From Daphnia carinata (lineage: Eukaryota; Arthropoda; Branchiopoda; Diplostraca; Daphniidae), in NCBI RefSeq assembly GCF_022539665.2, contig NC_081336.1, forward strand, positions 9,338,778 to 9,402,777: a stretch of 64,000 bases of DNA, read 5' to 3'. Shown here one piece after another: positions 1 through 64,000 of this stretch. The first letter of the stretch is position 1; each line of letters opens with the position of its first letter. The notes under the pieces are model-generated. The model was given only the letters and a program-made list of their open reading frames with translations. It did not search any database and was not told the origin of the DNA. Both the position numbers and the translations under genes were made by a program.

Positions 1-189
1 ACAGGTTTGAAAATATTTTACAACAAGATAAGATGTTAGCTGACTCAAACCGGCTGATAACTAAAGTGGACAAAATCCATTGTGTTACGTACCTCTTTAA
101 GTTTCATGCGCAGCTGAAGCTACTTTTTTTCATCCCTCCACTTCTTCTAAGGGTTGTAATTGACTAGGTGATATCACGAGGTGGCCCAT

Positions 190-545
190 TCATGCATTTT
201 CCTGTTCCAATATTGGAACAGATGGAACGATTTTGGTGGCTGAATGTCTAAGCGATGATGTGGTAATGCACTCAATTATACCAATAGTGACCAAAAAATG
301 CATTAGTTTAACGGCCATGTCTTGCTTGGCGTCTTCCTTGGACCCCACCACATTTTCCAACTTCCTGCAACAGACTGTTTGCTGTTTGCATTCTTGGCAA
401 GGATAGTACTTGCTCACATCTTCAGCTTGTAAAATGGCTTCAAAGTGCTCTTCGTTTGCAATATTCACCACAAAAACGAATTTGTCAAACTGTGTGCCAA
501 TGTCTGCCTCTGTCATTTTTAACGGTAAACAATTTACATTTCAGG
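190..545 (-). pseudogene. Fragment of the nuclease-like/NACHT gene family
   Basis: The 108-residue open stretch matches the middle region of the three large NACHT genes at 3.3-18.7 kb. It carries the FVFVVN segment, DVSKYY, ECKQQT and, after a gap, the KLMHFL block that corresponds to KLTHLL in the first full gene. About 60 residues present in the full genes between ECKQQT and that block are missing. Similarity continues a few bases upstream of the methionine to about 545, so the ATG is not a real start. No nuclease-like or P-loop part is present. It is a detached, internally deleted copy and is very unlikely to make a working protein. Confidence 0.8.
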
Positions 546-589
546 AGCAAATATGGCAATCCGTTTTACCGAAAAAAATAGGGAAAAAT

Positions 590-665
590 CTATTGCCTCC
601 CAGAATCCGGGGGGTAATAGCATTTTGTCTATTGCCCCCCGGAATCCAGATGGCGCTGGCAACGG
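590..665. repeat. Short inverted repeat with G/C runs (MITE-like end)
   Basis: An arm reading CAGAATCCGGGGGGTAATAG is followed after 8 bases by its near-perfect reverse complement, ending CCCCCCGGAATCCAG. Related strings (CCCCCTGGATACCAGGTGGCG and its complement) occur in the repeat blocks near 49.0, 52.9 and 61.5 kb. This suggests a fragment of the same small non-autonomous element. Confidence 0.5.
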
Positions 666-755
666 GTACCAGTGCGCCTTTTCTTTTGTAGAATGCGTTG
701 CAGACAGTGATAATAAATAGTTTTTATTACAGGCGAACAACATTATTGGCGAATT

Positions 756-905
756 CCAATGGGTGCCCTAGAGTTGACCTAGGGCAATTTTTTGCCCTAA
801 GTATGTTCCAATGGGCTGACGGGGCAACTTTTTTTCAGAGCAACCCTGGGTTTTTGTGTTCCAATGGCTGCCCCAAATTTTTAGAGTTGCCCTAAAACTG
901 CCCTT
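756..905. repeat. Cluster of TTCCAATGG / GCCCTA short repeats
   Basis: TTCCAATGG occurs three times within about 110 bp. Each copy is followed by a stretch rich in TGCCC or GGGCA, and GCCCTA/TAGGGC pairs lie in both orientations. The same words form the ends of the small element at 1746-1848. This is probably a degraded or nested copy of that element. No coding capacity is seen. Confidence 0.4.
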
Positions 906-1745
906 TCGGGCGCTCGCAAAAACTGACTTTTTTTTCAGTTTTTCAAACCCTGAACGGGGCACTTCCTAGCAGACGAATTTTTTACTTTTTTGCAGACGAA
1001 TTCGTTGTTGTTAGCAGTTAGTCTTGTTTATGCTGTATTATTTTGTTTTACATAACTTGTTTTATAGTGAGGAGACTTTTGCAACAACGAGTGTACCGAT
1101 TAAAAAAAATGAGGATGGATTAAGTGTCCTACGTCAGGTAAAGTATTTCTCATTGAATAGACTTTTTTTTAATTTAGTAAGTTGCAGCAGTGATTTTGGA
1201 ACGATCTTGGCTGGTTTTCGCTCCCCATATGCCTATATAGTTAATAATCAAGCGCTAAATTAAGCCATATCGACGTTGTTACAGTAAAAAATGGTTTGAA
1301 ATCACCAGGTAGGGTATTATTTACATGTTAACATACCAAGCACCGATTAACTTCAGTTATTTATAATATTACAGGATACCATTTGTAGCAATAACCACGG
1401 AAGCTGTACCGCTAAAACTAAAATGCAATAATTATGATGGTCTTTAATGCAGTTTAATACAAATAAAGAAAATATTTTACTATTTGTTTTGTATTGTTTT
1501 TTTTCTACATTAAGGATTACAATCATACATAGTTACGGATGAAAATTTTATTAATAATATCTCCAAATAAATATAAAAAGGGGTGGGTGGAAATGGGACA
1601 TAGGAACACAAATAATGGCATCACAACTCTACAACCACTACACACACTACACACAAAAACTATAACCTACACTTTCAACACCTGCCATTTTTTGTTTACA
1701 AATGTGCGGTAAAAGAGCGTCTGCTTGCACCCAGTCAAAAAATGT
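906..1745. other. Intergenic, no recognisable gene
   Basis: A+T-rich sequence. The longest open stretch (79 codons at 1024-1263, plus) has no recognisable motif, splice partner or second copy. I see nothing else here. Confidence 0.5.
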
Positions 1746-1848
1746 ATTCCAATGGACTCAAAACCTGGCACTGCCCCGGCTAGTGCATGACGTCATGGCT
1801 AGGTTTCTGACTGCCCTAACCCTACTCTGTAGGGCAGCCATTGGAAAT
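1746..1848. mobile_element. MITE-like element, about 100 bp
   Basis: It begins ATTCCAATGG and ends CCATTGGAAAT, a terminal inverted repeat of about 9 bp. Just inside the right end a second inverted pair, CTGCCCTA and TAGGGCAG, would form a hairpin. It has no coding capacity. Size and structure fit a miniature inverted-repeat element, but no target-site duplication is obvious. Confidence 0.5.
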
Positions 1849-1899
1849 CGCCATATGCTGTTCTGCCAAGAGAGAAAAGCTTAAGCCATGTAATTGCTA

Positions 1900-2270
1900 A
1901 GGTCTAAATGAAAATATGGACATTTCTGGTTTCAACAGAGCAATAAGGCAAGATTGTCCTAAGGCTTGTTTGACAGATTCAAGGTTCAACTGAAACATTA
2001 TAACATGTATGTATACTTGGTCAGGTGTTTTCGTAATTCATCAGCTGTTATATTTGTTTTTAATAAAGATTTTTTTGCTGGTTACTCTGTGGTTTTACAT
2101 ATAAGGAAGTGAAACCTTTATGGCCCACATTTCCAATCGCTTCTAGGTTGCAATTAAACACTGCCCAGTGAAGCCTAATCATTCATGGAGGATCTACTAC
2201 CAATGAATCTTATTCGTGTGGTAAGTAATATTTTTTAAATATGTTACTTATAAATGCAAAATGACATGAA
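1900..2270 (-). pseudogene. Decayed ankyrin-coding 3' remnant of the NACHT family
   Basis: On the minus strand this aligns with 9361-9780, the ankyrin-coding 3' part of the second NACHT gene. Shared landmarks on the plus strand are CCTAAGGCTTGTTTGAC, GGTCAGGTGTTTTCGTAATTC, the stretch around CACTGCCCAGTG (codons for ALHWA in the intact gene) and the final GGTAAGTAATATTTTT. Small deletions and stops break the frame throughout. It lies in the downstream flank of the first NACHT gene. A similar remnant at 8250-8640 lies in the matching place behind the second gene, so the remnant existed before the tandem duplication. Confidence 0.75.
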
Positions 2271-2339
2271 CGTTGCTTCATGCTTTGTTGTGACAGTTCT
2301 CATCTCTAGAAATAACAACTGCACACTTCTCCTAACACA

Positions 2340-3120
2340 GGTATTCCCTTCTTCATTGATTAACCTTTCATCTGTGATATTCACATTTCATTTTGTTGAA
2401 TAGATTGGTTTGAAAGTAATTGCTGGTTGGTTTTACAACCAAAATGTGGCAGTCTGTTTGTATGACTATGGTTTGTCGAATTCTGCCACGTTTGGGAAGA
2501 AATGTGTTGGTAATGCTGCTGATCGAGAATTGGTATTTGAAACTATTCTCTTATCAGTTTATTGACCAGATCGTTGCTATTCAGAGACTTTGGGGAATTC
2601 GAAGGCTGTTTGTCACGCACATCACAAACTCGTCACGCGCTTCATGTATTTGCTAAACTATATGCGTCGTTGACTTGACGCGTCTATTTAAATTTTGGCC
2701 AACGCTAGATCATCAAGGCAGAAAACGTTAATCAAGAATTCAACATGGACTTTCCGCAAGGTGTTTGACTACTTATATTGTAAACAACATTTTCAGTCTC
2801 GTATGATTTGATTATTACGTTTTCCAACATAAGATTGCGGAACGTACCTGAAATTGTTGATTGAACCCACGTCGTTGGAAACGCATCTAGTGATTGGGAT
2901 TTTACTTTATACTGGATCTCATATCACAAAGCAGGTCAATTGAATTTGAATCTTCCCCGAATGTTTGTGTATGCATAAAGGTAATTGATTTTTTTAAATT
3001 TAACGAATAATTAAAGGCAGGTAAATTTTTCTGAAATATATTGCTAGAGTGAAGTACATAAAACACTAACTATAATAGTCACAGACTTGTCGACAATGAT
3101 TTAAGCTGCAACGACAAGTT
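2340..3120. repeat. Dispersed block of about 0.75 kb, copy 1
   Basis: A block found four times in the window (here, 8640-9030, 25950-26400 and 29200-29990). It has coding-like stretches on the plus strand, for example YGLSNSATF followed by GNAADRELVFETI and AIQRLWGI. Stops and a candidate intron interrupt it, and I do not recognise the protein. The block ends near the words TAATTAAAGGCAGGTA and GTCACAGACTTGTC, which are shared with the 3' ends of NACHT genes 1 and 2 and with the sequence behind the third astacin gene. Confidence 0.65.
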
Positions 3121-3276
3121 TCGCCAATCGGACGTTACTAGCAGTCTAGACCTCCTATGATTGTTGCAGTAAAAAAAAAATCCGACGTGCTGCGCGTCAA
3201 AGCAATACGTCGCCATAATGGGGAAGCAGTCTTTTATACATTTGGCCATTGTTCATGGCTTGAAATTGGAAAGCTG

Positions 3277-6200
3277 CTAACTGAGAAATTGTTCGAATGC
3301 AGCCTTGATGATTGGCTTCGTTTCAGTTTCGCCCAAAGATCCATCGAGGCAATCGAGTAAAAATTGAAACAAGTTCGCAGTTTTTGAGGCAGCAATTAAC
3401 GCGTTGGTATACCGATTGATAAAAACTGAACTAAATTGTTGTGGGTTTTTGATGTGCTGAGCTAAATCTTCAGCAAATTTTTTCAATTGATGTGGTAGTT
3501 TCGTTCTTCGACCAACTTCCGTCTTGTTCAGCATGGAATTCAAAAATACCCTTACTCCTTGATAATTGTTTTCAACTAAAATTTCATTAATGATCAATTT
3601 GCGTACAGGTTCCCCATCCAAAAGCTGGTTCTCCTCGACAGTGGTTATGTCCATTCCTCTATGCAAATATCGAGCAAACAAGTATTCGGCGTAGGTGCGA
3701 TGAATGAACTGGACTTTAGATTTCTCTTCACCTTTGGTAAATAGAACTAATCCGTATTTCACTCCTAAATCATTTGTTGTTTTTTCCTTTTCAGACTTTT
3801 CAGTAGCCGAGTGATAATACGACAGTCGAGAGGGCCATAAAATATTCACGTTCTTCTCCTTCACGACGAGTGTCTCTATGGCCAATTTAGTCAGGTGAGA
3901 CTCAATGTCATCGATCAAGAAATCCATAGCGCAGCTCCCGATGTCACCGATACTTAACGATTTTGTCTTTTCTTTCCGAAAGATTCGCCGTTTTGCTTCC
4001 AAAAGACAGTCGTACAGACTCTTTAAATCGAAATTTTGATACCTTAATGTTACATTTACATTGTCGTTTTTTATTTGTTCTTCAACATCCGACTGGTAGC
4101 ACTCGGCTAGAATTCGACATTGCAATGGAACTCCAATGAAGGATTTTTCTTCATCTGTTAGAGTCTGCGATACTCGGTGAGCTAACGCTTCGGCGAACTT
4201 CTTTATAATAATAGGCTTGTTTTCCGTTTCAATGTTTTGTAAATTTGCTTGCCAATGCTTGATTAAGTAATCAATTTGGCCTTTTTCAGCCAAAATTTGC
4301 AGGTGATGTGCCAATTGAAACAACCCAGATTGTAATTCTTCTACCATGTGGGGCCTGGTCGTCACGTAGAGTTCAATCGTTTCCTTCTCGGCGAGCATTT
4401 TCATCAAACGGATTACGTTCTGTTGACAATCACGACTGATTTCATCGAAGCCATCAAACATGAAAGCAATCCTGTCTCCCGTTTTTATTCGGTGCCTTAA
4501 CAGTGATCGAGAAAACAAGCTGTCATTTGCAACGATGTGCAACTGCTTGACAAGGAAATCAACGCCGTTGACTTCAGAAGTTGCCGCTGATGGTGAGAGA
4601 GCTGTTTCGTGCTCAACTAGATTTATTTTAATGATCCAGTGATCTGGTTTTGCTCGTTTCATTCCCATGTAGTAATGGGAGAGGAGAGTTGATTTGCCTG
4701 TTCCAGCCACACCAGATATAATAACAACCGGAAGTCGTTCACTTCCCTCATCCAGCCGGATGAGCTGGCTCTCGTCGATAGCGTTTGAGGACACTTGTTC
4801 ATCTGTAAGACGTTTAATTGCTTCCCATATGGATTGACGCTCTTCGTGTTTGACAAGCCATTTTATTCCACCTTGCGCAGTGATTCTGCATTTGTCCTGG
4901 AGCTGATCTACCGTAAAATTTAAACGATTTGCTAATTTAGTTTCGGAAGATTTGTTGAATGCAGTCATCAACCGCCTTTCGATGTACGAAGATTTTTCGT
5001 ATGCCGATGTGTCCGATTTATAAATGTTGATATCTTTATTCTGCTGGAACAGCAATTCTTCTATAGAAAGGTAATCGATGGCTTTGTCTGGCTCGTTTCC
5101 AACCAGCTCATTCACGGTTAACGTCGTTCCTTGGAACGTAATTGTTTTCTGTAGGATAGCCTTTTGAAATTTCTCGCTCAACTCTGCGAAAGTGATGCTG
5201 TCTGTCATTCCACCAGTTCCGTCACGACAGAGGAACATTATTTTGTTGACCTTTTGATTATCCGGAACAAGATCTGCATAATGACATGGATCAGGTGTTT
5301 CTTTATCGCAAACGACGATGAGAAGATGGTGAGAATCTTGATTTAATTTCAAAATGTTTTTCCAACGGTCCTTGTCTTGTAAACTACTCAGTTTCACCAC
5401 CAAAAAGCTTTCATTCCTGTTGTACTCCGGTACATTCTGAATGGCCGAAAAGACTTTAACAGCCGTATGCTTCGGTGACTGGGTAATAATTCGTTCAATC
5501 CTGTTACCATTAGCTAGCAAATGTGTTAGTTTAACGGTCATTTTATTACTAGCATTTTCGTTGAACCCCATCATGGTTTTTAATTTTGTCTGATACTCTG
5601 TTGAAATCTCTCTAGCACCTTCTAGTAAGATCTCCTTGGCTTTTTCTGATGTTAGCCAATCGCCCCCTTCCATTGCCTTCTGTATAGCAACCGGTATTTC
5701 TTTCAACAAGTGGTTCGTTTGCTGTTTGCATTCTTTGCGAGTGTAGTACTTGCTCACATCTTCAGTTTGTAAAATCTCTTCAAATCGCTCTTCGTTTGGC
5801 ATGTTTACCACGAACACCAATTTCTCGAGAAATGCTTCAAGGTCTGCGACCTCGATTTTTAACGGTAGGCCATTTTCTGTTTCACCGTTCGTTTGGCTCT
5901 TTCCAAAATTGTTACTCAGTTGGAATTTCCATTTTACTAATTCGACGTATCCCACCTTTTTGCTGAGGATTTGACATAGTTGATTAGCTCCATCGGACAA
6001 CGGGGACACGTAGAAAACATCGCGCACTTCAAGATGTTTAGCTCCCTTGAGAAAGTCCTCATGGAACTTTCCGTTTGTTTTGTTAGTAGGATCAATGACA
6101 ATGACGTGTTCCTTGATTAAAGCAACATGAAAGTTTTTAAAGACATCGATTTTCATATCAATTTTTTTTTTATCTTCGCTTATCTTCCCAAAGTCTTGCA

Positions 6201-6999
6201 ACTTTTCGGCAAGACGATCTATGTCTGACGGCCATTCCTTTAACGCTTCATCTTGTAACTCGTCTGTGAATTCCAATTTATAACGAGCTGTCTTTTCTTG
6301 AGGACCAAATTCGAAAATTCTTTCATTTTCGTCTTTTATACGTATCAGTTTGATGACGTCTTGTTGCTTATGTTTAATCCACACGGAATCATTAGCATTA
6401 TCTTGTAACTCCCTTGTGCAATTCAATCGATCACTAGCTGTTTGTTCTCCTTTCTTTTCTTGCGGATCTAATTTTAAATTTTCATCAGGTTGGTGGTCGT
6501 TCGCCACGAAGCCTGTCCGTTTGTCCTTGTTGTCACCTTTCACATAAAAGTTGATGTTGGTGCAAATGATGCAGTCTTGAATGTCACCGCCTCTCCGACT
6601 TATCATGCAGAACGAACGGAAATACTTTGGTAAGCTGAAATCGCCCTTGCCCTTATCTAGTAGGTGATCCGCATTTATCTTGTCATTCTCGTTTTCCTTG
6701 TGTTTGGCCTGCAGGTAGCGATAGAGCCAATGCTTACCTTCAGGTGTTTCGTCTGGCACTTGATATCGGAAAATCACATCGTCAAACTTACCGCCCAGGT
6801 CTTCCCTTCCTTTGCCCAATTCAAATCTGTAACCGGCCCCGAGTGCTCGGATGCAAAACAACGCCCTCAGCTTCGATTCAAATTTCAAACCGTGTTCTTC
6901 ATCAGTATTTTTTTTAGTTTTTTTTCCTGCTTTATCCGCTGAGGCTGGTGTGCTCATTGGTGTTAAATTGCTGGGCGTTGGCTCGTCACCTGTCTCCAT
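3277..6999 (-). CDS. NACHT-1: nuclease-like/NACHT STAND protein, short form (1240 aa)
   Basis: A single intronless frame of 1240 residues. After a Lys/Ser/Ala-rich tail (1-35), residues 36-150 look like a PD-(D/E)XK nuclease fold: E41 in the first helix, KFDD (D73, D74), YLQAKHK (Q97, K99), then a strand ending CIICTN. A middle region of about 550 residues is unassigned. The NACHT ATPase follows, with Walker A GVAGTGKS at 763-770, Walker B FMFDGFDE around D849, and TTRP near 880. A winged-helix-end motif, FIHRTYAEYLFARYL, lies near 1095-1110. The start fits because all three paralogues share the METGD/MEAKS-type N-terminus. Compared with NACHT-2 it lacks the last 380 or so residues, including the ankyrin part, ending at FEQFLS. 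Family knowledge suggests an intracellular STAND sensor or switch. The nuclease activity and its ligand are inferences. Confidence 0.85.
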   Translation of the reverse strand: METGDEPTPSNLTPMSTPASADKAGKKTKKNTDEEHGLKFESKLRALFCIRALGAGYRFELGKGREDLGGKFDDVIFRYQVPDETPEGKHWLYRYLQAKHKENENDKINADHLLDKGKGDFSLPKYFRSFCMISRRGGDIQDCIICTNINFYVKGDNKDKRTGFVANDHQPDENLKLDPQEKKGEQTASDRLNCTRELQDNANDSVWIKHKQQDVIKLIRIKDENERIFEFGPQEKTARYKLEFTDELQDEALKEWPSDIDRLAEKLQDFGKISEDKKKIDMKIDVFKNFHVALIKEHVIVIDPTNKTNGKFHEDFLKGAKHLEVRDVFYVSPLSDGANQLCQILSKKVGYVELVKWKFQLSNNFGKSQTNGETENGLPLKIEVADLEAFLEKLVFVVNMPNEERFEEILQTEDVSKYYTRKECKQQTNHLLKEIPVAIQKAMEGGDWLTSEKAKEILLEGAREISTEYQTKLKTMMGFNENASNKMTVKLTHLLANGNRIERIITQSPKHTAVKVFSAIQNVPEYNRNESFLVVKLSSLQDKDRWKNILKLNQDSHHLLIVVCDKETPDPCHYADLVPDNQKVNKIMFLCRDGTGGMTDSITFAELSEKFQKAILQKTITFQGTTLTVNELVGNEPDKAIDYLSIEELLFQQNKDINIYKSDTSAYEKSSYIERRLMTAFNKSSETKLANRLNFTVDQLQDKCRITAQGGIKWLVKHEERQSIWEAIKRLTDEQVSSNAIDESQLIRLDEGSERLPVVIISGVAGTGKSTLLSHYYMGMKRAKPDHWIIKINLVEHETALSPSAATSEVNGVDFLVKQLHIVANDSLFSRSLLRHRIKTGDRIAFMFDGFDEISRDCQQNVIRLMKMLAEKETIELYVTTRPHMVEELQSGLFQLAHHLQILAEKGQIDYLIKHWQANLQNIETENKPIIIKKFAEALAHRVSQTLTDEEKSFIGVPLQCRILAECYQSDVEEQIKNDNVNVTLRYQNFDLKSLYDCLLEAKRRIFRKEKTKSLSIGDIGSCAMDFLIDDIESHLTKLAIETLVVKEKNVNILWPSRLSYYHSATEKSEKEKTTNDLGVKYGLVLFTKGEEKSKVQFIHRTYAEYLFARYLHRGMDITTVEENQLLDGEPVRKLIINEILVENNYQGVRVFLNSMLNKTEVGRRTKLPHQLKKFAEDLAQHIKNPQQFSSVFINRYTNALIAASKTANLFQFLLDCLDGSLGETETKPIIKAAFEQFLS

Positions 7000-7260
7000 T
7001 TCAAGCGCTTTCTTCTGTCCCGCAAAGATTTCTTCTGTGGGATAGTGGGATGTTTATCGCACCAAGTGAAACTGGTGGAATCGAAGAAGGAATCAGAGTC
7101 AAGTTGTTCAAAATGGCGGCCTTAGATAACGTCACTGGCGATAAGCCGGCGTTAGCTTGTCCCGAAACAAGCCCACTGAGCTGTCCAGTGGCTTTGAAAG
7201 CGTTTAGCTATTTGAGATTATGTTATATTTGTTTTTTTTTACTCACCTATTAGCAAAGAA
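7000..7260 (-). promoter_or_regulatory. Conserved 5' flank of NACHT-1
   Basis: The roughly 250 bp upstream of the start codon is nearly the same before NACHT-1 and NACHT-2 (13808-14060) and still recognisable before NACHT-3 (18669-18970). Shared words include CTTTCTTCTGTCCCGCAA, AACTGGTGGAATCGAAGAAG, AACGTCACTGGCGATAAG and TTAGCTTGTCCCGAAACAAG. It probably contains the 5' untranslated region and core promoter. No TATA box is obvious. Confidence 0.45.
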
Positions 7261-7478
7261 ATTTGCACTTTGAGAAAATGAAGAGTTTAATGGGAATGAA
7301 GAAAAAATTGGTGTAGCGTGTAAAGATTCATGGACAACTTTCGTTCGCCATGACTTTACTGTAAACGCGCAACATGAATCCTGTTCTGGCTTTAAGAGGT
7401 AAATTGAAGTTTGCAGATAACGTATTTTACAACTTTACAAGCGATAAGCTTATCGTTTGGGAGAGATATGCTAGACTT

Positions 7479-7566
7479 CTAATTTGTTGACAATTGTATT
7501 TGTCCTGTTTCAAATTTGTTCGTTTCAGAACGGCCTAGAAGGACAACAGTTCCATTACGACTAATT
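7479..7566 (-). pseudogene. Orphan C-terminal tail of a Tret1-like gene
   Basis: The minus strand encodes NGTVVLLGRSETN followed by KFETGQIQL and a stop. This is nearly the C-terminus of the intact transporter at 19.4-21.2 kb. No transmembrane part is present. Together with the NACHT 5' flank it reproduces the junction between the third NACHT gene and its neighbouring transporter, so the tandem unit extended beyond the NACHT gene. Confidence 0.75.
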
Positions 7567-7640
7567 AAACTGGCCAAGACGCTAAAAGCGTCTATCCCGA
7601 ACAACTCACGACACGACTTAGACGCAGTGATTAAACAGGT
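7562..7640 (+). pseudogene. Fragment of a small unidentified exon
   Basis: The plus strand reads IKLAKTLKASIPNNSRHDLD followed by AVIKQ. It matches the exon at 22328-22459 (IKLAETLKTSIPNNSRHDID) and the broken copy near 26650-26700. It is joined directly to the transporter tail at 7479-7566, a junction not found at the source locus, so it arose by rearrangement. Confidence 0.6.
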
Positions 7641-7649
7641 TACAGGAGC

Positions 7650-8245
7650 AAAATTTCGGTTTGCGTCAAAGGAGGTGCTTCTTGGTTTCTTGTCTCGCCT
7701 TGATATTTTTTAATGTAAGAGCCTGTATTTTTCGTGTTTGATGTATACTATTTCATCACGAATAATAAATGTACGCAATCTATTTTTAAAATTTTTCATG
7801 CGAAACTTATAGCGTTTTTATATTCTGGGCATTACAATTATATTAATTGGGCAAAAGAATAAGCAGTTTATTTGAAAAGGTAAGGCAAGTGTATTGAACA
7901 GGAAATGTATACAAATCTCGATTACATAAAGGTCTTTTAGAAATATGGCAACATAGAAACCGAGTAGAAGGTGCCAAAGGTAAGGGTAACGAAAGCCTGT
8001 TATTCGTCCGTTTCTTACCATTCCCATCATTCAATGGTTGACACTGGCATGGTTCGGACGTCGCCTCTCGTGTACAGCGTCTTGGAGAAAACACCTTCGT
8101 GTTGAATAGGTGCTCGATACACTTACGATCCTTGTTGTTCAAGTTGATGAGTAGAGCATTAACCAATTTTGCATTTTGTTGTAACAACACTACGCTGTTC
8201 TTTGGAGCCCAGATGGAATAGCTTGATTCATGAAATTGCGAGGTC
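7650..8245. other. Spacer; one unassigned minus-strand open stretch
   Basis: At 7843-8190 (minus) a 115-codon open stretch begins LLQQNAKLVNALLINLNNKD and includes a Cys-containing part (REATSEPCQCQPL). I found no second copy, domain or clear splice partner. It could be one exon of a small gene or chance. Nothing else is seen. Confidence 0.25.
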
Positions 8246-8249
8246 TAAA

Positions 8250-8640
8250 TGTATCTATGGGTATTTCCGATTTCAACAAAGCCTAAGGTAAGATTGTCCT
8301 AAGGCTTGCTTCACAGATTCATGGTTCAGCTGAAATATTATCCTTTATACCCCGTCAGGTGTTTTCATAATTCATCAGCTGTTATATTTGTTGTTAATAA
8401 AAATATTTTTTGCAGGGTACTTTGTGTTGTGAAACCTTTGTGGTCCACAGTTCCATCACCTCCAGGTCACAGTTGAACATTGCCCAGTGAAGTCTAATCG
8501 TTCATGGAGGATCTACCAATGAATCATTGTGTGGTAAGTAATATTTTTTCAAATATGTTACTGATGAATGCCAAATGGCACAAACCTTGCATCACGCTTG
8601 GTTTTGACATGTCTCATCTTGAGAAATAACTTCTGCACAC
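8250..8640 (-). pseudogene. Decayed ankyrin-coding remnant, second copy
   Basis: Parallel to 1900-2270 and to 9361-9780 of NACHT-2, with the same landmarks (CCTAAGGCTTGCTTCAC, GTCAGGTGTTTTCATAATTC, GAACATTGCCCAGTGAAG, GGTAAGTAATATTTTTTC). Frame breaks occur throughout, so no protein is expected. It sits immediately downstream of an intact NACHT gene that has its own ankyrin end. It is therefore a separate ancestral fragment carried along in the duplication unit. Confidence 0.75.
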
Positions 8641-9030
8641 TTCTCCTAACACAGGTATTTCCTTGTTCATTGATAAACCTTTCATCCATGCCATTCACTT
8701 TTCGTTTTGTTGGATAGATTTGTTTGAAAGTCATTACTGGTTAGTTTTATAACTAAAATGTGGCATTCCGAGTCTATGGCTACGGTTTGTCGAATTGTAC
8801 CACATATGGGGAAAAACATGATGATAATGCTGTTGTTCGAGAATTAGTGTTTGAAACTATTCTCTTGTCAGCTTGTTGACGACAGCGTTGCTATTCAGAG
8901 ACTTTGGGGAATCCGAAAATCAATAATTAAAGGCAGGTAGATTTTACTGAAGTGTATTGATGGAGTCAACTACAAAAAAACACTAACTATAACAGTCACA
9001 GACTTGTCTGCAATGATCTAATCCGGAGCG
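8640..9030. repeat. Dispersed block, copy 2 (internally deleted)
   Basis: Matches 2340-3120 and 29200-29990 but jumps from GGGGAATCCGAA directly to AATAATTAAAGGCAGGTAG near 8920, losing about 400 bp. Its end overlaps the last codons of NACHT-2. The 3' end of that gene is therefore shared with this repeat. Confidence 0.65.
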
Positions 9031-12000
9031 TCAAGTTCCACCATTCGTGTGATGATAGCAAAGTAAAACCCCAATGGCGGTCGCAGTTCATAAAGCGTTG
9101 TCTCCACATTTCCTGCCCATTCACGTTCATCATTCCATGAAGTGTTTCTTCTACGATATAGTTCACCGTTTTGACTGTTTCTTTGCTTTGGAAGACTAAA
9201 TCGTTTAAATTAGTGTATCCCACTTGACTGCCGTCCTCGAGCATAACTTTGGCTATGGTTTTGAATAACAGTTTGCGGTCTATGCCTGTCTTCAGAGCCA
9301 AGAGGAGAGTGTCTTGCCCATCATATACCTGACTTGCAAACGATTCTATGGCCTTTTTTGATTTCAACAAATCCATAAGGTAATTTCGCCCTAAGGCTTG
9401 TTTGACGGATTTAAGGATCACCTGAAACATTTTGACATTTTCAAAGCAAACTGCATCCCACATGGCCGTAAATACGAATCCTTTATCGTTGGTCAGGTGT
9501 TTTCGTAATTCATTATCTGTCGCGTTCCATCTTGTTTTTAATAAAGATAATATTTTGTTACAGAATTCTTCTTGATGACGAGCGGCTGCTACGTAGAAGG
9601 GCGTGAAACCGTCATCTGCGTTGCACGTTTCGTGGCCCATACTTTCAATCGTTTCCAAGTCGCCATTGAACGCTGCCCAGTGGAGTGCAGTCATTCGAGG
9701 AGGAGGATCCACCAGTGAATCTTGATCCGGTAAGTAATATTTTTCGAATAAATTAGTGACAAGTGCCAAATGACATAAACCTTGCATCACTGTTGGTCGT
9801 GACAGTTCTCGTAAAATTTTTAGGGTTGTTTCTATTCCATTACTGGGTGGGTAGTTCACTTTATCTTCGTTGTTGGCTTGCATATTTAATGTACATTTTA
9901 TTAGTTCAGTAAAGTTGTTGTCTTCGGAGTAGATGGAAGATAGGATGCGTAAGAATTTGACTAGGACGTTGCTGTCATCTTCATTAAAGATGTAAAAATG
10001 AAGTAATATAACCGACATGTCCAGTGGTCCGAATGGTGGTTGTTCTAAATCCAAAGCAAGTTTTAAATGTAACGTGTGGTTTTCCACAAAGTCCAACGTC
10101 GTATTCAGGACGTGTTTTGCCTTATCGTTGTTCCGTAAATAGACATAGTTTGAAGAGAAAATTCTTGAAACAAAGAGATTTTGGTACAATTGTTTGACGA
10201 TACGCTTCCCGTCAACGACGTCTGCGTCGCCGTAATAAGAAAGAATTCTTTTAAGTACTTTATCATTGCCCTTGACTGAATGGAACAATTTACAAAAATC
10301 AGAAAGGTAGCGTGGCTTTTCGCCCAGATGTAAGAAAATAGAAAAGTCAAATGGTTCTTCGAATGCAAACGTGACGACTCGCTTCGCCTCAGATTCGTCT
10401 AACGTTCCATCGAGACAATCGAGTAAAAAATGAAACAGGTGTTCAGTTTGGAGGGCAACAATTAAAGTGTTGCCATGGGGATGAATTCTATAACGTCGGG
10501 TCAGATGGATGTGCTTAGCTAAATGTGTAGCAAATTTTTTCAATAGATCTGTTGGATTTGTTCTTTGATCGTTTTCTGTCTTCGTCAGCATGGAATTCAA
10601 AAATACCCTTACTCCGTGATAATTGTCTTGAATTAAAATTTCATTAATGACCAAGTCGCATATAGGTTTCTCATCAAACAGCCGGTAATTGGCGACGTTG
10701 TTGATGTCCATTTCTTGATACAAATAGCGAGCGAACAAGTACTCGGCGTAGGTGCGATGAACGAATTGGACGTAAGATGTCTCTTCACATTTGCTGCGCA
10801 GAACTAATCCGTATTTCACTCCCGAATCTGTCAAATCCTTTTCATTGTCCGATAGTTCATGCGGGTGCTGGAAGGGCCATAAAATATTCGCGTTACTGTC
10901 GTTCGCCACAAGTGTCTTTACAGCCAATTTAGTAAGATGAAACTCAATGTTAAGGGTGGAAAAATGCATAGTCCCCCTGCCGGTGTTATTGGAAATTGAT
11001 GATTTACCCTTTTCTTCCTGATAGATTCGCCGTTTTGTTTTCAAAAGACGTCCGAACAGGCCCTTTAAATCGAAATCTTGGTCCTCTAGTGTTACGCATT
11101 CTCCTACTTTGTCGTCTTCTATGCGTTTTCCAACTTCAGGTAGATAGTACTCGGCTAGAATTCGACATTGCAACGGAACTCCAATGAAGCACATCTCTTC
11201 ATGTTTTAGAGTCTCGGATATTCGTTGAGCTAATGCTTCGGCAAACTTCCGTATAATAATTGACTTGTTTTCCTGTTCAATTTCATGTAAATTTTCTTGC
11301 CAGTAGTTGATCAAGTAATTAATTTGATCTTCTTCAGACAAGATTTGCAGGTGGTGGGCCAATTGAAACAATCCAGATTGTAATTCGTCTACCATGTGGG
11401 GCCTTGTCGTTACGTAGAGTCCAATCGTTTCCTTCTCGGCAAGTATTTTCATCAAATGAATCAATTTCTGTTGGCAAACGTGGCTGATTTCGTCGAAACC
11501 ATCAAACATGAAAGCAATTCTCTTTCCCGTTTTGATTCGGTGCCTCAACAGCGAACGTGAAAACGGGCTGTCATTTGCAACGATGTGCAGCTTGTTGACG
11601 AGGAAATCAACGGCATCGTCTTCAGCAGTTGTTGCTAATTGTGCGAGAGCTGTTTGGTGCTCTGCTAGATTGGTTCTAATGATCCAGTGATCTGGTTTTG
11701 CTCGTTTCTTTTCCATGTAGTAATGGAAGAGGAGAGTTGATTTGCCTGTTCCAGCTCCATCGGATATGATAACAACCGGAGATCGTTCACTTCCCTCATC
11801 CAGACGAACGAGTTGGCTCTCGTCGATGGCGTGTGAGGACACTTCTTCATCTGTGAGGCGTTTAATTTCTAACCATATGGATTGACGATCGGCTTCCTTG
11901 ACAAACCATTTTATTTCACCTTGCGCAGTGAATTTGCATTTCTGGTGGAGCTCATCTAATGTACAATTTAAGCGGTTTGTTAATTTGGTTTCGAAAGATT

Positions 12001-13807
12001 CGTTAAACGCAGTCATCAACCGCCTTTCGATGTACAAATATTCTTCGTATGCCGATGTGTCTGATTGGGGAATGTTGACTTCTTTTTCCTCCTGGAACAG
12101 CAACTCTTCTATAGACAGGTGATCAATAACTTTGTCCGGTTCGTTTCCAACCAGCTCGTCGACGGTTAACTTTGTTCCTTGGAACGAAATTGTTTTTTCC
12201 AGGATATCCTTTTGGAATTTCTCGCTCAACTCTGCGTACGTGATGTCGCCACGACAGATGAACACTATTTTGTTGACTGTTTGATCGACCGGAACAAGAT
12301 CTTCATAACCACATGGATCAGGTGTTTCTCTATCGCAAACGACGACGAGAAGATGGTGAGAATTTTTTTTCAATTTAAGAATGTTTGTCCAACGTTTCTT
12401 GTCCTTTAAACTACTCAACGGCACCACTAAAAAGCTTTCGTCCCTGGTGTACTCCTCTACCTTCTTAATGGCCGAAAGGAATTCAACGGCCGTATGCTTC
12501 GGGGATGGGGTAATAATTCGTTCAATCCTGTTGCCATTGGCCGGCAATTTTTTTAGTTTATCGATCATTTTATCACTGGGAATTTCGTCGAACCCCACAT
12601 CCTCTTTCAGTTCTTCCTGATAGTGTTGTGACGCTTCTGTAACACCATCTAATAAGATCTCCTTGGCTTCTTCTGATGTTAGCCAATCGTTCACATCCTT
12701 GTCGCTGAATTTCTGATCTATATCGTGCATCAAACAGATTGTTTGCTGTTTGCATTCTTTCTCAATGTAGTACTTGCTGATGTCTTTGCTTTGTAAAATG
12801 TCTTCAAATTGTTTTTCGTTTGGCATATTTACCACTAGCACGAATGTGGCAAGGAATGCATCAAGGTCTGCGTCTTCGATTTTTAACGGGAGGCCATTTT
12901 CTGTTTCACCGTTCGTTTGGCTCTTTCCAAAATTGTTGTTCAGTTGGAATTTCCAGTCGACATATCCCGGCCGTTCGCTGAGGATTTGACGTAATTGCGC
13001 TGCCCCGACGGACAAACTTTCGACTCCATTTACAAAGTCGTGATGGAATTTTTTCGTTTTCAAATCAATGACGCTTTCCTTGATTAAAGCAACGTGATAG
13101 CTGCTAAAGATTCCGCTTCTTATATCAGTTGTTTTGTTGCCTTGAGCGCATTCTTGCAACTGTTCGGCGAGACGTTGAATGTCTGGCCATTCGTTTAACG
13201 CTTTTCTTCTCAACTCTTCTGTGAACTCCAATTTATAACGGGCTGTCTTCTCTTTCGGATTCTCCCCATCTTTTCTTTCGAATTCTAGAATGCCTTCCCA
13301 TTGGTCGTTAATCGACACTAATTTGATCCCATTCTTTTCGACATCCAAATGAAAACCGATGTTGGTGCAAATGATGCAGTCGTGAATGTCATCGCCTCTT
13401 CTTCTCATCATGCAGAAGGAACGGAAATATTTTGGTAAGCTGAAATCGCCCCTGTCATTGTCTCCGAGTAGATGAGTTGCATTGATCTTATCAGTCTCGT
13501 TTTGCTTGTGTTTGGCTTGCAGGTAGCGATAGCGCCAACGTTTACCCTCAGGCGTTCCATCTGAGACTTGATATCGGAAAATCAAGTCGTCAAATTTACC
13601 GCCCAGATCTTCCCTTTCTTTGGTCACTTCAAACTTGTAACCGGCCCCAAGTGCTCGGATGCAAAACAACGCCACCAACTTGGATTCAAATTTCAAACCG
13701 TGAGTTGCATCAGGTAACTTTTTGGTTTTCTTTCCCGCTTTATCCGCCGAGGCTGATGTCCCCCTTGGTGTTAAATTACTGGCCGTTGGCACGTCACCCG
13801 TCTCCAT
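8996..13807 (-). CDS. NACHT-2: nuclease-like/NACHT/ankyrin STAND protein, long form (1603 aa)
   Basis: Intronless and the longest of the three paralogues. The nuclease-like segment keeps E41, D73/D74 and Q97-A-K99. The NACHT part has Walker A DGAGTGKS at 683-690, where the first glycine of the usual GxxGxGKS is aspartate. Walker B is FMFDGFDE around D769, and the FVHRTYAEYLFARYL motif follows. Unlike its neighbours it continues another 380 or so residues. Near residue 1370 there are ankyrin-like helices (TALHWAAFNGDLETIE, then DGFTPFYVAAA, then weaker repeats such as GQDTLLLALKTG). The gene has the full nuclease-like/STAND/sensor layout. Inferred role: intracellular detection of non-self or damage with a nucleic-acid-cleaving output. 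No ligand can be named. The changed P-loop glycine may weaken nucleotide binding. Confidence 0.85.
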   Translation of the reverse strand: METGDVPTASNLTPRGTSASADKAGKKTKKLPDATHGLKFESKLVALFCIRALGAGYKFEVTKEREDLGGKFDDLIFRYQVSDGTPEGKRWRYRYLQAKHKQNETDKINATHLLGDNDRGDFSLPKYFRSFCMMRRRGDDIHDCIICTNIGFHLDVEKNGIKLVSINDQWEGILEFERKDGENPKEKTARYKLEFTEELRRKALNEWPDIQRLAEQLQECAQGNKTTDIRSGIFSSYHVALIKESVIDLKTKKFHHDFVNGVESLSVGAAQLRQILSERPGYVDWKFQLNNNFGKSQTNGETENGLPLKIEDADLDAFLATFVLVVNMPNEKQFEDILQSKDISKYYIEKECKQQTICLMHDIDQKFSDKDVNDWLTSEEAKEILLDGVTEASQHYQEELKEDVGFDEIPSDKMIDKLKKLPANGNRIERIITPSPKHTAVEFLSAIKKVEEYTRDESFLVVPLSSLKDKKRWTNILKLKKNSHHLLVVVCDRETPDPCGYEDLVPVDQTVNKIVFICRGDITYAELSEKFQKDILEKTISFQGTKLTVDELVGNEPDKVIDHLSIEELLFQEEKEVNIPQSDTSAYEEYLYIERRLMTAFNESFETKLTNRLNCTLDELHQKCKFTAQGEIKWFVKEADRQSIWLEIKRLTDEEVSSHAIDESQLVRLDEGSERSPVVIISDGAGTGKSTLLFHYYMEKKRAKPDHWIIRTNLAEHQTALAQLATTAEDDAVDFLVNKLHIVANDSPFSRSLLRHRIKTGKRIAFMFDGFDEISHVCQQKLIHLMKILAEKETIGLYVTTRPHMVDELQSGLFQLAHHLQILSEEDQINYLINYWQENLHEIEQENKSIIIRKFAEALAQRISETLKHEEMCFIGVPLQCRILAEYYLPEVGKRIEDDKVGECVTLEDQDFDLKGLFGRLLKTKRRIYQEEKGKSSISNNTGRGTMHFSTLNIEFHLTKLAVKTLVANDSNANILWPFQHPHELSDNEKDLTDSGVKYGLVLRSKCEETSYVQFVHRTYAEYLFARYLYQEMDINNVANYRLFDEKPICDLVINEILIQDNYHGVRVFLNSMLTKTENDQRTNPTDLLKKFATHLAKHIHLTRRYRIHPHGNTLIVALQTEHLFHFLLDCLDGTLDESEAKRVVTFAFEEPFDFSIFLHLGEKPRYLSDFCKLFHSVKGNDKVLKRILSYYGDADVVDGKRIVKQLYQNLFVSRIFSSNYVYLRNNDKAKHVLNTTLDFVENHTLHLKLALDLEQPPFGPLDMSVILLHFYIFNEDDSNVLVKFLRILSSIYSEDNNFTELIKCTLNMQANNEDKVNYPPSNGIETTLKILRELSRPTVMQGLCHLALVTNLFEKYYLPDQDSLVDPPPRMTALHWAAFNGDLETIESMGHETCNADDGFTPFYVAAARHQEEFCNKILSLLKTRWNATDNELRKHLTNDKGFVFTAMWDAVCFENVKMFQVILKSVKQALGRNYLMDLLKSKKAIESFASQVYDGQDTLLLALKTGIDRKLLFKTIAKVMLEDGSQVGYTNLNDLVFQSKETVKTVNYIVEETLHGMMNVNGQEMWRQRFMNCDRHWGFTLLSSHEWWNLTLRIRSLQTSL

Positions 13808-14290
13808 TTCAAGCGCTTTCTTCTGTCCCGCAACGATTTTTTCGGTGGGATAGGGGGATGTTTATCGCACTACGTGAAACTGGTGGAATCGAAGAAGGAA
13901 TCAGAGTCAAGTTGGTCAAAATGGTGTGCAAAGATGGCCTTAGATAACATCACTGGCGATAAGCCGGCGTTAGCTTGTCCCGAAACAAGCCCACTGAACT
14001 GCCTACTGGCTTTGCAAGCGTTTGTGTAGTTGAAGTTATGTTTTTTGTTTTTGTTTTTTACTCACTCACTAACAATGAAATTTGCACTTTGAAAAAATTG
14101 CAGAGCTAAATGGGAAAGGTAGAAAAATTGGAACGAGACAACCTCCGTTCGCCACGACTACACTGTGAACGCGCAACATCAAGCCTGTTCTAGCTTTAAG
14201 AGGTAAATTGAAGTTTGCAGATAACGTATTTCACAACATTTATTTGATAAGCGATAAGCTACCGTTTGGGAGAGATATGTTACACAGATG
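13808..14290 (-). promoter_or_regulatory. Conserved 5' flank of NACHT-2
   Basis: Near-copy of the flank upstream of NACHT-1. The same words occur in the same order, followed by TTTAAGAGGTAAATTGAAGT and GCAGATAACGTATTT, which are also found near 7400. It marks the boundary of the duplication unit and probably holds the promoter. Confidence 0.45.
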
Positions 14291-14449
14291 ATTAAGAGTC
14301 AACCTGGCAATGACAGTTGGTAGCAGACGAAACCCAGAATGGACGTCGTAGTCCAGAAAGTGATTTTTTTCAAATTTTCGAGTCCAATCACGTCAATCGT
14401 TTTATGAAATGTTTCTTCCTTGATATTCTTAAGTAGTATTTCGACTGTT

Positions 14450-15089
14450 TCTGTTTTGTAGAACACTAAATCGTTTAAAATATAAAATAATCATAATATA
14501 AAATAATATTCAGTTGGGTGTTTTCGTATTTCATCAGCTGTTACATTTGTTTTTAATAAGGATACTATTTATTGGCAGGTTACTTTTGGTGTTACATAGA
14601 AGGATGTGGAACCATTATGTATGCTAAATGTTTCCTGGCATACATTTTCAATCACTTCCAGGTCACAATTAAACACTGCCCAGTGAAGTCTAGGCATTCA
14701 TGGAGGGTCTGCCAATGAATCTTTGTCTGGTAAGTAACATTTTTCAAATATATTTGTAAAGAATGCCAAATGACGTAAGCCTTACATCAATCTTGGCTAT
14801 GACAGTTCTCGTAAAATGTCCAGGGTCTTTTCAATTCCATTGTTGAATGGATATGTTCAGTTATCTTTGTTGTAATCTTGGATATTTAATGTACATTTTA
14901 TTAGTTCAGTAAAGTTGTCTTCAGAGTAGGTGGAAGATGGGAAGCGTTTTTGGCTCCTGGTTGTTCCAAACGTTGACATAGACTTTATTGTGGTTTAAGT
15001 GTAATGGAATGAGTAATATCTGATCTCAGGTTTGTGTAATAACTCTTCCCAGCAGTAGGCAATTGTCCAGTTTTAAGAAAATGGTAACG
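14450..15089 (-). pseudogene. Broken ankyrin-coding 3' part of NACHT-3
   Basis: Collinear with the last 1.3 kb of NACHT-2 but damaged. GATATTTAATGTACATTTTA with the following TAGTTCAGTAAAGTTG matches 9880-9930. GGTGTTTTCGTATTTCATC and ACACTGCCCAGTGAAG match the ankyrin part. Deletions and stops fall in every frame. It directly follows the stop codon of NACHT-3 at 15090, so that gene was truncated in place and did not lose its end by rearrangement. Confidence 0.75.
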
Positions 15090-18000
15090 TCAATATATGC
15101 TCGCAGATTTGAGGAGTTGACATACTTTAGTTCTGGTCAATGTTCCATATAGACAATCGATTAAGAATAAAAACAACTTCTCAGTTTGGCGGGTAACTAT
15201 TAAAGCGTTGGTATGCTGGTCATTGGGAAGACGTTGATTACGTTCTGGTTGATTGATGTACTGAGCTAAACCTATAGCAAGGTTTTTCAAATGATTTGGT
15301 AGTTCCGTTCTTCCGTCCAGTTTTTTTTTGTTCAGCATGGAATTCAAAAATAACCTTACTCCTTGATAATTGTCTTGAATTAAAATTTCTTCAACTACAA
15401 AGTCACGTACAGGTATCTCATTCAAAAGCTGTTTGTTGTCGACGTTGTTTATGTCCATTCCTCTATGCAAATATCGGGCGAACAAGTATTCGGCGTAGGT
15501 GTGATGAACGAACTGGACTTTAGATCCCTCTTCACCTTTACTGACTAGGACTAATCCGTATTTTACTCCTAAATCAGTTATTTTGTTTTCCTTTTCAGAC
15601 TTTTCAGTAGCCGATAGAAAATACGGCAACGGGGTTGGCCATAAAATATTCACATTCGTCTCGTTCACAACGAGTGTCTCTATGGCCAATTTTGTCAAGT
15701 AAGACTCAATAGCAACGATCAAGAAATCCATGGCCCTTTTGCCGATTTGATTGAAACTCGACGATTTTGCCTTTTCTTCCAGAAAAATTCGTCTTTTTGT
15801 ATCCAAGAGACGGTCGTACAAACTCCTTAAATCGAAGTGTTGAAAATCAAGTGTTAAACATTCTTTTGCTATGTCGTTTTTGATCTGTTTTTCAACTTCA
15901 GATTGGTAGCACTCGGCTAGAATTCGACATTGCAATGGAACTCCAATTAAGGCTCCCTCGTCCTCTCTTAGAGTTTGAGATACTCGTTTAGCTAACTCTT
16001 CGGCGAACTTCCGTATTCGCTTGTTTTCCATTTCAATCTCATTGCTTTGCTTTGTTTCTTTCTGTTTGCGAAACTTTGCTTGCCAATACTTGAACAAATA
16101 GTCAATTTGGTCATTTAAAGTCAAAATTTGCAGGTGATGCGCCAATTGAGACAACTCAAATTGTAATTCGTCTACCATGTGGGGTCTTGTCGTTACGTAG
16201 AGTTCAATCGTTTTCTTCTCGGCGAGCATTTTCATCAAATGAATCACGTTCTCTTGACAAACGTGGCTGATTTCGTCGAAGCCATCAAACATGAAAGCAA
16301 TTCTGTCTCCCGTTTGCAATCGGTGTCTCAAGAGGGAACGAGAAAAGGGGCTGTCATTTTCAACGATGTGCAACTGTTTGACAAAGAAATCAACGGCATC
16401 GTCTTCAGATTCAGTTATTACTGATTGTAAGAAACTTGTTTGGTGCTCTACTAGATTGATTCTAATGATCCAGTGATCTGGTTTTTCTTGTTTCATTTTC
16501 ACGCAGAAATGGGAGAGGATAGTTGATTTGCCTGTTCCAGCCGCACCGGATATGATAATCGGAAGCGGTTCACTGTCCACAGCCAAACGAATGAGTTCGC
16601 TCTCGTGGATTTCGTTTGAAGACATTTTTTCATTGGCAAGGTATTTTATTTCTCTCCATATTTTGGATTGGTGCTCGTTGCCTTTGACAAACCATTTTAT
16701 TTCACCTTGCGGAGTGATTCTGCATTTCTCGTGCAACTCATCTACTACTTTACAATTTAAGTAACCTGATAATATGGTTTCGAAAGATTCGTCAAATGCA
16801 AACGTCAACCGCCTTTCGATGTACAAAGATTTTTCGTATGCTGATGTGTCCGATCGGGGAATGTTGATTTCTTTCCCCTCCAGGAACAGCAACTCTTCTA
16901 TAGAAAGGTAATCGATGATTTTGTCCGGTTCGTTACCGACCAGCTGATTGACCGTTAACTTTGTTCCCTGGAACGAAATTGTTTTCTGCAGGATAGCACT
17001 TTGGAATTTCTTACTCAACTCTGCGTAAGTGATGCTGTCCGTCATTCCACCAGTTCCGTCACGACAGAGGAACAATATTTTGTTGAATATTGGATTATCC
17101 TGAACAAGTTCTGCATAACCACATGGATCAGGTGTTTCTTTATCGCAAACGACGATAAGAAGATGGTGAGAATCTTTATTTAAATTCAGAATGTTTTTCC
17201 AACGAACCTTGTCTTCTAGATTACTCAGTGACACTACCAAAAAGCTTCCATCCCTGTTGCACTGTGGCACCTTCTGAATGGCCGAAAAGATTTTGACAGC
17301 CGTATGCCTTGGTGAAGGGGTAATAATTCGCATAACCCTTTCATTTTTAGCCAGCAATTTTTTTAATTCACTAGCCATTGTTTCCATGGCGTCTTCGTTG
17401 AACCCCATCTCGGCTTCTAATCGTGTCTGATTTTTTTTTGAAATGGAAGTAACATCAGATAGTAAGATCTTCTTGGCCTCTTCTGATGTTAGCCAATAGC
17501 CGTTTGCCTTTTTGGAGAATTTAGCTGACACTCTGTGCAACAAGCAGATTGTTTGCTGTTTGCTTTTTTTGCTAGGGTAGTACTTGCTCACATCTTTAGT
17601 TCGCAAAATGCCTTCAAATTCATTTTCGTTTGGCATGTTTACCACGAACACTAATTTCTCAAGGAATGCATCAATATCTTCGTCCTCGATGTTTAGCGGC
17701 AGACGATTTTCTATATCCGTATCCGTCTCTTTTTTTCCAAACTTATTATTCAGTTTGAATTCCCATTTTTCCCAGTTGCCATACTCTGCTCCTTTGCTGA
17801 GAATTTGACGTAGTTGTTTCGCCCCATCGGATAACGGGGACACGTTGGAAAAATCGGGCACTCCATTATGTTTGACCTCGTTGAGAAAATCCTCATGGAA
17901 CTTTCCGTTTGTTTTGTTGGTAGAATCAATACGAATGACACGTTCATTAATCAAAGCAACAAAATAGTTGCTAAAGACTCCGGCTCTTGTATCAATTGTT

Positions 18001-18668
18001 TTTTTATTTTGCGCGTATTCTTGCAACTGTTTGGCAAGACGTAGAATGTCAGGCCATTCGTTTAAAGCTTTTCTCCGTAGCTCTTTGGTGAAGTTGAGTT
18101 TATAACGAGTCTTCTCTTTCGAACCAAATTCTAGAATGTCTTCCGGTTGGTGGTTAATCGACACCAATTCTATGCCCTTTGCCTGGAAATCCTTTGAATT
18201 AAAACCGATGTTGGTGCAAATGATGCAGTCGTGAATGTCTACGCCCCTGCGTCTTATCATGCAGAAGGAACGGAAATATTTTGGTAAGCTGAAATCGCCC
18301 TTGTCATTATCTAGGAGGAGGTGATCCGCATTTATCTTCTCATTCTCGTTTTCCTTGTGTTTGGCTTGCAGGTAGCGATAGCGCCAAGGTTTAACTTCAG
18401 GTGTGTTGTCTGTCACTTGATATCGGAAAATTACGTCGTCAAATTTTCCGCTAACGTCTCCTCTTTCTTTGGCCAATTCAAACTTTTTACCGGCCCCAAG
18501 TGCTCGTATGCAAAACAACGTCAACAACTTTGATTCAAACTTCAAACCGTGAGTTGCATCAGATACCTTCTTGACTATCTTTCCCGCTTTATCCGCCGAG
18601 GCTGATGTTCTTATTGATGTTAATTGGCTGGGCGTTGGAACGTCAACTTGTTTAGATTTTGCCTCCAT
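15090..18668 (-). CDS. NACHT-3: nuclease-like/NACHT STAND protein, truncated form (1192 aa)
   Basis: Third tandem paralogue, intronless. The nuclease-like segment is shifted by four residues: E45, D77/D78 and Q101-A-K103, again with the CIICTN strand. Walker A is canonical (GAAGTGKS, 708-715), Walker B is FMFDGFDE around D795, and FVHHTYAEYLFARYL closes the winged-helix part. Translation stops shortly after the region where NACHT-1 also ends. The missing C-terminal sequence is still visible as a decayed stretch at 14450-15089. The protein may still work as a short receptor or regulator like NACHT-1, or be an early-stage pseudogene. The conserved ATPase and nuclease-like residues favour retained function. 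Confidence 0.8.
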   Translation of the reverse strand: MEAKSKQVDVPTPSQLTSIRTSASADKAGKIVKKVSDATHGLKFESKLLTLFCIRALGAGKKFELAKERGDVSGKFDDVIFRYQVTDNTPEVKPWRYRYLQAKHKENENEKINADHLLLDNDKGDFSLPKYFRSFCMIRRRGVDIHDCIICTNIGFNSKDFQAKGIELVSINHQPEDILEFGSKEKTRYKLNFTKELRRKALNEWPDILRLAKQLQEYAQNKKTIDTRAGVFSNYFVALINERVIRIDSTNKTNGKFHEDFLNEVKHNGVPDFSNVSPLSDGAKQLRQILSKGAEYGNWEKWEFKLNNKFGKKETDTDIENRLPLNIEDEDIDAFLEKLVFVVNMPNENEFEGILRTKDVSKYYPSKKSKQQTICLLHRVSAKFSKKANGYWLTSEEAKKILLSDVTSISKKNQTRLEAEMGFNEDAMETMASELKKLLAKNERVMRIITPSPRHTAVKIFSAIQKVPQCNRDGSFLVVSLSNLEDKVRWKNILNLNKDSHHLLIVVCDKETPDPCGYAELVQDNPIFNKILFLCRDGTGGMTDSITYAELSKKFQSAILQKTISFQGTKLTVNQLVGNEPDKIIDYLSIEELLFLEGKEINIPRSDTSAYEKSLYIERRLTFAFDESFETILSGYLNCKVVDELHEKCRITPQGEIKWFVKGNEHQSKIWREIKYLANEKMSSNEIHESELIRLAVDSEPLPIIISGAAGTGKSTILSHFCVKMKQEKPDHWIIRINLVEHQTSFLQSVITESEDDAVDFFVKQLHIVENDSPFSRSLLRHRLQTGDRIAFMFDGFDEISHVCQENVIHLMKMLAEKKTIELYVTTRPHMVDELQFELSQLAHHLQILTLNDQIDYLFKYWQAKFRKQKETKQSNEIEMENKRIRKFAEELAKRVSQTLREDEGALIGVPLQCRILAECYQSEVEKQIKNDIAKECLTLDFQHFDLRSLYDRLLDTKRRIFLEEKAKSSSFNQIGKRAMDFLIVAIESYLTKLAIETLVVNETNVNILWPTPLPYFLSATEKSEKENKITDLGVKYGLVLVSKGEEGSKVQFVHHTYAEYLFARYLHRGMDINNVDNKQLLNEIPVRDFVVEEILIQDNYQGVRLFLNSMLNKKKLDGRTELPNHLKNLAIGLAQYINQPERNQRLPNDQHTNALIVTRQTEKLFLFLIDCLYGTLTRTKVCQLLKSASIY

Positions 18669-19250
18669 TTGCCGTGCTTTCTTCTGCCTCGCTGAGGTTT
18701 TATGTATGGAATGGGAGGTTGTTTAACGCACTTAGTAAAACTAATGGAATCGTAAGAATCATTAGCATCAAGTTGTTTAAATCGCAAAATGATGTAAAAT
18801 TGAATCAAAGAAACTTAAACAGATACTGTTGATAGTCGTGGAGTTTTGGACTTGTTTGTCTACACAGCTAGTTAGATGTGTAACGATGGCCTTGGATGAC
18901 GTCACTGATAAGCAGTGGGTGTTAGCTTGTCCCGAAACAAGGCCGTGAATTGTGTAGTGGCTTTGCAAATGTTAAACTAACTGAAGCTTTGATGTGTTTT
19001 TAATTAACTCACTGTAATCAGCGAAATTTTGCACTAAAAAAAATGTAGAGTCACATGGGAATGGAGGATAAACGATTGCTTCAAAACTTGAACGATCTTC
19101 AAAGATTCACGAGGCAACTTCGTTCGTCACCACACTACACACTGTAAACGCGCAACACGAAGCACCTTCTGGCCACCGTCTTCAGGAAAACGACTTTAAA
19201 TGGTTACGTCTCACGTGCCTACATTCAAGCAACTTGCATTCACAATTCGG
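18669..19250 (-). promoter_or_regulatory. 5' flank of NACHT-3
   Basis: More diverged version of the flanks of the other two NACHT genes (TTTCTTCTGCCTCGC, GATGACGTCACTGATAAG, TTAGCTTGTCCCGAAACAAG). It separates the gene from the transporter on the same strand. It contains TGACGTCA, a palindromic CRE-like word, whose use is unknown. Confidence 0.35.
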
Positions 19251-19359
19251 TAAATAGTAATTTTTTTACTTTTTAAAAAGTTGAACACGGTAAAAGGAAG
19301 TTTGCAGATTACGGATTTAACAACGTGTATTTTGCAAGCGATATTTTGGGATATATATG

Positions 19360-21229
19360 TTACGCTTTCAATTTGTTGCCAGACAATTGTATTTGTTTTG
19401 TTTCAAATTCGTTCGTTTCAGAACGGCCTAGAAGGACAACAGTTCCATTAAGACTAATTTCCATGGCTATGACGTCGTCTAAGCAGTTTATCTTTTTTCG
19501 CGGTTCACTTGGATTGATTGAACTGAATAGTTGTTCCATCTCTTCCAGCGTTTTACCTTTCGTCTCTGGTAGCAAAAAGTAAACAAAGATGGCGCTCAAT
19601 AAAGTGCATCCGCAGAAGAAGTAGAAGGTCCCGTCTTTGCCCATTGCTCGCAACATGTCGGGGAAGAATCGGACCATCACGAAAGTGCAAAACAAATGGA
19701 AAGATGAGCTGATCCCGCCCAGCAGCGTTCGATATCGCAACGGGAACATTTCGCCCATGATGATGAACGGGACGTTACTGATCCCACCGGAATACGTAAC
19801 GAAGAAGACGATGAGAGATACGAGTGGCAGCCAACCAAAATAATCCGTTGCTTCTCTCTCGCCCCATTGACGTTGGAAATAGAAAAATGTGCCCATTGCT
19901 GTTAAAGGAATCGACGTGCTGATTGCGGAGACAATGTACAACATCCGCCTTCCGCATCGATCCACCTAAAATTAAAGGTATTAATGTTTTTCTTTTGTTG
20001 GTAGATGTCGACGTACCAGAAATCCCGAGGCGACGGTGAAAACCAATTGGACAGCGCCGACGATGATGGTGGCGTATCTTCCATCGATGGTGCTTCCGGC
20101 CGACTGGAAGATGCTCACGGTGTAGAATACAATGGCGTTGATTCCGGTTGTCTGCTGGAACAGCATGATGCTCAACGAGATGAATAAGGGCTTAACAACC
20201 GGCCCTGAAGTCAAAACATTGCGGAATTCTTGCAAGATCGTGTCATCCTGCCCACTTTTATTAGCCACACGACCCTGATGTTCTTTAATCCGCTCGATTT
20301 CGGCTTCGATGTTCGTCCCTCTGGTAATTTACAATCATCATCTTTCTTATAATCTTATATTTAAACGATGTATTTTACTTTCCACGTAACAGCTGAAGAG
20401 AATGTCGGGCCTCTTGATGCCGGCCCTTCGATGTGAGCCAAACTGGAGATTCCGGCAGGAAGAAAGATCCGGCCATGAAGAGGACGGGCAAACAGCCTAG
20501 AATCCAAGACAAGACGTGCCAATCCACGAACGATCCGATGATGTACGTCAACCACACGCCTAAAGCCAAAGAAGACGCTGTCATTGATCCCATCCGGCCT
20601 CGTATCCCAGGTGATGCGCATTCACTTATCTGTTCTTTTTAAAAAAATATCAAGTTGCATAAATTATTAAATTTTAATCATTTGAATTGTTTTTTGTACG
20701 TAGATTTGTGCTGCGGGGGTGGTGCATCCTGCTGCGAATCCCATCAGGAATCGTCCAACGTACAACATGGATTTATGTTTGCCGAAGTAGGTGAACCCAG
20801 TGATGAGGAATCCGCTAATGAAGATGAGGTAATGACAGATTAATGCATTCTTCCGGCCGTAGTATTGCATCGGTTTGTTGATGAAGAGCGATCCGAGCAT
20901 AGCCCCAAGCATTGGAAACGAAGCTGTTTTTATTTCGATAAGATATCAGTCGATAATCGAATTGAATTTGTGTTTTGATTTGTTTTACATATCCATTGGA
21001 AGTCGGATGAAGACATTTCAAAATCCAACGTGCGATTCAAGGATGGAATGCCTGGAGAACTCCATCCGCGGACGGAACCCATGGAAAAGTAGCCCCATGT
21101 TGCCCACACTGCCACGATCAACTATGAAACAATCGCATAAACAAAAGTGCACACCTGTTTAATGAGAAATCTGGAACTAACCTGAGGTAAGACTTTGTTT
21201 GGATTGTTGATCCACGGCTTGCTCATCAT
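19360..21229 (-). CDS. Tret1-like facilitated sugar (trehalose) transporter, copy A
   Basis: Six exons on the minus strand: 21229-21182, 21121-20989, 20923-20700, 20629-20379, 20320-20017 and 19965-19360. All junctions have GT/AG ends and keep frame, giving about 521 residues. The major-facilitator signatures are clear: MQYYGRKNAL after helix 2, PESPVWL before the central loop, FQQTTGINAIVFYTV in helix 7, DRCGRR, and PETKGKTLEEME near the end. Knowledge of this family points to a plasma-membrane uniporter for trehalose or related sugars. An ATG in frame at 21361 would add 44 residues. I prefer 21229 (MMSKPWINNPNKVLPQ) because the paralogues start at the equivalent point. An extra intron splits GFL/VDR, which is uninterrupted in the two other copies. 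Confidence 0.88.
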
Positions 21230-21361
21230 GATTGTCTTCTGTTGGCCAATGAACTTTGGATAGATGTGAACGACGTATGTAGTCTTGGCGTGTACACAGT
21301 GAACTATAGGCGCGTGACATGGATGTGACGTGCGTGACAAACAGCTTCCGGATTTCCCCAT

Positions 21362-22127
21362 TGCAAAATTTCGTGATTCAGTAAAAACATCGACAGGTAA
21401 ATCATTTCAATTGATGTGTCATGTCACGTATCTTCGCTATTAAAAGAAGAGTATGTTGCCATGGTGATAGTCTACTTAACGATGTTTGCTTGTTGTTGTT
21501 GTTTATGGGTGGAGCTGTAAAAACCTGTTTCACGTTGTGTGCTGCTAGGCTGTGTGGCCATCGTGTGATTTCCAATTGTCGGGGATTCCTCATTCAAGGG
21601 CGTAGAATTAGTTCACTCATTTCGGGCTGCTGTAGGTGTGGTCAACACAAGGGGAATTCCCCTCTTACAAGATAAGATATGTAAATGAGCTATACGGGAA
21701 TGATTACGTCCGCACCCTGTTCCCTTTTAAAAATGACGGGTTTGTTAGAGACAATCGATTTGGGCGAGTTGAAAAGTTGATTGGTCACTTTGGACGTTCA
21801 AACGTTTTCTTTTAAAAAGGTTCAGTGAGTACCTGCTAAGGGGAAATGTTGGCACGGAATGCGGGGCAGGTCCAATGCGCGCTCCGTTCCACCTGTAATT
21901 TGCTGAGGTTTTTCCCTCATCCCACAAAAAAAGTGACGTTTTGGAGGCAGTCGTGTTTTGGACGCATCCTTGGATACAACTGGATCACCACTGTCAATTG
22001 TTGGGTCTTAATTACCGTAACTGAATTAGAAAAAAAATGTAAACATTATCTCGTTCTATCACGCTGAATGATGTGTTAATTGATTTTTGCGTTGATTTAA
22101 AGGGATCATAGTTCGTCGAGGAATTCA
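21362..22127. other. Intergenic upstream of transporter A
   Basis: Contains the presumed transporter promoter. No TATA box, repeat or coding stretch that I can support. Confidence 0.4.
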
Positions 22128-22465
22128 TTGCAAGCCGTAAATCCAGGTGCAAAACCGGTAGAAAACAAGGTTGGTCATTTCTCTTATGTCAATCAAACTC
22201 AAAAGCATTCAGCGATTTGCACCGTGACGCAAGAAAACATGCGGATGCGCCAAACCATCAACAAAGTAATTACATCATTTCACTGTAATAAAAAAAAACA
22301 ATTTAAAAAAATATTAATTATTTTTAGACGGCGCATTGTATGAACCAATGGCTACGACAAACTCAACAACAAACTCAGAACGTCATTAAACTGGCCGAGA
22401 CGCTCAAAACGTCCATCCCGAACAACTCACGACACGATATAGACGCCATGATTAAACAGGTTAAT
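22128..22465 (+). pseudogene. Two-exon remnant of an unidentified gene
   Basis: An open stretch (YVNQTQKHSAICTVTQENMR...TINK) ends at a GT donor at 22267. A second exon of exactly 44 codons at 22328-22459 follows, flanked by TTTTTAG and a GT. It reads QNVIKLAETLKTSIPNNSRH with DIDAMIKQ. The first part has no ATG in frame, and a stop follows soon after the second exon, so the gene is incomplete. A more decayed copy lies at 26440-26705 beside the second astacin gene, and a short piece lies at 7562. I do not recognise the protein. Confidence 0.35.
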
Positions 22466-23033
22466 AAAATCAAATCATTTCTATTCTTATTTCATTAGAT
22501 TTGAAAACAAATAGTTGGTAATGTTTTAGATGAAAGTTCGTGAGTGCCGATGGGCTGAAGAAAGGGTGGCCTTTGAAGATATGCAAAAACGTTCGACGAG
22601 TCAATAACTTTCAATCAGCAACGAGGTAACTGCACATGTTTGTTTTTGTCGATGTGTGCACTTGCATGTAGACCGGTTTGGCTATTTGTCAATGTAATTC
22701 AGTTTGATCCGATTCCATTGCGGTGAATGACCGAACGGTAACACATTCAGGTCACTTATCTTGAGGACAACTTGTGGTCATTGACATAGTTTTCTTTTTA
22801 TCGAGTGTTTTCATTAAACCCTGTTTTAAACTCTTCAACGCAATTCATTAGGAATAAATCGATTCGATTAATTAGGTGTGGCTAAATTATCCAAACTCTG
22901 AAGTTGAGACGCTAGAAGAATCAAACGAAATGATATATTTAAAATGTATTGAAAATCAAATCACCAGAGGTGGATAAAGTCATTAAAGTGGAGAGGCTTT
23001 GCTTAAGAAACGTATGCAGAGTAAAGACGGGCA
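22466..23033. other. Intergenic
   Basis: A+T-rich spacer downstream of the first astacin gene. Nothing recognisable. Confidence 0.4.
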
Positions 23034-24494
23034 TTAGTAACCGCAGTACAACGCCTTCAATTTTCGGACGTCCGTCTTAAAAAAAAAAAAAATACCCAGG
23101 TAAGTGGATTAAATCAGTCAGTTTTTTTAAATCTCTGGACAACTCGTGTCAAATCGTAAGAGAGAAAAAAATGGAATTTGTTTTACCGAAGTCAGTCCCC
23201 TCGAATTTCCCAATGTCGATCTCCCATCCTTGGCTTCTATAGTCGGCCTGGAGGAATCAACAGCGAACGCGTATGCACTGTAATGCATGACGGAATCTAA
23301 TGAGGTAACATCATTAATTAGACCATAACTGCACAAGACCAATGTACGGAAAAATTATACTCAAATCGTAGCGTCCGAGAGAGTTAACTTCATCTGCCGG
23401 CTTCGGGGTGAACCATTGATGATTTCCTATCCAATCACATCATTTTTAATTGCCATTTTGATAAATATTGAGGCTGTTTTCAATGCATACTCGGTTCAAT
23501 GTTGTCGAAATTCACGGTGATGTAATTCTCTTGGTCAGGCCGCTCTTGTTCGTGATCAAATCCGACAGCGTGCATCAGTTCGTGAACGATGGTCGCTACG
23601 TGAACACATCCATCGTCGAGACTTAATTCCTGTGCGCCTCCAACTCTTCCCTTTTGCGCCCAGCACCTAATAACAATTGGGCATTAGTAGTTTTAAACTT
23701 AATTTTTATTTTGCAAATGTTGATTGTACCCGGGATTGTTTGCCCATCCGTTAATCGATTCTTGGCTTTTAATAATTTTGATGTAGTCGCTTTGGGTACG
23801 ACGTGGCACGAAACGGATGCAAGTCCTTTGATGGTACGTTGCCATAGCGGATCCGATGACTCGACGATCTTCCGGCGCTAAATGTTTTCAATTTGCAAAA
23901 GGTAAAATGTAGTTTTTAAGGAAAAAGGAGTTCAAAATCAGGTGCATACAAAAACTTCTGGAGATGACGTAGGGAACTTCCGCATTCGGCCATTTCATAT
24001 CCGTATTTTTATTGGCGTTTTTCGTGTTTCCCGGTAGTCCGTCGCCGCCCAGCAGTCCACTGCCTGGTTGTTTTTCCCACGGTTGTGTGCCGTGGTTGTC
24101 TATAAAAACTGTGTCCAACATTGATCGAATGATCGCAACATTTTAAATTGACTTGTTAACTTTAAACTGATTTTCTAAAACGTGTTTTGTTACCTGCTTT
24201 GCCCTGGACACCGCTATTGAATTCTTCATCGGTTAACGGTTCCCCGGCTTCAAACACAACTTCGTTCTGATTATCCATGCAACAATTAGACATTGATTAA
24301 GGTAAATTTCCAAAATATATTACACGTCACAGATATAGGAAATTCAAAGGAAAATTTCAAGGCAAACTTACCCGGTCCAGCTGATTTTCATTTTCTGCCC
24401 AGACGGGATTGGCTTCACCACAAGTGGCCCAGCAGCAGACGATCACCACACAAGCAGCCGAAAAGAGGTAACTAGATTTCGATTTGGTAGCCAT
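23034..24494 (-). CDS. Astacin-family zinc metalloprotease A (295 aa)
   Basis: Eight coding exons, all frame-consistent: 24494-24372, 24266-24194, 24099-23950, 23877-23730, 23666-23491, 23426-23361, 23296-23187 and 23075-23034. Signal peptide MATKSKSSYLFSAACVVIVC and a short propeptide are followed by the catalytic domain. VPYVIS starts the domain, then TCIRFVPR, the zinc site HELMHAVGFDHEQERPDQ (three His plus catalytic Glu), and the Met-turn SVMHYSAYAF. There is no CUB or EGF extension, so this is a minimal secreted protease of usual nas/astacin core length. Such enzymes act in digestion, moulting or matrix turnover. Which one applies cannot be told from sequence. The gene pairs with astacin B in exon sizes (123, 73, 148, 176, 66, 110 and 42 nt identical). 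Confidence 0.88.
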
Positions 24495-24515
24495 ATCGAT
24501 TCAAGCGTCCTTTTT

Positions 24516-24667
24516 CTGAAATTGATTGTATTAAAACTTAAACATGTGACTTCATTTGAAACAGGAAAAGATAACAAACAACTTACCCCCAAAAAACTTG
24601 CGATACAGCCACGGATTGCCGTTAAAGGAATGATGAAAAATATAGCTAGTGATGGTTGCTTTTTATA
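24516..24667 (-). promoter_or_regulatory. TATA box and 5'-UTR intron of astacin A
   Basis: On the minus strand TATAAAAAG occupies 24667-24659. A donor GTAAGT at 24586 and an acceptor CAG at 24518-24516 define a 71-bp intron just before the start codon. The second astacin gene has the same arrangement and the third a similar one. Confidence 0.55.
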
Positions 24668-24699
24668 GGACTCTGTAGATTAGGATTGATACAACTACG

Positions 24700-25640
24700 C
24701 ATTCATCGAGAGCAGGTGCGTATTGGAGCAAATATTGGGACCTGTAAATACAGCAGCGGAAGCACAATGGACAAATCTGGTAAGGCTGGTAGGTAGCCGT
24801 GAGCTCGTATCGTTGATAAAGTACGAACTGAAGGACACATATGCATGTCAATGCAGCTGTGATTACCATTAATTAAGTGGCGTCTGTTTGCTCTACCCAT
24901 AAACGCGGATGTTCCGAACATTGTGGAATGAATGGGTGCTAATTATTATTATTTTTTTTTTTGGCAAGTCGTGATAAAAATGGAAATAAGAACTAATTAT
25001 ACGATTAGGACTCTGCAACTGTCGCCAAGCCTTTACGTTTAGTGGATTGTCTTCTGCTTCTGTCTTACATCAAATGTTGTGGTAATTTAACAAAACGAGA
25101 ATAGTATAATGGTTCGAATGTTGTCACTTTGGGCACAAAAAAATTAAATTAAATTAAATTAAAGATGTTTAAGTTAAATTGAAGATCTCTACCGTTGTTG
25201 TCAGCTAAACGGGTCACTTAGTTCAGCCATCTACCGGCCAAACGCGCCCTTTTGGGAGAAAGGATTTGCGCCCTCTTAGTCGGCCATCATAAAATTTTGT
25301 TTCTCTCCCACTGTGTTAATCTACTACCTGCATTACGTTTCTTTCCGTCTCTTTACTTAGCAAACATGAAAGTAAAATGGAAAATCGTGGAGCTTGAGAA
25401 AGGGGTTGCAAAATCTGCATAGAAAGTAAAAACACAGCAGGGTTTGCAATAAGACGACCAGGTAAGTGCAACTAGGGTAAGGACGTGATAGTATCAGCCA
25501 TTATGCATTTGTGTTATCCCTTTCTCTTAGTCGTGGCGCTTTAATGTTTTTAGGAAAAAGGGAGAGTTTAATGTGCTTCGAATCCAGTACACACAGGAAT
25601 GTATAAATAAGAAGTGGGGTGAATGAAATCTCTCCTTTCC
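24700..25640. other. Intergenic
   Basis: No gene seen. A short run of AAATT/TTAAA units lies near 25140-25165. Confidence 0.4.
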
Positions 25641-25642
25641 TT

Positions 25643-25670
25643 TTTTCTCTTTCAAATGTGAAAGAGAAAA
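25643..25670. repeat. Perfect 12-bp hairpin
   Basis: TTTTCTCTTTCA, a four-base loop AATG, then TGAAAGAGAAAA. It lies in a spacer with no neighbouring gene, and its function is unknown. Confidence 0.6.
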
Positions 25671-25949
25671 TGAAAACAGGTGTCATGGAGTTAAGGCCTT
25701 TTTATGTAAGCCATTCTTCTTAAGGTACATTATCTGTTAGCTCTTCTCATACAGAGAAGTCGTTACGTCCTCGTCCTTAGATCTTTTCCAACTCAAAACA
25801 GTTTCGTCTCAATCGTTTTAGATATTGTGTTCTATTGCGAAGATCAAGTCTTGTGCTAATGATTTGCCAAATGGGAAACCTAAAATAAATCTAAAGTGGA
25901 ATGTATTCACTTCAAATCACTCTGGCACATCCACCAATTCCGACAGAGA

Positions 25950-26400
25950 AGCAACAACTGAACACACCTTTTTCTTGATACAGGTATTCCCTTGTTCGAT
26001 GATTAACATTTCGTTCACGTCGCCCTTCACGTTCTACTTTGTTTAATAGACTTGTTTGAAATTCATTACTGGTTACGTTTACAACTAGGATGTGGCAGCC
26101 TCCCATTACCTATTGCAATTCTATACTTTTTTTTGGCTATTGCTGGAGGCATCTTTGCCATTTAGAGATTTGGGCGTCAATTGCCGTAGACGATTTAGGG
26201 ATTCTGAAGGATGTTTGTCATGCCTATCACAAACTAGTCACGGGGTTCATTGAATTGCCAAACAACGCGCGTCGTTCTTGCTACATCTATTTAGATTTTT
26301 GGCTAATGCTACACCAAGATTTAAAAAGAAACCATGTGGATCAAGAATCCAACCCAAAACATTCCCGTAGGCGAATTACTATCAAAAACTTTAAGTAAAA
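25950..26400. repeat. Dispersed block, copy 3 (diverged)
   Basis: Starts with CAGGTATTCCCTTGTTCGAT, continues with TTTAATAGACTTGTTTGAAA and ACTAGGATGTGGCAG, and later has CCTATCACAAACTAGTCACG and a terminal CATTCCCGTAG. These match the copies at 2340 and 29200, but the coding-like frame is lost. Confidence 0.6.
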
Positions 26401-26439
26401 AGTAATAGTTTTCAGTTAAGATTGACATAATTATGACGT

Positions 26440-26705
26440 TTTTCCACGCAGGTGATTGTGGAACCAATTGGCATTTGTTAATTGAAATAACATTAACCGA
26501 CAGAAGACATAGATGATTTTCCTAATATAAATCAGACTCAAGAGCATTCTTCGCTTTACATCGTGTCGCAAGAAAACATGCAGTGGATTCAGCAAAATTC
26601 TATAAAAAACTAAGAACAAGATAAAGCTTACGGTCACGCTGAAGACGTCCATCCCGAACTAAAACAACTCACGGCACGATTTGAACGCAATGATAACACA
26701 GGTAA
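26440..26705 (+). pseudogene. Decayed copy of the unidentified exon pair
   Basis: Matches 22128-22459: CAGACTCAAGAGCATTC, CGCAAGAAAACATGC, and KTSIPN, stop, NNSRHDLNAMITQ followed by a donor GTAAGC. The in-frame stop and the lost intron show decay. It sits beside astacin B exactly as the better copy sits beside astacin A, which marks the duplication boundary. Confidence 0.6.
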
Positions 26706-26924
26706 GCAAACGAATCATTTCTATCGCTTATCTTTCGTTATTCTTAAAAACAAATTAAAGGAGATTGTGCTTGTGAATATAGTGTGAACAGAAAGGAACG
26801 CAAAGAATGCAATGCATGTTAAATGTATTAAAGATAATCTATATGTAAAACAAAAGACATTGATTAGCAAGACGAGCGTTCGAATGATCGTACTCGGAAA
26901 TCGTAATCCCAAAGATGAAGAGAA

Positions 26925-28400
26925 CTAAGATTTGCAGTACAATTTCTTCAGTTTTTCGACATCAGTCTAATGAATGCCCAGTTAAAACAGAAAAGAAAAA
27001 AAAATGTCTTTGTAGATGCAACGTCACAAGCAAATGTTAAGGTAGTTGAAAGTGTGCTCTTAAATTTGTTTACCGCAGTAAGTCCATTTCTGTTTCCCAT
27101 CGTTGTCTTTCCTGTTTTTGAAACCATGGTCGGTTTTGACGAATCGATGGCGAAAGCGTAAGCGTTGTAATGCATAACCGAATCTGAAAAGAGGTCGACA
27201 ATTAGCGTAAGCAGAACTGAACAACATGAAGTCATCATTACTTATGTCGTAGCGCCCAATAGAGTTAATGGCATCTTTCGGCTTGGGGGTGAACCACTGT
27301 TGATTTTCTGTACCAATCAAATCATCGTCGCATTGCGATCGAGTTCCTGTTTTAATCAAACGGCTCTCCGTTGTTCAAACGGTAAACTAAATTTTGTATG
27401 ATTACCTTTTTTGATGTTGTCGTATTTCACGACAATGAAATTCTTTTGATCAGGTCGTTCTTGTTCGTGATCGAATCCAAGGGCGTGCATAAGTTCGTGA
27501 GTCACTGTCGCACGGTTAACGCATGCGCCGTCAAGACTCAATTCCTGCGCGTTTCCAGCTCTCCCTTTTAGTGACCAGCAGCTAATTAAAGCAAATTTAC
27601 ATGGTAACATTTTTTAAATATGAAACAGTTTGTAAATAATATCTTGTAGCAATTAGGTCATACCCGGGATTGTTTTGCTGTCCGCTCGTCGATTCTCGGC
27701 TTCGAATAATTTTCACGTAGTCCTTTTGAGTGCCGCGTGCCACGAAACGAATGCAAGTCATTTGGTGGTACATTGCCATAGCGGACGCGATGATTCGACG
27801 ATCTTCCGCCGCTATTTAAAACAAGTGAAGGGACGGAATTGTTTTAGGAAAAACGCGAATTCATTTGAAATGCAGCACATACAAAAACTCTTGGAGATAA
27901 CGTAGGGAACTTGCGCGTTCGGCCATTTCAAATCTGCGTTCTTATTGGCGTTTTTCTTGTCTCCAGGTACCACATCACCACCTAGCAGCCCGTTGTACGA
28001 TTGTTTTTCCCACGGTTGAGCACCGTCCACAGAAGCTAAATGGAGCAGTCATGAAAGAGCATCAAAACATTTTAATGCAGGTTTGTTTTCAGTCTTAAAT
28101 GTATATATTTCATTATCGTAGTGTGTTACCTGTCTTCCCCTGAGCATCGCTGTTGAATTCTTCGTCAGTTAATGGTTCTCCGGCTTCAAACGCGACTTCG
28201 TTCTAATTTTCACGCAACATTTAAGTATCATCGACTAAATTTTAACACTTGCCATACGGTTATCTAAATTTCTTTACCTGTTCCAGGTGGTTACCATTTT
28301 CTGCCCAGACAGGATTAGCTCCAATAGAATTGGTCCAGAAGCAAATCATCGCTATAGTTAAGAAGGAAAGCAGGCAGTAGGGGTCCAGTTGGTTCGCCAT
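26925..28400 (-). CDS. Astacin-family zinc metalloprotease B (296 aa)
   Basis: Eight coding exons at 28400-28278, 28202-28130, 28035-27883, 27811-27664, 27581-27406, 27307-27242, 27183-27074 and 26966-26925. Sizes are the same as in copy A except that exon 3 is 3 nt longer. It has a signal peptide (MANQLDPYCLLSFLTIAMIC), a propeptide, VPYVIS, TCIRFVAR, the zinc site HELMHALGFDHEQERPDQ, and the Met-turn SVMHYNAYAF. All catalytic residues are present and frame is kept at every junction. It is a tandem duplicate of copy A with moderate divergence, so both are probably expressed secreted proteases. Confidence 0.88.
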
Positions 28401-28419
28401 TTCGATTCAAGGTACGTTT

Positions 28420-28559
28420 CTGAAATGTTTTTATTGAACAATTTTAACATGTAATATCATTCGCGACAGCTTAAAGAAGAGCAACTCACCGCTTAGCCAC
28501 CGAATTGGAGAGCAAAGGAACGATTGGAAACATACATGATCATGGTCTTTTTTTTTATA
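28420..28559 (-). promoter_or_regulatory. TATA box and 5'-UTR intron of astacin B
   Basis: TATAAAAAA at 28559-28551 on the minus strand. Donor GTGAGT at 28489 and acceptor CAG at 28422-28420 form a 70-bp intron before the start codon, parallel to copy A. Confidence 0.5.
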
Positions 28560-28689
28560 GAGGTAACAACATAAGGATTTACTGATACACCCACACGTTA
28601 ATAATGCACTAGAGTCTTCGTCAGAGCAGATGGTGTTGGAACAGTTGGTGGGACGTGTCAATACTGGAAATGTCAACGGCTTGTTATAG

Positions 28690-29199
28690 GTGGTTTTGAT
28701 TCGGATGATGTGCAGTTCAAGGGGTGTACGGCGGATGTGTGCACTCGCATATTGATGCAACTGTGCCCACAATTAATAAAGGTTAGAGGTGTTGCTCATC
28801 TTTCCGAATTAGTCGGTATGCCGGATACTGCGATTGCAGATATTCACTTACATGTTTCCGGGCCATTTACTCTAATGAAATCGGCAGTTTCAAGAGAACT
28901 CAACGCATCATATCTCTTCCAATGAAAAAAGTATACCATATTCTATTTATTGTGGGTACCATCCACTCAATTTAATTTCTTTCTTATTTTTTTGTTCGAA
29001 ACAGTTGCCATGCAAATTGATGGTGAAACAGGCGGAAGAAAGAATCTGTCACGGTCGTCAGAATAAGCGAAGAGTTGTTGCCGAATTCCAATGTATTGTG
29101 TGCTACACTCCAGTTAGGTCGAATGACAACTTGGATGATTCACTTTGAATCAACCTGATGCATCCACCAATTCCGACTGAGAAATAACTGCACACGCTT
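28690..29199. other. Intergenic
   Basis: Only a 71-codon open stretch on the plus strand (28710-28925) without any recognisable feature. Confidence 0.35.
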
Positions 29200-29990
29200 T
29201 TCTCGTAGCGCAGGTATTCCCTTTTTCGTTGATTAACAGTTCATCGACACTATTCACGTTTCATTTTGTTTAATAGACTTGTTTAAAATTCATTCCTGGT
29301 TAATTTTACAACCAGGATGTGACAGTCTGTTTCTATGGCTACGGTTTGTCGAATTCCGCCACGTTCGAGAAGGGACGTGACGGTAATGCTGCTGATCGAA
29401 AATTAGTATTTGCAACTATATTCTCTTGTCAGTTTATTGACGACATCGTTGCCATTCAGAAACTTTGGGGAATCCAAAGGCTGTTTGTAATGCACATCAC
29501 AAACTAGGCACGCGCTTCATTTACTTGGTAAGCTACACACGTCGTTCTTGCTGATTCTATTTAGGTCTTTGGCCATCAGTGGATCATCAAGACAGACAAA
29601 TCGTTAAAGGAGAATTCAACAGGGAATTCCCGCAGGTATGTTACTACCTAGATTGTAAACAATATAATTTTTTTTAGTTTCATATGACCTGATTATAAAT
29701 GTTTTTCAAGCAAAAGATTGCGGAAGTAGTCTGAATATATCGGTTGACTCCACGTCGTTGGAAACGCATCCAGAGATTGGGATTTTACTTTATATTGAAT
29801 ATCTGTTAATGTAGCAGATCAATTGAATTTGAACCTCCCGAAAGTTTGTGCATGCATAAAGGTAATTAATTTTTTAAAATTTATCCAATAATTAAAGGCA
29901 GGTAGATTTTACTGAAATGTATTGGTGTCAACTACATAAAATACTAACTATTCCAGTCACAGACTTGTCTACAATGATTTAAGTTGCAAC
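29200..29990. repeat. Dispersed block, copy 4 (best preserved)
   Basis: The plus strand has VCFYGYGLSNSATFEKGRDG followed by NAADRKLVFATI, then AIQKLWGIQRLF, then a candidate acceptor and a further exon-like stretch ending at CCCGCAG. The block lies directly behind the astacin C stop, just as copies 1 and 2 lie behind NACHT-1 and NACHT-2. No protein family is recognised. Confidence 0.6.
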
Positions 29991-30021
29991 GTCATTGTCC
30001 ACCAGCCGAAGCGTCGCCCTT

Positions 30022-31454
<1,433 letters not shown>

Positions 31455-31636
31455 TTTCCTGCTGTGAGAAAATTAACAAATGATGATTGAAATACAATCT
31501 CAGTCATACAAATTATAAATAAACATTAAATTTATTACACTTATGGAAAGTTGGACTTTAGAAATGCTTGCTGTGGCAAAAGACTTCAACGAAGTAACCA
31601 AAAGCTGATGGTTGTTCCTTGCTTTTCCACCTGCCT

Positions 31637-31645
31637 CTTTATATA
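31637..31645 (-). promoter_or_regulatory. TATA box of astacin C
   Basis: TATATAAAG on the minus strand, 191 bp upstream of the start codon. A CTCACAG acceptor just before the ATG suggests a 5'-UTR intron, but the donor is unclear. Confidence 0.5.
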
Positions 31646-31649
31646 GGTG

Positions 31650-32516
31650 CTCTGCTTAACACTTATCACAAGCTAAACCAATGCAATAAAAGGTCTAATC
31701 TAAAGTCAAATGATTATGTCAAACATTTTGAAACTTCTCCAACTATTACCTGAATGTATTTAAAGAATCCATTAGCATAATAATAGCACAAGAAGTGCAT
31801 TATCTTGTGACATGGCAGGGGTTCATTTGAGTCATCCTACGAAATGTACCGGATGTCAATAAACGCCCGCCGATGATATAGGTTTTAGGTATACGTGTTT
31901 GACATCCTGTTGGTAACGTCGATGTTGAATGAGAATCTTCAGATGTCGGTAAAACATGTACCTGTTGTATAATTCAAATTTAGATTCTTATCACTGTAGA
32001 CATAACACGTAGTTAACATTAGTTTTGTTGGCTGTGGTTAGTAACAAACGTAAACGTTGTGGATTTCCGGTTTAGTTATCTGTCTTCCCATCTCTACCGA
32101 CAATCCACTTGTTTGCGTCAGTAAACAGTTTGTGCTTGTAAAAGCCGGAAACTACAAACCGAAGGGTAACAAACACTCAGATATTTACCAGTAAACAATC
32201 ATGATAACACAGCACACACTGGTTTTGTAATCCAAGGAAAACGTATCGACATTCGATCGCCCACAGGTCATGCTGCTTTTCCTATTTCTCCAAGGCAATT
32301 TGGTGAAAGGAAGGGTAAGCAACATCGAGAGGCAAAGAGTAAGACGAAAACAAAACAAAATTAAAAGAAAAAAAAATCGTTCTCTTCCTCCCAATCCCTT
32401 TGCAAATCACCTTCGCTTAACGGATTCGGCATTTGCTCTTTCGACCGTGGCATCACTCAGACATGCCGTAACTTGTTCTCGCCAGTCCGCCATTTTGTTC
32501 ACATCGTTTGTCGTGT
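31650..32516. other. Spacer shared with 36598-37115
   Basis: No gene. The part from about 31750 recurs downstream (for example TATTTAAAGAATCCATTAGC and the CCAGTAAACAATC region) as part of the duplication that produced the second C1q gene. Confidence 0.5.
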
Positions 32517-32992
32517 CCATGGCCTACTATAATCACGGCCAGCAAACGCGCAATACCCCCTGCGCCTAAAACGAAATTGCCAGAGGGGTCTAATACCCCA
32601 AACCGAGCTCCACTTTCCACTGTTTGGTAACTAACAAAGAATTGAAATGAGTGGGAAAAACAATGGAAAGTGGAACCTAGCGCCGCGCGTGGCCAGTTTA
32701 CTATAGGAAAGGAGAAAAAAGAAAGATTTATGCTGGATTCGAACACGGGTCTCCCGCATTCCAACTGAAAGTTCTACCCATTACACCAAAGTTTTGATAG
32801 TTAAATTGCTACCGGGGCACTAGTAATTCGCCTCCTTTACCATTCAGTGGCAAAAGTCGGGGAAATCGGAATGGGTGGAATGAAGCTGCGGCAAGTGGAG
32901 TTCGATTTGGGGTATTAGGCCCCTCTGGCAATTTTAGTTTTAGGCGCAGGGGGTATTGCGCGTTTGCTGGCCGTGATTATAGTAGGCCATGG
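32517..32992. mobile_element. 476-bp transposon with about 100-bp terminal inverted repeats
   Basis: The left end CCATGGCCTACTATAATCAC and the right end GTGATTATAGTAGGCCATGG are exact complements. Similarity continues inward about 100 bp (CGCGCAATACCCCCTGCGCC on both sides). TCGTGT flanks both ends as a target-site duplication. The corresponding place in the duplicated copy (near 37110-37135) has the flanking words without the element, a natural empty site. No transposase is encoded, so it is non-autonomous. A tRNA-like stretch lies inside. Confidence 0.8.
32725..32796 (-). repeat. tRNA-like sequence inside the transposon
   Basis: On the minus strand there is an A-box-like TGGTGTAATGGGTAGAAC and a B box GTGTTCGAATCC with ACCCG before it. 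The T stem (CCGTG against CCAGC) does not pair, so it is a tRNA pseudogene or tRNA-derived element and not a working tRNA. Confidence 0.45.
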
Positions 32993-32999
32993 TCGTGTC

Positions 33000-34148
33000 A
33001 TTTAGCTCAGATTTCGTTCAGCATCGATTAACCTTCAGTGCAACGCCCAACACATCCAAACTGGGATTTTACACTAATGGTTGTGTTCAGAACAACGAAA
33101 TGGGTAAAGTAAGGTAAGGAAAGTGTTTTTTTTTTATGTTGTAAGAAAAGTATTAATACCTGGTATGTTTCACACCATAAAGGAAGACACTGTGGAATGG
33201 CTGTTTTGATAAATGTTTATTATTACTTGGCCAAGTCTCAGTGATTCTACTGTGAGCCATTCACCCCAGTGTAACATCCATTTGTAAAACATTTTCAGGG
33301 GACTGGTGAATCATTATGGTCATCGGGATGATGGCCCAAGGTGAAAAGCAGGACAAGTCTTAACAATAGAAATGGTAGGATGAAGAAGGGGTGAAGAAAC
33401 TTTGTACAAATGGAACTCCAGACAACTTTGTCAAATCGAAGTAGTTGAAAGGGCTGGGAAAGAGCAGATGTGCGTGGGGTCATCAGATTGGCTGTCCCTG
33501 TTGAAGTAGATGTTTTCTGAGTGTCAATGTTGTAGAGCTCATCTGATTTTTTACTTTAGTCTAACTTTAACAGTTCTCTAAAATCAATTTAGGGCACTTG
33601 AGAACCTCAGCAGTCCATGGCTGTATTTATCGCTCTTCATCTGTACGATCAATCGTCAGCTGCCAACGGAATCCAATCACGCACACATTAAAGATAAGTT
33701 GCATCTTTTTTTATTTACCTGTTCAGGTTGAAATCACAACTCACTCATCCATTGAATGAGAATTGGCAATAGTTTTAAGCTAACCGTTGGCACGTGAACC
33801 AAACTGACAGCTACCGAGCTGTTATTGTTTGTCCAGGTGTGATTACCGATTGTAATTACTGGTTCTGTCTGACTTTAATCTTAACTTTGGGTTTTTGTTT
33901 AATCGAATCTTGCAGAATGGGGAAAACACGATCGGCGACGAAAACGCAAACAAGATTTGTTTTCCCATTTTGTAATTCTTATCTCGGCGTGTAAGGAGCT
34001 CGTCAAGCAACATGTCATCTTCTGAATCAGCATCAAAGTAATAATGAAAGGCAGCCACTGATAACAACACAAAGCCCTTTCTTACCAATATATTACGGAG
34101 CATCTCCTACTCATGGCACAGCATTCGCATTCAACACTAAGGTGAAAC
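33000..34148. other. 5' flank of C1q gene 1, duplicated at 37130-38563
   Basis: Long non-coding similarity between the two flanks (for example TTCAGCATCGATTA, TTTCACACCATAAAGG against TTTCACATCTTATAGG, and AACAACACAAAG just before the genes). It presumably includes the promoter. No gene is seen. Confidence 0.5.
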
Positions 34149-35957
34149 ATGGCGCATCTACCTGTAATTTTTATTCCCTTTTGCCTCCTGTTTTTAGGAG
34201 CGTTGCCGTGCTTCACTTCCGGGACCACTTTGGAGGAATTGCAGTTGCAACTGAATCAATTAAACAAAAATTATGTAAGACAACCTCGTCATCCTTTTCC
34301 TTTGTTGTTCCCTGCAATGGGTATTTCGAATTGAATAGAAGAGTTATTCACTACAATAATTTAGTTTTACATGACTTGTTATTACAGAAAACTTTGGAAG
34401 AAAAAGTTGCTAAACTGGAACTTGCTCTGCACGTTGGGAATCAATCGGCGGGAAAAATTTCGATTTCTCGAACGTGTCGAGAGACCCGTGCTGCCGATCC
34501 TTTTCTTGGTTCAGGAATGTACTGGATCGATCCGGACGGCCAAGCAGTGGGTGACGATCCCATCTACGTTTATTGCGACATGACCAAAGGTATAGAGACA
34601 GATGTTACACCGCTATAATAACCGAAATTCATTAAAGATTGACATTGAACCAATATACATTGCAGGATCAACCGCTGTTCACCACGACAGCGAATCACCG
34701 ACGGATGTGGGTCATTGTGCCGGCCCGGGATGTTATTCCAAGGCAGTCAACTACGCCGCCAGCAACAGGCAAATGCTAGCATTGGTTGAGTTATCTGCCC
34801 AGTGTTATCAGTCGATTAAAGTATGTATACGTTAAGTAAATAGAAGGATTGCTTATAATAATGGATTCAATTCATTAGTACGATTGCAACAATGCCCCGT
34901 TGGAATTGAATGGTGTTTCTTACGCGTGGTGGAATGATAAATATGGAATCCCGCAATATTATTGGGCTGGCAGCAATAACAGCGTGCATACCTGCCAGTG
35001 TGGGATCGATGGCACCTGCGTCGATCCTGTCGCCAAATGCAACTGCGATGCTGCTGCACCTGTGCAATTATTCGATGACGGTACGGTTTTATTTCAATTT
35101 TTAAGCGTTGCATTAGTTGGCATTTCTTTATGTAATTCAATTGCTTTAAATATTAGGTGTCGTGACGAATAAGGAAATTCTCCCCATCACAATGCTGAAC
35201 TTTGGTCGCACTCAGTTGGAAACTTCGTCCGGTGTTCACACGTTGGGCCCCTTTGAGTGTGTCGGACAGGTATCCGTCGATCGGATGCCATCCTCTTGTG
35301 AAGATCTATGGAAAACCGGACACAAATTGAACGGATTATATTCAGTGGTAGGCGTTTCAACGGCTGAGAGCATTTACTGCGATTTTTCCAAGCTCCCACA
35401 CGAGTTAGGTGAAGCTGAAGAAGTTGACTTAAAGTCAGCGCTTAAAACGGTTTTTCATTTCAGGTTTTCAGAATTGGATCGGATTCATAGACATCAAATC
35501 GTTTCCCACTCACTTTTACGTAAGGAAACTCCAAAATTACTTCGCTCAACTATATACTCCTATTCCTTTTGAAGACGAAATGGTGAATGTGGGAGGTGCC
35601 ATGAATTTGACTGCGGGTATATTTACTGCACCTCGAACGGGCAAATACTTTTTCTCCGCGTCCGGGAGCACGAACTTTCCAGCGTCTTCATATACGCTTC
35701 TATTTGACATAGATTTATTTAAGAACGGTTATACAATAGGTGTAAGTAGAACTGATTCATACAGCTCTTCTTCAAATTTAAAAACATTTACTCTGCAAGC
35801 GGTTGTGGATTTGCAAAGAGAAGATGAAATTTGGTTGGCCGCTACGTTGGCGGCACAGGGAGCATTCATTTTTGGTTACGACTACACTCATTTTAACGGT
35901 TTCTTATTAGAAGAAGCAATTTCAGAATCATTGAATGCCATCTATTATACATTGTAA
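34149..35957 (+). CDS. Secreted fibrinogen/collagen-C-propeptide-like + C1q domain protein 1 (476 aa)
   Basis: Six exons: 34149-34274, 34388-34589, 34666-34820, 34879-35080, 35157-35408 and 35464-35957, with consistent phases. Signal peptide (MAHLPVIFIPFCLLFLGALP), then a short coiled coil (LEELQLQLNQLNKN and KTLEEKVAKLELAL). A Cys-rich region follows with YWIDPDGQ, PIYVYCDM, YDCNNAPL and CQCGIDGTC...CNCD, resembling the fibrinogen-like part of neurexin-IV/CASPR proteins. A second short repeat (SCEDLWKTGHKLNGLYSVVG...YCDFSKL) comes next. The C-terminal C1q domain has FTAPRTGKYFFSASG, LFKNG, and a closing FNGFLLEE. Family knowledge suggests a secreted trimeric lectin-like or matrix protein. 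Ligand and immune role are inferences. Expression is probably driven from the duplicated 5' flank. Confidence 0.85.
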
Positions 35958-36179
35958 GCCAAAATTCGAAAGTATAAAATTGTCGTCGCAAAATAGAAAC
36001 AATCTTAAAACTGTATGCGCTCTAGAACGAGATCAGTGCAGAACTGGTCCCTGTTGTGGCGGTGTCGATGGAACTCATCAATTTATAATCCTGAATTAAC
36101 AGTTTAAACCTTGGGTTTGAACCTGGGATAATCCGATCTGCAGTCAGATGCTCAGTCACTGAGCTTAGCCTCCTGTTTG

Positions 36180-36597
36180 ATGTAAGTAACTTGGGCACCA
36201 AGCCAAAGACTGTCGCAATCGACAGCATTTTTGTTGTCATCGAGGGTCATAATGTTTCCATCGGCCAATTTCTTCAACAGTTTGTCACGGATTCGATTGC
36301 TCCACGTTGCAGATAATGACCCTTAAAGTTTTTACAATATTAACCTTCATCCAGTCAAGTACCCGAAATAAAGGGCCACGGAAAACTTCTTACAGAAGGA
36401 ACTTTACTGGAAATGTTGCCACTCAATTCTTCGTCGCTGAAAGGCTCTCCTAGCTCAAAATCTTCGATGATAACATTTTGATTGACGGCATCGACTGGGA
36501 CGACGGAGTGGTCATCTTCTTCATGGGCCGGTAACAAGACAGGCGATGCTGAGACATTTGATCCCAGCCAAAGGCACACGAAAAAAACGTCAAACAT
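36180..36597 (-). pseudogene. Truncated copy of astacin C (exons 1-2)
   Basis: The minus strand keeps CLWLGSNVSASP, HEEDDHSVVPVDAVNQN and FELGEPFSDEELSGNISSKV, nearly the same as astacin C exon 1. An exon-2-like stretch follows down to about 36190. The donor after exon 1 is changed (TTCTGTAAG in place of TTCTGGTAAG), the signal peptide start is rearranged, and no zinc-site exon follows. It is a passenger of the duplication that made the second C1q gene. Confidence 0.85.
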
Positions 36598-38563
36598 CTT
36601 GAAATGTCTACAACTAATACCTGAATGTATTTAAAGAATACATTAGCATATTAATAGCACACCCAAGTGCATTGTCTTGTGACGTGGCAGTGGCGCATTT
36701 GAGTCATCCTAAGTTCCTCGTTTGTGTCAGTAAACAGTGTGTGCTTGTAACAGCCGGAAACTAAAAAACGAAGGGCAACATATAGCCGAATATTTACCAG
36801 TAACAATCGAACATGATAGCACAGTACACACTGTTTTTGTAATCCAAAGAAAACGTGTCGACATTCGATCGCCCACGGCTCATGCTGGTTTTTCTGTTTC
36901 TCCAACGCAACTTGGTGAAAGGAAGGGTTAGCAACATCGAGAGGCGAAGAATAAAAAGAAAACAAACCAAATTTGAAGGAAAAAATTCGTTCTCTTCCTC
37001 CTATTTCCCTATGAAAAGTCACCCTCGCTAAACGAATTCGGCATTTTATCTTTCAGTCGTGGCATCAGTCAGACATGTTGTAACTTGTTACCACTCTTCC
37101 GCCATTTTGTTCACATCGTTTCTCGTGTGATCTAGTTAAGATTTCGTTCAGCATCGATTACCATTCAGTGCAACGCCCAACACAGCCGAAGTAGGATTTT
37201 ACACCAATAATTTTGTCCAAAACAACAAAGTCGATAAGGTAAGGTAAGGTGAGGTGTTAAAATTTTTTGTGTCATGGAAGAAAAGTATGAATAATCCTGG
37301 CATGTTTCACATCTTATAGGATGACACTGTGGAATGGCTATTTTGATAAATTTTTTCATTATTATTTGATAAATCTCAGTGATTCTACTGTGAGCCATTC
37401 ACCACAGTGTAACAACCATTTGGAAAACATTTTCAGGGGAGTGGTGAACCATTGTGGTCATCAAGGTGAAGGCCCAAGTTAAAAAGCATGATTTATCCTA
37501 ACAGTAGAAATGGTAAGATGAACCAAGGGGTTAGGGATTTTTGTACAAATGGAACTGGAGACAAATTTGTCAAATCGAAGTAGTTGAAGGAGCTGGGAAA
37601 GAGCAGATGTGGGTTGGGGCATCAATTGGCTGTCCCTGTCGAAGTAGATGCTTTCGGAGTGTAAATCATTTGTGAATTTAGATAAGGTGGATGCACAATG
37701 TCTCATTTTCTTTCTGCATTTTTGGGTTTACACAATTCGATCAAGTGTCCAGTTACAAATGTTAACCTATATCTAAATTAAATTATTTTTTCAAACATAT
37801 GCTTAACATCAAAATGTGTTCTCTGAATTCATTATGTACACTAACAAGCAGATGAAATCAGCTAAAATAGAATAGGATAGCTCTGTGCTAAGTAATCTTG
37901 TCACGATTGATTATGGGGGCCCTGTTCTTTTACAATTTTATATCTTAAAGTGCTCATCTAACTTAAAACTTAATCTAACTTCAACAGCTCTCTAAAATTG
38001 ATTTAGGACACTAGAGAAACTCAGCAGCCTATGGCTCTATTTATGGCCCTTCGTCTATACGATCAATCGTCAGGTGCCAACCGAATCCAATCACGCGCAC
38101 GTTAAAGATAAGTTGCTTTTTTTTTCATTTACCTGTTCAAGTTAAGGTCATAATTCACTTATCCCTTAAATGAAAATTGACAGTGGTGTTTAGATAACCG
38201 TTGACCCGCGAACCAAACTGACAGCTACCAAGCTGTTATTGTTTGTCCAGGTGTGATTAGCGATTGTAATTACTAAATCTATATGACTTTATTCTTGTCT
38301 TTGGGTTTTTGTTTAATCGAATCTTGCAGAATGGGGAAAAACACGAACGGCGACGAAAACACAAATAAGATTTCGATTTTCCCATTTTGTAATTCTTATC
38401 TCGCCTGAGAGGAGCTGGTCAACAAACCTGTCGTCTTATGAATCAGCATCGAATTAAGTATGAAAGGCAACCTCCGATAACAACACAAAGTCCTTTCTTC
38501 AATAAATTGCGGAGCATCTCCTACCCCATGGCACAGCATTCTCGTTCAACACCAAGGTGAAAC
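36598..38563. other. 5' flank of C1q gene 2
   Basis: Duplicate of the spacer 31650-34148 without the transposon. No gene is seen. Confidence 0.5.
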
Positions 38564-40353
38564 ATGGCGCATCTACCTGTATTTTTTATTCCCTTTTGCC
38601 TCCTGTTCTTAGGAGCGTGGACGAGCTTCACTTCTGCGACCACTTTAGAGGAATTGCAGTTGCAACTGAATCAATTAAACAAAAATTATGTAAGGAAACT
38701 TTGTTACCTTTTGTTGTTCCCTGCGACGGGTATTTCGAATTGAATAGGAAAATCACTCACTATGATAATTAAGTTTTACATTACTTGTTATTACAGAAAA
38801 CTCTGGAAGAAAAAGTTACCAAACTGGAATTCGCTCTGCACGTAGCGAACCCATCGGCGGGAAAAATTTCTATTTCCCGGACGTGCGGAGAGACTCGATC
38901 AGCCGATCCATCGCTAAGCTCCGGAATGTATTGGATCGATCCTGATGGCCAAGGAGTAGGTGACGATCCGATATACGTATTTTGCAACATGACAACAGGT
39001 ATGGACAGAGATGTTAAACCGCTACAATAATCGAAGTTCATCAGGCATTGACAGTGAAACAATGAGATTGCAGGATCAACAGCTGTTCACCACGACAGCG
39101 AATCATCGACGAATGTGGGTCATTGTGCCGGTCCGGGATGCTATTCCAGAGCAGTCAACTACGCCGCGAGCAACAGGCAAATACTAGCATTAGCTGAGTT
39201 ATCTGCCCAGTGTCATCAGTCGATTAAAGTATGTATAATGTTAACTAAAGAGAAGAATTGTTTATAATAATCAATTCAATTCATTAGTACGACTGCAACA
39301 ATGCCCCGTTGGAGTTGAATGGCGTTTCTTACGCTTGGTGGAATGATAAATATGGAATCCCGCAATATTATTGGGCTGGCAGCAATAACAGCGTGCATAC
39401 CTGCCAGTGTGGAATCGATGGCAACTGCATCGATCCTGCCGCCAAATGCAACTGTGATGCTGCAGCACCTGTTCAATTATCCGATGACGGTAAATGTTAT
39501 TAGTCATGATGCATTACACTAGTTTTCATTTCGTCACGTTATAATTTTTTTTTTATTGTAGGTATTGTGACGAATAAGGAAATTCTCCCAATCACAATGC
39601 TGAACTTTGGTCGTACCCAGTTGGCAACCTCGTCTGGTGTTCACACGTTGGGCCCCTTTGAGTGTATCGGACAGGTAACCGTCGATAGGATGCCATCCTC
39701 TTGTGAAGATCTATGGAAAACCGGACACAAATTGAACGGATTGTATTCAGTGGTAGGCGTTTCAACGGTTGAGAGCATTCACTGCGATTTTTCCAAGCTC
39801 CCACACGAGTTAGGTAAAGCTGAAGAATTTCAATGTAAGAAAACGCCTAAAACGCTTTTCCATTTCAGGTTTTCAGAATTGGATCGGATTTGTAGACACC
39901 AAATCTTCTCCCACTTACTTTTACGTAAGGAAATTTGCAAATTACTTCGCCAAATTATATACCCCTATTCCATTTGATGACGAAATGATGAATGTGGGAG
40001 GTGCCATGAATTTGACTACGGGTATATTTACTACACCACGAACGGGCAAATACTTTTTCACCGCATCTGGAAGCACGAGCTTTCCAGCGTCTTCATATAC
40101 GATTCTTTTTGACATAGATATATTTAAAAACGATCATTCAATAGGGATAAGTAGCACTGATTCATACAGCTCTTCTTCGAATTTAAAAACATTCACTATG
40201 CAAGCGGTTGTGGAGTTGCAAAAAGGAGATGAAATTTGGTTGGCCATTTCGTTTGTAGCACAGGGAGCCTTCATTTATGGCTATGACCACCTTCACTTTA
40301 CAGGGTTCTTACTAGAAGAAGCAATTTCTGAATCATTGAAAGCCCTCAATTGA
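38564..40353 (+). CDS. Secreted fibrinogen/collagen-C-propeptide-like + C1q domain protein 2 (473 aa)
   Basis: Tandem paralogue with the same six-exon structure: 38564-38689, 38797-38998, 39074-39228, 39288-39489, 39562-39813 and 39869-40353. The first five exons have the same lengths as gene 1 and the last is 9 nt shorter. The same domains occur in the same order: signal peptide, coiled coil, YWIDPDGQ/PIYVFCNM, CQCGIDGNC, SCEDLWKTGHKLNGLYSVVG, and C1q with FTTPRTGKYFFTASG and FTGFLLEE. All cysteines noted in gene 1 appear kept, and no frame break is seen. The two proteins could form mixed trimers, but this is speculation. Confidence 0.85.
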
Positions 40354-40670
40354 ACATTGTAAGCCAAAAATCGAAAGTGTCGCCGGAAGATAGCGTTTAT
40401 TTTTGTTATTTCGCCGCCGCCTCTTCGACATTTAAATCATGTTCTTGTGTTGCCAATGAGCTTAACATTAATTCATGTGAAAATAATTATTGTTGGACTT
40501 GGACAGTTCTCCCAGCATTGCCTCTAATGAATATCTTCGTTTCTTATGAGCAAAACAGTTCGAGACGTAATAACCTCATAACCCATACTTTGCTAACTAC
40601 CTTTTATACAGCCTATTTAACACAGTTGTTACTAGACACATGCGCCGTGGTTTAGGAATAGCCACAAAAA

Positions 40671-40870
40671 TCAAAAGCATGTGATCAAATCGTGTCCTGC
40701 TTTCCGCATTTTTTCAAAGTCTTTCGTCGAATTCATCTGCTCATACCGGAACTGGGGTAGCGTCATGTGAGACTGAATAAAAAAAACTAGAACAACAATG
40801 ACATGGCACTTACTTCTCCCTGACCCGTACCCATCGGCACCAAAAAAGAATTGACATCCGTTCATTTTGG
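40671..40870 (-). pseudogene. Possible 3' end of an unidentified minus-strand gene
   Basis: The minus strand reads MTLPQFRYEQMNSTKDFEKM and on to HDLITCF and a stop. It is preceded by a plausible acceptor (ATTCAG) and, upstream, a donor GTAAGTGC. Part of its flank recurs at 48430 and 61081. No upstream exons are recognised, so it is an orphan end or chance. Confidence 0.25.
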
Positions 40871-41155
40871 TGTGACCACTAGATCCAATTTTACGCAATG
40901 TAGCAAAAGGTTTTAATTTCTTTTCAATTTTTTTTTTTATTTTTACATCATCAGGTATTCAGTAGCCGTAATCCAAATTTCTTTTGTTTGTCTATTCGTC
41001 GACAGGAAACCGAGAGAAAAAAAAGTCACGTGAATCTACACAAGACAGCATAAAACCGACGAAGTGGATAAAACATTCAACGAGCTCATCATCCAATTAT
41101 CGGTAAACAACTGATACAAACAAATCAGATCATTAAATCAAATTTTTATTTTTAT

Positions 41156-42978
41156 TTAGAAAACAGCGATTCTGTCACTGTCTACTTCATTAGCTGGTGG
41201 TACAATGCTATGATCGACAAGTCCGCGTTGGTTGTCGGTTATGTTCGTGAACTGCGTGCTGACCGTTGCTAGGGCAGCCTGTTCGTCCTCTGCCGGTTTG
41301 TCACCTTTCTTAACATTGCTAAAAAGCTCTTCCATCTCCTCGAGAGTTTTGCCTTTAGTTTCCGGCAAGAGGAAGTAAACGAATGCGATGCTCGATAAGG
41401 TGCATCCGGCAAAGATGAAAAACGTCACGTCGCTGCCCAAATGGATCAGCATGTCGGGGAAGAAACGGACAATTACCAGGGTCACGATCAAATTGAAAGA
41501 AGACGTTATCGTTCCCAACATGGTCCTATACTGGGACGGGAACATTTCGCCCATTATAATGAATGGGACGTTGCTCATACCGCCGGAGTAGGCAACAAAG
41601 AAAACTATTAGCGAAACGAGTGGCAGCCATCCGAGAAGTTTAGTGGCTGTGTCTCCGCCCCAAATCCGCTGGAAGTAGAAGAACGTTCCCATGGATGTAA
41701 GGGAAATGGAAGTGATGGCAGCCGAACTCAACAGGAGAATCCGACGGCCGTAGCGATCCACCAGGAATCCGGAGGCGATGGTAAACACCAGTTGAACACC
41801 ACCGACGATTATGGTGGCGTAGCGACTATCGATGCTGCTTCCGGCCGTCTGAAAAATGCTGACGGTGTAAAATATCATGGCGTTGATGCCGGTGGCTTGC
41901 TGGAAGAACATGATGCCCATTGAAATGCCGAACGGCTTCATAACGGGACCCCTCATCAAATCTCCGAGGCGTATGGATCCGTGACTGCTGGCTGTTTTCT
42001 CGTGATGTTCCTTCATCCGCCGCATTTCCGCGTCCACGTTAGTGTTCCTAACATGGCATTACCATCATTAGTTGGATAGAACTCTGCTAATCTGAATTAA
42101 TTTCTAGAATTTACTTTCCGCGAAGTTGTTGAAGAGCTCGACGTCCCTCGTCTTCCATTCCGTTGGTGAGCAACCAAATGGGAGTTTCGGGCATGAGACA
42201 AGTCCACAACAAGAAGATGACGGGCAGAATAGTGAAAATGAAAGATAAGTTATCCCATGCGACGAAGGCACCGATGATGTAGGCCACCCAGACTCCGAGA
42301 GCCAAGGAAGAGGCTGTTATGGAACCCAATCGCCCACGGACGTTTGGCGATGAGCATTCACTCACCTATTCATCCCCCAACCAAACGACCGGTATTATTT
42401 ATGAATTGTTGTTGAATTTTAAGCTAATTAAAAATTTTCTTACGTAAATTTGACAGGCTGGAGTTGTACATCCGACGCCAAATCCCTGTAAAAGTCGTCC
42501 AGCGTACAACATGGCTTTGTGTTTGCCAATACAGGTAAGTCCTACGATGAGCGATCCGAATATGTAGAGCAGATAATGACCAATCAGGGCTTTCTTACGG
42601 CCGCAATATTGCATCGGAATGCTGATGGCCAGCGCCCCGAAGAAAGAGCCGCACATGGGCATTGCAGCTACGCCAGAAACACAGGTAATTTTTAACTAAA
42701 TAATGTGCAATTCAATTTTAAAAGGTTGACGTGTTTACAGATCCATTTGAAATCGTCTACGTCCATTTCGAAATCTAATGTTCGATTGAGAGATGGCAAT
42801 CCAGGTGAGCCCCATCCTCGGACGGTGCCCATGCAAAAGTAACCCCACGACCCGACCACTGCTGCCATCAACTGCCACATACAATTCGGGTAAATACATT
42901 TAAGGATTTTATGTAAGAAATTCGCTGTACCTGTGGCATCACTTTTTGGGGGTTCTTCATCAACCGCTGTTTCACCAT
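41156..42978 (-). CDS. Tret1-like facilitated sugar (trehalose) transporter, copy B (515 aa)
   Basis: Five exons: 42978-42931, 42871-42739, 42667-42444, 42365-42115 and 42047-41156. All have GT/AG ends and frame is kept. The start MVKQRLMKNPQKVMPQ gives a short cytosolic N-terminus as in the other copies. Signatures: MQYCGRKKAL, PETPIWLL, FQQATGINAMIFYTV, DRYGRRILLL and PETKGKTLEEMEELF. This fits a 12-helix plasma-membrane hexose/trehalose carrier. The last exon is one piece of 892 nt, whereas copy A splits it at GFL/VDR. It forms an inverted pair with copy C at 49.6 kb, whose exon lengths are all the same. Confidence 0.9.
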
Positions 42979-43379
42979 TTTGTGCCTTTTTGTTCACACT
43001 AATGAAAAGGTTAGGGGGGAAGAAAAGAAGAAAATTCAATGTTGTAGTGTATCTAAATGCTTATCGAATGGCTTTGACCGTTCTACGAAAGCTCTGAAGC
43101 CCGTCTGGTGACCAGAGATGATTCAGACGCAAATATTGAATGGAAGCTCGTAGATTGGTCACGCGAACCATTTTATTTTTGTTGACTGCACGACCGCAAA
43201 TTATTAAAAAGAAATTGAACATTCTTGATAGGTTTGTACTGCATTCAAAAAGCTGCATGCCGTCTGCATAGAATATTGGTGGCCATTTTGTTTTCATTTG
43301 AAGACGTGGTAACGAGAAGAATACTGATGTGTTTTGACTGTTGAATCTGGATGATAACCAACACACGACCAAACTAATA

Positions 43380-43515
43380 TAATCAGTCGCTAATTTCTAG
43401 GTGTAGGCAAACCTATTCCCGTGAATGAAAGTCTTTGCTAGCGTATTTCTGCATGTGACTGATGAATAACTGTTTAAGAATCGAACAATATGATAGATCA
43501 ACCTTACGGTGATCG
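43380..43515 (-). repeat. Partial copy of the 350-bp repeat block
   Basis: AACCTATTCCCGTGAATGAA, GTCTTTGCTAG, GCATGTGACTGAT and GATCGAACAATATGATAGAT match 53060-53170 in this orientation and 48690-48830 and 61240-61380 in the opposite one. Confidence 0.7.
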
Positions 43516-43584
43516 GGACACATGGCCGGGAAAAAAAAGAAATATGAATTTGTTTTGCTTTGACACGATTTAATTTTATCAGGA

Positions 43585-44252
43585 TATCTCTAGTCTACCA
43601 GCATCCATGGTGATCGTCTTCAGAATCAGCGTGAGCAAGCGCTTCGTGATTTCAAAAATGGTATTAGGAATATTCTCTCCCGTGGTTTAGGTAATACTTT
43701 ATGGATTCTTCGTTCGTTTTTTACGTATTTGATGTTTGCATTGTTCTTCCTAGATGTTGCCCGTGTCAACTATGTCGTAAATTATGATTTACCAACTGAT
43801 ATTGAAGAGCATGTTCATCGTGTTGGTCGAACGGGCCGCGTGGGAAATGTTGGAAAATCAATAAGGTTCTTTGAAGAAGAAAGAGTTGCTGGAGCTGGAG
43901 AGCTTGTGTGTTTGTTAACTAAGGTAAGAACCTACTCCAGTCTGACATCTTATTATATTTCTCTGCCCTTGTGTTCGTAATCAATAAACCTACGTATTTT
44001 TTTTTAGTCCAACGCCGATGTACCGCCATTGATGCAAGCGATCGTCCCAGGCATGACGCGGTTGTCCTAGGAATGGGTTACGAATTTAGCGCCCCTTCGA
44101 CTCAAGGGGGTTTTGCTAGACGAGATATGCATCGAGTAAGTTTAGACCTAGTTAGTTTCTATTACTTGTAGATCTAATTTAATCAATTCGCAGTTCGGTA
44201 ATAAACCTGGATTTGCTGCCTTGCCCACTGAAGTTGAAGAGAGTGGGGATTA
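43585..44252 (+). pseudogene. vasa-like DEAD-box helicase fragment a (C-terminal)
   Basis: Codes for [20 protein letters not shown], then after an intron [20 protein letters not shown] followed by GRTGR (motif VI intact), then SNADVPP and the end KPGFAALPTEVEESGD with a stop. An 18-nt deletion removes the VASTVAA part of motif V seen in fragment c. The last exons are frame-shifted (PGMTRLS, stop). Nothing of the N-terminal helicase domain is present. The DDX4/vasa assignment rests on the pattern of the other fragments. Confidence 0.8.
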
Positions 44253-44529
44253 ACTCAATGTAGTTAACTTGGTTGGCTTATTTTGGAATAATCCAAAACC
44301 AAAATTCGTATCCGAGAATATTTTGGAACTTGCAATGTCTGTTTGAAAATTTGATTTCGTGTTTATTTCGCTGATCCATTTACCTGAATAGAGAACAAAT
44401 TCATTTTGTTGAGGGAGAAAGTTAATGGGATTATTTTTTATTATTCTTCTCCATTTTCAGTGTCTTTTTTTTTTAATTTATCGTATAACTACACAGCTAT
44501 CAAAATCTATAACTATCTATGTAAGGACA

Positions 44530-44605
44530 GTTATGGCATATCGATAGCATGCTTTCTTACAGTGCGAAAGGTCTGTGGTTCGAATCCCAGCATGGTTAAT
44601 ATTGC
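44530..44605 (+). repeat. tRNA-derived sequence
   Basis: A D-stem-like GCAT/ATGC around ATCGATA, a possible stem CTTTC/GAAAG with a 9-base loop, and a perfect B box GGTTCGAATCC. The anticodon loop is too long and the T stem is imperfect, so a working tRNA is unlikely. The copy at 57425-57500 is similar. Confidence 0.5.
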
Positions 44606-44759
44606 TTGGCGCCCAGAAAAATCTGGAACGCTGGCGTGGTCGTCCCAGAAAAAATTCTGGGATGCTACCGACCATCCGATCGTCGAGGTAAAAGAATTTT
44701 TCCTTTTTTTACCATTTTTCGTTATTTCGACAAATAAACATGTGCTATGAAGAAAAATA

Positions 44760-44840
44760 CGTGCCTAGCTTATCTGAGTCTTGAACCCTAGACCTTCAGC
44801 TTCTGAAGCCAATGCTCTACCGCTAAGCTATTTCACATGT
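44760..44840 (-). repeat. tRNA-derived sequence, opposite strand
   Basis: The minus strand has TAGCTTAGCGGTAGAGC (A box), a paired TTGGC/GCTGA stem around TTCAGAA (would-be anticodon CAG), and GGGTTCAAGACTC (B-like). The acceptor ends do not pair. It faces the tRNA-like sequence at 44530. A copy lies at 57680-57760. Confidence 0.5.
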
Positions 44841-45434
44841 TTAAATAATACTATTACTAATAGTGAAATTAGGAATACGGTTTGAACTTGGAAAAAAAAA
44901 GCAAGCCTCCTTTTTGTTTCCTGACCATTCACTGGCTCAAAATATCGAAGCCAAGACCTAGGCCACTTGCCTTTCCGAATACCAATACCTAAGATACCCG
45001 ATTACCCATTTTTTCTCTGACGGAGGTTTTTCTATCATACCATCAGTTGTACCCAGGTGTTCTTTTGACAGAACCGACTTCGTTTTTTTTCCTTATTCGT
45101 TTTTCCGACCAGCCAGTTGTCTGTGGTGGCAATGACGCATTTAGCGTTGAAATAAAAAATTGCCGTAGCACAAAATAGAGTTCAGACAACGTTGTGTATT
45201 TGTGAAACACGGACAAAGAAAATAGGAATTTTTGGATTTTCTACAAAAAGAACAAAAACGAACATGGAAAAATCCACCATTTTTATCTAAATCGAAAAGC
45301 GTGCATCACAACATACACAGCCATGTTGCACGACAACAGAACTATAAAACTTGCTTTTTTTCTTTGTTCTGTTTTTGCTTTTCTTTTTTTTTTCTTTTCC
45401 CCATTGAAAATGAAAGAAAAATGAGAAATTCTCC

Positions 45435-45575
45435 TTACCGCTGCTGATGTTACTGGAAGGGAATCAATGGCTGACTGTCGTCATAGGATGGAGAAGATTC
45501 GTAGCTGATGTCTCTGCTCTTTCCGACGACGATCTTCGACGCGTTGATCCAGCTGGAGGACGTGAAAGTAATTGA
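45435..45575 (-). pseudogene. Possible exon, frame-shifted copy
   Basis: The minus strand reads LDQRVEDRRRK, then a one-base difference from the copy at 58340-58480 breaks the frame, and the copy's GQPLIPFQQHQQW is interrupted by a stop here. No upstream exon is recognised. Confidence 0.3.
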
Positions 45576-47398
45576 TAAGGAAAACGTGAAATTGGAATAC
45601 GGATTGAAGTGAATTTAGGAATACGTGTTGGACTTCGAAAAAAAATACAAAGATACCATAAAAAACAGGCGATGACGTGGCCACCACGAGGCGACGGGCG
45701 AGGAGATGGGCGAGACGAAGATGGGGTGACGGGCAAAGCGTAGTCGTGTTTTGACTTGTAAAGTAGAAGGGATGCTGCAAAAATATTGTTTGTTAACCAT
45801 TGACAATACTTTTAGTAGAGGAACAGACTGCTTCTACCAGATTGAGACTGATGAGATGATGAGTGGGCAAAGAGTCTAAGAATGACGTAAGGTATCCAAT
45901 CAATTGATTTTGCTTTGTTGGTAATATTTATTTGCAGACAGCATCCTTTTGAGTTTTAGATCCACGAGCTAGAAATAAAAGCACACCATGCCAATGTGAT
46001 ACCGATTGACAAAATTTAAGTCAAATACCATACTCCACAACACAAAATCCTGCCACTTAATGGGCTACGTGGAAACGATTTGAAACACCACACATAGTGC
46101 ACTTCTCACATGTAACTGAATGACATGACGAACGAAGAAAGAGTAGCAGAATGATGTCATGGGCATGATGGTATTCCAACCCATATGGCTTGTGTCATTT
46201 CTAATTTTTCTTCATGGTCAGTATCCTTTGCTATTAACATTTCACCAACTACATATGAAAAACAGAATCACAGCTACTGGATTCTGAATGCTAATTCATT
46301 TTTAATACCTCTCAATGAAGTGCAACTGAATAGCATGTTGGAATGTAAAAATAGTAGGTGGCAAATAGCTTTTGGATTTCGTAACAGGCCAAGCTGATTG
46401 CAAGTTTACTCGTTGCACAAAAATAATCCACTTGATGTTTCTCACTTCAGGAACACAGGAAATAATAAAAAACTTGTAATACTGAATGTCCACACCATTA
46501 ATTTGGTCAAACTTGTCAATGGGAAATTACATCAAGACTGGGTATTACCTGTAACACGTAGTTTCTCCACAAAACAGATGCAATAGTGGCGCCATCTGTT
46601 ATCCTAGTTTACAAACAACGTGGGTTGTGCAAAGAAGAAATTCAGTTACAAAAATATGGGGTATTACTCATTTAATTTTTGCTTTCTTACTTTCTTGTGC
46701 GTCTCTCGTTATTTTGCTTTCTTTCCTATGTCTTCCAGTTTTTCTGTTAATATTTGATAGTGGAGCTAGTAACCGTTTGCCTGCATTTAGGTTGAACAGA
46801 TCTGTTATTGGAACATCAAAGCAATATAGATATACATTTGATTTACAGATGAACTTTTCGATGAAGCGGAATTTATCTTCGGTAGTTTCTGTACATTACG
46901 TTACCAAATGCTACGGTGATGTAAACGACAGCCGACAAGAAATCACAAACGCCGCGTACCATCTTTCCGCGTGCGGCGAAAAAATAGTGCTGAAAAAACA
47001 CCGGTAAGCCTTGAGCAAATCGTACAGCTCGTATCCGTCAACGGTGCGATGCTCGTTAACAAATTCGAAGAAGACTGCCTCGTATACGACAATATTTTCC
47101 TGCAATCGAACATTGTATCCGTTAATGATCGAAGCCACTTGAATCACAGTCGATTTCATTTGAGACGGGAACATATCCACCTTTCTAATGTCGTTATAAA
47201 AAAGCAGAAAATGGGTACATGCTAACACTATCAGTTGAGAGCAAACCATTACTTGAGCTTTGAGTAAAGATCCTTCGTGACCCGCTTCACAAGTTTACGG
47301 AACAATCAGGTATCACCTTGATCCATTTGAGTGCGCCGAATTGTCTACCACGAAAACAGAACCAAAATACAATTGTTTGTTGAGTTTTAAATTAAATA

Positions 47399-47610
47399 AT
47401 GGACACTCATGCACCTTTCGACTGTTTCTGTAGTCATTCAAACATGATCGATAAAATCGGACTCCGTGCGTTTGAGCAACGGATAAACGGAAACGCCGAT
47501 TACTTTGAGCTCAAGGACACAGTGCTGGTGTAGCGAAATGACGATCTCATCCGCATCGCTGACAATCGGATGCCTTCGAGGATTAACGTGGCCCTTTGCC
47601 AACATCCTTG
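47399..47610 (+). pseudogene. Remnant of an unidentified protein
   Basis: A 44-codon stretch (IGLRAFEQRINGNADYFELK, then DTVLV) ends at a TAG. The same frame continues RNDDLIRIADNRMPSRINVA to two stops. The copy near 60145-60270 has the same TAG at the same place. No domain is recognised. Confidence 0.35.
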
Positions 47611-47664
47611 ATAGGCACGAGTGATCTACGGAATGAGAAAGCAGCCAAACAAAGATACCATCAC

Positions 47665-48010
47665 AAGCAATTAACTTTCTTTTGGCAAGTATAACTGCAA
47701 CTGAAGCTTTCTGAACACGTGTTGGTTTTATGTAGCCAGAATGTTTTGAAGTAGTAGTTGGCGCAGGCCGGCTTCTGCGAATGGTGTTATGTATTGAGGT
47801 ACATCTTTTCCTGTAACCTAAAGCAAACCCAATAGATATTTTTAAATCATAAAATACAGTTTCGTGAAATGGCTTACCTGGAGGACGACTTCATCAAAAT
47901 TGTTAAAGCGTACCCAAAGACGATGGCCTTAAACAGTTCCTTTTCATAGCATGTCACAGCTTCCGGAATGTATTGCTCAAGAGGCTTTCCATCTTCCGTC
48001 AAGCTGCAAC
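47665..48010 (-). pseudogene. vasa-like helicase fragment b (middle part)
   Basis: The minus strand encodes GKPLEQYIPEAVTCYEKELF with KAIVFG, a donor, then after an intron VTGKDVPQYITPFAEAGLRQ and a stop near the Q-motif region. It corresponds to the linker and Q-motif part of vasa-type helicases (YIPP...ELFK...VTG, F-EA). No catalytic core follows. Confidence 0.75.
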
Positions 48011-48184
48011 ATCAGGATGCCATGTATCCTGCACAACATACTTTTTCCTCAACTTGAACTAACAGAGTTCAATAAGATCCCTGTATAGTATAAAAAAAGG
48101 TAGATATAAGTGATCATGACTTGTCAATCATAGATTAGTACCACCAGCCAATTAAGCAGACAGGGACAGAGTTGCTGTTTTGTA

Positions 48185-48480
48185 AATAAAAATATCAATT
48201 TGATTTAATGATCTGCTTTGTTCGCACCAGTTGTTCAACGATAATTGGGTGATAGCTCATTGAATGTTTCATCCACTTCTGATTTTCTGCTGTCGTTTGT
48301 ACATTCACATGAATTTTTTCTCTCGGTTCTCTGTCAGCTAATAGATAAACATAAGGAATTTTAGTTAAGACTATTGAATATCTGCTGATGTAAAAAAACA
48401 GTAATAAAGAAGGAATACTTTTTGCCACATTGCATGATCTTGGATCCAGGGGTCACACCACAATGAACGACTGTTAATCC
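48185..48480 (+). repeat. Orphan copy of the transporter 3' flank
   Basis: ATTTGATTTAATGATCTG, CACCAGTTGTTCAACGATAA and CTCATTGAATGTTTCATCC match, in reverse orientation, the sequence just behind the stop of transporter B (40990-41155), and also 60850-61130. No transporter coding sequence is attached. Confidence 0.65.
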
Positions 48481-48689
48481 TTTCATACAACACTTTCATG
48501 GTTTCAAAAAGAATTAATTACTCAATGATTTAACGAAATCCAATCTAAATTTTTATAGATTACCGATAGATTACCATGTATCCTATTCAACATACTTTTT
48601 CCCCAAACCGAACCAACAGAGCTCCAGAAGATCCCTGAACAGTATATGAAAAAAAAAAGTAAATATAAGCGATAGAGCAAAATAAGACT

Positions 48690-49015
48690 TCATACTTCTT
48701 TGTTTTCCGGCCATGTGTCCCCATCATTGTAAGGTTGATCTATTATATTGTTCGATCCTTAAACAGTTATCAGTCACATGCAAAAATAAAAGCAAACACT
48801 TTCATCCACGGGTATAGGTTTGGAATAGCCTTCAAACGAAAACAACATGAATCGTAAATCTGATTCTCTATATTAGCGAAGCGCTTACACTCGAGATAAT
48901 GTCACACCAAGATGGCCGCCATACGAAATACAACGTCACGCCTGTACTAGAATCTACAGGGTTCTAGTGCTATAAGTTACTTTTGTCCACGGGATACCAG
49001 GTGGCGATGGTGTGG
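48690..49015 (+). repeat. 350-bp repeat block with MITE-like end
   Basis: Contains GGCCATGTGTCCCC, GATCTATTATATTGTTCGAT, GGGTATAGGTTTGGAATAGC, GATGGCCGCCATACG and a terminal GGGATACCAGGTGGCG. Other copies are at 43380, 52865 (reverse) and 61240. Confidence 0.65.
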
Positions 49016-49376
49016 TGATTGTGCTGAATCATGGCAACGATAGGAAATCAAAATACTGTCGAAAAAACGTCTAAAACACAGAGCGCACAAATTGGGTAAA
49101 AGCAAGTACTTCAGCCAAATCCATCATTTTTGCGTGGGGTAGGTTTTCCCAAAGATAGAAATCGTTAATAAGCAACAAACTATAATCGTCTAGTCGCGTG
49201 CGCCCTATCATTCAGGTTAAAGAGTCCGTTAGCATCAGTATTCTTCACGCTATCGAACCCTCAATCTAAAACATAATAGTCACCGGCAGCAAACCGTTGC
49301 GACATCCAGCATTAAATACACAACAAACCCTTCAAGAATCTTAAATTTTCTAGAATGATTTGCGGTGGCGCTGACT

Positions 49377-49383
49377 ATAAAAC
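49377..49383 (+). promoter_or_regulatory. TATA box candidate of transporter C
   Basis: TATAAAA about 205 bp upstream of the ATG at 49581. It could be chance. Confidence 0.3.
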
Positions 49384-49580
49384 GAAAGCGTTCGTGTGAC
49401 AAGTTCTCCACTATCATCCAATTATTTGTGCCTGGAATCCCTGGATCTTCTCCGGTCATCACACGAACTCTACAGCTGTTGCCAAACGGACAAAAGCATT
49501 CGACAACCCCTTCGACTGGCTACATCAGTGACCCCTTTTCTTCTTTAACTTATTACTTGTGCGCCAACACAATAAAGAGA

Positions 49581-51407
49581 ATGGCCAAACAGGGATTGAT
49601 GAAGAACCCCCACAAAGTCTTACCGCAGGTACTGCAAATTTTTGCAATTGAATTGCAATGGTTCATTAAATAGAAAATGCATTTACCGAATGGTTGTATG
49701 TGGTAGTTGATGGCGGCTGTGGTCGGGTCATGGGGTTACTTTTGCATGGGTACATCTAGAGGATGGGGCTCCCCTGGATTGCCATAACTCAACAGGACGC
49801 TAGATTTTGAAATGGACGCAGATGATTTCAAATGGATATGTAAACATTTGAAATGTTTTAAAGTAAACTTCGCTTTCATCTAAAATAACCTTTCTGTGTA
49901 GCTGCTGTTCCCATGTGTGGGTCTTTCTTTGGGGCTCTGGTAGTCAGCATTCCAATGCAATATTTCGGCCGTAAGAAATCACTGGTTGGTCATTATCTGC
50001 TTTACATATTGGGGTTTCTCACCGTGGGGCTCACATATTCCGGCAAGCACAAAGCCATGTTGTACGTTGGCCGTATACTGCAAGGACTCGCCGTCGGATG
50101 TACAACTCCAGCCTGCCAAATTTACGTAATAAAAATCAACATCATTTTACATTCAACGATTTGACAATTAATATCGTTTAATCTTGTGAACGATAAGGTG
50201 AGCGAATGTTCGTCACCAAACATACGCGGACGGTTGGGTTCCATAACCGCCTCTTCTCTGGCTCTCGGAATATGGGTGTCCTACATCATCGGTGCATTTG
50301 TCGAATGGCACACTTTATCTTTCATTTTCAGCGCTCTGCCCGTCATCTTCCTGCTCTTGACTTGTCTCATGCCCGAAACTCCCATTTGGCTGCTCACCAA
50401 CGGAATGGAAGACGAGGGGCGTCGAGCTCTTCAACGACTTCGCGGAAAGTAAATTCTAGAAATTAATTCAGATAAACAGAGTTCTATCCAACTAATGACG
50501 TTAATGCTATGTTAGGAACACTATCGTGGACGCGGAAATGCGGCGGATGAAGGAACACCACGAGAAAACAGCCAGCAGTCACGGATCCATTCGACTCGGA
50601 GATTTGATGAGGGGTCCCGTTATGAAGCCGTTCGGCATTTCATTGGGCATCATGTTCTTCCAGCAAACCACCGGCATCAACGCTATGGTATTTTACACCG
50701 TCAGCATTTTTCAGTCGGCCGGAAGCAGCATCGGGAGCCGCTACGCCACCATAATCGTCGGTGGTGTTCAACTGGTGTTTACCATCGCTTCCGGATTCCT
50801 GGTGGATCGCTACGGTCGTCGAATTCTCCTGCTGACTTCGGCTGCCATCACATCCATTTCCCTAGCATCCATGGGGACATTCTTCTACTTCCAGCGGATT
50901 TGGGGTGAATCTACGGCCACGGAACTTCTCGGATGGCTGCCGCTCGTTTCGCTAATAGTTTTCTTTATTGCCTACTCCGGCGGTATGAGCAACGTTCCTT
51001 TGATAATCATGGGCGAAATGTTCCCGTCGAAGTATAGGACCATTTTAGGCACGTTATCGTCTTCTTTCAATTTGTTTGTCACGTTGGCAATTGTCCGTTT
51101 CTTTCCCGACATGCTGATCCAATTGGGCAACGATGTGACTTTTTTCATCTTTTCGGGCTGCACGGTAACGAGTATTGCATTTGTTTATTTCCTCTTGCCG
51201 GAAACAAAAGGCAAAACCCTTGAGGAGATTGAACAGATTTTTGGAAATGTCAAGAAAAACGAAAAAGCGGCTGAGGTCGAACAATCGGCTCTAGCAAATG
51301 TCAGTACGCAGTTTACGAGCATTTTCGACGACCAATGCGGACTCGTCTCCCATACAATGCTTCCATCACCCGGAGGAAAAGACGTCGAAAAAGGTTTCGT
51401 TTTCTAA
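49581..51407 (+). pseudogene. Tret1-like transporter, copy C, with one nonsense codon
   Basis: Five exons with the same lengths as copy B: 49581-49628, 49707-49839, 49902-50125, 50198-50448 and 50516-51407. All splice sites are intact and the remaining 400 or more codons are open (MQYFGRKKSL, PETPIWLL, FQQTTGINAMVFYTV, DRYGRRILLL, PETKGKTLEEIEQIF). In exon 2 the conserved LPSLNRTL reads LP, TAA, LNRTL. The codon at 49785-49787 is TAA where a serine codon is expected, about residue 43. Unless it is read through, polymorphic or a sequencing error, only a short peptide is made. This is probably a very recent pseudogene or a segregating null allele. Confidence 0.85.
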
Positions 51408-51419
51408 ACAAAGAAATTG

Positions 51420-52860
51420 ATTTTATTTAACGATCTGATTTGTATTCGTTGAGCGTTCGTTGACATTTAAATCAAAACTAATAAGAATATTTACCAGTTG
51501 TTTTTTTATCCATCGTTTTTTTTTCTTCTGCCATATTTAGCTTCACGTGACTCTTGCCCGGTTTTCTAGCTTCTGTGATAGAGAAGCAATTTTTTTTTTA
51601 GTTACGACTGCTGAATGTTTAATGATGTGAGACAATGAGAAAAATAAACGCCAATTGAGGAATTACGAAATCTTTGTTCTAATGGCCCATGAAAAGTGCT
51701 GTTTTCAATTTTTGTTTTAATGGTTTGGGGAAACCCGAACGCCAAGTTTCTTCAGTTGATCTAATCCAGTATACATGGCACGATCAGAGCTTCCGGTGTT
51801 CAATGATTAGGCAGGAAAAATAAAAACTAAAAAAACACAAAAATAAACAAAAAATTAATAAACTAGTAAAGTAAATTAAATAAAAAACAAAAAACAACAA
51901 CAACAAACAAGAAAAACAATAATGAAAACAAATTTTTGTCTTCAGTTCATTAATATACCTTACACGATCGACACTTCCGGTGCCCGTTGTTAACCAAAAA
52001 TTTCAAAAGGCGGGAGGACAGCACACTTTTGATCACACACTTCCTATGTACTTACTTTTCTTAGTTTACTTACTTTTCTATGTGGTACCTGATAATCTAG
52101 AGAAAGCAGTAGAAATAGAACAATCAGACAAATCAGCAATCTTAAGTAATAAAAAACTCAGATAAATTTATGTTTTAGCTCGTAGTGTCTGTATCAATGA
52201 ACTTGGTGCAAGCAAAAAAACATGCAACATAATGTGTGTACAGAAGGGGTTAAAGGTAATGAGGTTGAACAATTTGATATAGGTCATCTTTCGCTGACAC
52301 CAAAAAAGGTCTTGATCGTTTCAGCATCCATCTCCCAACAAATACATAACAAATTATTATACTCCATAACCATGGTTTTCTCTAATCGAAACAATAGCAT
52401 GTTTTCTTGGACACCTGTTGGTTATTCTTGAAGTCAAATATAGCCATGGCTATCACAATTGCATACCTTTTCCTAGATCTTTTGTTCTACAAAAATTGGG
52501 TCAATAAAACGCTTCAATAAAACTTACTCGTTGATTAGAAGTGGTGAAAATAATAAAAGCTATGCAAAAATGATGGCACCCATCGGGAGTTTTAATTGTG
52601 CCGTATGATTTAATCGATGTAAAAAAAAAACATTTCCAAAATATGAATAAGGGGAAGGGGAATAAGGTAGCCATTCCACTATTGCCAAATTCTGCAAAAA
52701 GGACTTTTCGTAAAATTCGAGAAAAACCGGACATCACAACTAAAATTCTATGCTGATTTCGGCTAAATTATTGGTTTTCTCATTCAAGCAATTGATTTTT
52801 CCATATGTTACCAAAGATGTTTAAAAGGTTTTAACTTTCGAAGCAACTCAACAATACAGA
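51420..52860. other. Intergenic, A-rich
   Basis: Very A-rich part at 51820-51940. No gene seen. Similarity to the transporter B 3' flank ends near 51560. Confidence 0.45.
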
Positions 52861-52864
52861 ACAA

Positions 52865-53175
52865 TCACCACACCAAAGCCACCTGGTATCCAGGGGGCAA
52901 TAGCAAGTTTTGGTACGAGAACCCCGTAGATTCCAGTATAAGCTCCGTGACGTTGAACGACGTATGGTGGCCATTTTGTTGTAAGTAACATAATCTCGAT
53001 TGTAAGTGCTACGCAAATGTAGAGAGACAAATGTAGGACCCATATTTTTTTTTTCATTTGAAGGCTATGCCAAACCTATTCCCTTGAATGAAAGTCTTTG
53101 CTAGTTTATTTTTGCATGTGACTGATTGATAAATGTTTAAGGATCGAACAATATGATAAATCAACCTTACAGTAC
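52865..53175 (-). repeat. 350-bp repeat block, reverse copy
   Basis: Begins with GCCACCTGGTATCCAGGGGG and ends with GATCGAACAATATGATAAAT. It is the reverse complement of the blocks at 48690 and 61240. Confidence 0.7.
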
Positions 53176-53179
53176 CGCA

Positions 53180-53915
53180 GTCAAAAATGGCTAAACTGAA
53201 CCGACGGTTTGACGATTTTTTAATGAAAAACTTCGGTTTGCCCCGATCAAAGACGATCGGGGCGAACTCTAGTCTTAATTTTAATTCGCCGCCCATTTTG
53301 AAATGTGTCGCAACGCTGCTTGAGTTTTGTGAACCGGCATCAGTCGATGGCCATTAAGAAGGATCATAAATGTATGGTAATATTATTTTTCCACATTCCA
53401 TTATTACATTATTCTTTACCATTATTATTATCTCATACCATGAATGCAAGAAGAGTTTATCTGCTTGCTATCTTCGACGGTAACTTGTGTTCTTAAAAGT
53501 CCTACGACAGGCACATTGCGACAATGGAAACCTTCTTGCTTTGTTAAAAAAAGGTATCAAGCCAAGCGGCTCAACCATGCAGTCAGGCTTTGTACTTTTT
53601 TCAATATGAGAATTAAATGAAATAAACAAAGCTTGTCATTTCAATCATTGCAGAATTCCGGAGATAAACATTGTGGTTCCAGCGGTTTCCTTAGGTAGGC
53701 AAGTCGTTTAACAATGCTTGGTGTTACAACTGTTTTTAATCGTTTTTAACTTGTGTTTGTATCGTTGGACCCCCACAGTCCATGGCAGAAACTAATAGGA
53801 CGGGAAATTTCATCTTCATCACTAACAAAAGAAAAGGCATATTTTTAATTGGCTTAATTGATCTACTTTTCTGTCCGGGTTCACAAGGTATGTGTTTTCT
53901 TGTATTCGTAGAGTG
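53180..53915. other. Intergenic
   Basis: No gene that I can support. Confidence 0.35.
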
Positions 53916-53919
53916 ATTA

Positions 53920-55870
53920 CTTTTATATGGTTTTACACCTAGTGTCATGAAGCTGGCCACACCTCGAAAGGCTGCCCGAATCTATTCAGTGAATTGACAT
54001 AAAGTTGGAAAGCAGCATTAGCAATACATTCTGCTATGAAAAGGAACTGTTTAAGGGCATCGTCTTTGGAGAATGCTTTAACAATTTTGATTGATTCATC
54101 CTTCAGGTAAGCCATTTCTCAAAACTGTATTGTATGATTTGAAAATATAGATTGGGTCTGCTTTAGGTTACAGGTAAAGATGTACCTCAATACAAAACAC
54201 CCTTCGAAGAAGCTGGCCTGCGTTAAATACTACTTAAAAACATTAAATATTCTGGCTACATAAAACCAACACATGTTCAGAAAGCTTCTGTTGCAGTTAT
54301 CCTTGCCAAAAGAGATTTAATTGCTTGTCTGTCATGGGCACCGGCAAAACGATAATCTAATTACTAACGCTATGTAATTTTGAGTGGGCACGCCAGTGAT
54401 TGTGACTATTAAAAGGTCCAATTGCGTCTAGATACTCAACAAACCCTTTGTGTTATTCGTTCATGAAGTCATCTAAAATTTTACATTTTATCATGCAGGC
54501 GGCGTACTTGGAACCGGTTTTGAACATATTGCTAGAACAAGGTGTTGCTGGTGCGTCCCATGCCTTGGTTCAAAAGCCAGAAGTTGTAATTATCGCACTC
54601 ACTCGACAATTGGCCATTGAAATTCACTGCCAGGTGTGTAAGTTCTCATACAATCCGGTATTAAAGTCTGATTTTCTCGACCGTGAAGTATTTGACTTCA
54701 CGGGGGTCAGGTTTTAAATTTTGGACGAAGCTGATCGAATGCTGGATATGGGTATCGGCCCCAGTGTTGACAAAATTGTCAACCAGCCAACGAAAGTATG
54801 TTCTCGATGGCTTTTGAGCATGAGATTTAACTGATGTGATACTATTTGTTTCTCTGTAGGGAATCCGTCGTGTTTGTATGTTTTCGGCTACTTTCCCAGA
54901 TGAAGTACAAGCGCTTGCTGCGACTTACATGGAAGACTACATATTCGTCACAACATGCATTGTCGGTGGCACCAATCCGGATGTTGAACAGCTGTTTTTC
55001 CAGTGCTCGGAAAGAGATAAGAGCTAAGCTGATCGAAGTTTTACAAGATCTCGGTGATGCCAAGACTATCGTTTTTGTCGACAGCAAAAAGACGGGGGTT
55101 TTCGTCGCTGCATTCTTGTGCAATAACAATTTACGAGTAAGAATCAAAACTGTTGGAATTGGGCAAAGCGTCTTAACTTTAATTGTCTACTCTACCAGCA
55201 TCCATGGTGATCGTCTTCAGAGTCAGCGTGAGCAAGCGTTTCGTGACGTCAAAAATGGTACTAGGAATATTCTCGTGGCCAGTACTGTAGCTGCCCGTGG
55301 TTTAGGTAATACTTTATTGGTTCTTCGTTCGTTTTTTACGTATTTGATGTTTGCATTGTTTTTCCTAGATATTCCCGGCGTCAACAATGTCGTAAATTAT
55401 GATTTACCAACTGATATTGAAGAGTATGTTCATCGTGTTGGTTTAACGGGCCGCATGGGAAATGTTGGAAAATCAATAAGGTTCTTTGACGAAGAAAGAA
55501 AGGGCCCGTAACGCTGGAAAGTTTGTGTGTTTGTTAACTAAGGTAAGAACCTACCACAGTCTGACATCTAAATATATTTCTCTGCCCTTGTGTTCGTTAT
55601 TAATAATCCTACGTATTCTTATTTTATTTTTTAGTCCAACGCCGATGTACCGCCATTCATGTAAGCCATGGTCTCAGGTGTGAGTGGAATGGGTTACGAC
55701 TTTAGCGCCCCTTCTACTCATGGTGGTTTTGCTATGCGAGATATGCGCTGAGTAAGTTAAGACCCAGGTAGTTTTTATTACTTGTAGATATAATTGAATC
55801 ATATCGCAGTTCGGCGATAAACCTGGATTTCCTGCCTTGCTCACTGGAGTTGAGAGTTGGGATTAACTCA
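53920..55870 (+). pseudogene. vasa-like DEAD-box helicase fragment c (most complete)
   Basis: Pieces appear in the order of a vasa/DDX4 protein. A zinc knuckle comes first (CHEAGHTSKGCPNLFSEL), then VTGKDVPQYKTPFEEAGL, GYIKPTHVQKA (Q motif), KRDLIAC followed out of frame by GTGKT (motif I), AAYLEPVLNILLEQGVAGAS and LTRQLAIEIH (Ia). DEADRMLDMGI (II), FSATFPDEVQAL (III), FVDSKKTGVFVAAFL (IV), ASTVAARGL (V) and HRVGLTGR (VI, with Arg to Leu) follow. Several stops (for example after FSEL and after AGLR) and shifts break it, including one after the DEEERKG-like stretch near 55500. The germline role of vasa is family knowledge. This copy cannot encode it. Confidence 0.85.
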
Positions 55871-56249
55871 ATGTCGTCCACTTAGTTGTCTTATTTTGGA
55901 ATAATCCAAAACCAAAATTCGTATCCAAGAACATCTTGGAACTTGCGTTGACGTCACAAAGTAAGATGAAAATATCAAAAAATGTGTTCGAACATAACTT
56001 CTTGGTGCTTTTTATAGTATAGGAAAGGGGGACATTTTTCGAAGGATTGTCCTCAAGAGTGCAGCGGCAGGGGTGGAAGTCGTACCTGCCATGATGTTAA
56101 CAAAAAAAAATATTTTTATTGCTCGTTTTTAACGAAGAAGAGGGCAATGTAGCTAGGTATTTTCCTGAAGAAAGATGCATTGATGGCAGCAAGCGTTACA
56201 ATGTAAGAATCAGTAGTATCTTCACAAAAATATTTTATGTTCCACTGTG

Positions 56250-56635
56250 TTCATCCAGTGTCATGAAGACGGCCACACCTCGAAAGGCTGCCCGAATATA
56301 TTCAATGAATTGAAGGAAGACGGAAAGCCGCGTGAGTAATACGTTCCGGAAGTTGTGACATGCGATAAAAAGGAACTGTTTAAGGGCATCGTCTGTGGGG
56401 AACGCTTTAACAATTTTGTTATAGTCGTCCTCCAGGTAAGCCATTTCTCGAAACTGTATTTTATGATTTTAAAATATCTATTGGGTTTGCCTTAGGTTAC
56501 AGGAAAAGATGTACCTCAATACATAACATGATTCGAAGAAGCCGGCCTGTACCAACTACTACACAACATTAAGAATTCTGGCTACATATAACCAACACCT
56601 GTTCAGAAAGCTTTAGTTGCAGCTATTCGTAATAC
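56250..56635 (+). pseudogene. vasa-like helicase fragment d (zinc knuckle to Q motif)
   Basis: CHEDGHTSKGCPNIFNELKE, then DGKPRE, stop, YVPEVVTCDKKELFKGIVCG, a donor, then VTGKDVPQYIT, stop, FEEAGLYQLLHNIKNSGYI, stop, PTPVQKA. Three in-frame stops. It ends before motif I and is joined directly to fragment e. Confidence 0.8.
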
Positions 56636-56689
56636 TTAATTAGTTACGAATACTTTATGGGTTCCTCGTTCGTTTCATCATCATCATTT

Positions 56690-57190
56690 AATGTTTGTAT
56701 TGTTCTTAGATATTGCCGGCGTCAACTATGTCGTAAATTATGACTTACCAACTGATATTGAAGAATGAAGAGTATGTTCATCGTGTTGGTCGAACGAGCC
56801 GCGTGGGAAATGTCGATGACGAAGAAAGAGATGGCCTTAACGCTGGAGAGTGTGTTTGTTAACTAAGGTAAGAACCTACTCCAGTGGGTTATTTAATTAT
56901 ATTTCTCTGCCCTTGTGTTCGTAATTAATAATCCTTTTTTTTTGCCCAAGGCCGATGTACCGTCATTCATGCAAGGGATGGTCCCAGGCGTGAGTTACGA
57001 CATTAGCGCCCCTTCGACTCGAGGGGGCTTTGTTAGTCGAGATAGGCGCTGAGTAAGTTAAGACCTAAGTAGTTTTTATTACTTGTAGATCTAATTTAAT
57101 CTATTAGCAGTTCGGTGATAAACTGGATTTGCTGCCTTGCCCTCACTGAAGTTGAAGAGAGTTGGGATTAACTCTAATGTAATTAACCAA
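56690..57190 (+). pseudogene. vasa-like helicase fragment e (C-terminal)
   Basis: [18 protein letters not shown] is followed by a stop caused by a small repeat (GAAGAATGAAGAG), then HRVGRTSR in another frame, the SNADVPP-like exon, and the C-terminal KLDLLPCP end. It is the counterpart of fragment a at the start of the right segmental copy. Confidence 0.75.
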
Positions 57191-57424
57191 AATTCGTATT
57201 CAAGAGCATCTTGGAATTTGCAATGTCTGTTTGGAAATTTGATTACGTGGTTATTTTGCCAACCCATTTACCTGAATAGAGAACAAATTCATTTTGTTTA
57301 AGGGAACAGTTAACGGAAATATTTTAAATTATTCTTCTCAATTTTTAATGTGCAATCTTTTTTTTTAATTTATCGTATTACTACATAGCTATCAAAATCT
57401 ATAACTATCTATGTAAGGACAGTT

Positions 57425-57500
57425 ATGGCATATCGGTAGCATGCTGTCCTACAGTGCGAAGGGTCTGTGGTTCGAATCCCAGAATGGTTAATATTGCTTA
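57425..57500 (+). repeat. tRNA-derived sequence, right copy
   Basis: Counterpart of 44530-44605, with GCATATCGGTAGCATGC and GGTTCGAATCC. The stem around the would-be anticodon is worse than in the left copy. Confidence 0.45.
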
Positions 57501-57679
57501 GCGCCCAGAAAAATCTGGAACGCTGGCGTGGTCGTCCCAGAAAAATTTCTGGGATGCTACCGACCATCCGATCATCGAGGAAAAATAATTCCGATCGTCG
57601 AGGAAAAAGAATTTTTCCGTTTTTTGCCATTTTTCGTTATTTCGACAAATAAACATGTGCTATGAAGAAAAATACGTGC

Positions 57680-57760
57680 CTTGCTTATCTGAGTATTGAA
57701 CCCTAAACCTCCGGCTTCTGAAGCCAATGCTCTACCACTTAGCTATTTCACATATTTAAA
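57680..57760 (-). repeat. tRNA-derived sequence, right copy, opposite strand
   Basis: Counterpart of 44760-44840. The stem TTGGC/GCCGG around TTCAGAA pairs fully, but the acceptor ends do not. Confidence 0.45.
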
Positions 57761-58339
57761 TACTACTATTACTAATAGTGAATTTAGGAATACGGTTTGA
57801 ACTTGGAAAAAAAAAGCAAGCCTTCTTTTTGTTTCCTGACCATTCACTGGCTCAAAATATCGAAGCCAAGACCGAGGCCACTTGCCTTTCCGAATTCCAA
57901 TACCTAAGATACCCGATTACCCATTTTTTCTCTGACGGCGGTTTTTCTATCAAACCATTAGTCGTACCCAGGTGTTCTTTTGACAGAACCGACTTCGTTT
58001 TTTTTTCCTTTTTTTGTTTTTCCGACCAGCCAGTTGTCTGTGGTGGCAATGACGCATTTAGCGTTGAAATAAAAAATTGCCGTAGCACAATAGAGGTCAG
58101 ACAACGTTGTGTATTTGTGAAACACAGACAAAGAAAATAGGAATTTTTGGATTTTCTACAAAAAGAACAAAAACAAACATGGAAAAATCCACCATTTTTA
58201 TCTAAATCGAAAAGCGTGCATCACAAGCCACGTTGCACGACAACAGAACTATAAAACTTGTTTTTTTTTCTTTGTTTTGTTTTTGCTTTTTTTTTGGTTG
58301 TTTTGTTTTTTTCTTTTCCCATAGAAAATGAAAGAAAAA

Positions 58340-58480
58340 TGAGAAATTCTTCTTACCACTGCTGATGTTGCTGGAAGGGAATCAATGGCTGACCGTCGTC
58401 ATAGGATGGAGAAGAATCGTAGCTGATGTCTCTGCTTTTCCGACGACGATCTTCGACGCGTTGATCCAGCTGGAGGACGT
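58340..58480 (-). pseudogene. Possible exon, open copy
   Basis: The minus strand reads LDQRVEDRRRKSRDISYDSS followed by PSYDDGQPLIPFQQHQQW, ending at a GTAAG donor-like site. It is open where the left copy is broken. It is Arg/Ser and Gln rich, with no domain recognised and no partner exon found. It may be a remnant. Confidence 0.3.
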
Positions 58481-58605
58481 GAAATTAATTGATAAGGAAA
58501 ACGTGAAACTGGAATACGGATTGGAGTGAATTTAGGAATACGTGTTGGACTTCGAAAATACAACGTACCATGAAAAACAGGCGATGACGTGGCGACCGAG
58601 GCGAG

Positions 58606-58660
58606 GCGACGGGCGAGACGAAGACGGGGCGACGGGCGAGACGAAGACGGGGTGACGGAC
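58606..58660. repeat. Short tandem repeat, 23-bp unit, two copies
   Basis: GGGCGAGACGAAGACGGGG occurs twice in a row. The left segmental copy has a single, diverged unit near 45696-45728. Confidence 0.6.
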
Positions 58661-60144
58661 AAAGCGTAGACGTGTTTTGACTTGTAAACTAGAAGGAATG
58701 CTGCCAAAATATTGTTTGTTAACCGTTGACAATACTTTTAGTAGAGGAACAGACTGCTTCTACCAGATTGAGACTGATGAGATGATGAGTGGGCAAAGAG
58801 CCTAAGAATGACGTGAGATATCCAATCAATTGATTTTGCTTTGTTGGTAATCTTTATTTGCAAACAGCATCCTTTTGAATTTTAGATCCACGAGCTAGAA
58901 ATAAAAGCACACCATGCCAATGTGATACCAATTGACAAAATTTAAGTCAAATACCATACTCCACAACACAAAATCCTGCCACTTAATGGGCTACGTGGAA
59001 ACGATTTGAAACACCACACATAGTGCACTTCTCACACATAACTGAATGACTTGATGAACGAAGAAAGAGTAGCAGAATGATGTCATTGGCATGATGGTAT
59101 TCCATCCCATATGGCTTGTGTCATTTCTAATTTTTCTTCATGGTCAGTATCCTTTGCTAATAACGTTTCACCAACTACATCTGAAAAACAGAATCACAGA
59201 TATTGGATTCTGACTGTGAATTCATTTTTAATACCTCTCAACACAGTGCAACTTAATAGCATGATAAAATGTAAAAATAGTAGGTTGCAAATAGCTTTTG
59301 GATTTCGTAACAGGCCAAGCTGATTGCAAGTATACTCGTTGCACAAAAATAATCCACTTGATGTTTCTCACTCCAGGAACACAGAAATTATATTAAACTT
59401 GCATTGGTGTGGACTGAGTGTCCACACCATTAATTTGGTCGAACTTGTCAATGGGAAATTACATCAAGAATGTTCGGATATGGGTTCCACCTGTAACACG
59501 TAGTTTCTACACAAAACAGAGCCAACAGTGGCGCCATCTGTTAACCTAGTTTACAAACAACGCGTTATTTTGCTTTCTTTCCTATGTCTTCCAATTTTCT
59601 GTTAATATTTGAAAGTGGAGCTAGTAATCGTTTGCCTGCATTTAGGTTGAACATATTTGTTATTAGAACATCAAAGCATTATAGATATACAGTTAATGAA
59701 CAGACAGTAAACTTTTCGATGAAGCGGAATTCATCTTCGGTAGTTTCTGTACATTAAGTTACCAAATGCTACGGTGATGTAAAAGACAGCATTTTGCTGC
59801 AATCGAACATTGTATCCGTTAATGATCGGAAGCCACTTGAATAACAGTCGATTTCATTTGAGACGGCAACATATCCACCTTCCTAATGACGTTATAAAAA
59901 AGCAGAAAATGGGTATATGACAGTACTATCAGTTGAGAGCAAACCATTACTTGAGCTTACAGTAAAGATCCTTCGCGACCCGCTTCAGAAGTTAACCGAA
60001 CAATCAGATATCACCATGATCCATTTGAGTGCCCCGACTTGTCTACCACGCAAACAGAACCAAAATACAATTCTTTGTTGAGTTTTAAATTGAAAAATTG
60101 ACACCCATGCACCTTTCGACTGTTTCTGTAGTCATTCAAACATG

Positions 60145-60270
60145 AGTGATAAGATCGGATTCCGAGAGTTTGGGCAACGGATAAACGGAAACGCCGATTA
60201 CTATGAGCTCAAGGACACTGTGCTGGTTTAGCGAAATGGCGATCTCATCCGCATAGCTGACAATCAAACG
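60145..60270 (+). pseudogene. Remnant of the unidentified protein, right copy
   Basis: GQRINGNADYYELKDTVLV, TAG, RNGDLIRIA. Same stop as at 47531. The start region is changed. Confidence 0.3.
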
Positions 60271-60309
60271 AGGATTAAGATAATATCACAAACAAAGATA
60301 CCATCACAA

Positions 60310-60660
60310 ACAATTAAATCTCTTTTGGCAAGAATAACTGCAACTGAAGCTTTCTGAACAGGTGTTGGTTTTATGTAGCCAGAATTCTCTATGTTTTGAG
60401 TAGTAGTTGGCGCAGGCTGGCTTCTGCGAAATGTGTTATGTATTGAGGTACATCTTTTGGTGTAACCTAAAGCAAACCCAATAGATATTTTTAAATCATA
60501 AAATACAGTTTCAACAAATGGCTTACCTGGAGGACAACTTCATCAAAATTGTTAAAGTGTAGCCAAAGATGATGTCCTTAAACAGTTCCTTTGCATAGCA
60601 CGTCACAGCTTCCGGAATGTATTGCTCAAGAGGCTTTCCATCTTCCGTCAAGCTGCAACA
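60310..60660 (-). pseudogene. vasa-like helicase fragment f (middle part)
   Basis: The minus-strand counterpart of fragment b: GKPLEQYIPEAVTCYAKELF, then a donor and the VTPKDVPQYIT-like part. Broken. Confidence 0.75.
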
Positions 60661-60849
60661 TCAGGATGCCATGTATCCTGCACAACATGCTTTTTCCTCA
60701 ACTTGAACTAACAGAGCTCAATAGAATCCCTGTACAGTATTTAAAAAATGTAGATTTAAGTGATCATGACTTGTCAATCATAGATTAGTACCACCAGCCA
60801 ATTAAGCAGACAGGGACATGAATTGCTGTTTCTAAATAAAAACATCAAT

Positions 60850-61130
60850 TTGAGTTAATGATCTGCTTTGTTCGCACCAGTTGTTCACCGATAATTGGAT
60901 GATAGCTCATTGAATGTTTCATCCACTTCTGTTTTTCTGGTGTCGTTTGTAGATTCAAAAGATTTTTTTTCTCTCAGTTCTCTGTCTGCTAATAGACAAA
61001 CTGAAGAAATTTTAGTTAAGACTATTGAATATCTGGTGATGTAAAAAAACAGTAATAAAAGAATGAATACTTTCCGCCACATTGTGTAATCTTGGATACA
61101 GTGGTCACACCAAAATGAACGACTGTCAAT
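60850..61130 (+). repeat. Orphan copy of the transporter 3' flank, right copy
   Basis: TGATCTGCTTTGTTCGCACC, CTCATTGAATGTTTCATCC and GGTCACACCAAAATGAACG match both 48185-48480 and the reverse of the sequence behind transporter B. Confidence 0.6.
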
Positions 61131-61239
61131 CCTTTTTTGTTGCCTATGGGAGTGCGAATAGAACCAATAGAGCTACACAAGATCCCTAAACAGTATTTCT
61201 AAAAAATGTAAAATTAAGTGATCGAGCAAAGAAATTGAT

Positions 61240-61570
61240 ACTTCTTTTTTTTCCAGCCATGTTGCCCGATACTGTAAGGTTGATCTATCATATTTTTCGA
61301 TCCTTAAACATTTATCAATCAGTCACATGCAAAATACACTAGCAAAGACTTTTATTCACGGGTATAGGTTTGGAATAGCCTTCAAATGAAAGCAAATGGG
61401 TCCTACATTTGATTTTCTACATTTGCGTAACGCTTACACTCGAGATTACGTCACACCAAGATGGCCACCATACGACACATAACGTCACACCTGTACTGCA
61501 ATCTACGGGGTTCTGGTACCAAAATTTGATATTGCCCCCTGGATACCAGGTGGCGCTAGTGTCCTGATTG
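61240..61570 (+). repeat. 350-bp repeat block, right copy
   Basis: GATCTATCATATTTTTCGAT, GGGTATAGGTTTGGAATAGC, GATGGCCACCATACG and CCCCCTGGATACCAGGTGGC. It marks the end of the right segmental copy. Confidence 0.65.
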
Positions 61571-62456
61571 CGATTTTAGTGTACCGTAATTTTGACGTAT
61601 TTGAAACACCAAAATCGAATTTCTTTTCTTTGTATTTTTGCAAGTGTAAATACTGCATTTTAACATCACTGTTAACAAAAAATGCCGGATGGCTTCCTTT
61701 GCTTTCCACTGTTCTCTTTTATCCATGTCCAGTAAGCTGGGCATCGCCTTGACACGGTATTTGACCAACTGCTGTTCAACGAACACTTTCCGTTTTTATA
61801 GAAATTAATAAAATAATAAAAAAAAGAACATATAATAACCTTGAAATGTCCACTTTGCTGAGGACGTAAAAAGCCGCAACTTCGATTCGGTGCAGTCGAA
61901 GCAACAGCGAAACGCACAGAAATGTCCCCAATGGCCGTCAAAGAAGAATAATGTCACTTTAATGCTTTTTTCATAGAAAAACTGCCAACGACAATAGGAA
62001 GAAACCGCCCACGTGGAACTGTGGCATTTCCTGCCGGAAGCACGCCACGTTAGCGGTACGAACATAAGCAAATAACGTTAAAATGCATGTCTTGGGGAAT
62101 GAACGTGTCAGTACTCGTCGCAATGCACAGAATTTTTCACAAGTGAAACTTGAGAATTCAACATATTTTAAATAAATAAATACCCGGCAAAGAACAAAAA
62201 ACAATTCCAAAGTATTTTTTTTTTTCTGTACAAGAAAAGTAGAAAAGGGCAATAACCGACAATAATGATATCTCTGACGTGGGTTTCGTTCACTCAAACT
62301 TGTTTTGCCATCTAACTCGTTACCAGTCAACTATTGTTCTACGTTAAAAATCCTACCTTTTTTTAGTTTGTTTGGGTGACTGGTTTCTTTCGTTTTTGTT
62401 TGTCTTCTTATTACATTGAAATCGGATAGGGGAATACATCGTTAAAAAACATTGGA
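61571..62456. other. Intergenic
   Basis: Several overlapping open stretches on the minus strand, none with a recognisable feature or splice structure. Confidence 0.35.
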
Positions 62457-63064
62457 TCATATTTTATTGTCGTCTGCTATTATTTTCATCCATCGGACGA
62501 TCTGCTGTTGGATGGTAGGCGGAGTTGATGAATGGTAATCCCAAATGAAACGTCGATTCTCGTCAGGTGATGAATGATGAGATGATTTTTTCAACTGGGA
62601 AAATAACCGAGATGCTGCCGGCGATGTGGCTAAAATGGCGTCCAATTTGGAATTGATTTCGCTGACTTCGGAGCCAACTTCTTGGATGTGCTCAGTGAGC
62701 TCGTGATGCCAAGCGAAATCGATGGCGAACAGGCAGATTTCGCCAATTTCAGCAACCCAGTGAGGGAATATGTGGTAACTCTTCAAATTATTCAGAAAGT
62801 TTTGATCTTTGTTTTCAATTCCTGCGTTCACATTTGTCGAAAAACGATTTTTAGTTATGCTGACATTACTGGCAAAATGAACGCTGTAACATTTAAGTTT
62901 TGCAACATTTTCATTTCTACATTTAGTCAGAAAGTTAAACATCGGTTACTGTTTCAAATTTCCATTAATTTACCTGTTTCTTTGGAGCTGCTAACGATCG
63001 GTAGTCCATTGACTTGGCAGACGACACAAACCACCCCAAAGAAAATCATTTCCTGCACAAGCAT
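62457..63064 (-). CDS. Small secreted protein of unknown function (about 153 aa)
   Basis: Two exons on the minus strand: 63064-62974 (MLVQEMIFFGVVCVVCQVNG, a likely signal peptide) and 62821-62457. They join in frame through a GTAAAT donor and a GCAG acceptor. The mature part has an amphipathic stretch (SEVSEINSKLDAILATSPAA), a charged Ser/His part, and ends QQQIVRWMKIIADDNKI. No domain is recognised, and no paralogue is seen in the window. The continuous open frame upstream of 62821 reaches an ATG at 62942 but lacks a signal peptide, so I favour the spliced model. Confidence 0.55.
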
Positions 63065-63069
63065 TTTGA

Positions 63070-64000
63070 CAGACTAATTTCCTGGCGTAAATGTGGGAAA
63101 GAAACAATCAAATTTGGATTTCGGTTATTAGAAATATCCATGGAACACCATGTGGCCGTTCTTTTTCTTTGACTTTACGGAAGAAACAACAAAAAAATCG
63201 GTTGTTTGGTGGTTAGCTTGGAAATGAGCCGGTCCGAATGTTGCACAGCTGATTATATGCCCCGGCCTGCCTTCTGCTGGAGGGGATGACACATTGAAAT
63301 AAAAAACACTAGCGAAATGGCGTAACCCGTTCCCTATCTCCACAAAAAACCGACTAAAAGACAATTTTTGTTTTGTTCCTTCCTCTTTTGTTTCAACCCT
63401 TTGATTGTAATGTTGTTAAAAATGGGGAACACTGGAGAAACGGCCTGGAGGGCATCGTGAAACATCGAGCGATGACCCCACGTATCTAACGTTACAGTAT
63501 TTATTTTCCTTTATTTTTTTATGCATTCCCTAGATACACACATCGGATATTGCGTCCTCGAGCTCGTCAGCTGTCTGTAATGCATACCTTGCTGACTGAG
63601 GCGGATCTTCGAAAATGCCAAACAACCGTGTACGACGTGTTGTCCCTACCAGCATCAGTGTTGCCGTGGAACTCACCTGTAATATCACATTTAAAAGTTG
63701 GAAAATAATATTTAATTTTCAGATAAAGACAGAGCGCTGGGCTAGAAAAAAAGGAAAAACAAAATTGTTTTTTTTTTACGTGATTGATGATCCAACTTTT
63801 GACTACTCGTTACACAGAGTGGAAGTTCCGGGATGATGTTATCCAGGTTCCCATCAATTTTTTTTTTGAAAAATGAAAGGTAAGACCTGACAACTCGATC
63901 GTCCATCACAGGTAGAGGATCCAACAACCTGGCCAAATCTAACAAAATCCCAAAATTATTAGCGTAAAGTGGTGTGGGGGCGCGTAACTGCTTTTATTTT
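63070..64000. other. Window end, no supported gene
   Basis: An ATG-led stretch at 63615 (plus; MPNNRVRRVVPTSISVAVEL) ends near a GT and could be a first exon of a gene beyond the window, but there is no support for this. Confidence 0.3.

What the first reader, a model, noticed from the sequence alone, without database searches (positions are those of the whole stretch)
8996..13807. Nuclease-like domain fused to a NACHT ATPase and ankyrin repeats in an animal genome
Seen: all three paralogues keep a Glu in the first helix, a DD pair after a KF, a QxK after a YL, and a following CIICTN strand within about 110 residues. This is the order and rough spacing of PD-(D/E)XK nucleases of the Cap4/DUF4297 or Mrr type. 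A clear NACHT P-loop and Walker B follow, and one copy also has ankyrin-like repeats. Known: bacterial antiviral STAND proteins (Avs) join nuclease effectors, STAND ATPases and repeat sensors, and animal NLRs join other effectors to NACHT and repeats. Inference: this is an NLR-like intracellular immune receptor whose output is nucleic-acid cleavage.
Basis: partly seen in the sequence, partly recalled or inferred. Interest (0 to 1): 0.88.

Follow-up and report, generated by a model that had tools for sequence, protein, structure and literature searches.

The report
Animal NLR carrying a bacterial-type nuclease
A water flea genome carries a family of NLR-like immune-receptor genes whose front part is a DNA-cutting-enzyme fold related to bacterial antiviral nucleases; this suggests animal immune receptors that may act by cutting nucleic acid, although no cutting has yet been shown.

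Summary
8996-13807 (-) is an open 1603-aa frame in a Daphnia genome with two tandem paralogues; all three have a Pfam NACHT, this copy also ankyrins. The N-terminal domain, unseen by Pfam, is a PD-(D/E)XK fold related to bacterial Cap4: profile-profile probability 96.9%, against 0.03-1.01% for 20 shuffled controls, with the lysine mutated in Cap4 K74A on the family's QxK lysine. D74, Q97, K99 and H100 are identical in 55 of 55 aligned members. E41 is not (30 E, 22 Q, 2 H of 54); E64 (50 of 55) is a better acidic candidate. The modelled paralogue matches NLRC4/NLRP3/NOD2 from residue ~562, and bacterial Avs3/Avs4 over ranges that begin at the nuclease domain. Relatives occur in insects and in four Rickettsiales contigs, so genes have probably moved between arthropods and endosymbionts, direction unresolved. 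Nuclease activity and an immune role are inferred. Verdict: an animal NLR with an unusual, Avs-like design; new variant of a known kind.

The parts
8996..13807 (-). W2: single-exon ORF, 1603 aa, nuclease-like domain + middle region + NACHT + ankyrin repeats
   Evidence: own-genome place G000:C6:9347776-9352584
13358..13702 (-). W2 residues 36-150: Cap4-related PD-(D/E)XK nuclease domain
13586..13588 (-). W2 D74, predicted metal ligand, identical in 55 of 55 aligned members
13511..13519 (-). W2 Q97-A98-K99 (QxK motif); Q97 and K99 identical in 55 of 55; K99 aligns with the lysine that is Ala in Cap4 K74A
11828..12787 (-). W2 residues 341-660: middle region, predicted alpha/beta in paralogue W3, fold not identified
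   Evidence: part of it (to about residue 519) also in a kinase-nuclease gene without NACHT
11300..11773 (-). W2 residues 679-836: NACHT domain (P-loop DGAGTGKS at residues 683-690; Walker B FMFDGFDE at 766)
10268..11257 (-). W2 residues 851-1180: region after NACHT corresponding to the WHD/HD2-like part of the W3 model; FVHRTYAEY at 1015
9545..9715 (-). W2 residues 1365-1421: ankyrin repeats
   Evidence: Ank_2 3.3e-08
3277..6999 (-). W1: paralogue, 1240 aa, nuclease domain (about 6547-6894) and NACHT (about 4264-4728); Gly at the E64 position
15090..18668 (-). W3: paralogue, 1192 aa, nuclease domain (about 18207-18551) and NACHT (about 16113-16562); modelled at full length
14288..14946 (-). 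decayed 3' remnant (several frames) downstream of W3
8026..8613 (-). decayed 3' remnants (several frames) downstream of W2
1921..2299 (-). decayed 3' remnant (several frames) downstream of W1
121..534 (-). fragment of a further copy (matches about residues 308-490 of relatives)

Best explanation
This is an intracellular NLR-type receptor with a built-in nuclease. Supported by computation: a Cap4-related PD-(D/E)XK domain at the N-terminus, a NACHT-WHD-HD2 switch of the NOD2/NLRC4/NLRP3 type in the middle, ankyrin repeats near the C-terminus of this copy. Inferred: the C-terminal part senses a ligand from an intruder or from stress, the NACHT exchanges nucleotide and oligomerises, and the clustered N-terminal domains become active metal-dependent nucleases through D74, K99 and probably E64 and cut DNA (RNA is possible), ending the infection or killing the cell, as bacterial Avs proteins are reported to do (recalled). 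The genes form a birth-and-death tandem family, and relatives have probably passed between arthropods and Rickettsiales endosymbionts.
Confidence: 0.62

Rival explanations
1. The domain has the PD-(D/E)XK fold but now works mainly as a nucleic-acid-binding or protein-interaction module, so the protein senses or signals rather than cuts.
For: Degenerate copies exist: a kinase-fused copy has QAN in place of QxK and W1 has Gly for E64. First-helix Glu is often Gln.
Against: D74, Q97 and K99 are unchanged in 55 of 55 members from Daphnia, insects and unnamed sources, and this is the region with the highest identity among the three paralogues. Binding alone would not be expected to keep exactly the catalytic residues.
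Confidence: 0.2
2. It is a selfish or toxin-type gene that came from endosymbiont bacteria and spreads by duplication, without a role in immunity.
For: Tandem copies, fragments and decayed ends are common.
Against: The family occurs in named Daphnia species and in Hermetia, Anoplophora, Culex, Mythimna, Euwallacea and Zophobas, and dN/dS among the three paralogues is well below 1 in the nuclease domain.
Confidence: 0.1
3. The nuclease-like domain is unrelated to nucleases and the motif is coincidence.
For: No NCBIfam model covers the domain and no Pfam model reaches better than 0.0065, each for one of 21 domains only.
Against: Profile-profile match with shuffled controls, PADLOC nuclease effectors, two models with nuclease topology and mainly nuclease matches at the top.
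Confidence: 0.03
4. Bacterial (endosymbiont) contamination of the assembly.
For: Relatives occur in Wolbachia and Mesenet.
Against: The window lies in a 10.9-Mb contig of a 108-Mb assembly, next to a transporter-like gene at 19360-19965 (label recalled), and related genes are listed for several Daphnia species.
Confidence: 0.01

Closest known systems
Bacterial Avs (antiviral STAND) proteins, in particular Avs3 (8dgc) and Avs4 (8dgf)
Cap4 (CBASS effector, 7yib/7yia)
   Same: Homologous nuclease domain: G-x-x-[YF]-[QE], E, FDD, QxK with the catalytic-mutant lysine aligned.
   Different: Cap4 carries a SAVED sensor; here the partner is NACHT plus, in W2, ankyrins.
Animal NLRs (NLRC4, NLRP3, NOD2)
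   Same: NACHT-WHD-HD2 module, C-terminal repeats in W2.
   Different: Known vertebrate NLRs carry CARD, PYD or BIR signalling domains and LRRs (recalled); here a nuclease-type domain and ankyrins.
Phage WO / Wolbachia NACHT-ankyrin protein and its arthropod homologues (PMC5062602; section 11 and passages read)
   Same: That paper's Figure 5 legend reports NACHT homologues 'throughout arthropods and crustaceans', and says all Daphnia sequences were removed for one tree.
   Different: The word nuclease does not occur in the paper's main text; whether those proteins carry this N-terminal domain was not tested on them. A phage search with one relative's domain (P0039) found no match.
Wolbachia wOc and Rickettsiales nuclease genes; Mesenet nuclease-NACHT-ankyrin gene (L038-L041)
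   Same: Nuclease domain 51-54% identical to the query domain and 34-45% to the window copies; Mesenet has the same domain order as W2.
   Different: Bacterial contigs; in wOc the ATPase is NB-ARC, Mesenet's NACHT is below Pfam's cut-off, and the two MAG genes are broken or short.

Membership tests
PD-(D/E)XK nucleases related to Cap4 | core alpha-beta-beta-beta-alpha-beta topology | tested here: met
   (order of secondary structure)
PD-(D/E)XK nucleases related to Cap4 | conserved D ... QxK at the active-site positions, aligned with Cap4's lysine 74 | tested here: met
   55 of 55; alignment to Cap4; the lysine is Ala in 7yia, titled K74A
PD-(D/E)XK nucleases related to Cap4 | sequence-profile similarity above shuffled controls | tested here: met
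   supported
PD-(D/E)XK nucleases related to Cap4 | match to a curated Pfam nuclease model (not a defining property of the fold) | tested here: not met
   no restriction-type nuclease model among the 12 families matched at E up to 1, each by one of 21 domains; so it is filed as Cap4-related by profile and fold, not under any Pfam family
PD-(D/E)XK nucleases related to Cap4 | metal-dependent cleavage | not testable with these tools
   needs protein
Cap4 proper | C-terminal SAVED domain | tested here: not met
   no SAVED match at E up to 1 in the three window proteins; not filed as Cap4
NLR (NACHT type) | NACHT domain | tested here: met
   above curated cut-off in 3 of 3
NLR (NACHT type) | WHD-HD2 arrangement of animal NLRs after the ATPase | tested here: met
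NLR (NACHT type) | C-terminal repeat sensor | tested here: met
   ankyrins in W2 only; W1 and W3 have decayed 3' ends; no LRR family listed
NLR (NACHT type) | ligand-induced oligomerisation and signalling | not testable with these tools
   experiment needed
Avs | nuclease + STAND ATPase in this order with structural similarity | tested here: met
Avs | TPR-type C-terminal sensor | tested here: inconclusive
   one search lists ankyrins in W2 and no TPR family; the C-terminal part beyond residue 1192 was not modelled
Avs | recognition of viral structural proteins | not testable with these tools
   experiment needed

The most novel reading that the evidence does not exclude
Arthropods possess a large family of NLRs whose direct effector is a live nuclease, the same design as bacterial Avs defence proteins, and the genes have been exchanged between arthropods and the Rickettsiales that live in their cells, so the same immune module serves on both sides of a symbiosis.
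Probability: 0.42. Interest if true: 0.9.

Novelty: new variant of a known kind. Interest (0 to 1): 0.74.

Why it matters
Animal NLRs are thought of as receptors that recruit other proteins to act. A nuclease fused to the NACHT switch would be a receptor that acts directly, like bacterial Avs, and would tie animal innate immunity to bacterial antiphage defence by domain content and not only by the ATPase. It also gives a testable candidate for intracellular immunity in Daphnia, a model host for parasites, and a probable case of gene exchange between arthropods and Wolbachia-related bacteria.

Tried and rejected
Pfam, NCBIfam and PADLOC on the full window proteins gave no nuclease for the N-terminus; domain fragments and profiles did. 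PDB sequence search with W2 gave 38 rows, ankyrin proteins and chance-like rows; with the 48-row full-length profile the 60 rows shown of 494 match only the ankyrin part. Viral-contig scans with W2, A3 and A6 confirmed no relative. Phage and plasmid tblastn with one relative's domain (P0039) found nothing at E up to 1; phage tblastn with a Culex relative gave 17 records whose listed best places all lie in the ankyrin part of the query. A second homologue search with an alignment of 13 relatives without an ankyrin label returned 14 proteins, 8 of them Hermetia; both homologue searches scored only about 8,000 candidates, so taxonomic breadth is a lower bound.

Contamination was considered and rejected (10.9-Mb contig). 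A tree of nuclease domains with four Cap4 rows puts the four Rickettsiales rows in a 16-row group (support 91/83, not starred) with insect and unnamed rows; Mesenet does not join the other three; the Cap4 branch is 3.28 changes per column and its attachment is weak, so the root is open. The careful tree of nuclease plus middle region did not finish; a quick one was printed in its place. No direction of transfer is claimed.

The middle region (341-660) was not modelled alone and no fold is assigned to it; one search tests mainly residues 562-1191. DUF4297 and Mrr were not compared separately. In one search, three of the nine Cap4-type domains come from frames taken with an extended start (L002, L004, L007) and were cut short; 9 of the 27 records were used, 7 of the 9 annotated as SAVED domain-containing.

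Papers: ten searches were made; none listed a paper that by title or abstract start describes a nuclease-NACHT fusion in animals, but the library lacks most subscription journals and all bioRxiv preprints. Passages were read in PMC8195603, PMC5062602 (section 11 whole), PMC10952713 and PMC12445526 (concerns cif genes with two PD-(D/E)XK domains; 0 uses of NACHT). The other papers were seen as listings only. What is said of Avs domains, sensors and antiviral action, and of vertebrate NLR domains, is recalled.

Full report
What is there. The window is part of a 10.9-Mb contig (C6, 9338778-9402777) of a 108-Mb assembly. Two proteins on a contig of the same length are labelled Daphnia carinata (P0010, P0014), so the genome is very probably that species. 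On the minus strand lie three single-exon ORFs in tandem: W1 3277-6999, W2 8996-13807 and W3 15090-18668. Each has a NACHT domain above Pfam's curated cut-off; W2 alone has ankyrin repeats above cut-off. Longer relatives (for example P0004, 1855 aa) suggest that W1 and W3 once had more at the 3' end: remnants of that part lie downstream of them in several broken frames, and a fragment of another copy lies at 121-534. W2 matches P0004 up to residue 1588 of its 1855, so it too may be shortened.

The N-terminal domain. No NCBIfam model sees it, and Pfam gives only scattered weak matches, each for one of 21 domains. A homologue search with W1 gave 62 proteins: the three of the window, 23 labelled Daphnia, nine labelled Hermetia, Anoplophora, Culex, Euwallacea or Mythimna, and 27 unnamed. 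In 55 aligned N-domains D74, Q97, K99, H100, Y126, S129 and T147 never vary; G37 is kept in 53 of 54; position 41 is E in 30, Q in 22 and H in 2 of 54; position 64 is E in 50 of 55. In a 48-row full-length alignment all eight invariant columns lie in this domain; NACHT columns are among the nearly invariant ones.

Selection. Among the three window paralogues amino-acid identity is 82% in the nuclease domain for each pair and 56-78% in the other four regions. dN/dS (NG86) is 0.21-0.30 in the nuclease domain, 0.27-0.37 in 151-340, 0.58-0.72 in 341-660, 0.29-0.66 in NACHT and 0.50-0.74 after NACHT. The N-terminal part is thus the more constrained and the C-terminal half the less, as expected of a fixed effector and a changing sensor. 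Three sequences make this a rough measure.

The family in this genome. The genome search (29 of 51 candidates scored) gave 38 match rows, some of them pieces of one gene; 25 lie within C6 8.95-9.36 Mb. Of 14 distinct nuclease-domain copies read, the window's three included, 14 keep D74 and 13 keep K99 (two duplicate reads and one fragment set aside; one further copy at C6:8085311 not fetched; some copies have stops inside). Twelve loci with NACHT-region frames, and one smaller fragment (L036), had no nuclease domain in any frame of the fetched stretch. Two tandem genes at C6 2.78 Mb join a protein kinase (Pfam Pkinase 5.6e-21 and 3e-22 in the preceding frames) to the nuclease and part of the middle region; one has QAN for QxK. 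A 413-aa frame on C3 has the nuclease and the region up to about residue 343.

Outside arthropods. Their nuclease domains are 51-54% identical to the query domain, an unnamed protein, and 34-45% to the window copies; FDD and QxK are kept in 4 of 4. The Mesenet contig is short (6.6 kb) and from a MAG, so host DNA there is not excluded; for wOc the neighbouring genes argue that it is bacterial. Some unnamed rows may likewise be bacterial. The tree does not fix a direction. An earlier paper reported arthropod NACHT homologues of a phage WO protein without mention of a nuclease.

Mechanism, and how far it is shown. Supported by computation: domain order, fold, homology to Cap4, conservation, NLR-type switch. 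Inferred: sensing by the C-terminal part, nucleotide-dependent assembly, activation of the nuclease, cleavage of DNA (or RNA), and a defence role. I put the nuclease fold and Cap4 relationship at about 0.95 and the complete mechanism at 0.62.

Novelty. In design this is an Avs-like receptor inside an animal. I do not file it as an Avs, since the switch scores higher against animal NLRs and the visible repeats are ankyrins; nor as Cap4, since SAVED is absent; it is an NLR with an unusual effector. I rate it a new variant of a known kind. No paper on such a fusion appeared in the ten searches listed in Tried and rejected.

Noticed in passing
L029 (G000:C6:2780000-2789900), 1786-4066 and 6562-8660: Two tandem genes join a protein kinase (looks like the eIF2-alpha kinase type; that label is recalled) to the same nuclease domain and part of the middle region, with no NACHT in those frames; the second has QAN in place of QxK and is probably inactive as a nuclease.
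   Followed up: partly
L018-L024, L026-L028, L032, L033: Twelve NACHT loci of the same family in this genome lack the nuclease domain in all frames of the fetched DNA; some keep a leader like that of nuclease-bearing copies, as if the nuclease had been deleted.
   Followed up: partly
P0042 (1811 aa, unnamed): A relative (W1 matched over 50% of its length) with ankyrins at the front, a Lipase_3 match above cut-off (1.9e-05) and a NACHT match just below cut-off; whether it has the nuclease domain was not confirmed.
   Followed up: partly
L039 7576-9426, L040 1941-3032, L041 3208-4137: In Wolbachia wOc and two Rickettsiales MAGs a nuclease gene of this family lies next to a secA-like gene; in wOc it continues into NB-ARC; in L040 the frame is broken.
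   Followed up: partly
L038 2824-6054: Candidatus Mesenet longicola contig with a nuclease-NACHT-ankyrin gene in the same order as W2, near a transposase-like ORF (label recalled) at the contig end.
   Followed up: partly
window 19360-19965, 41156-42037, 50526-51407: Three ORFs look like sugar transporters of the Tret1/MFS type (label recalled from sequence, no family search done); the last two are nearly alike and on opposite strands.
   Followed up: no
window 54846-55511: ORF with DEAD-box helicase C-terminal motifs (label recalled from sequence, no family search done).
   Followed up: no
window 34142-34618: ORF end with a GMYWIDPDG...VYCDM stretch like fibrillar collagen C-propeptide or fibrinogen-like proteins (label recalled).
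   Followed up: no
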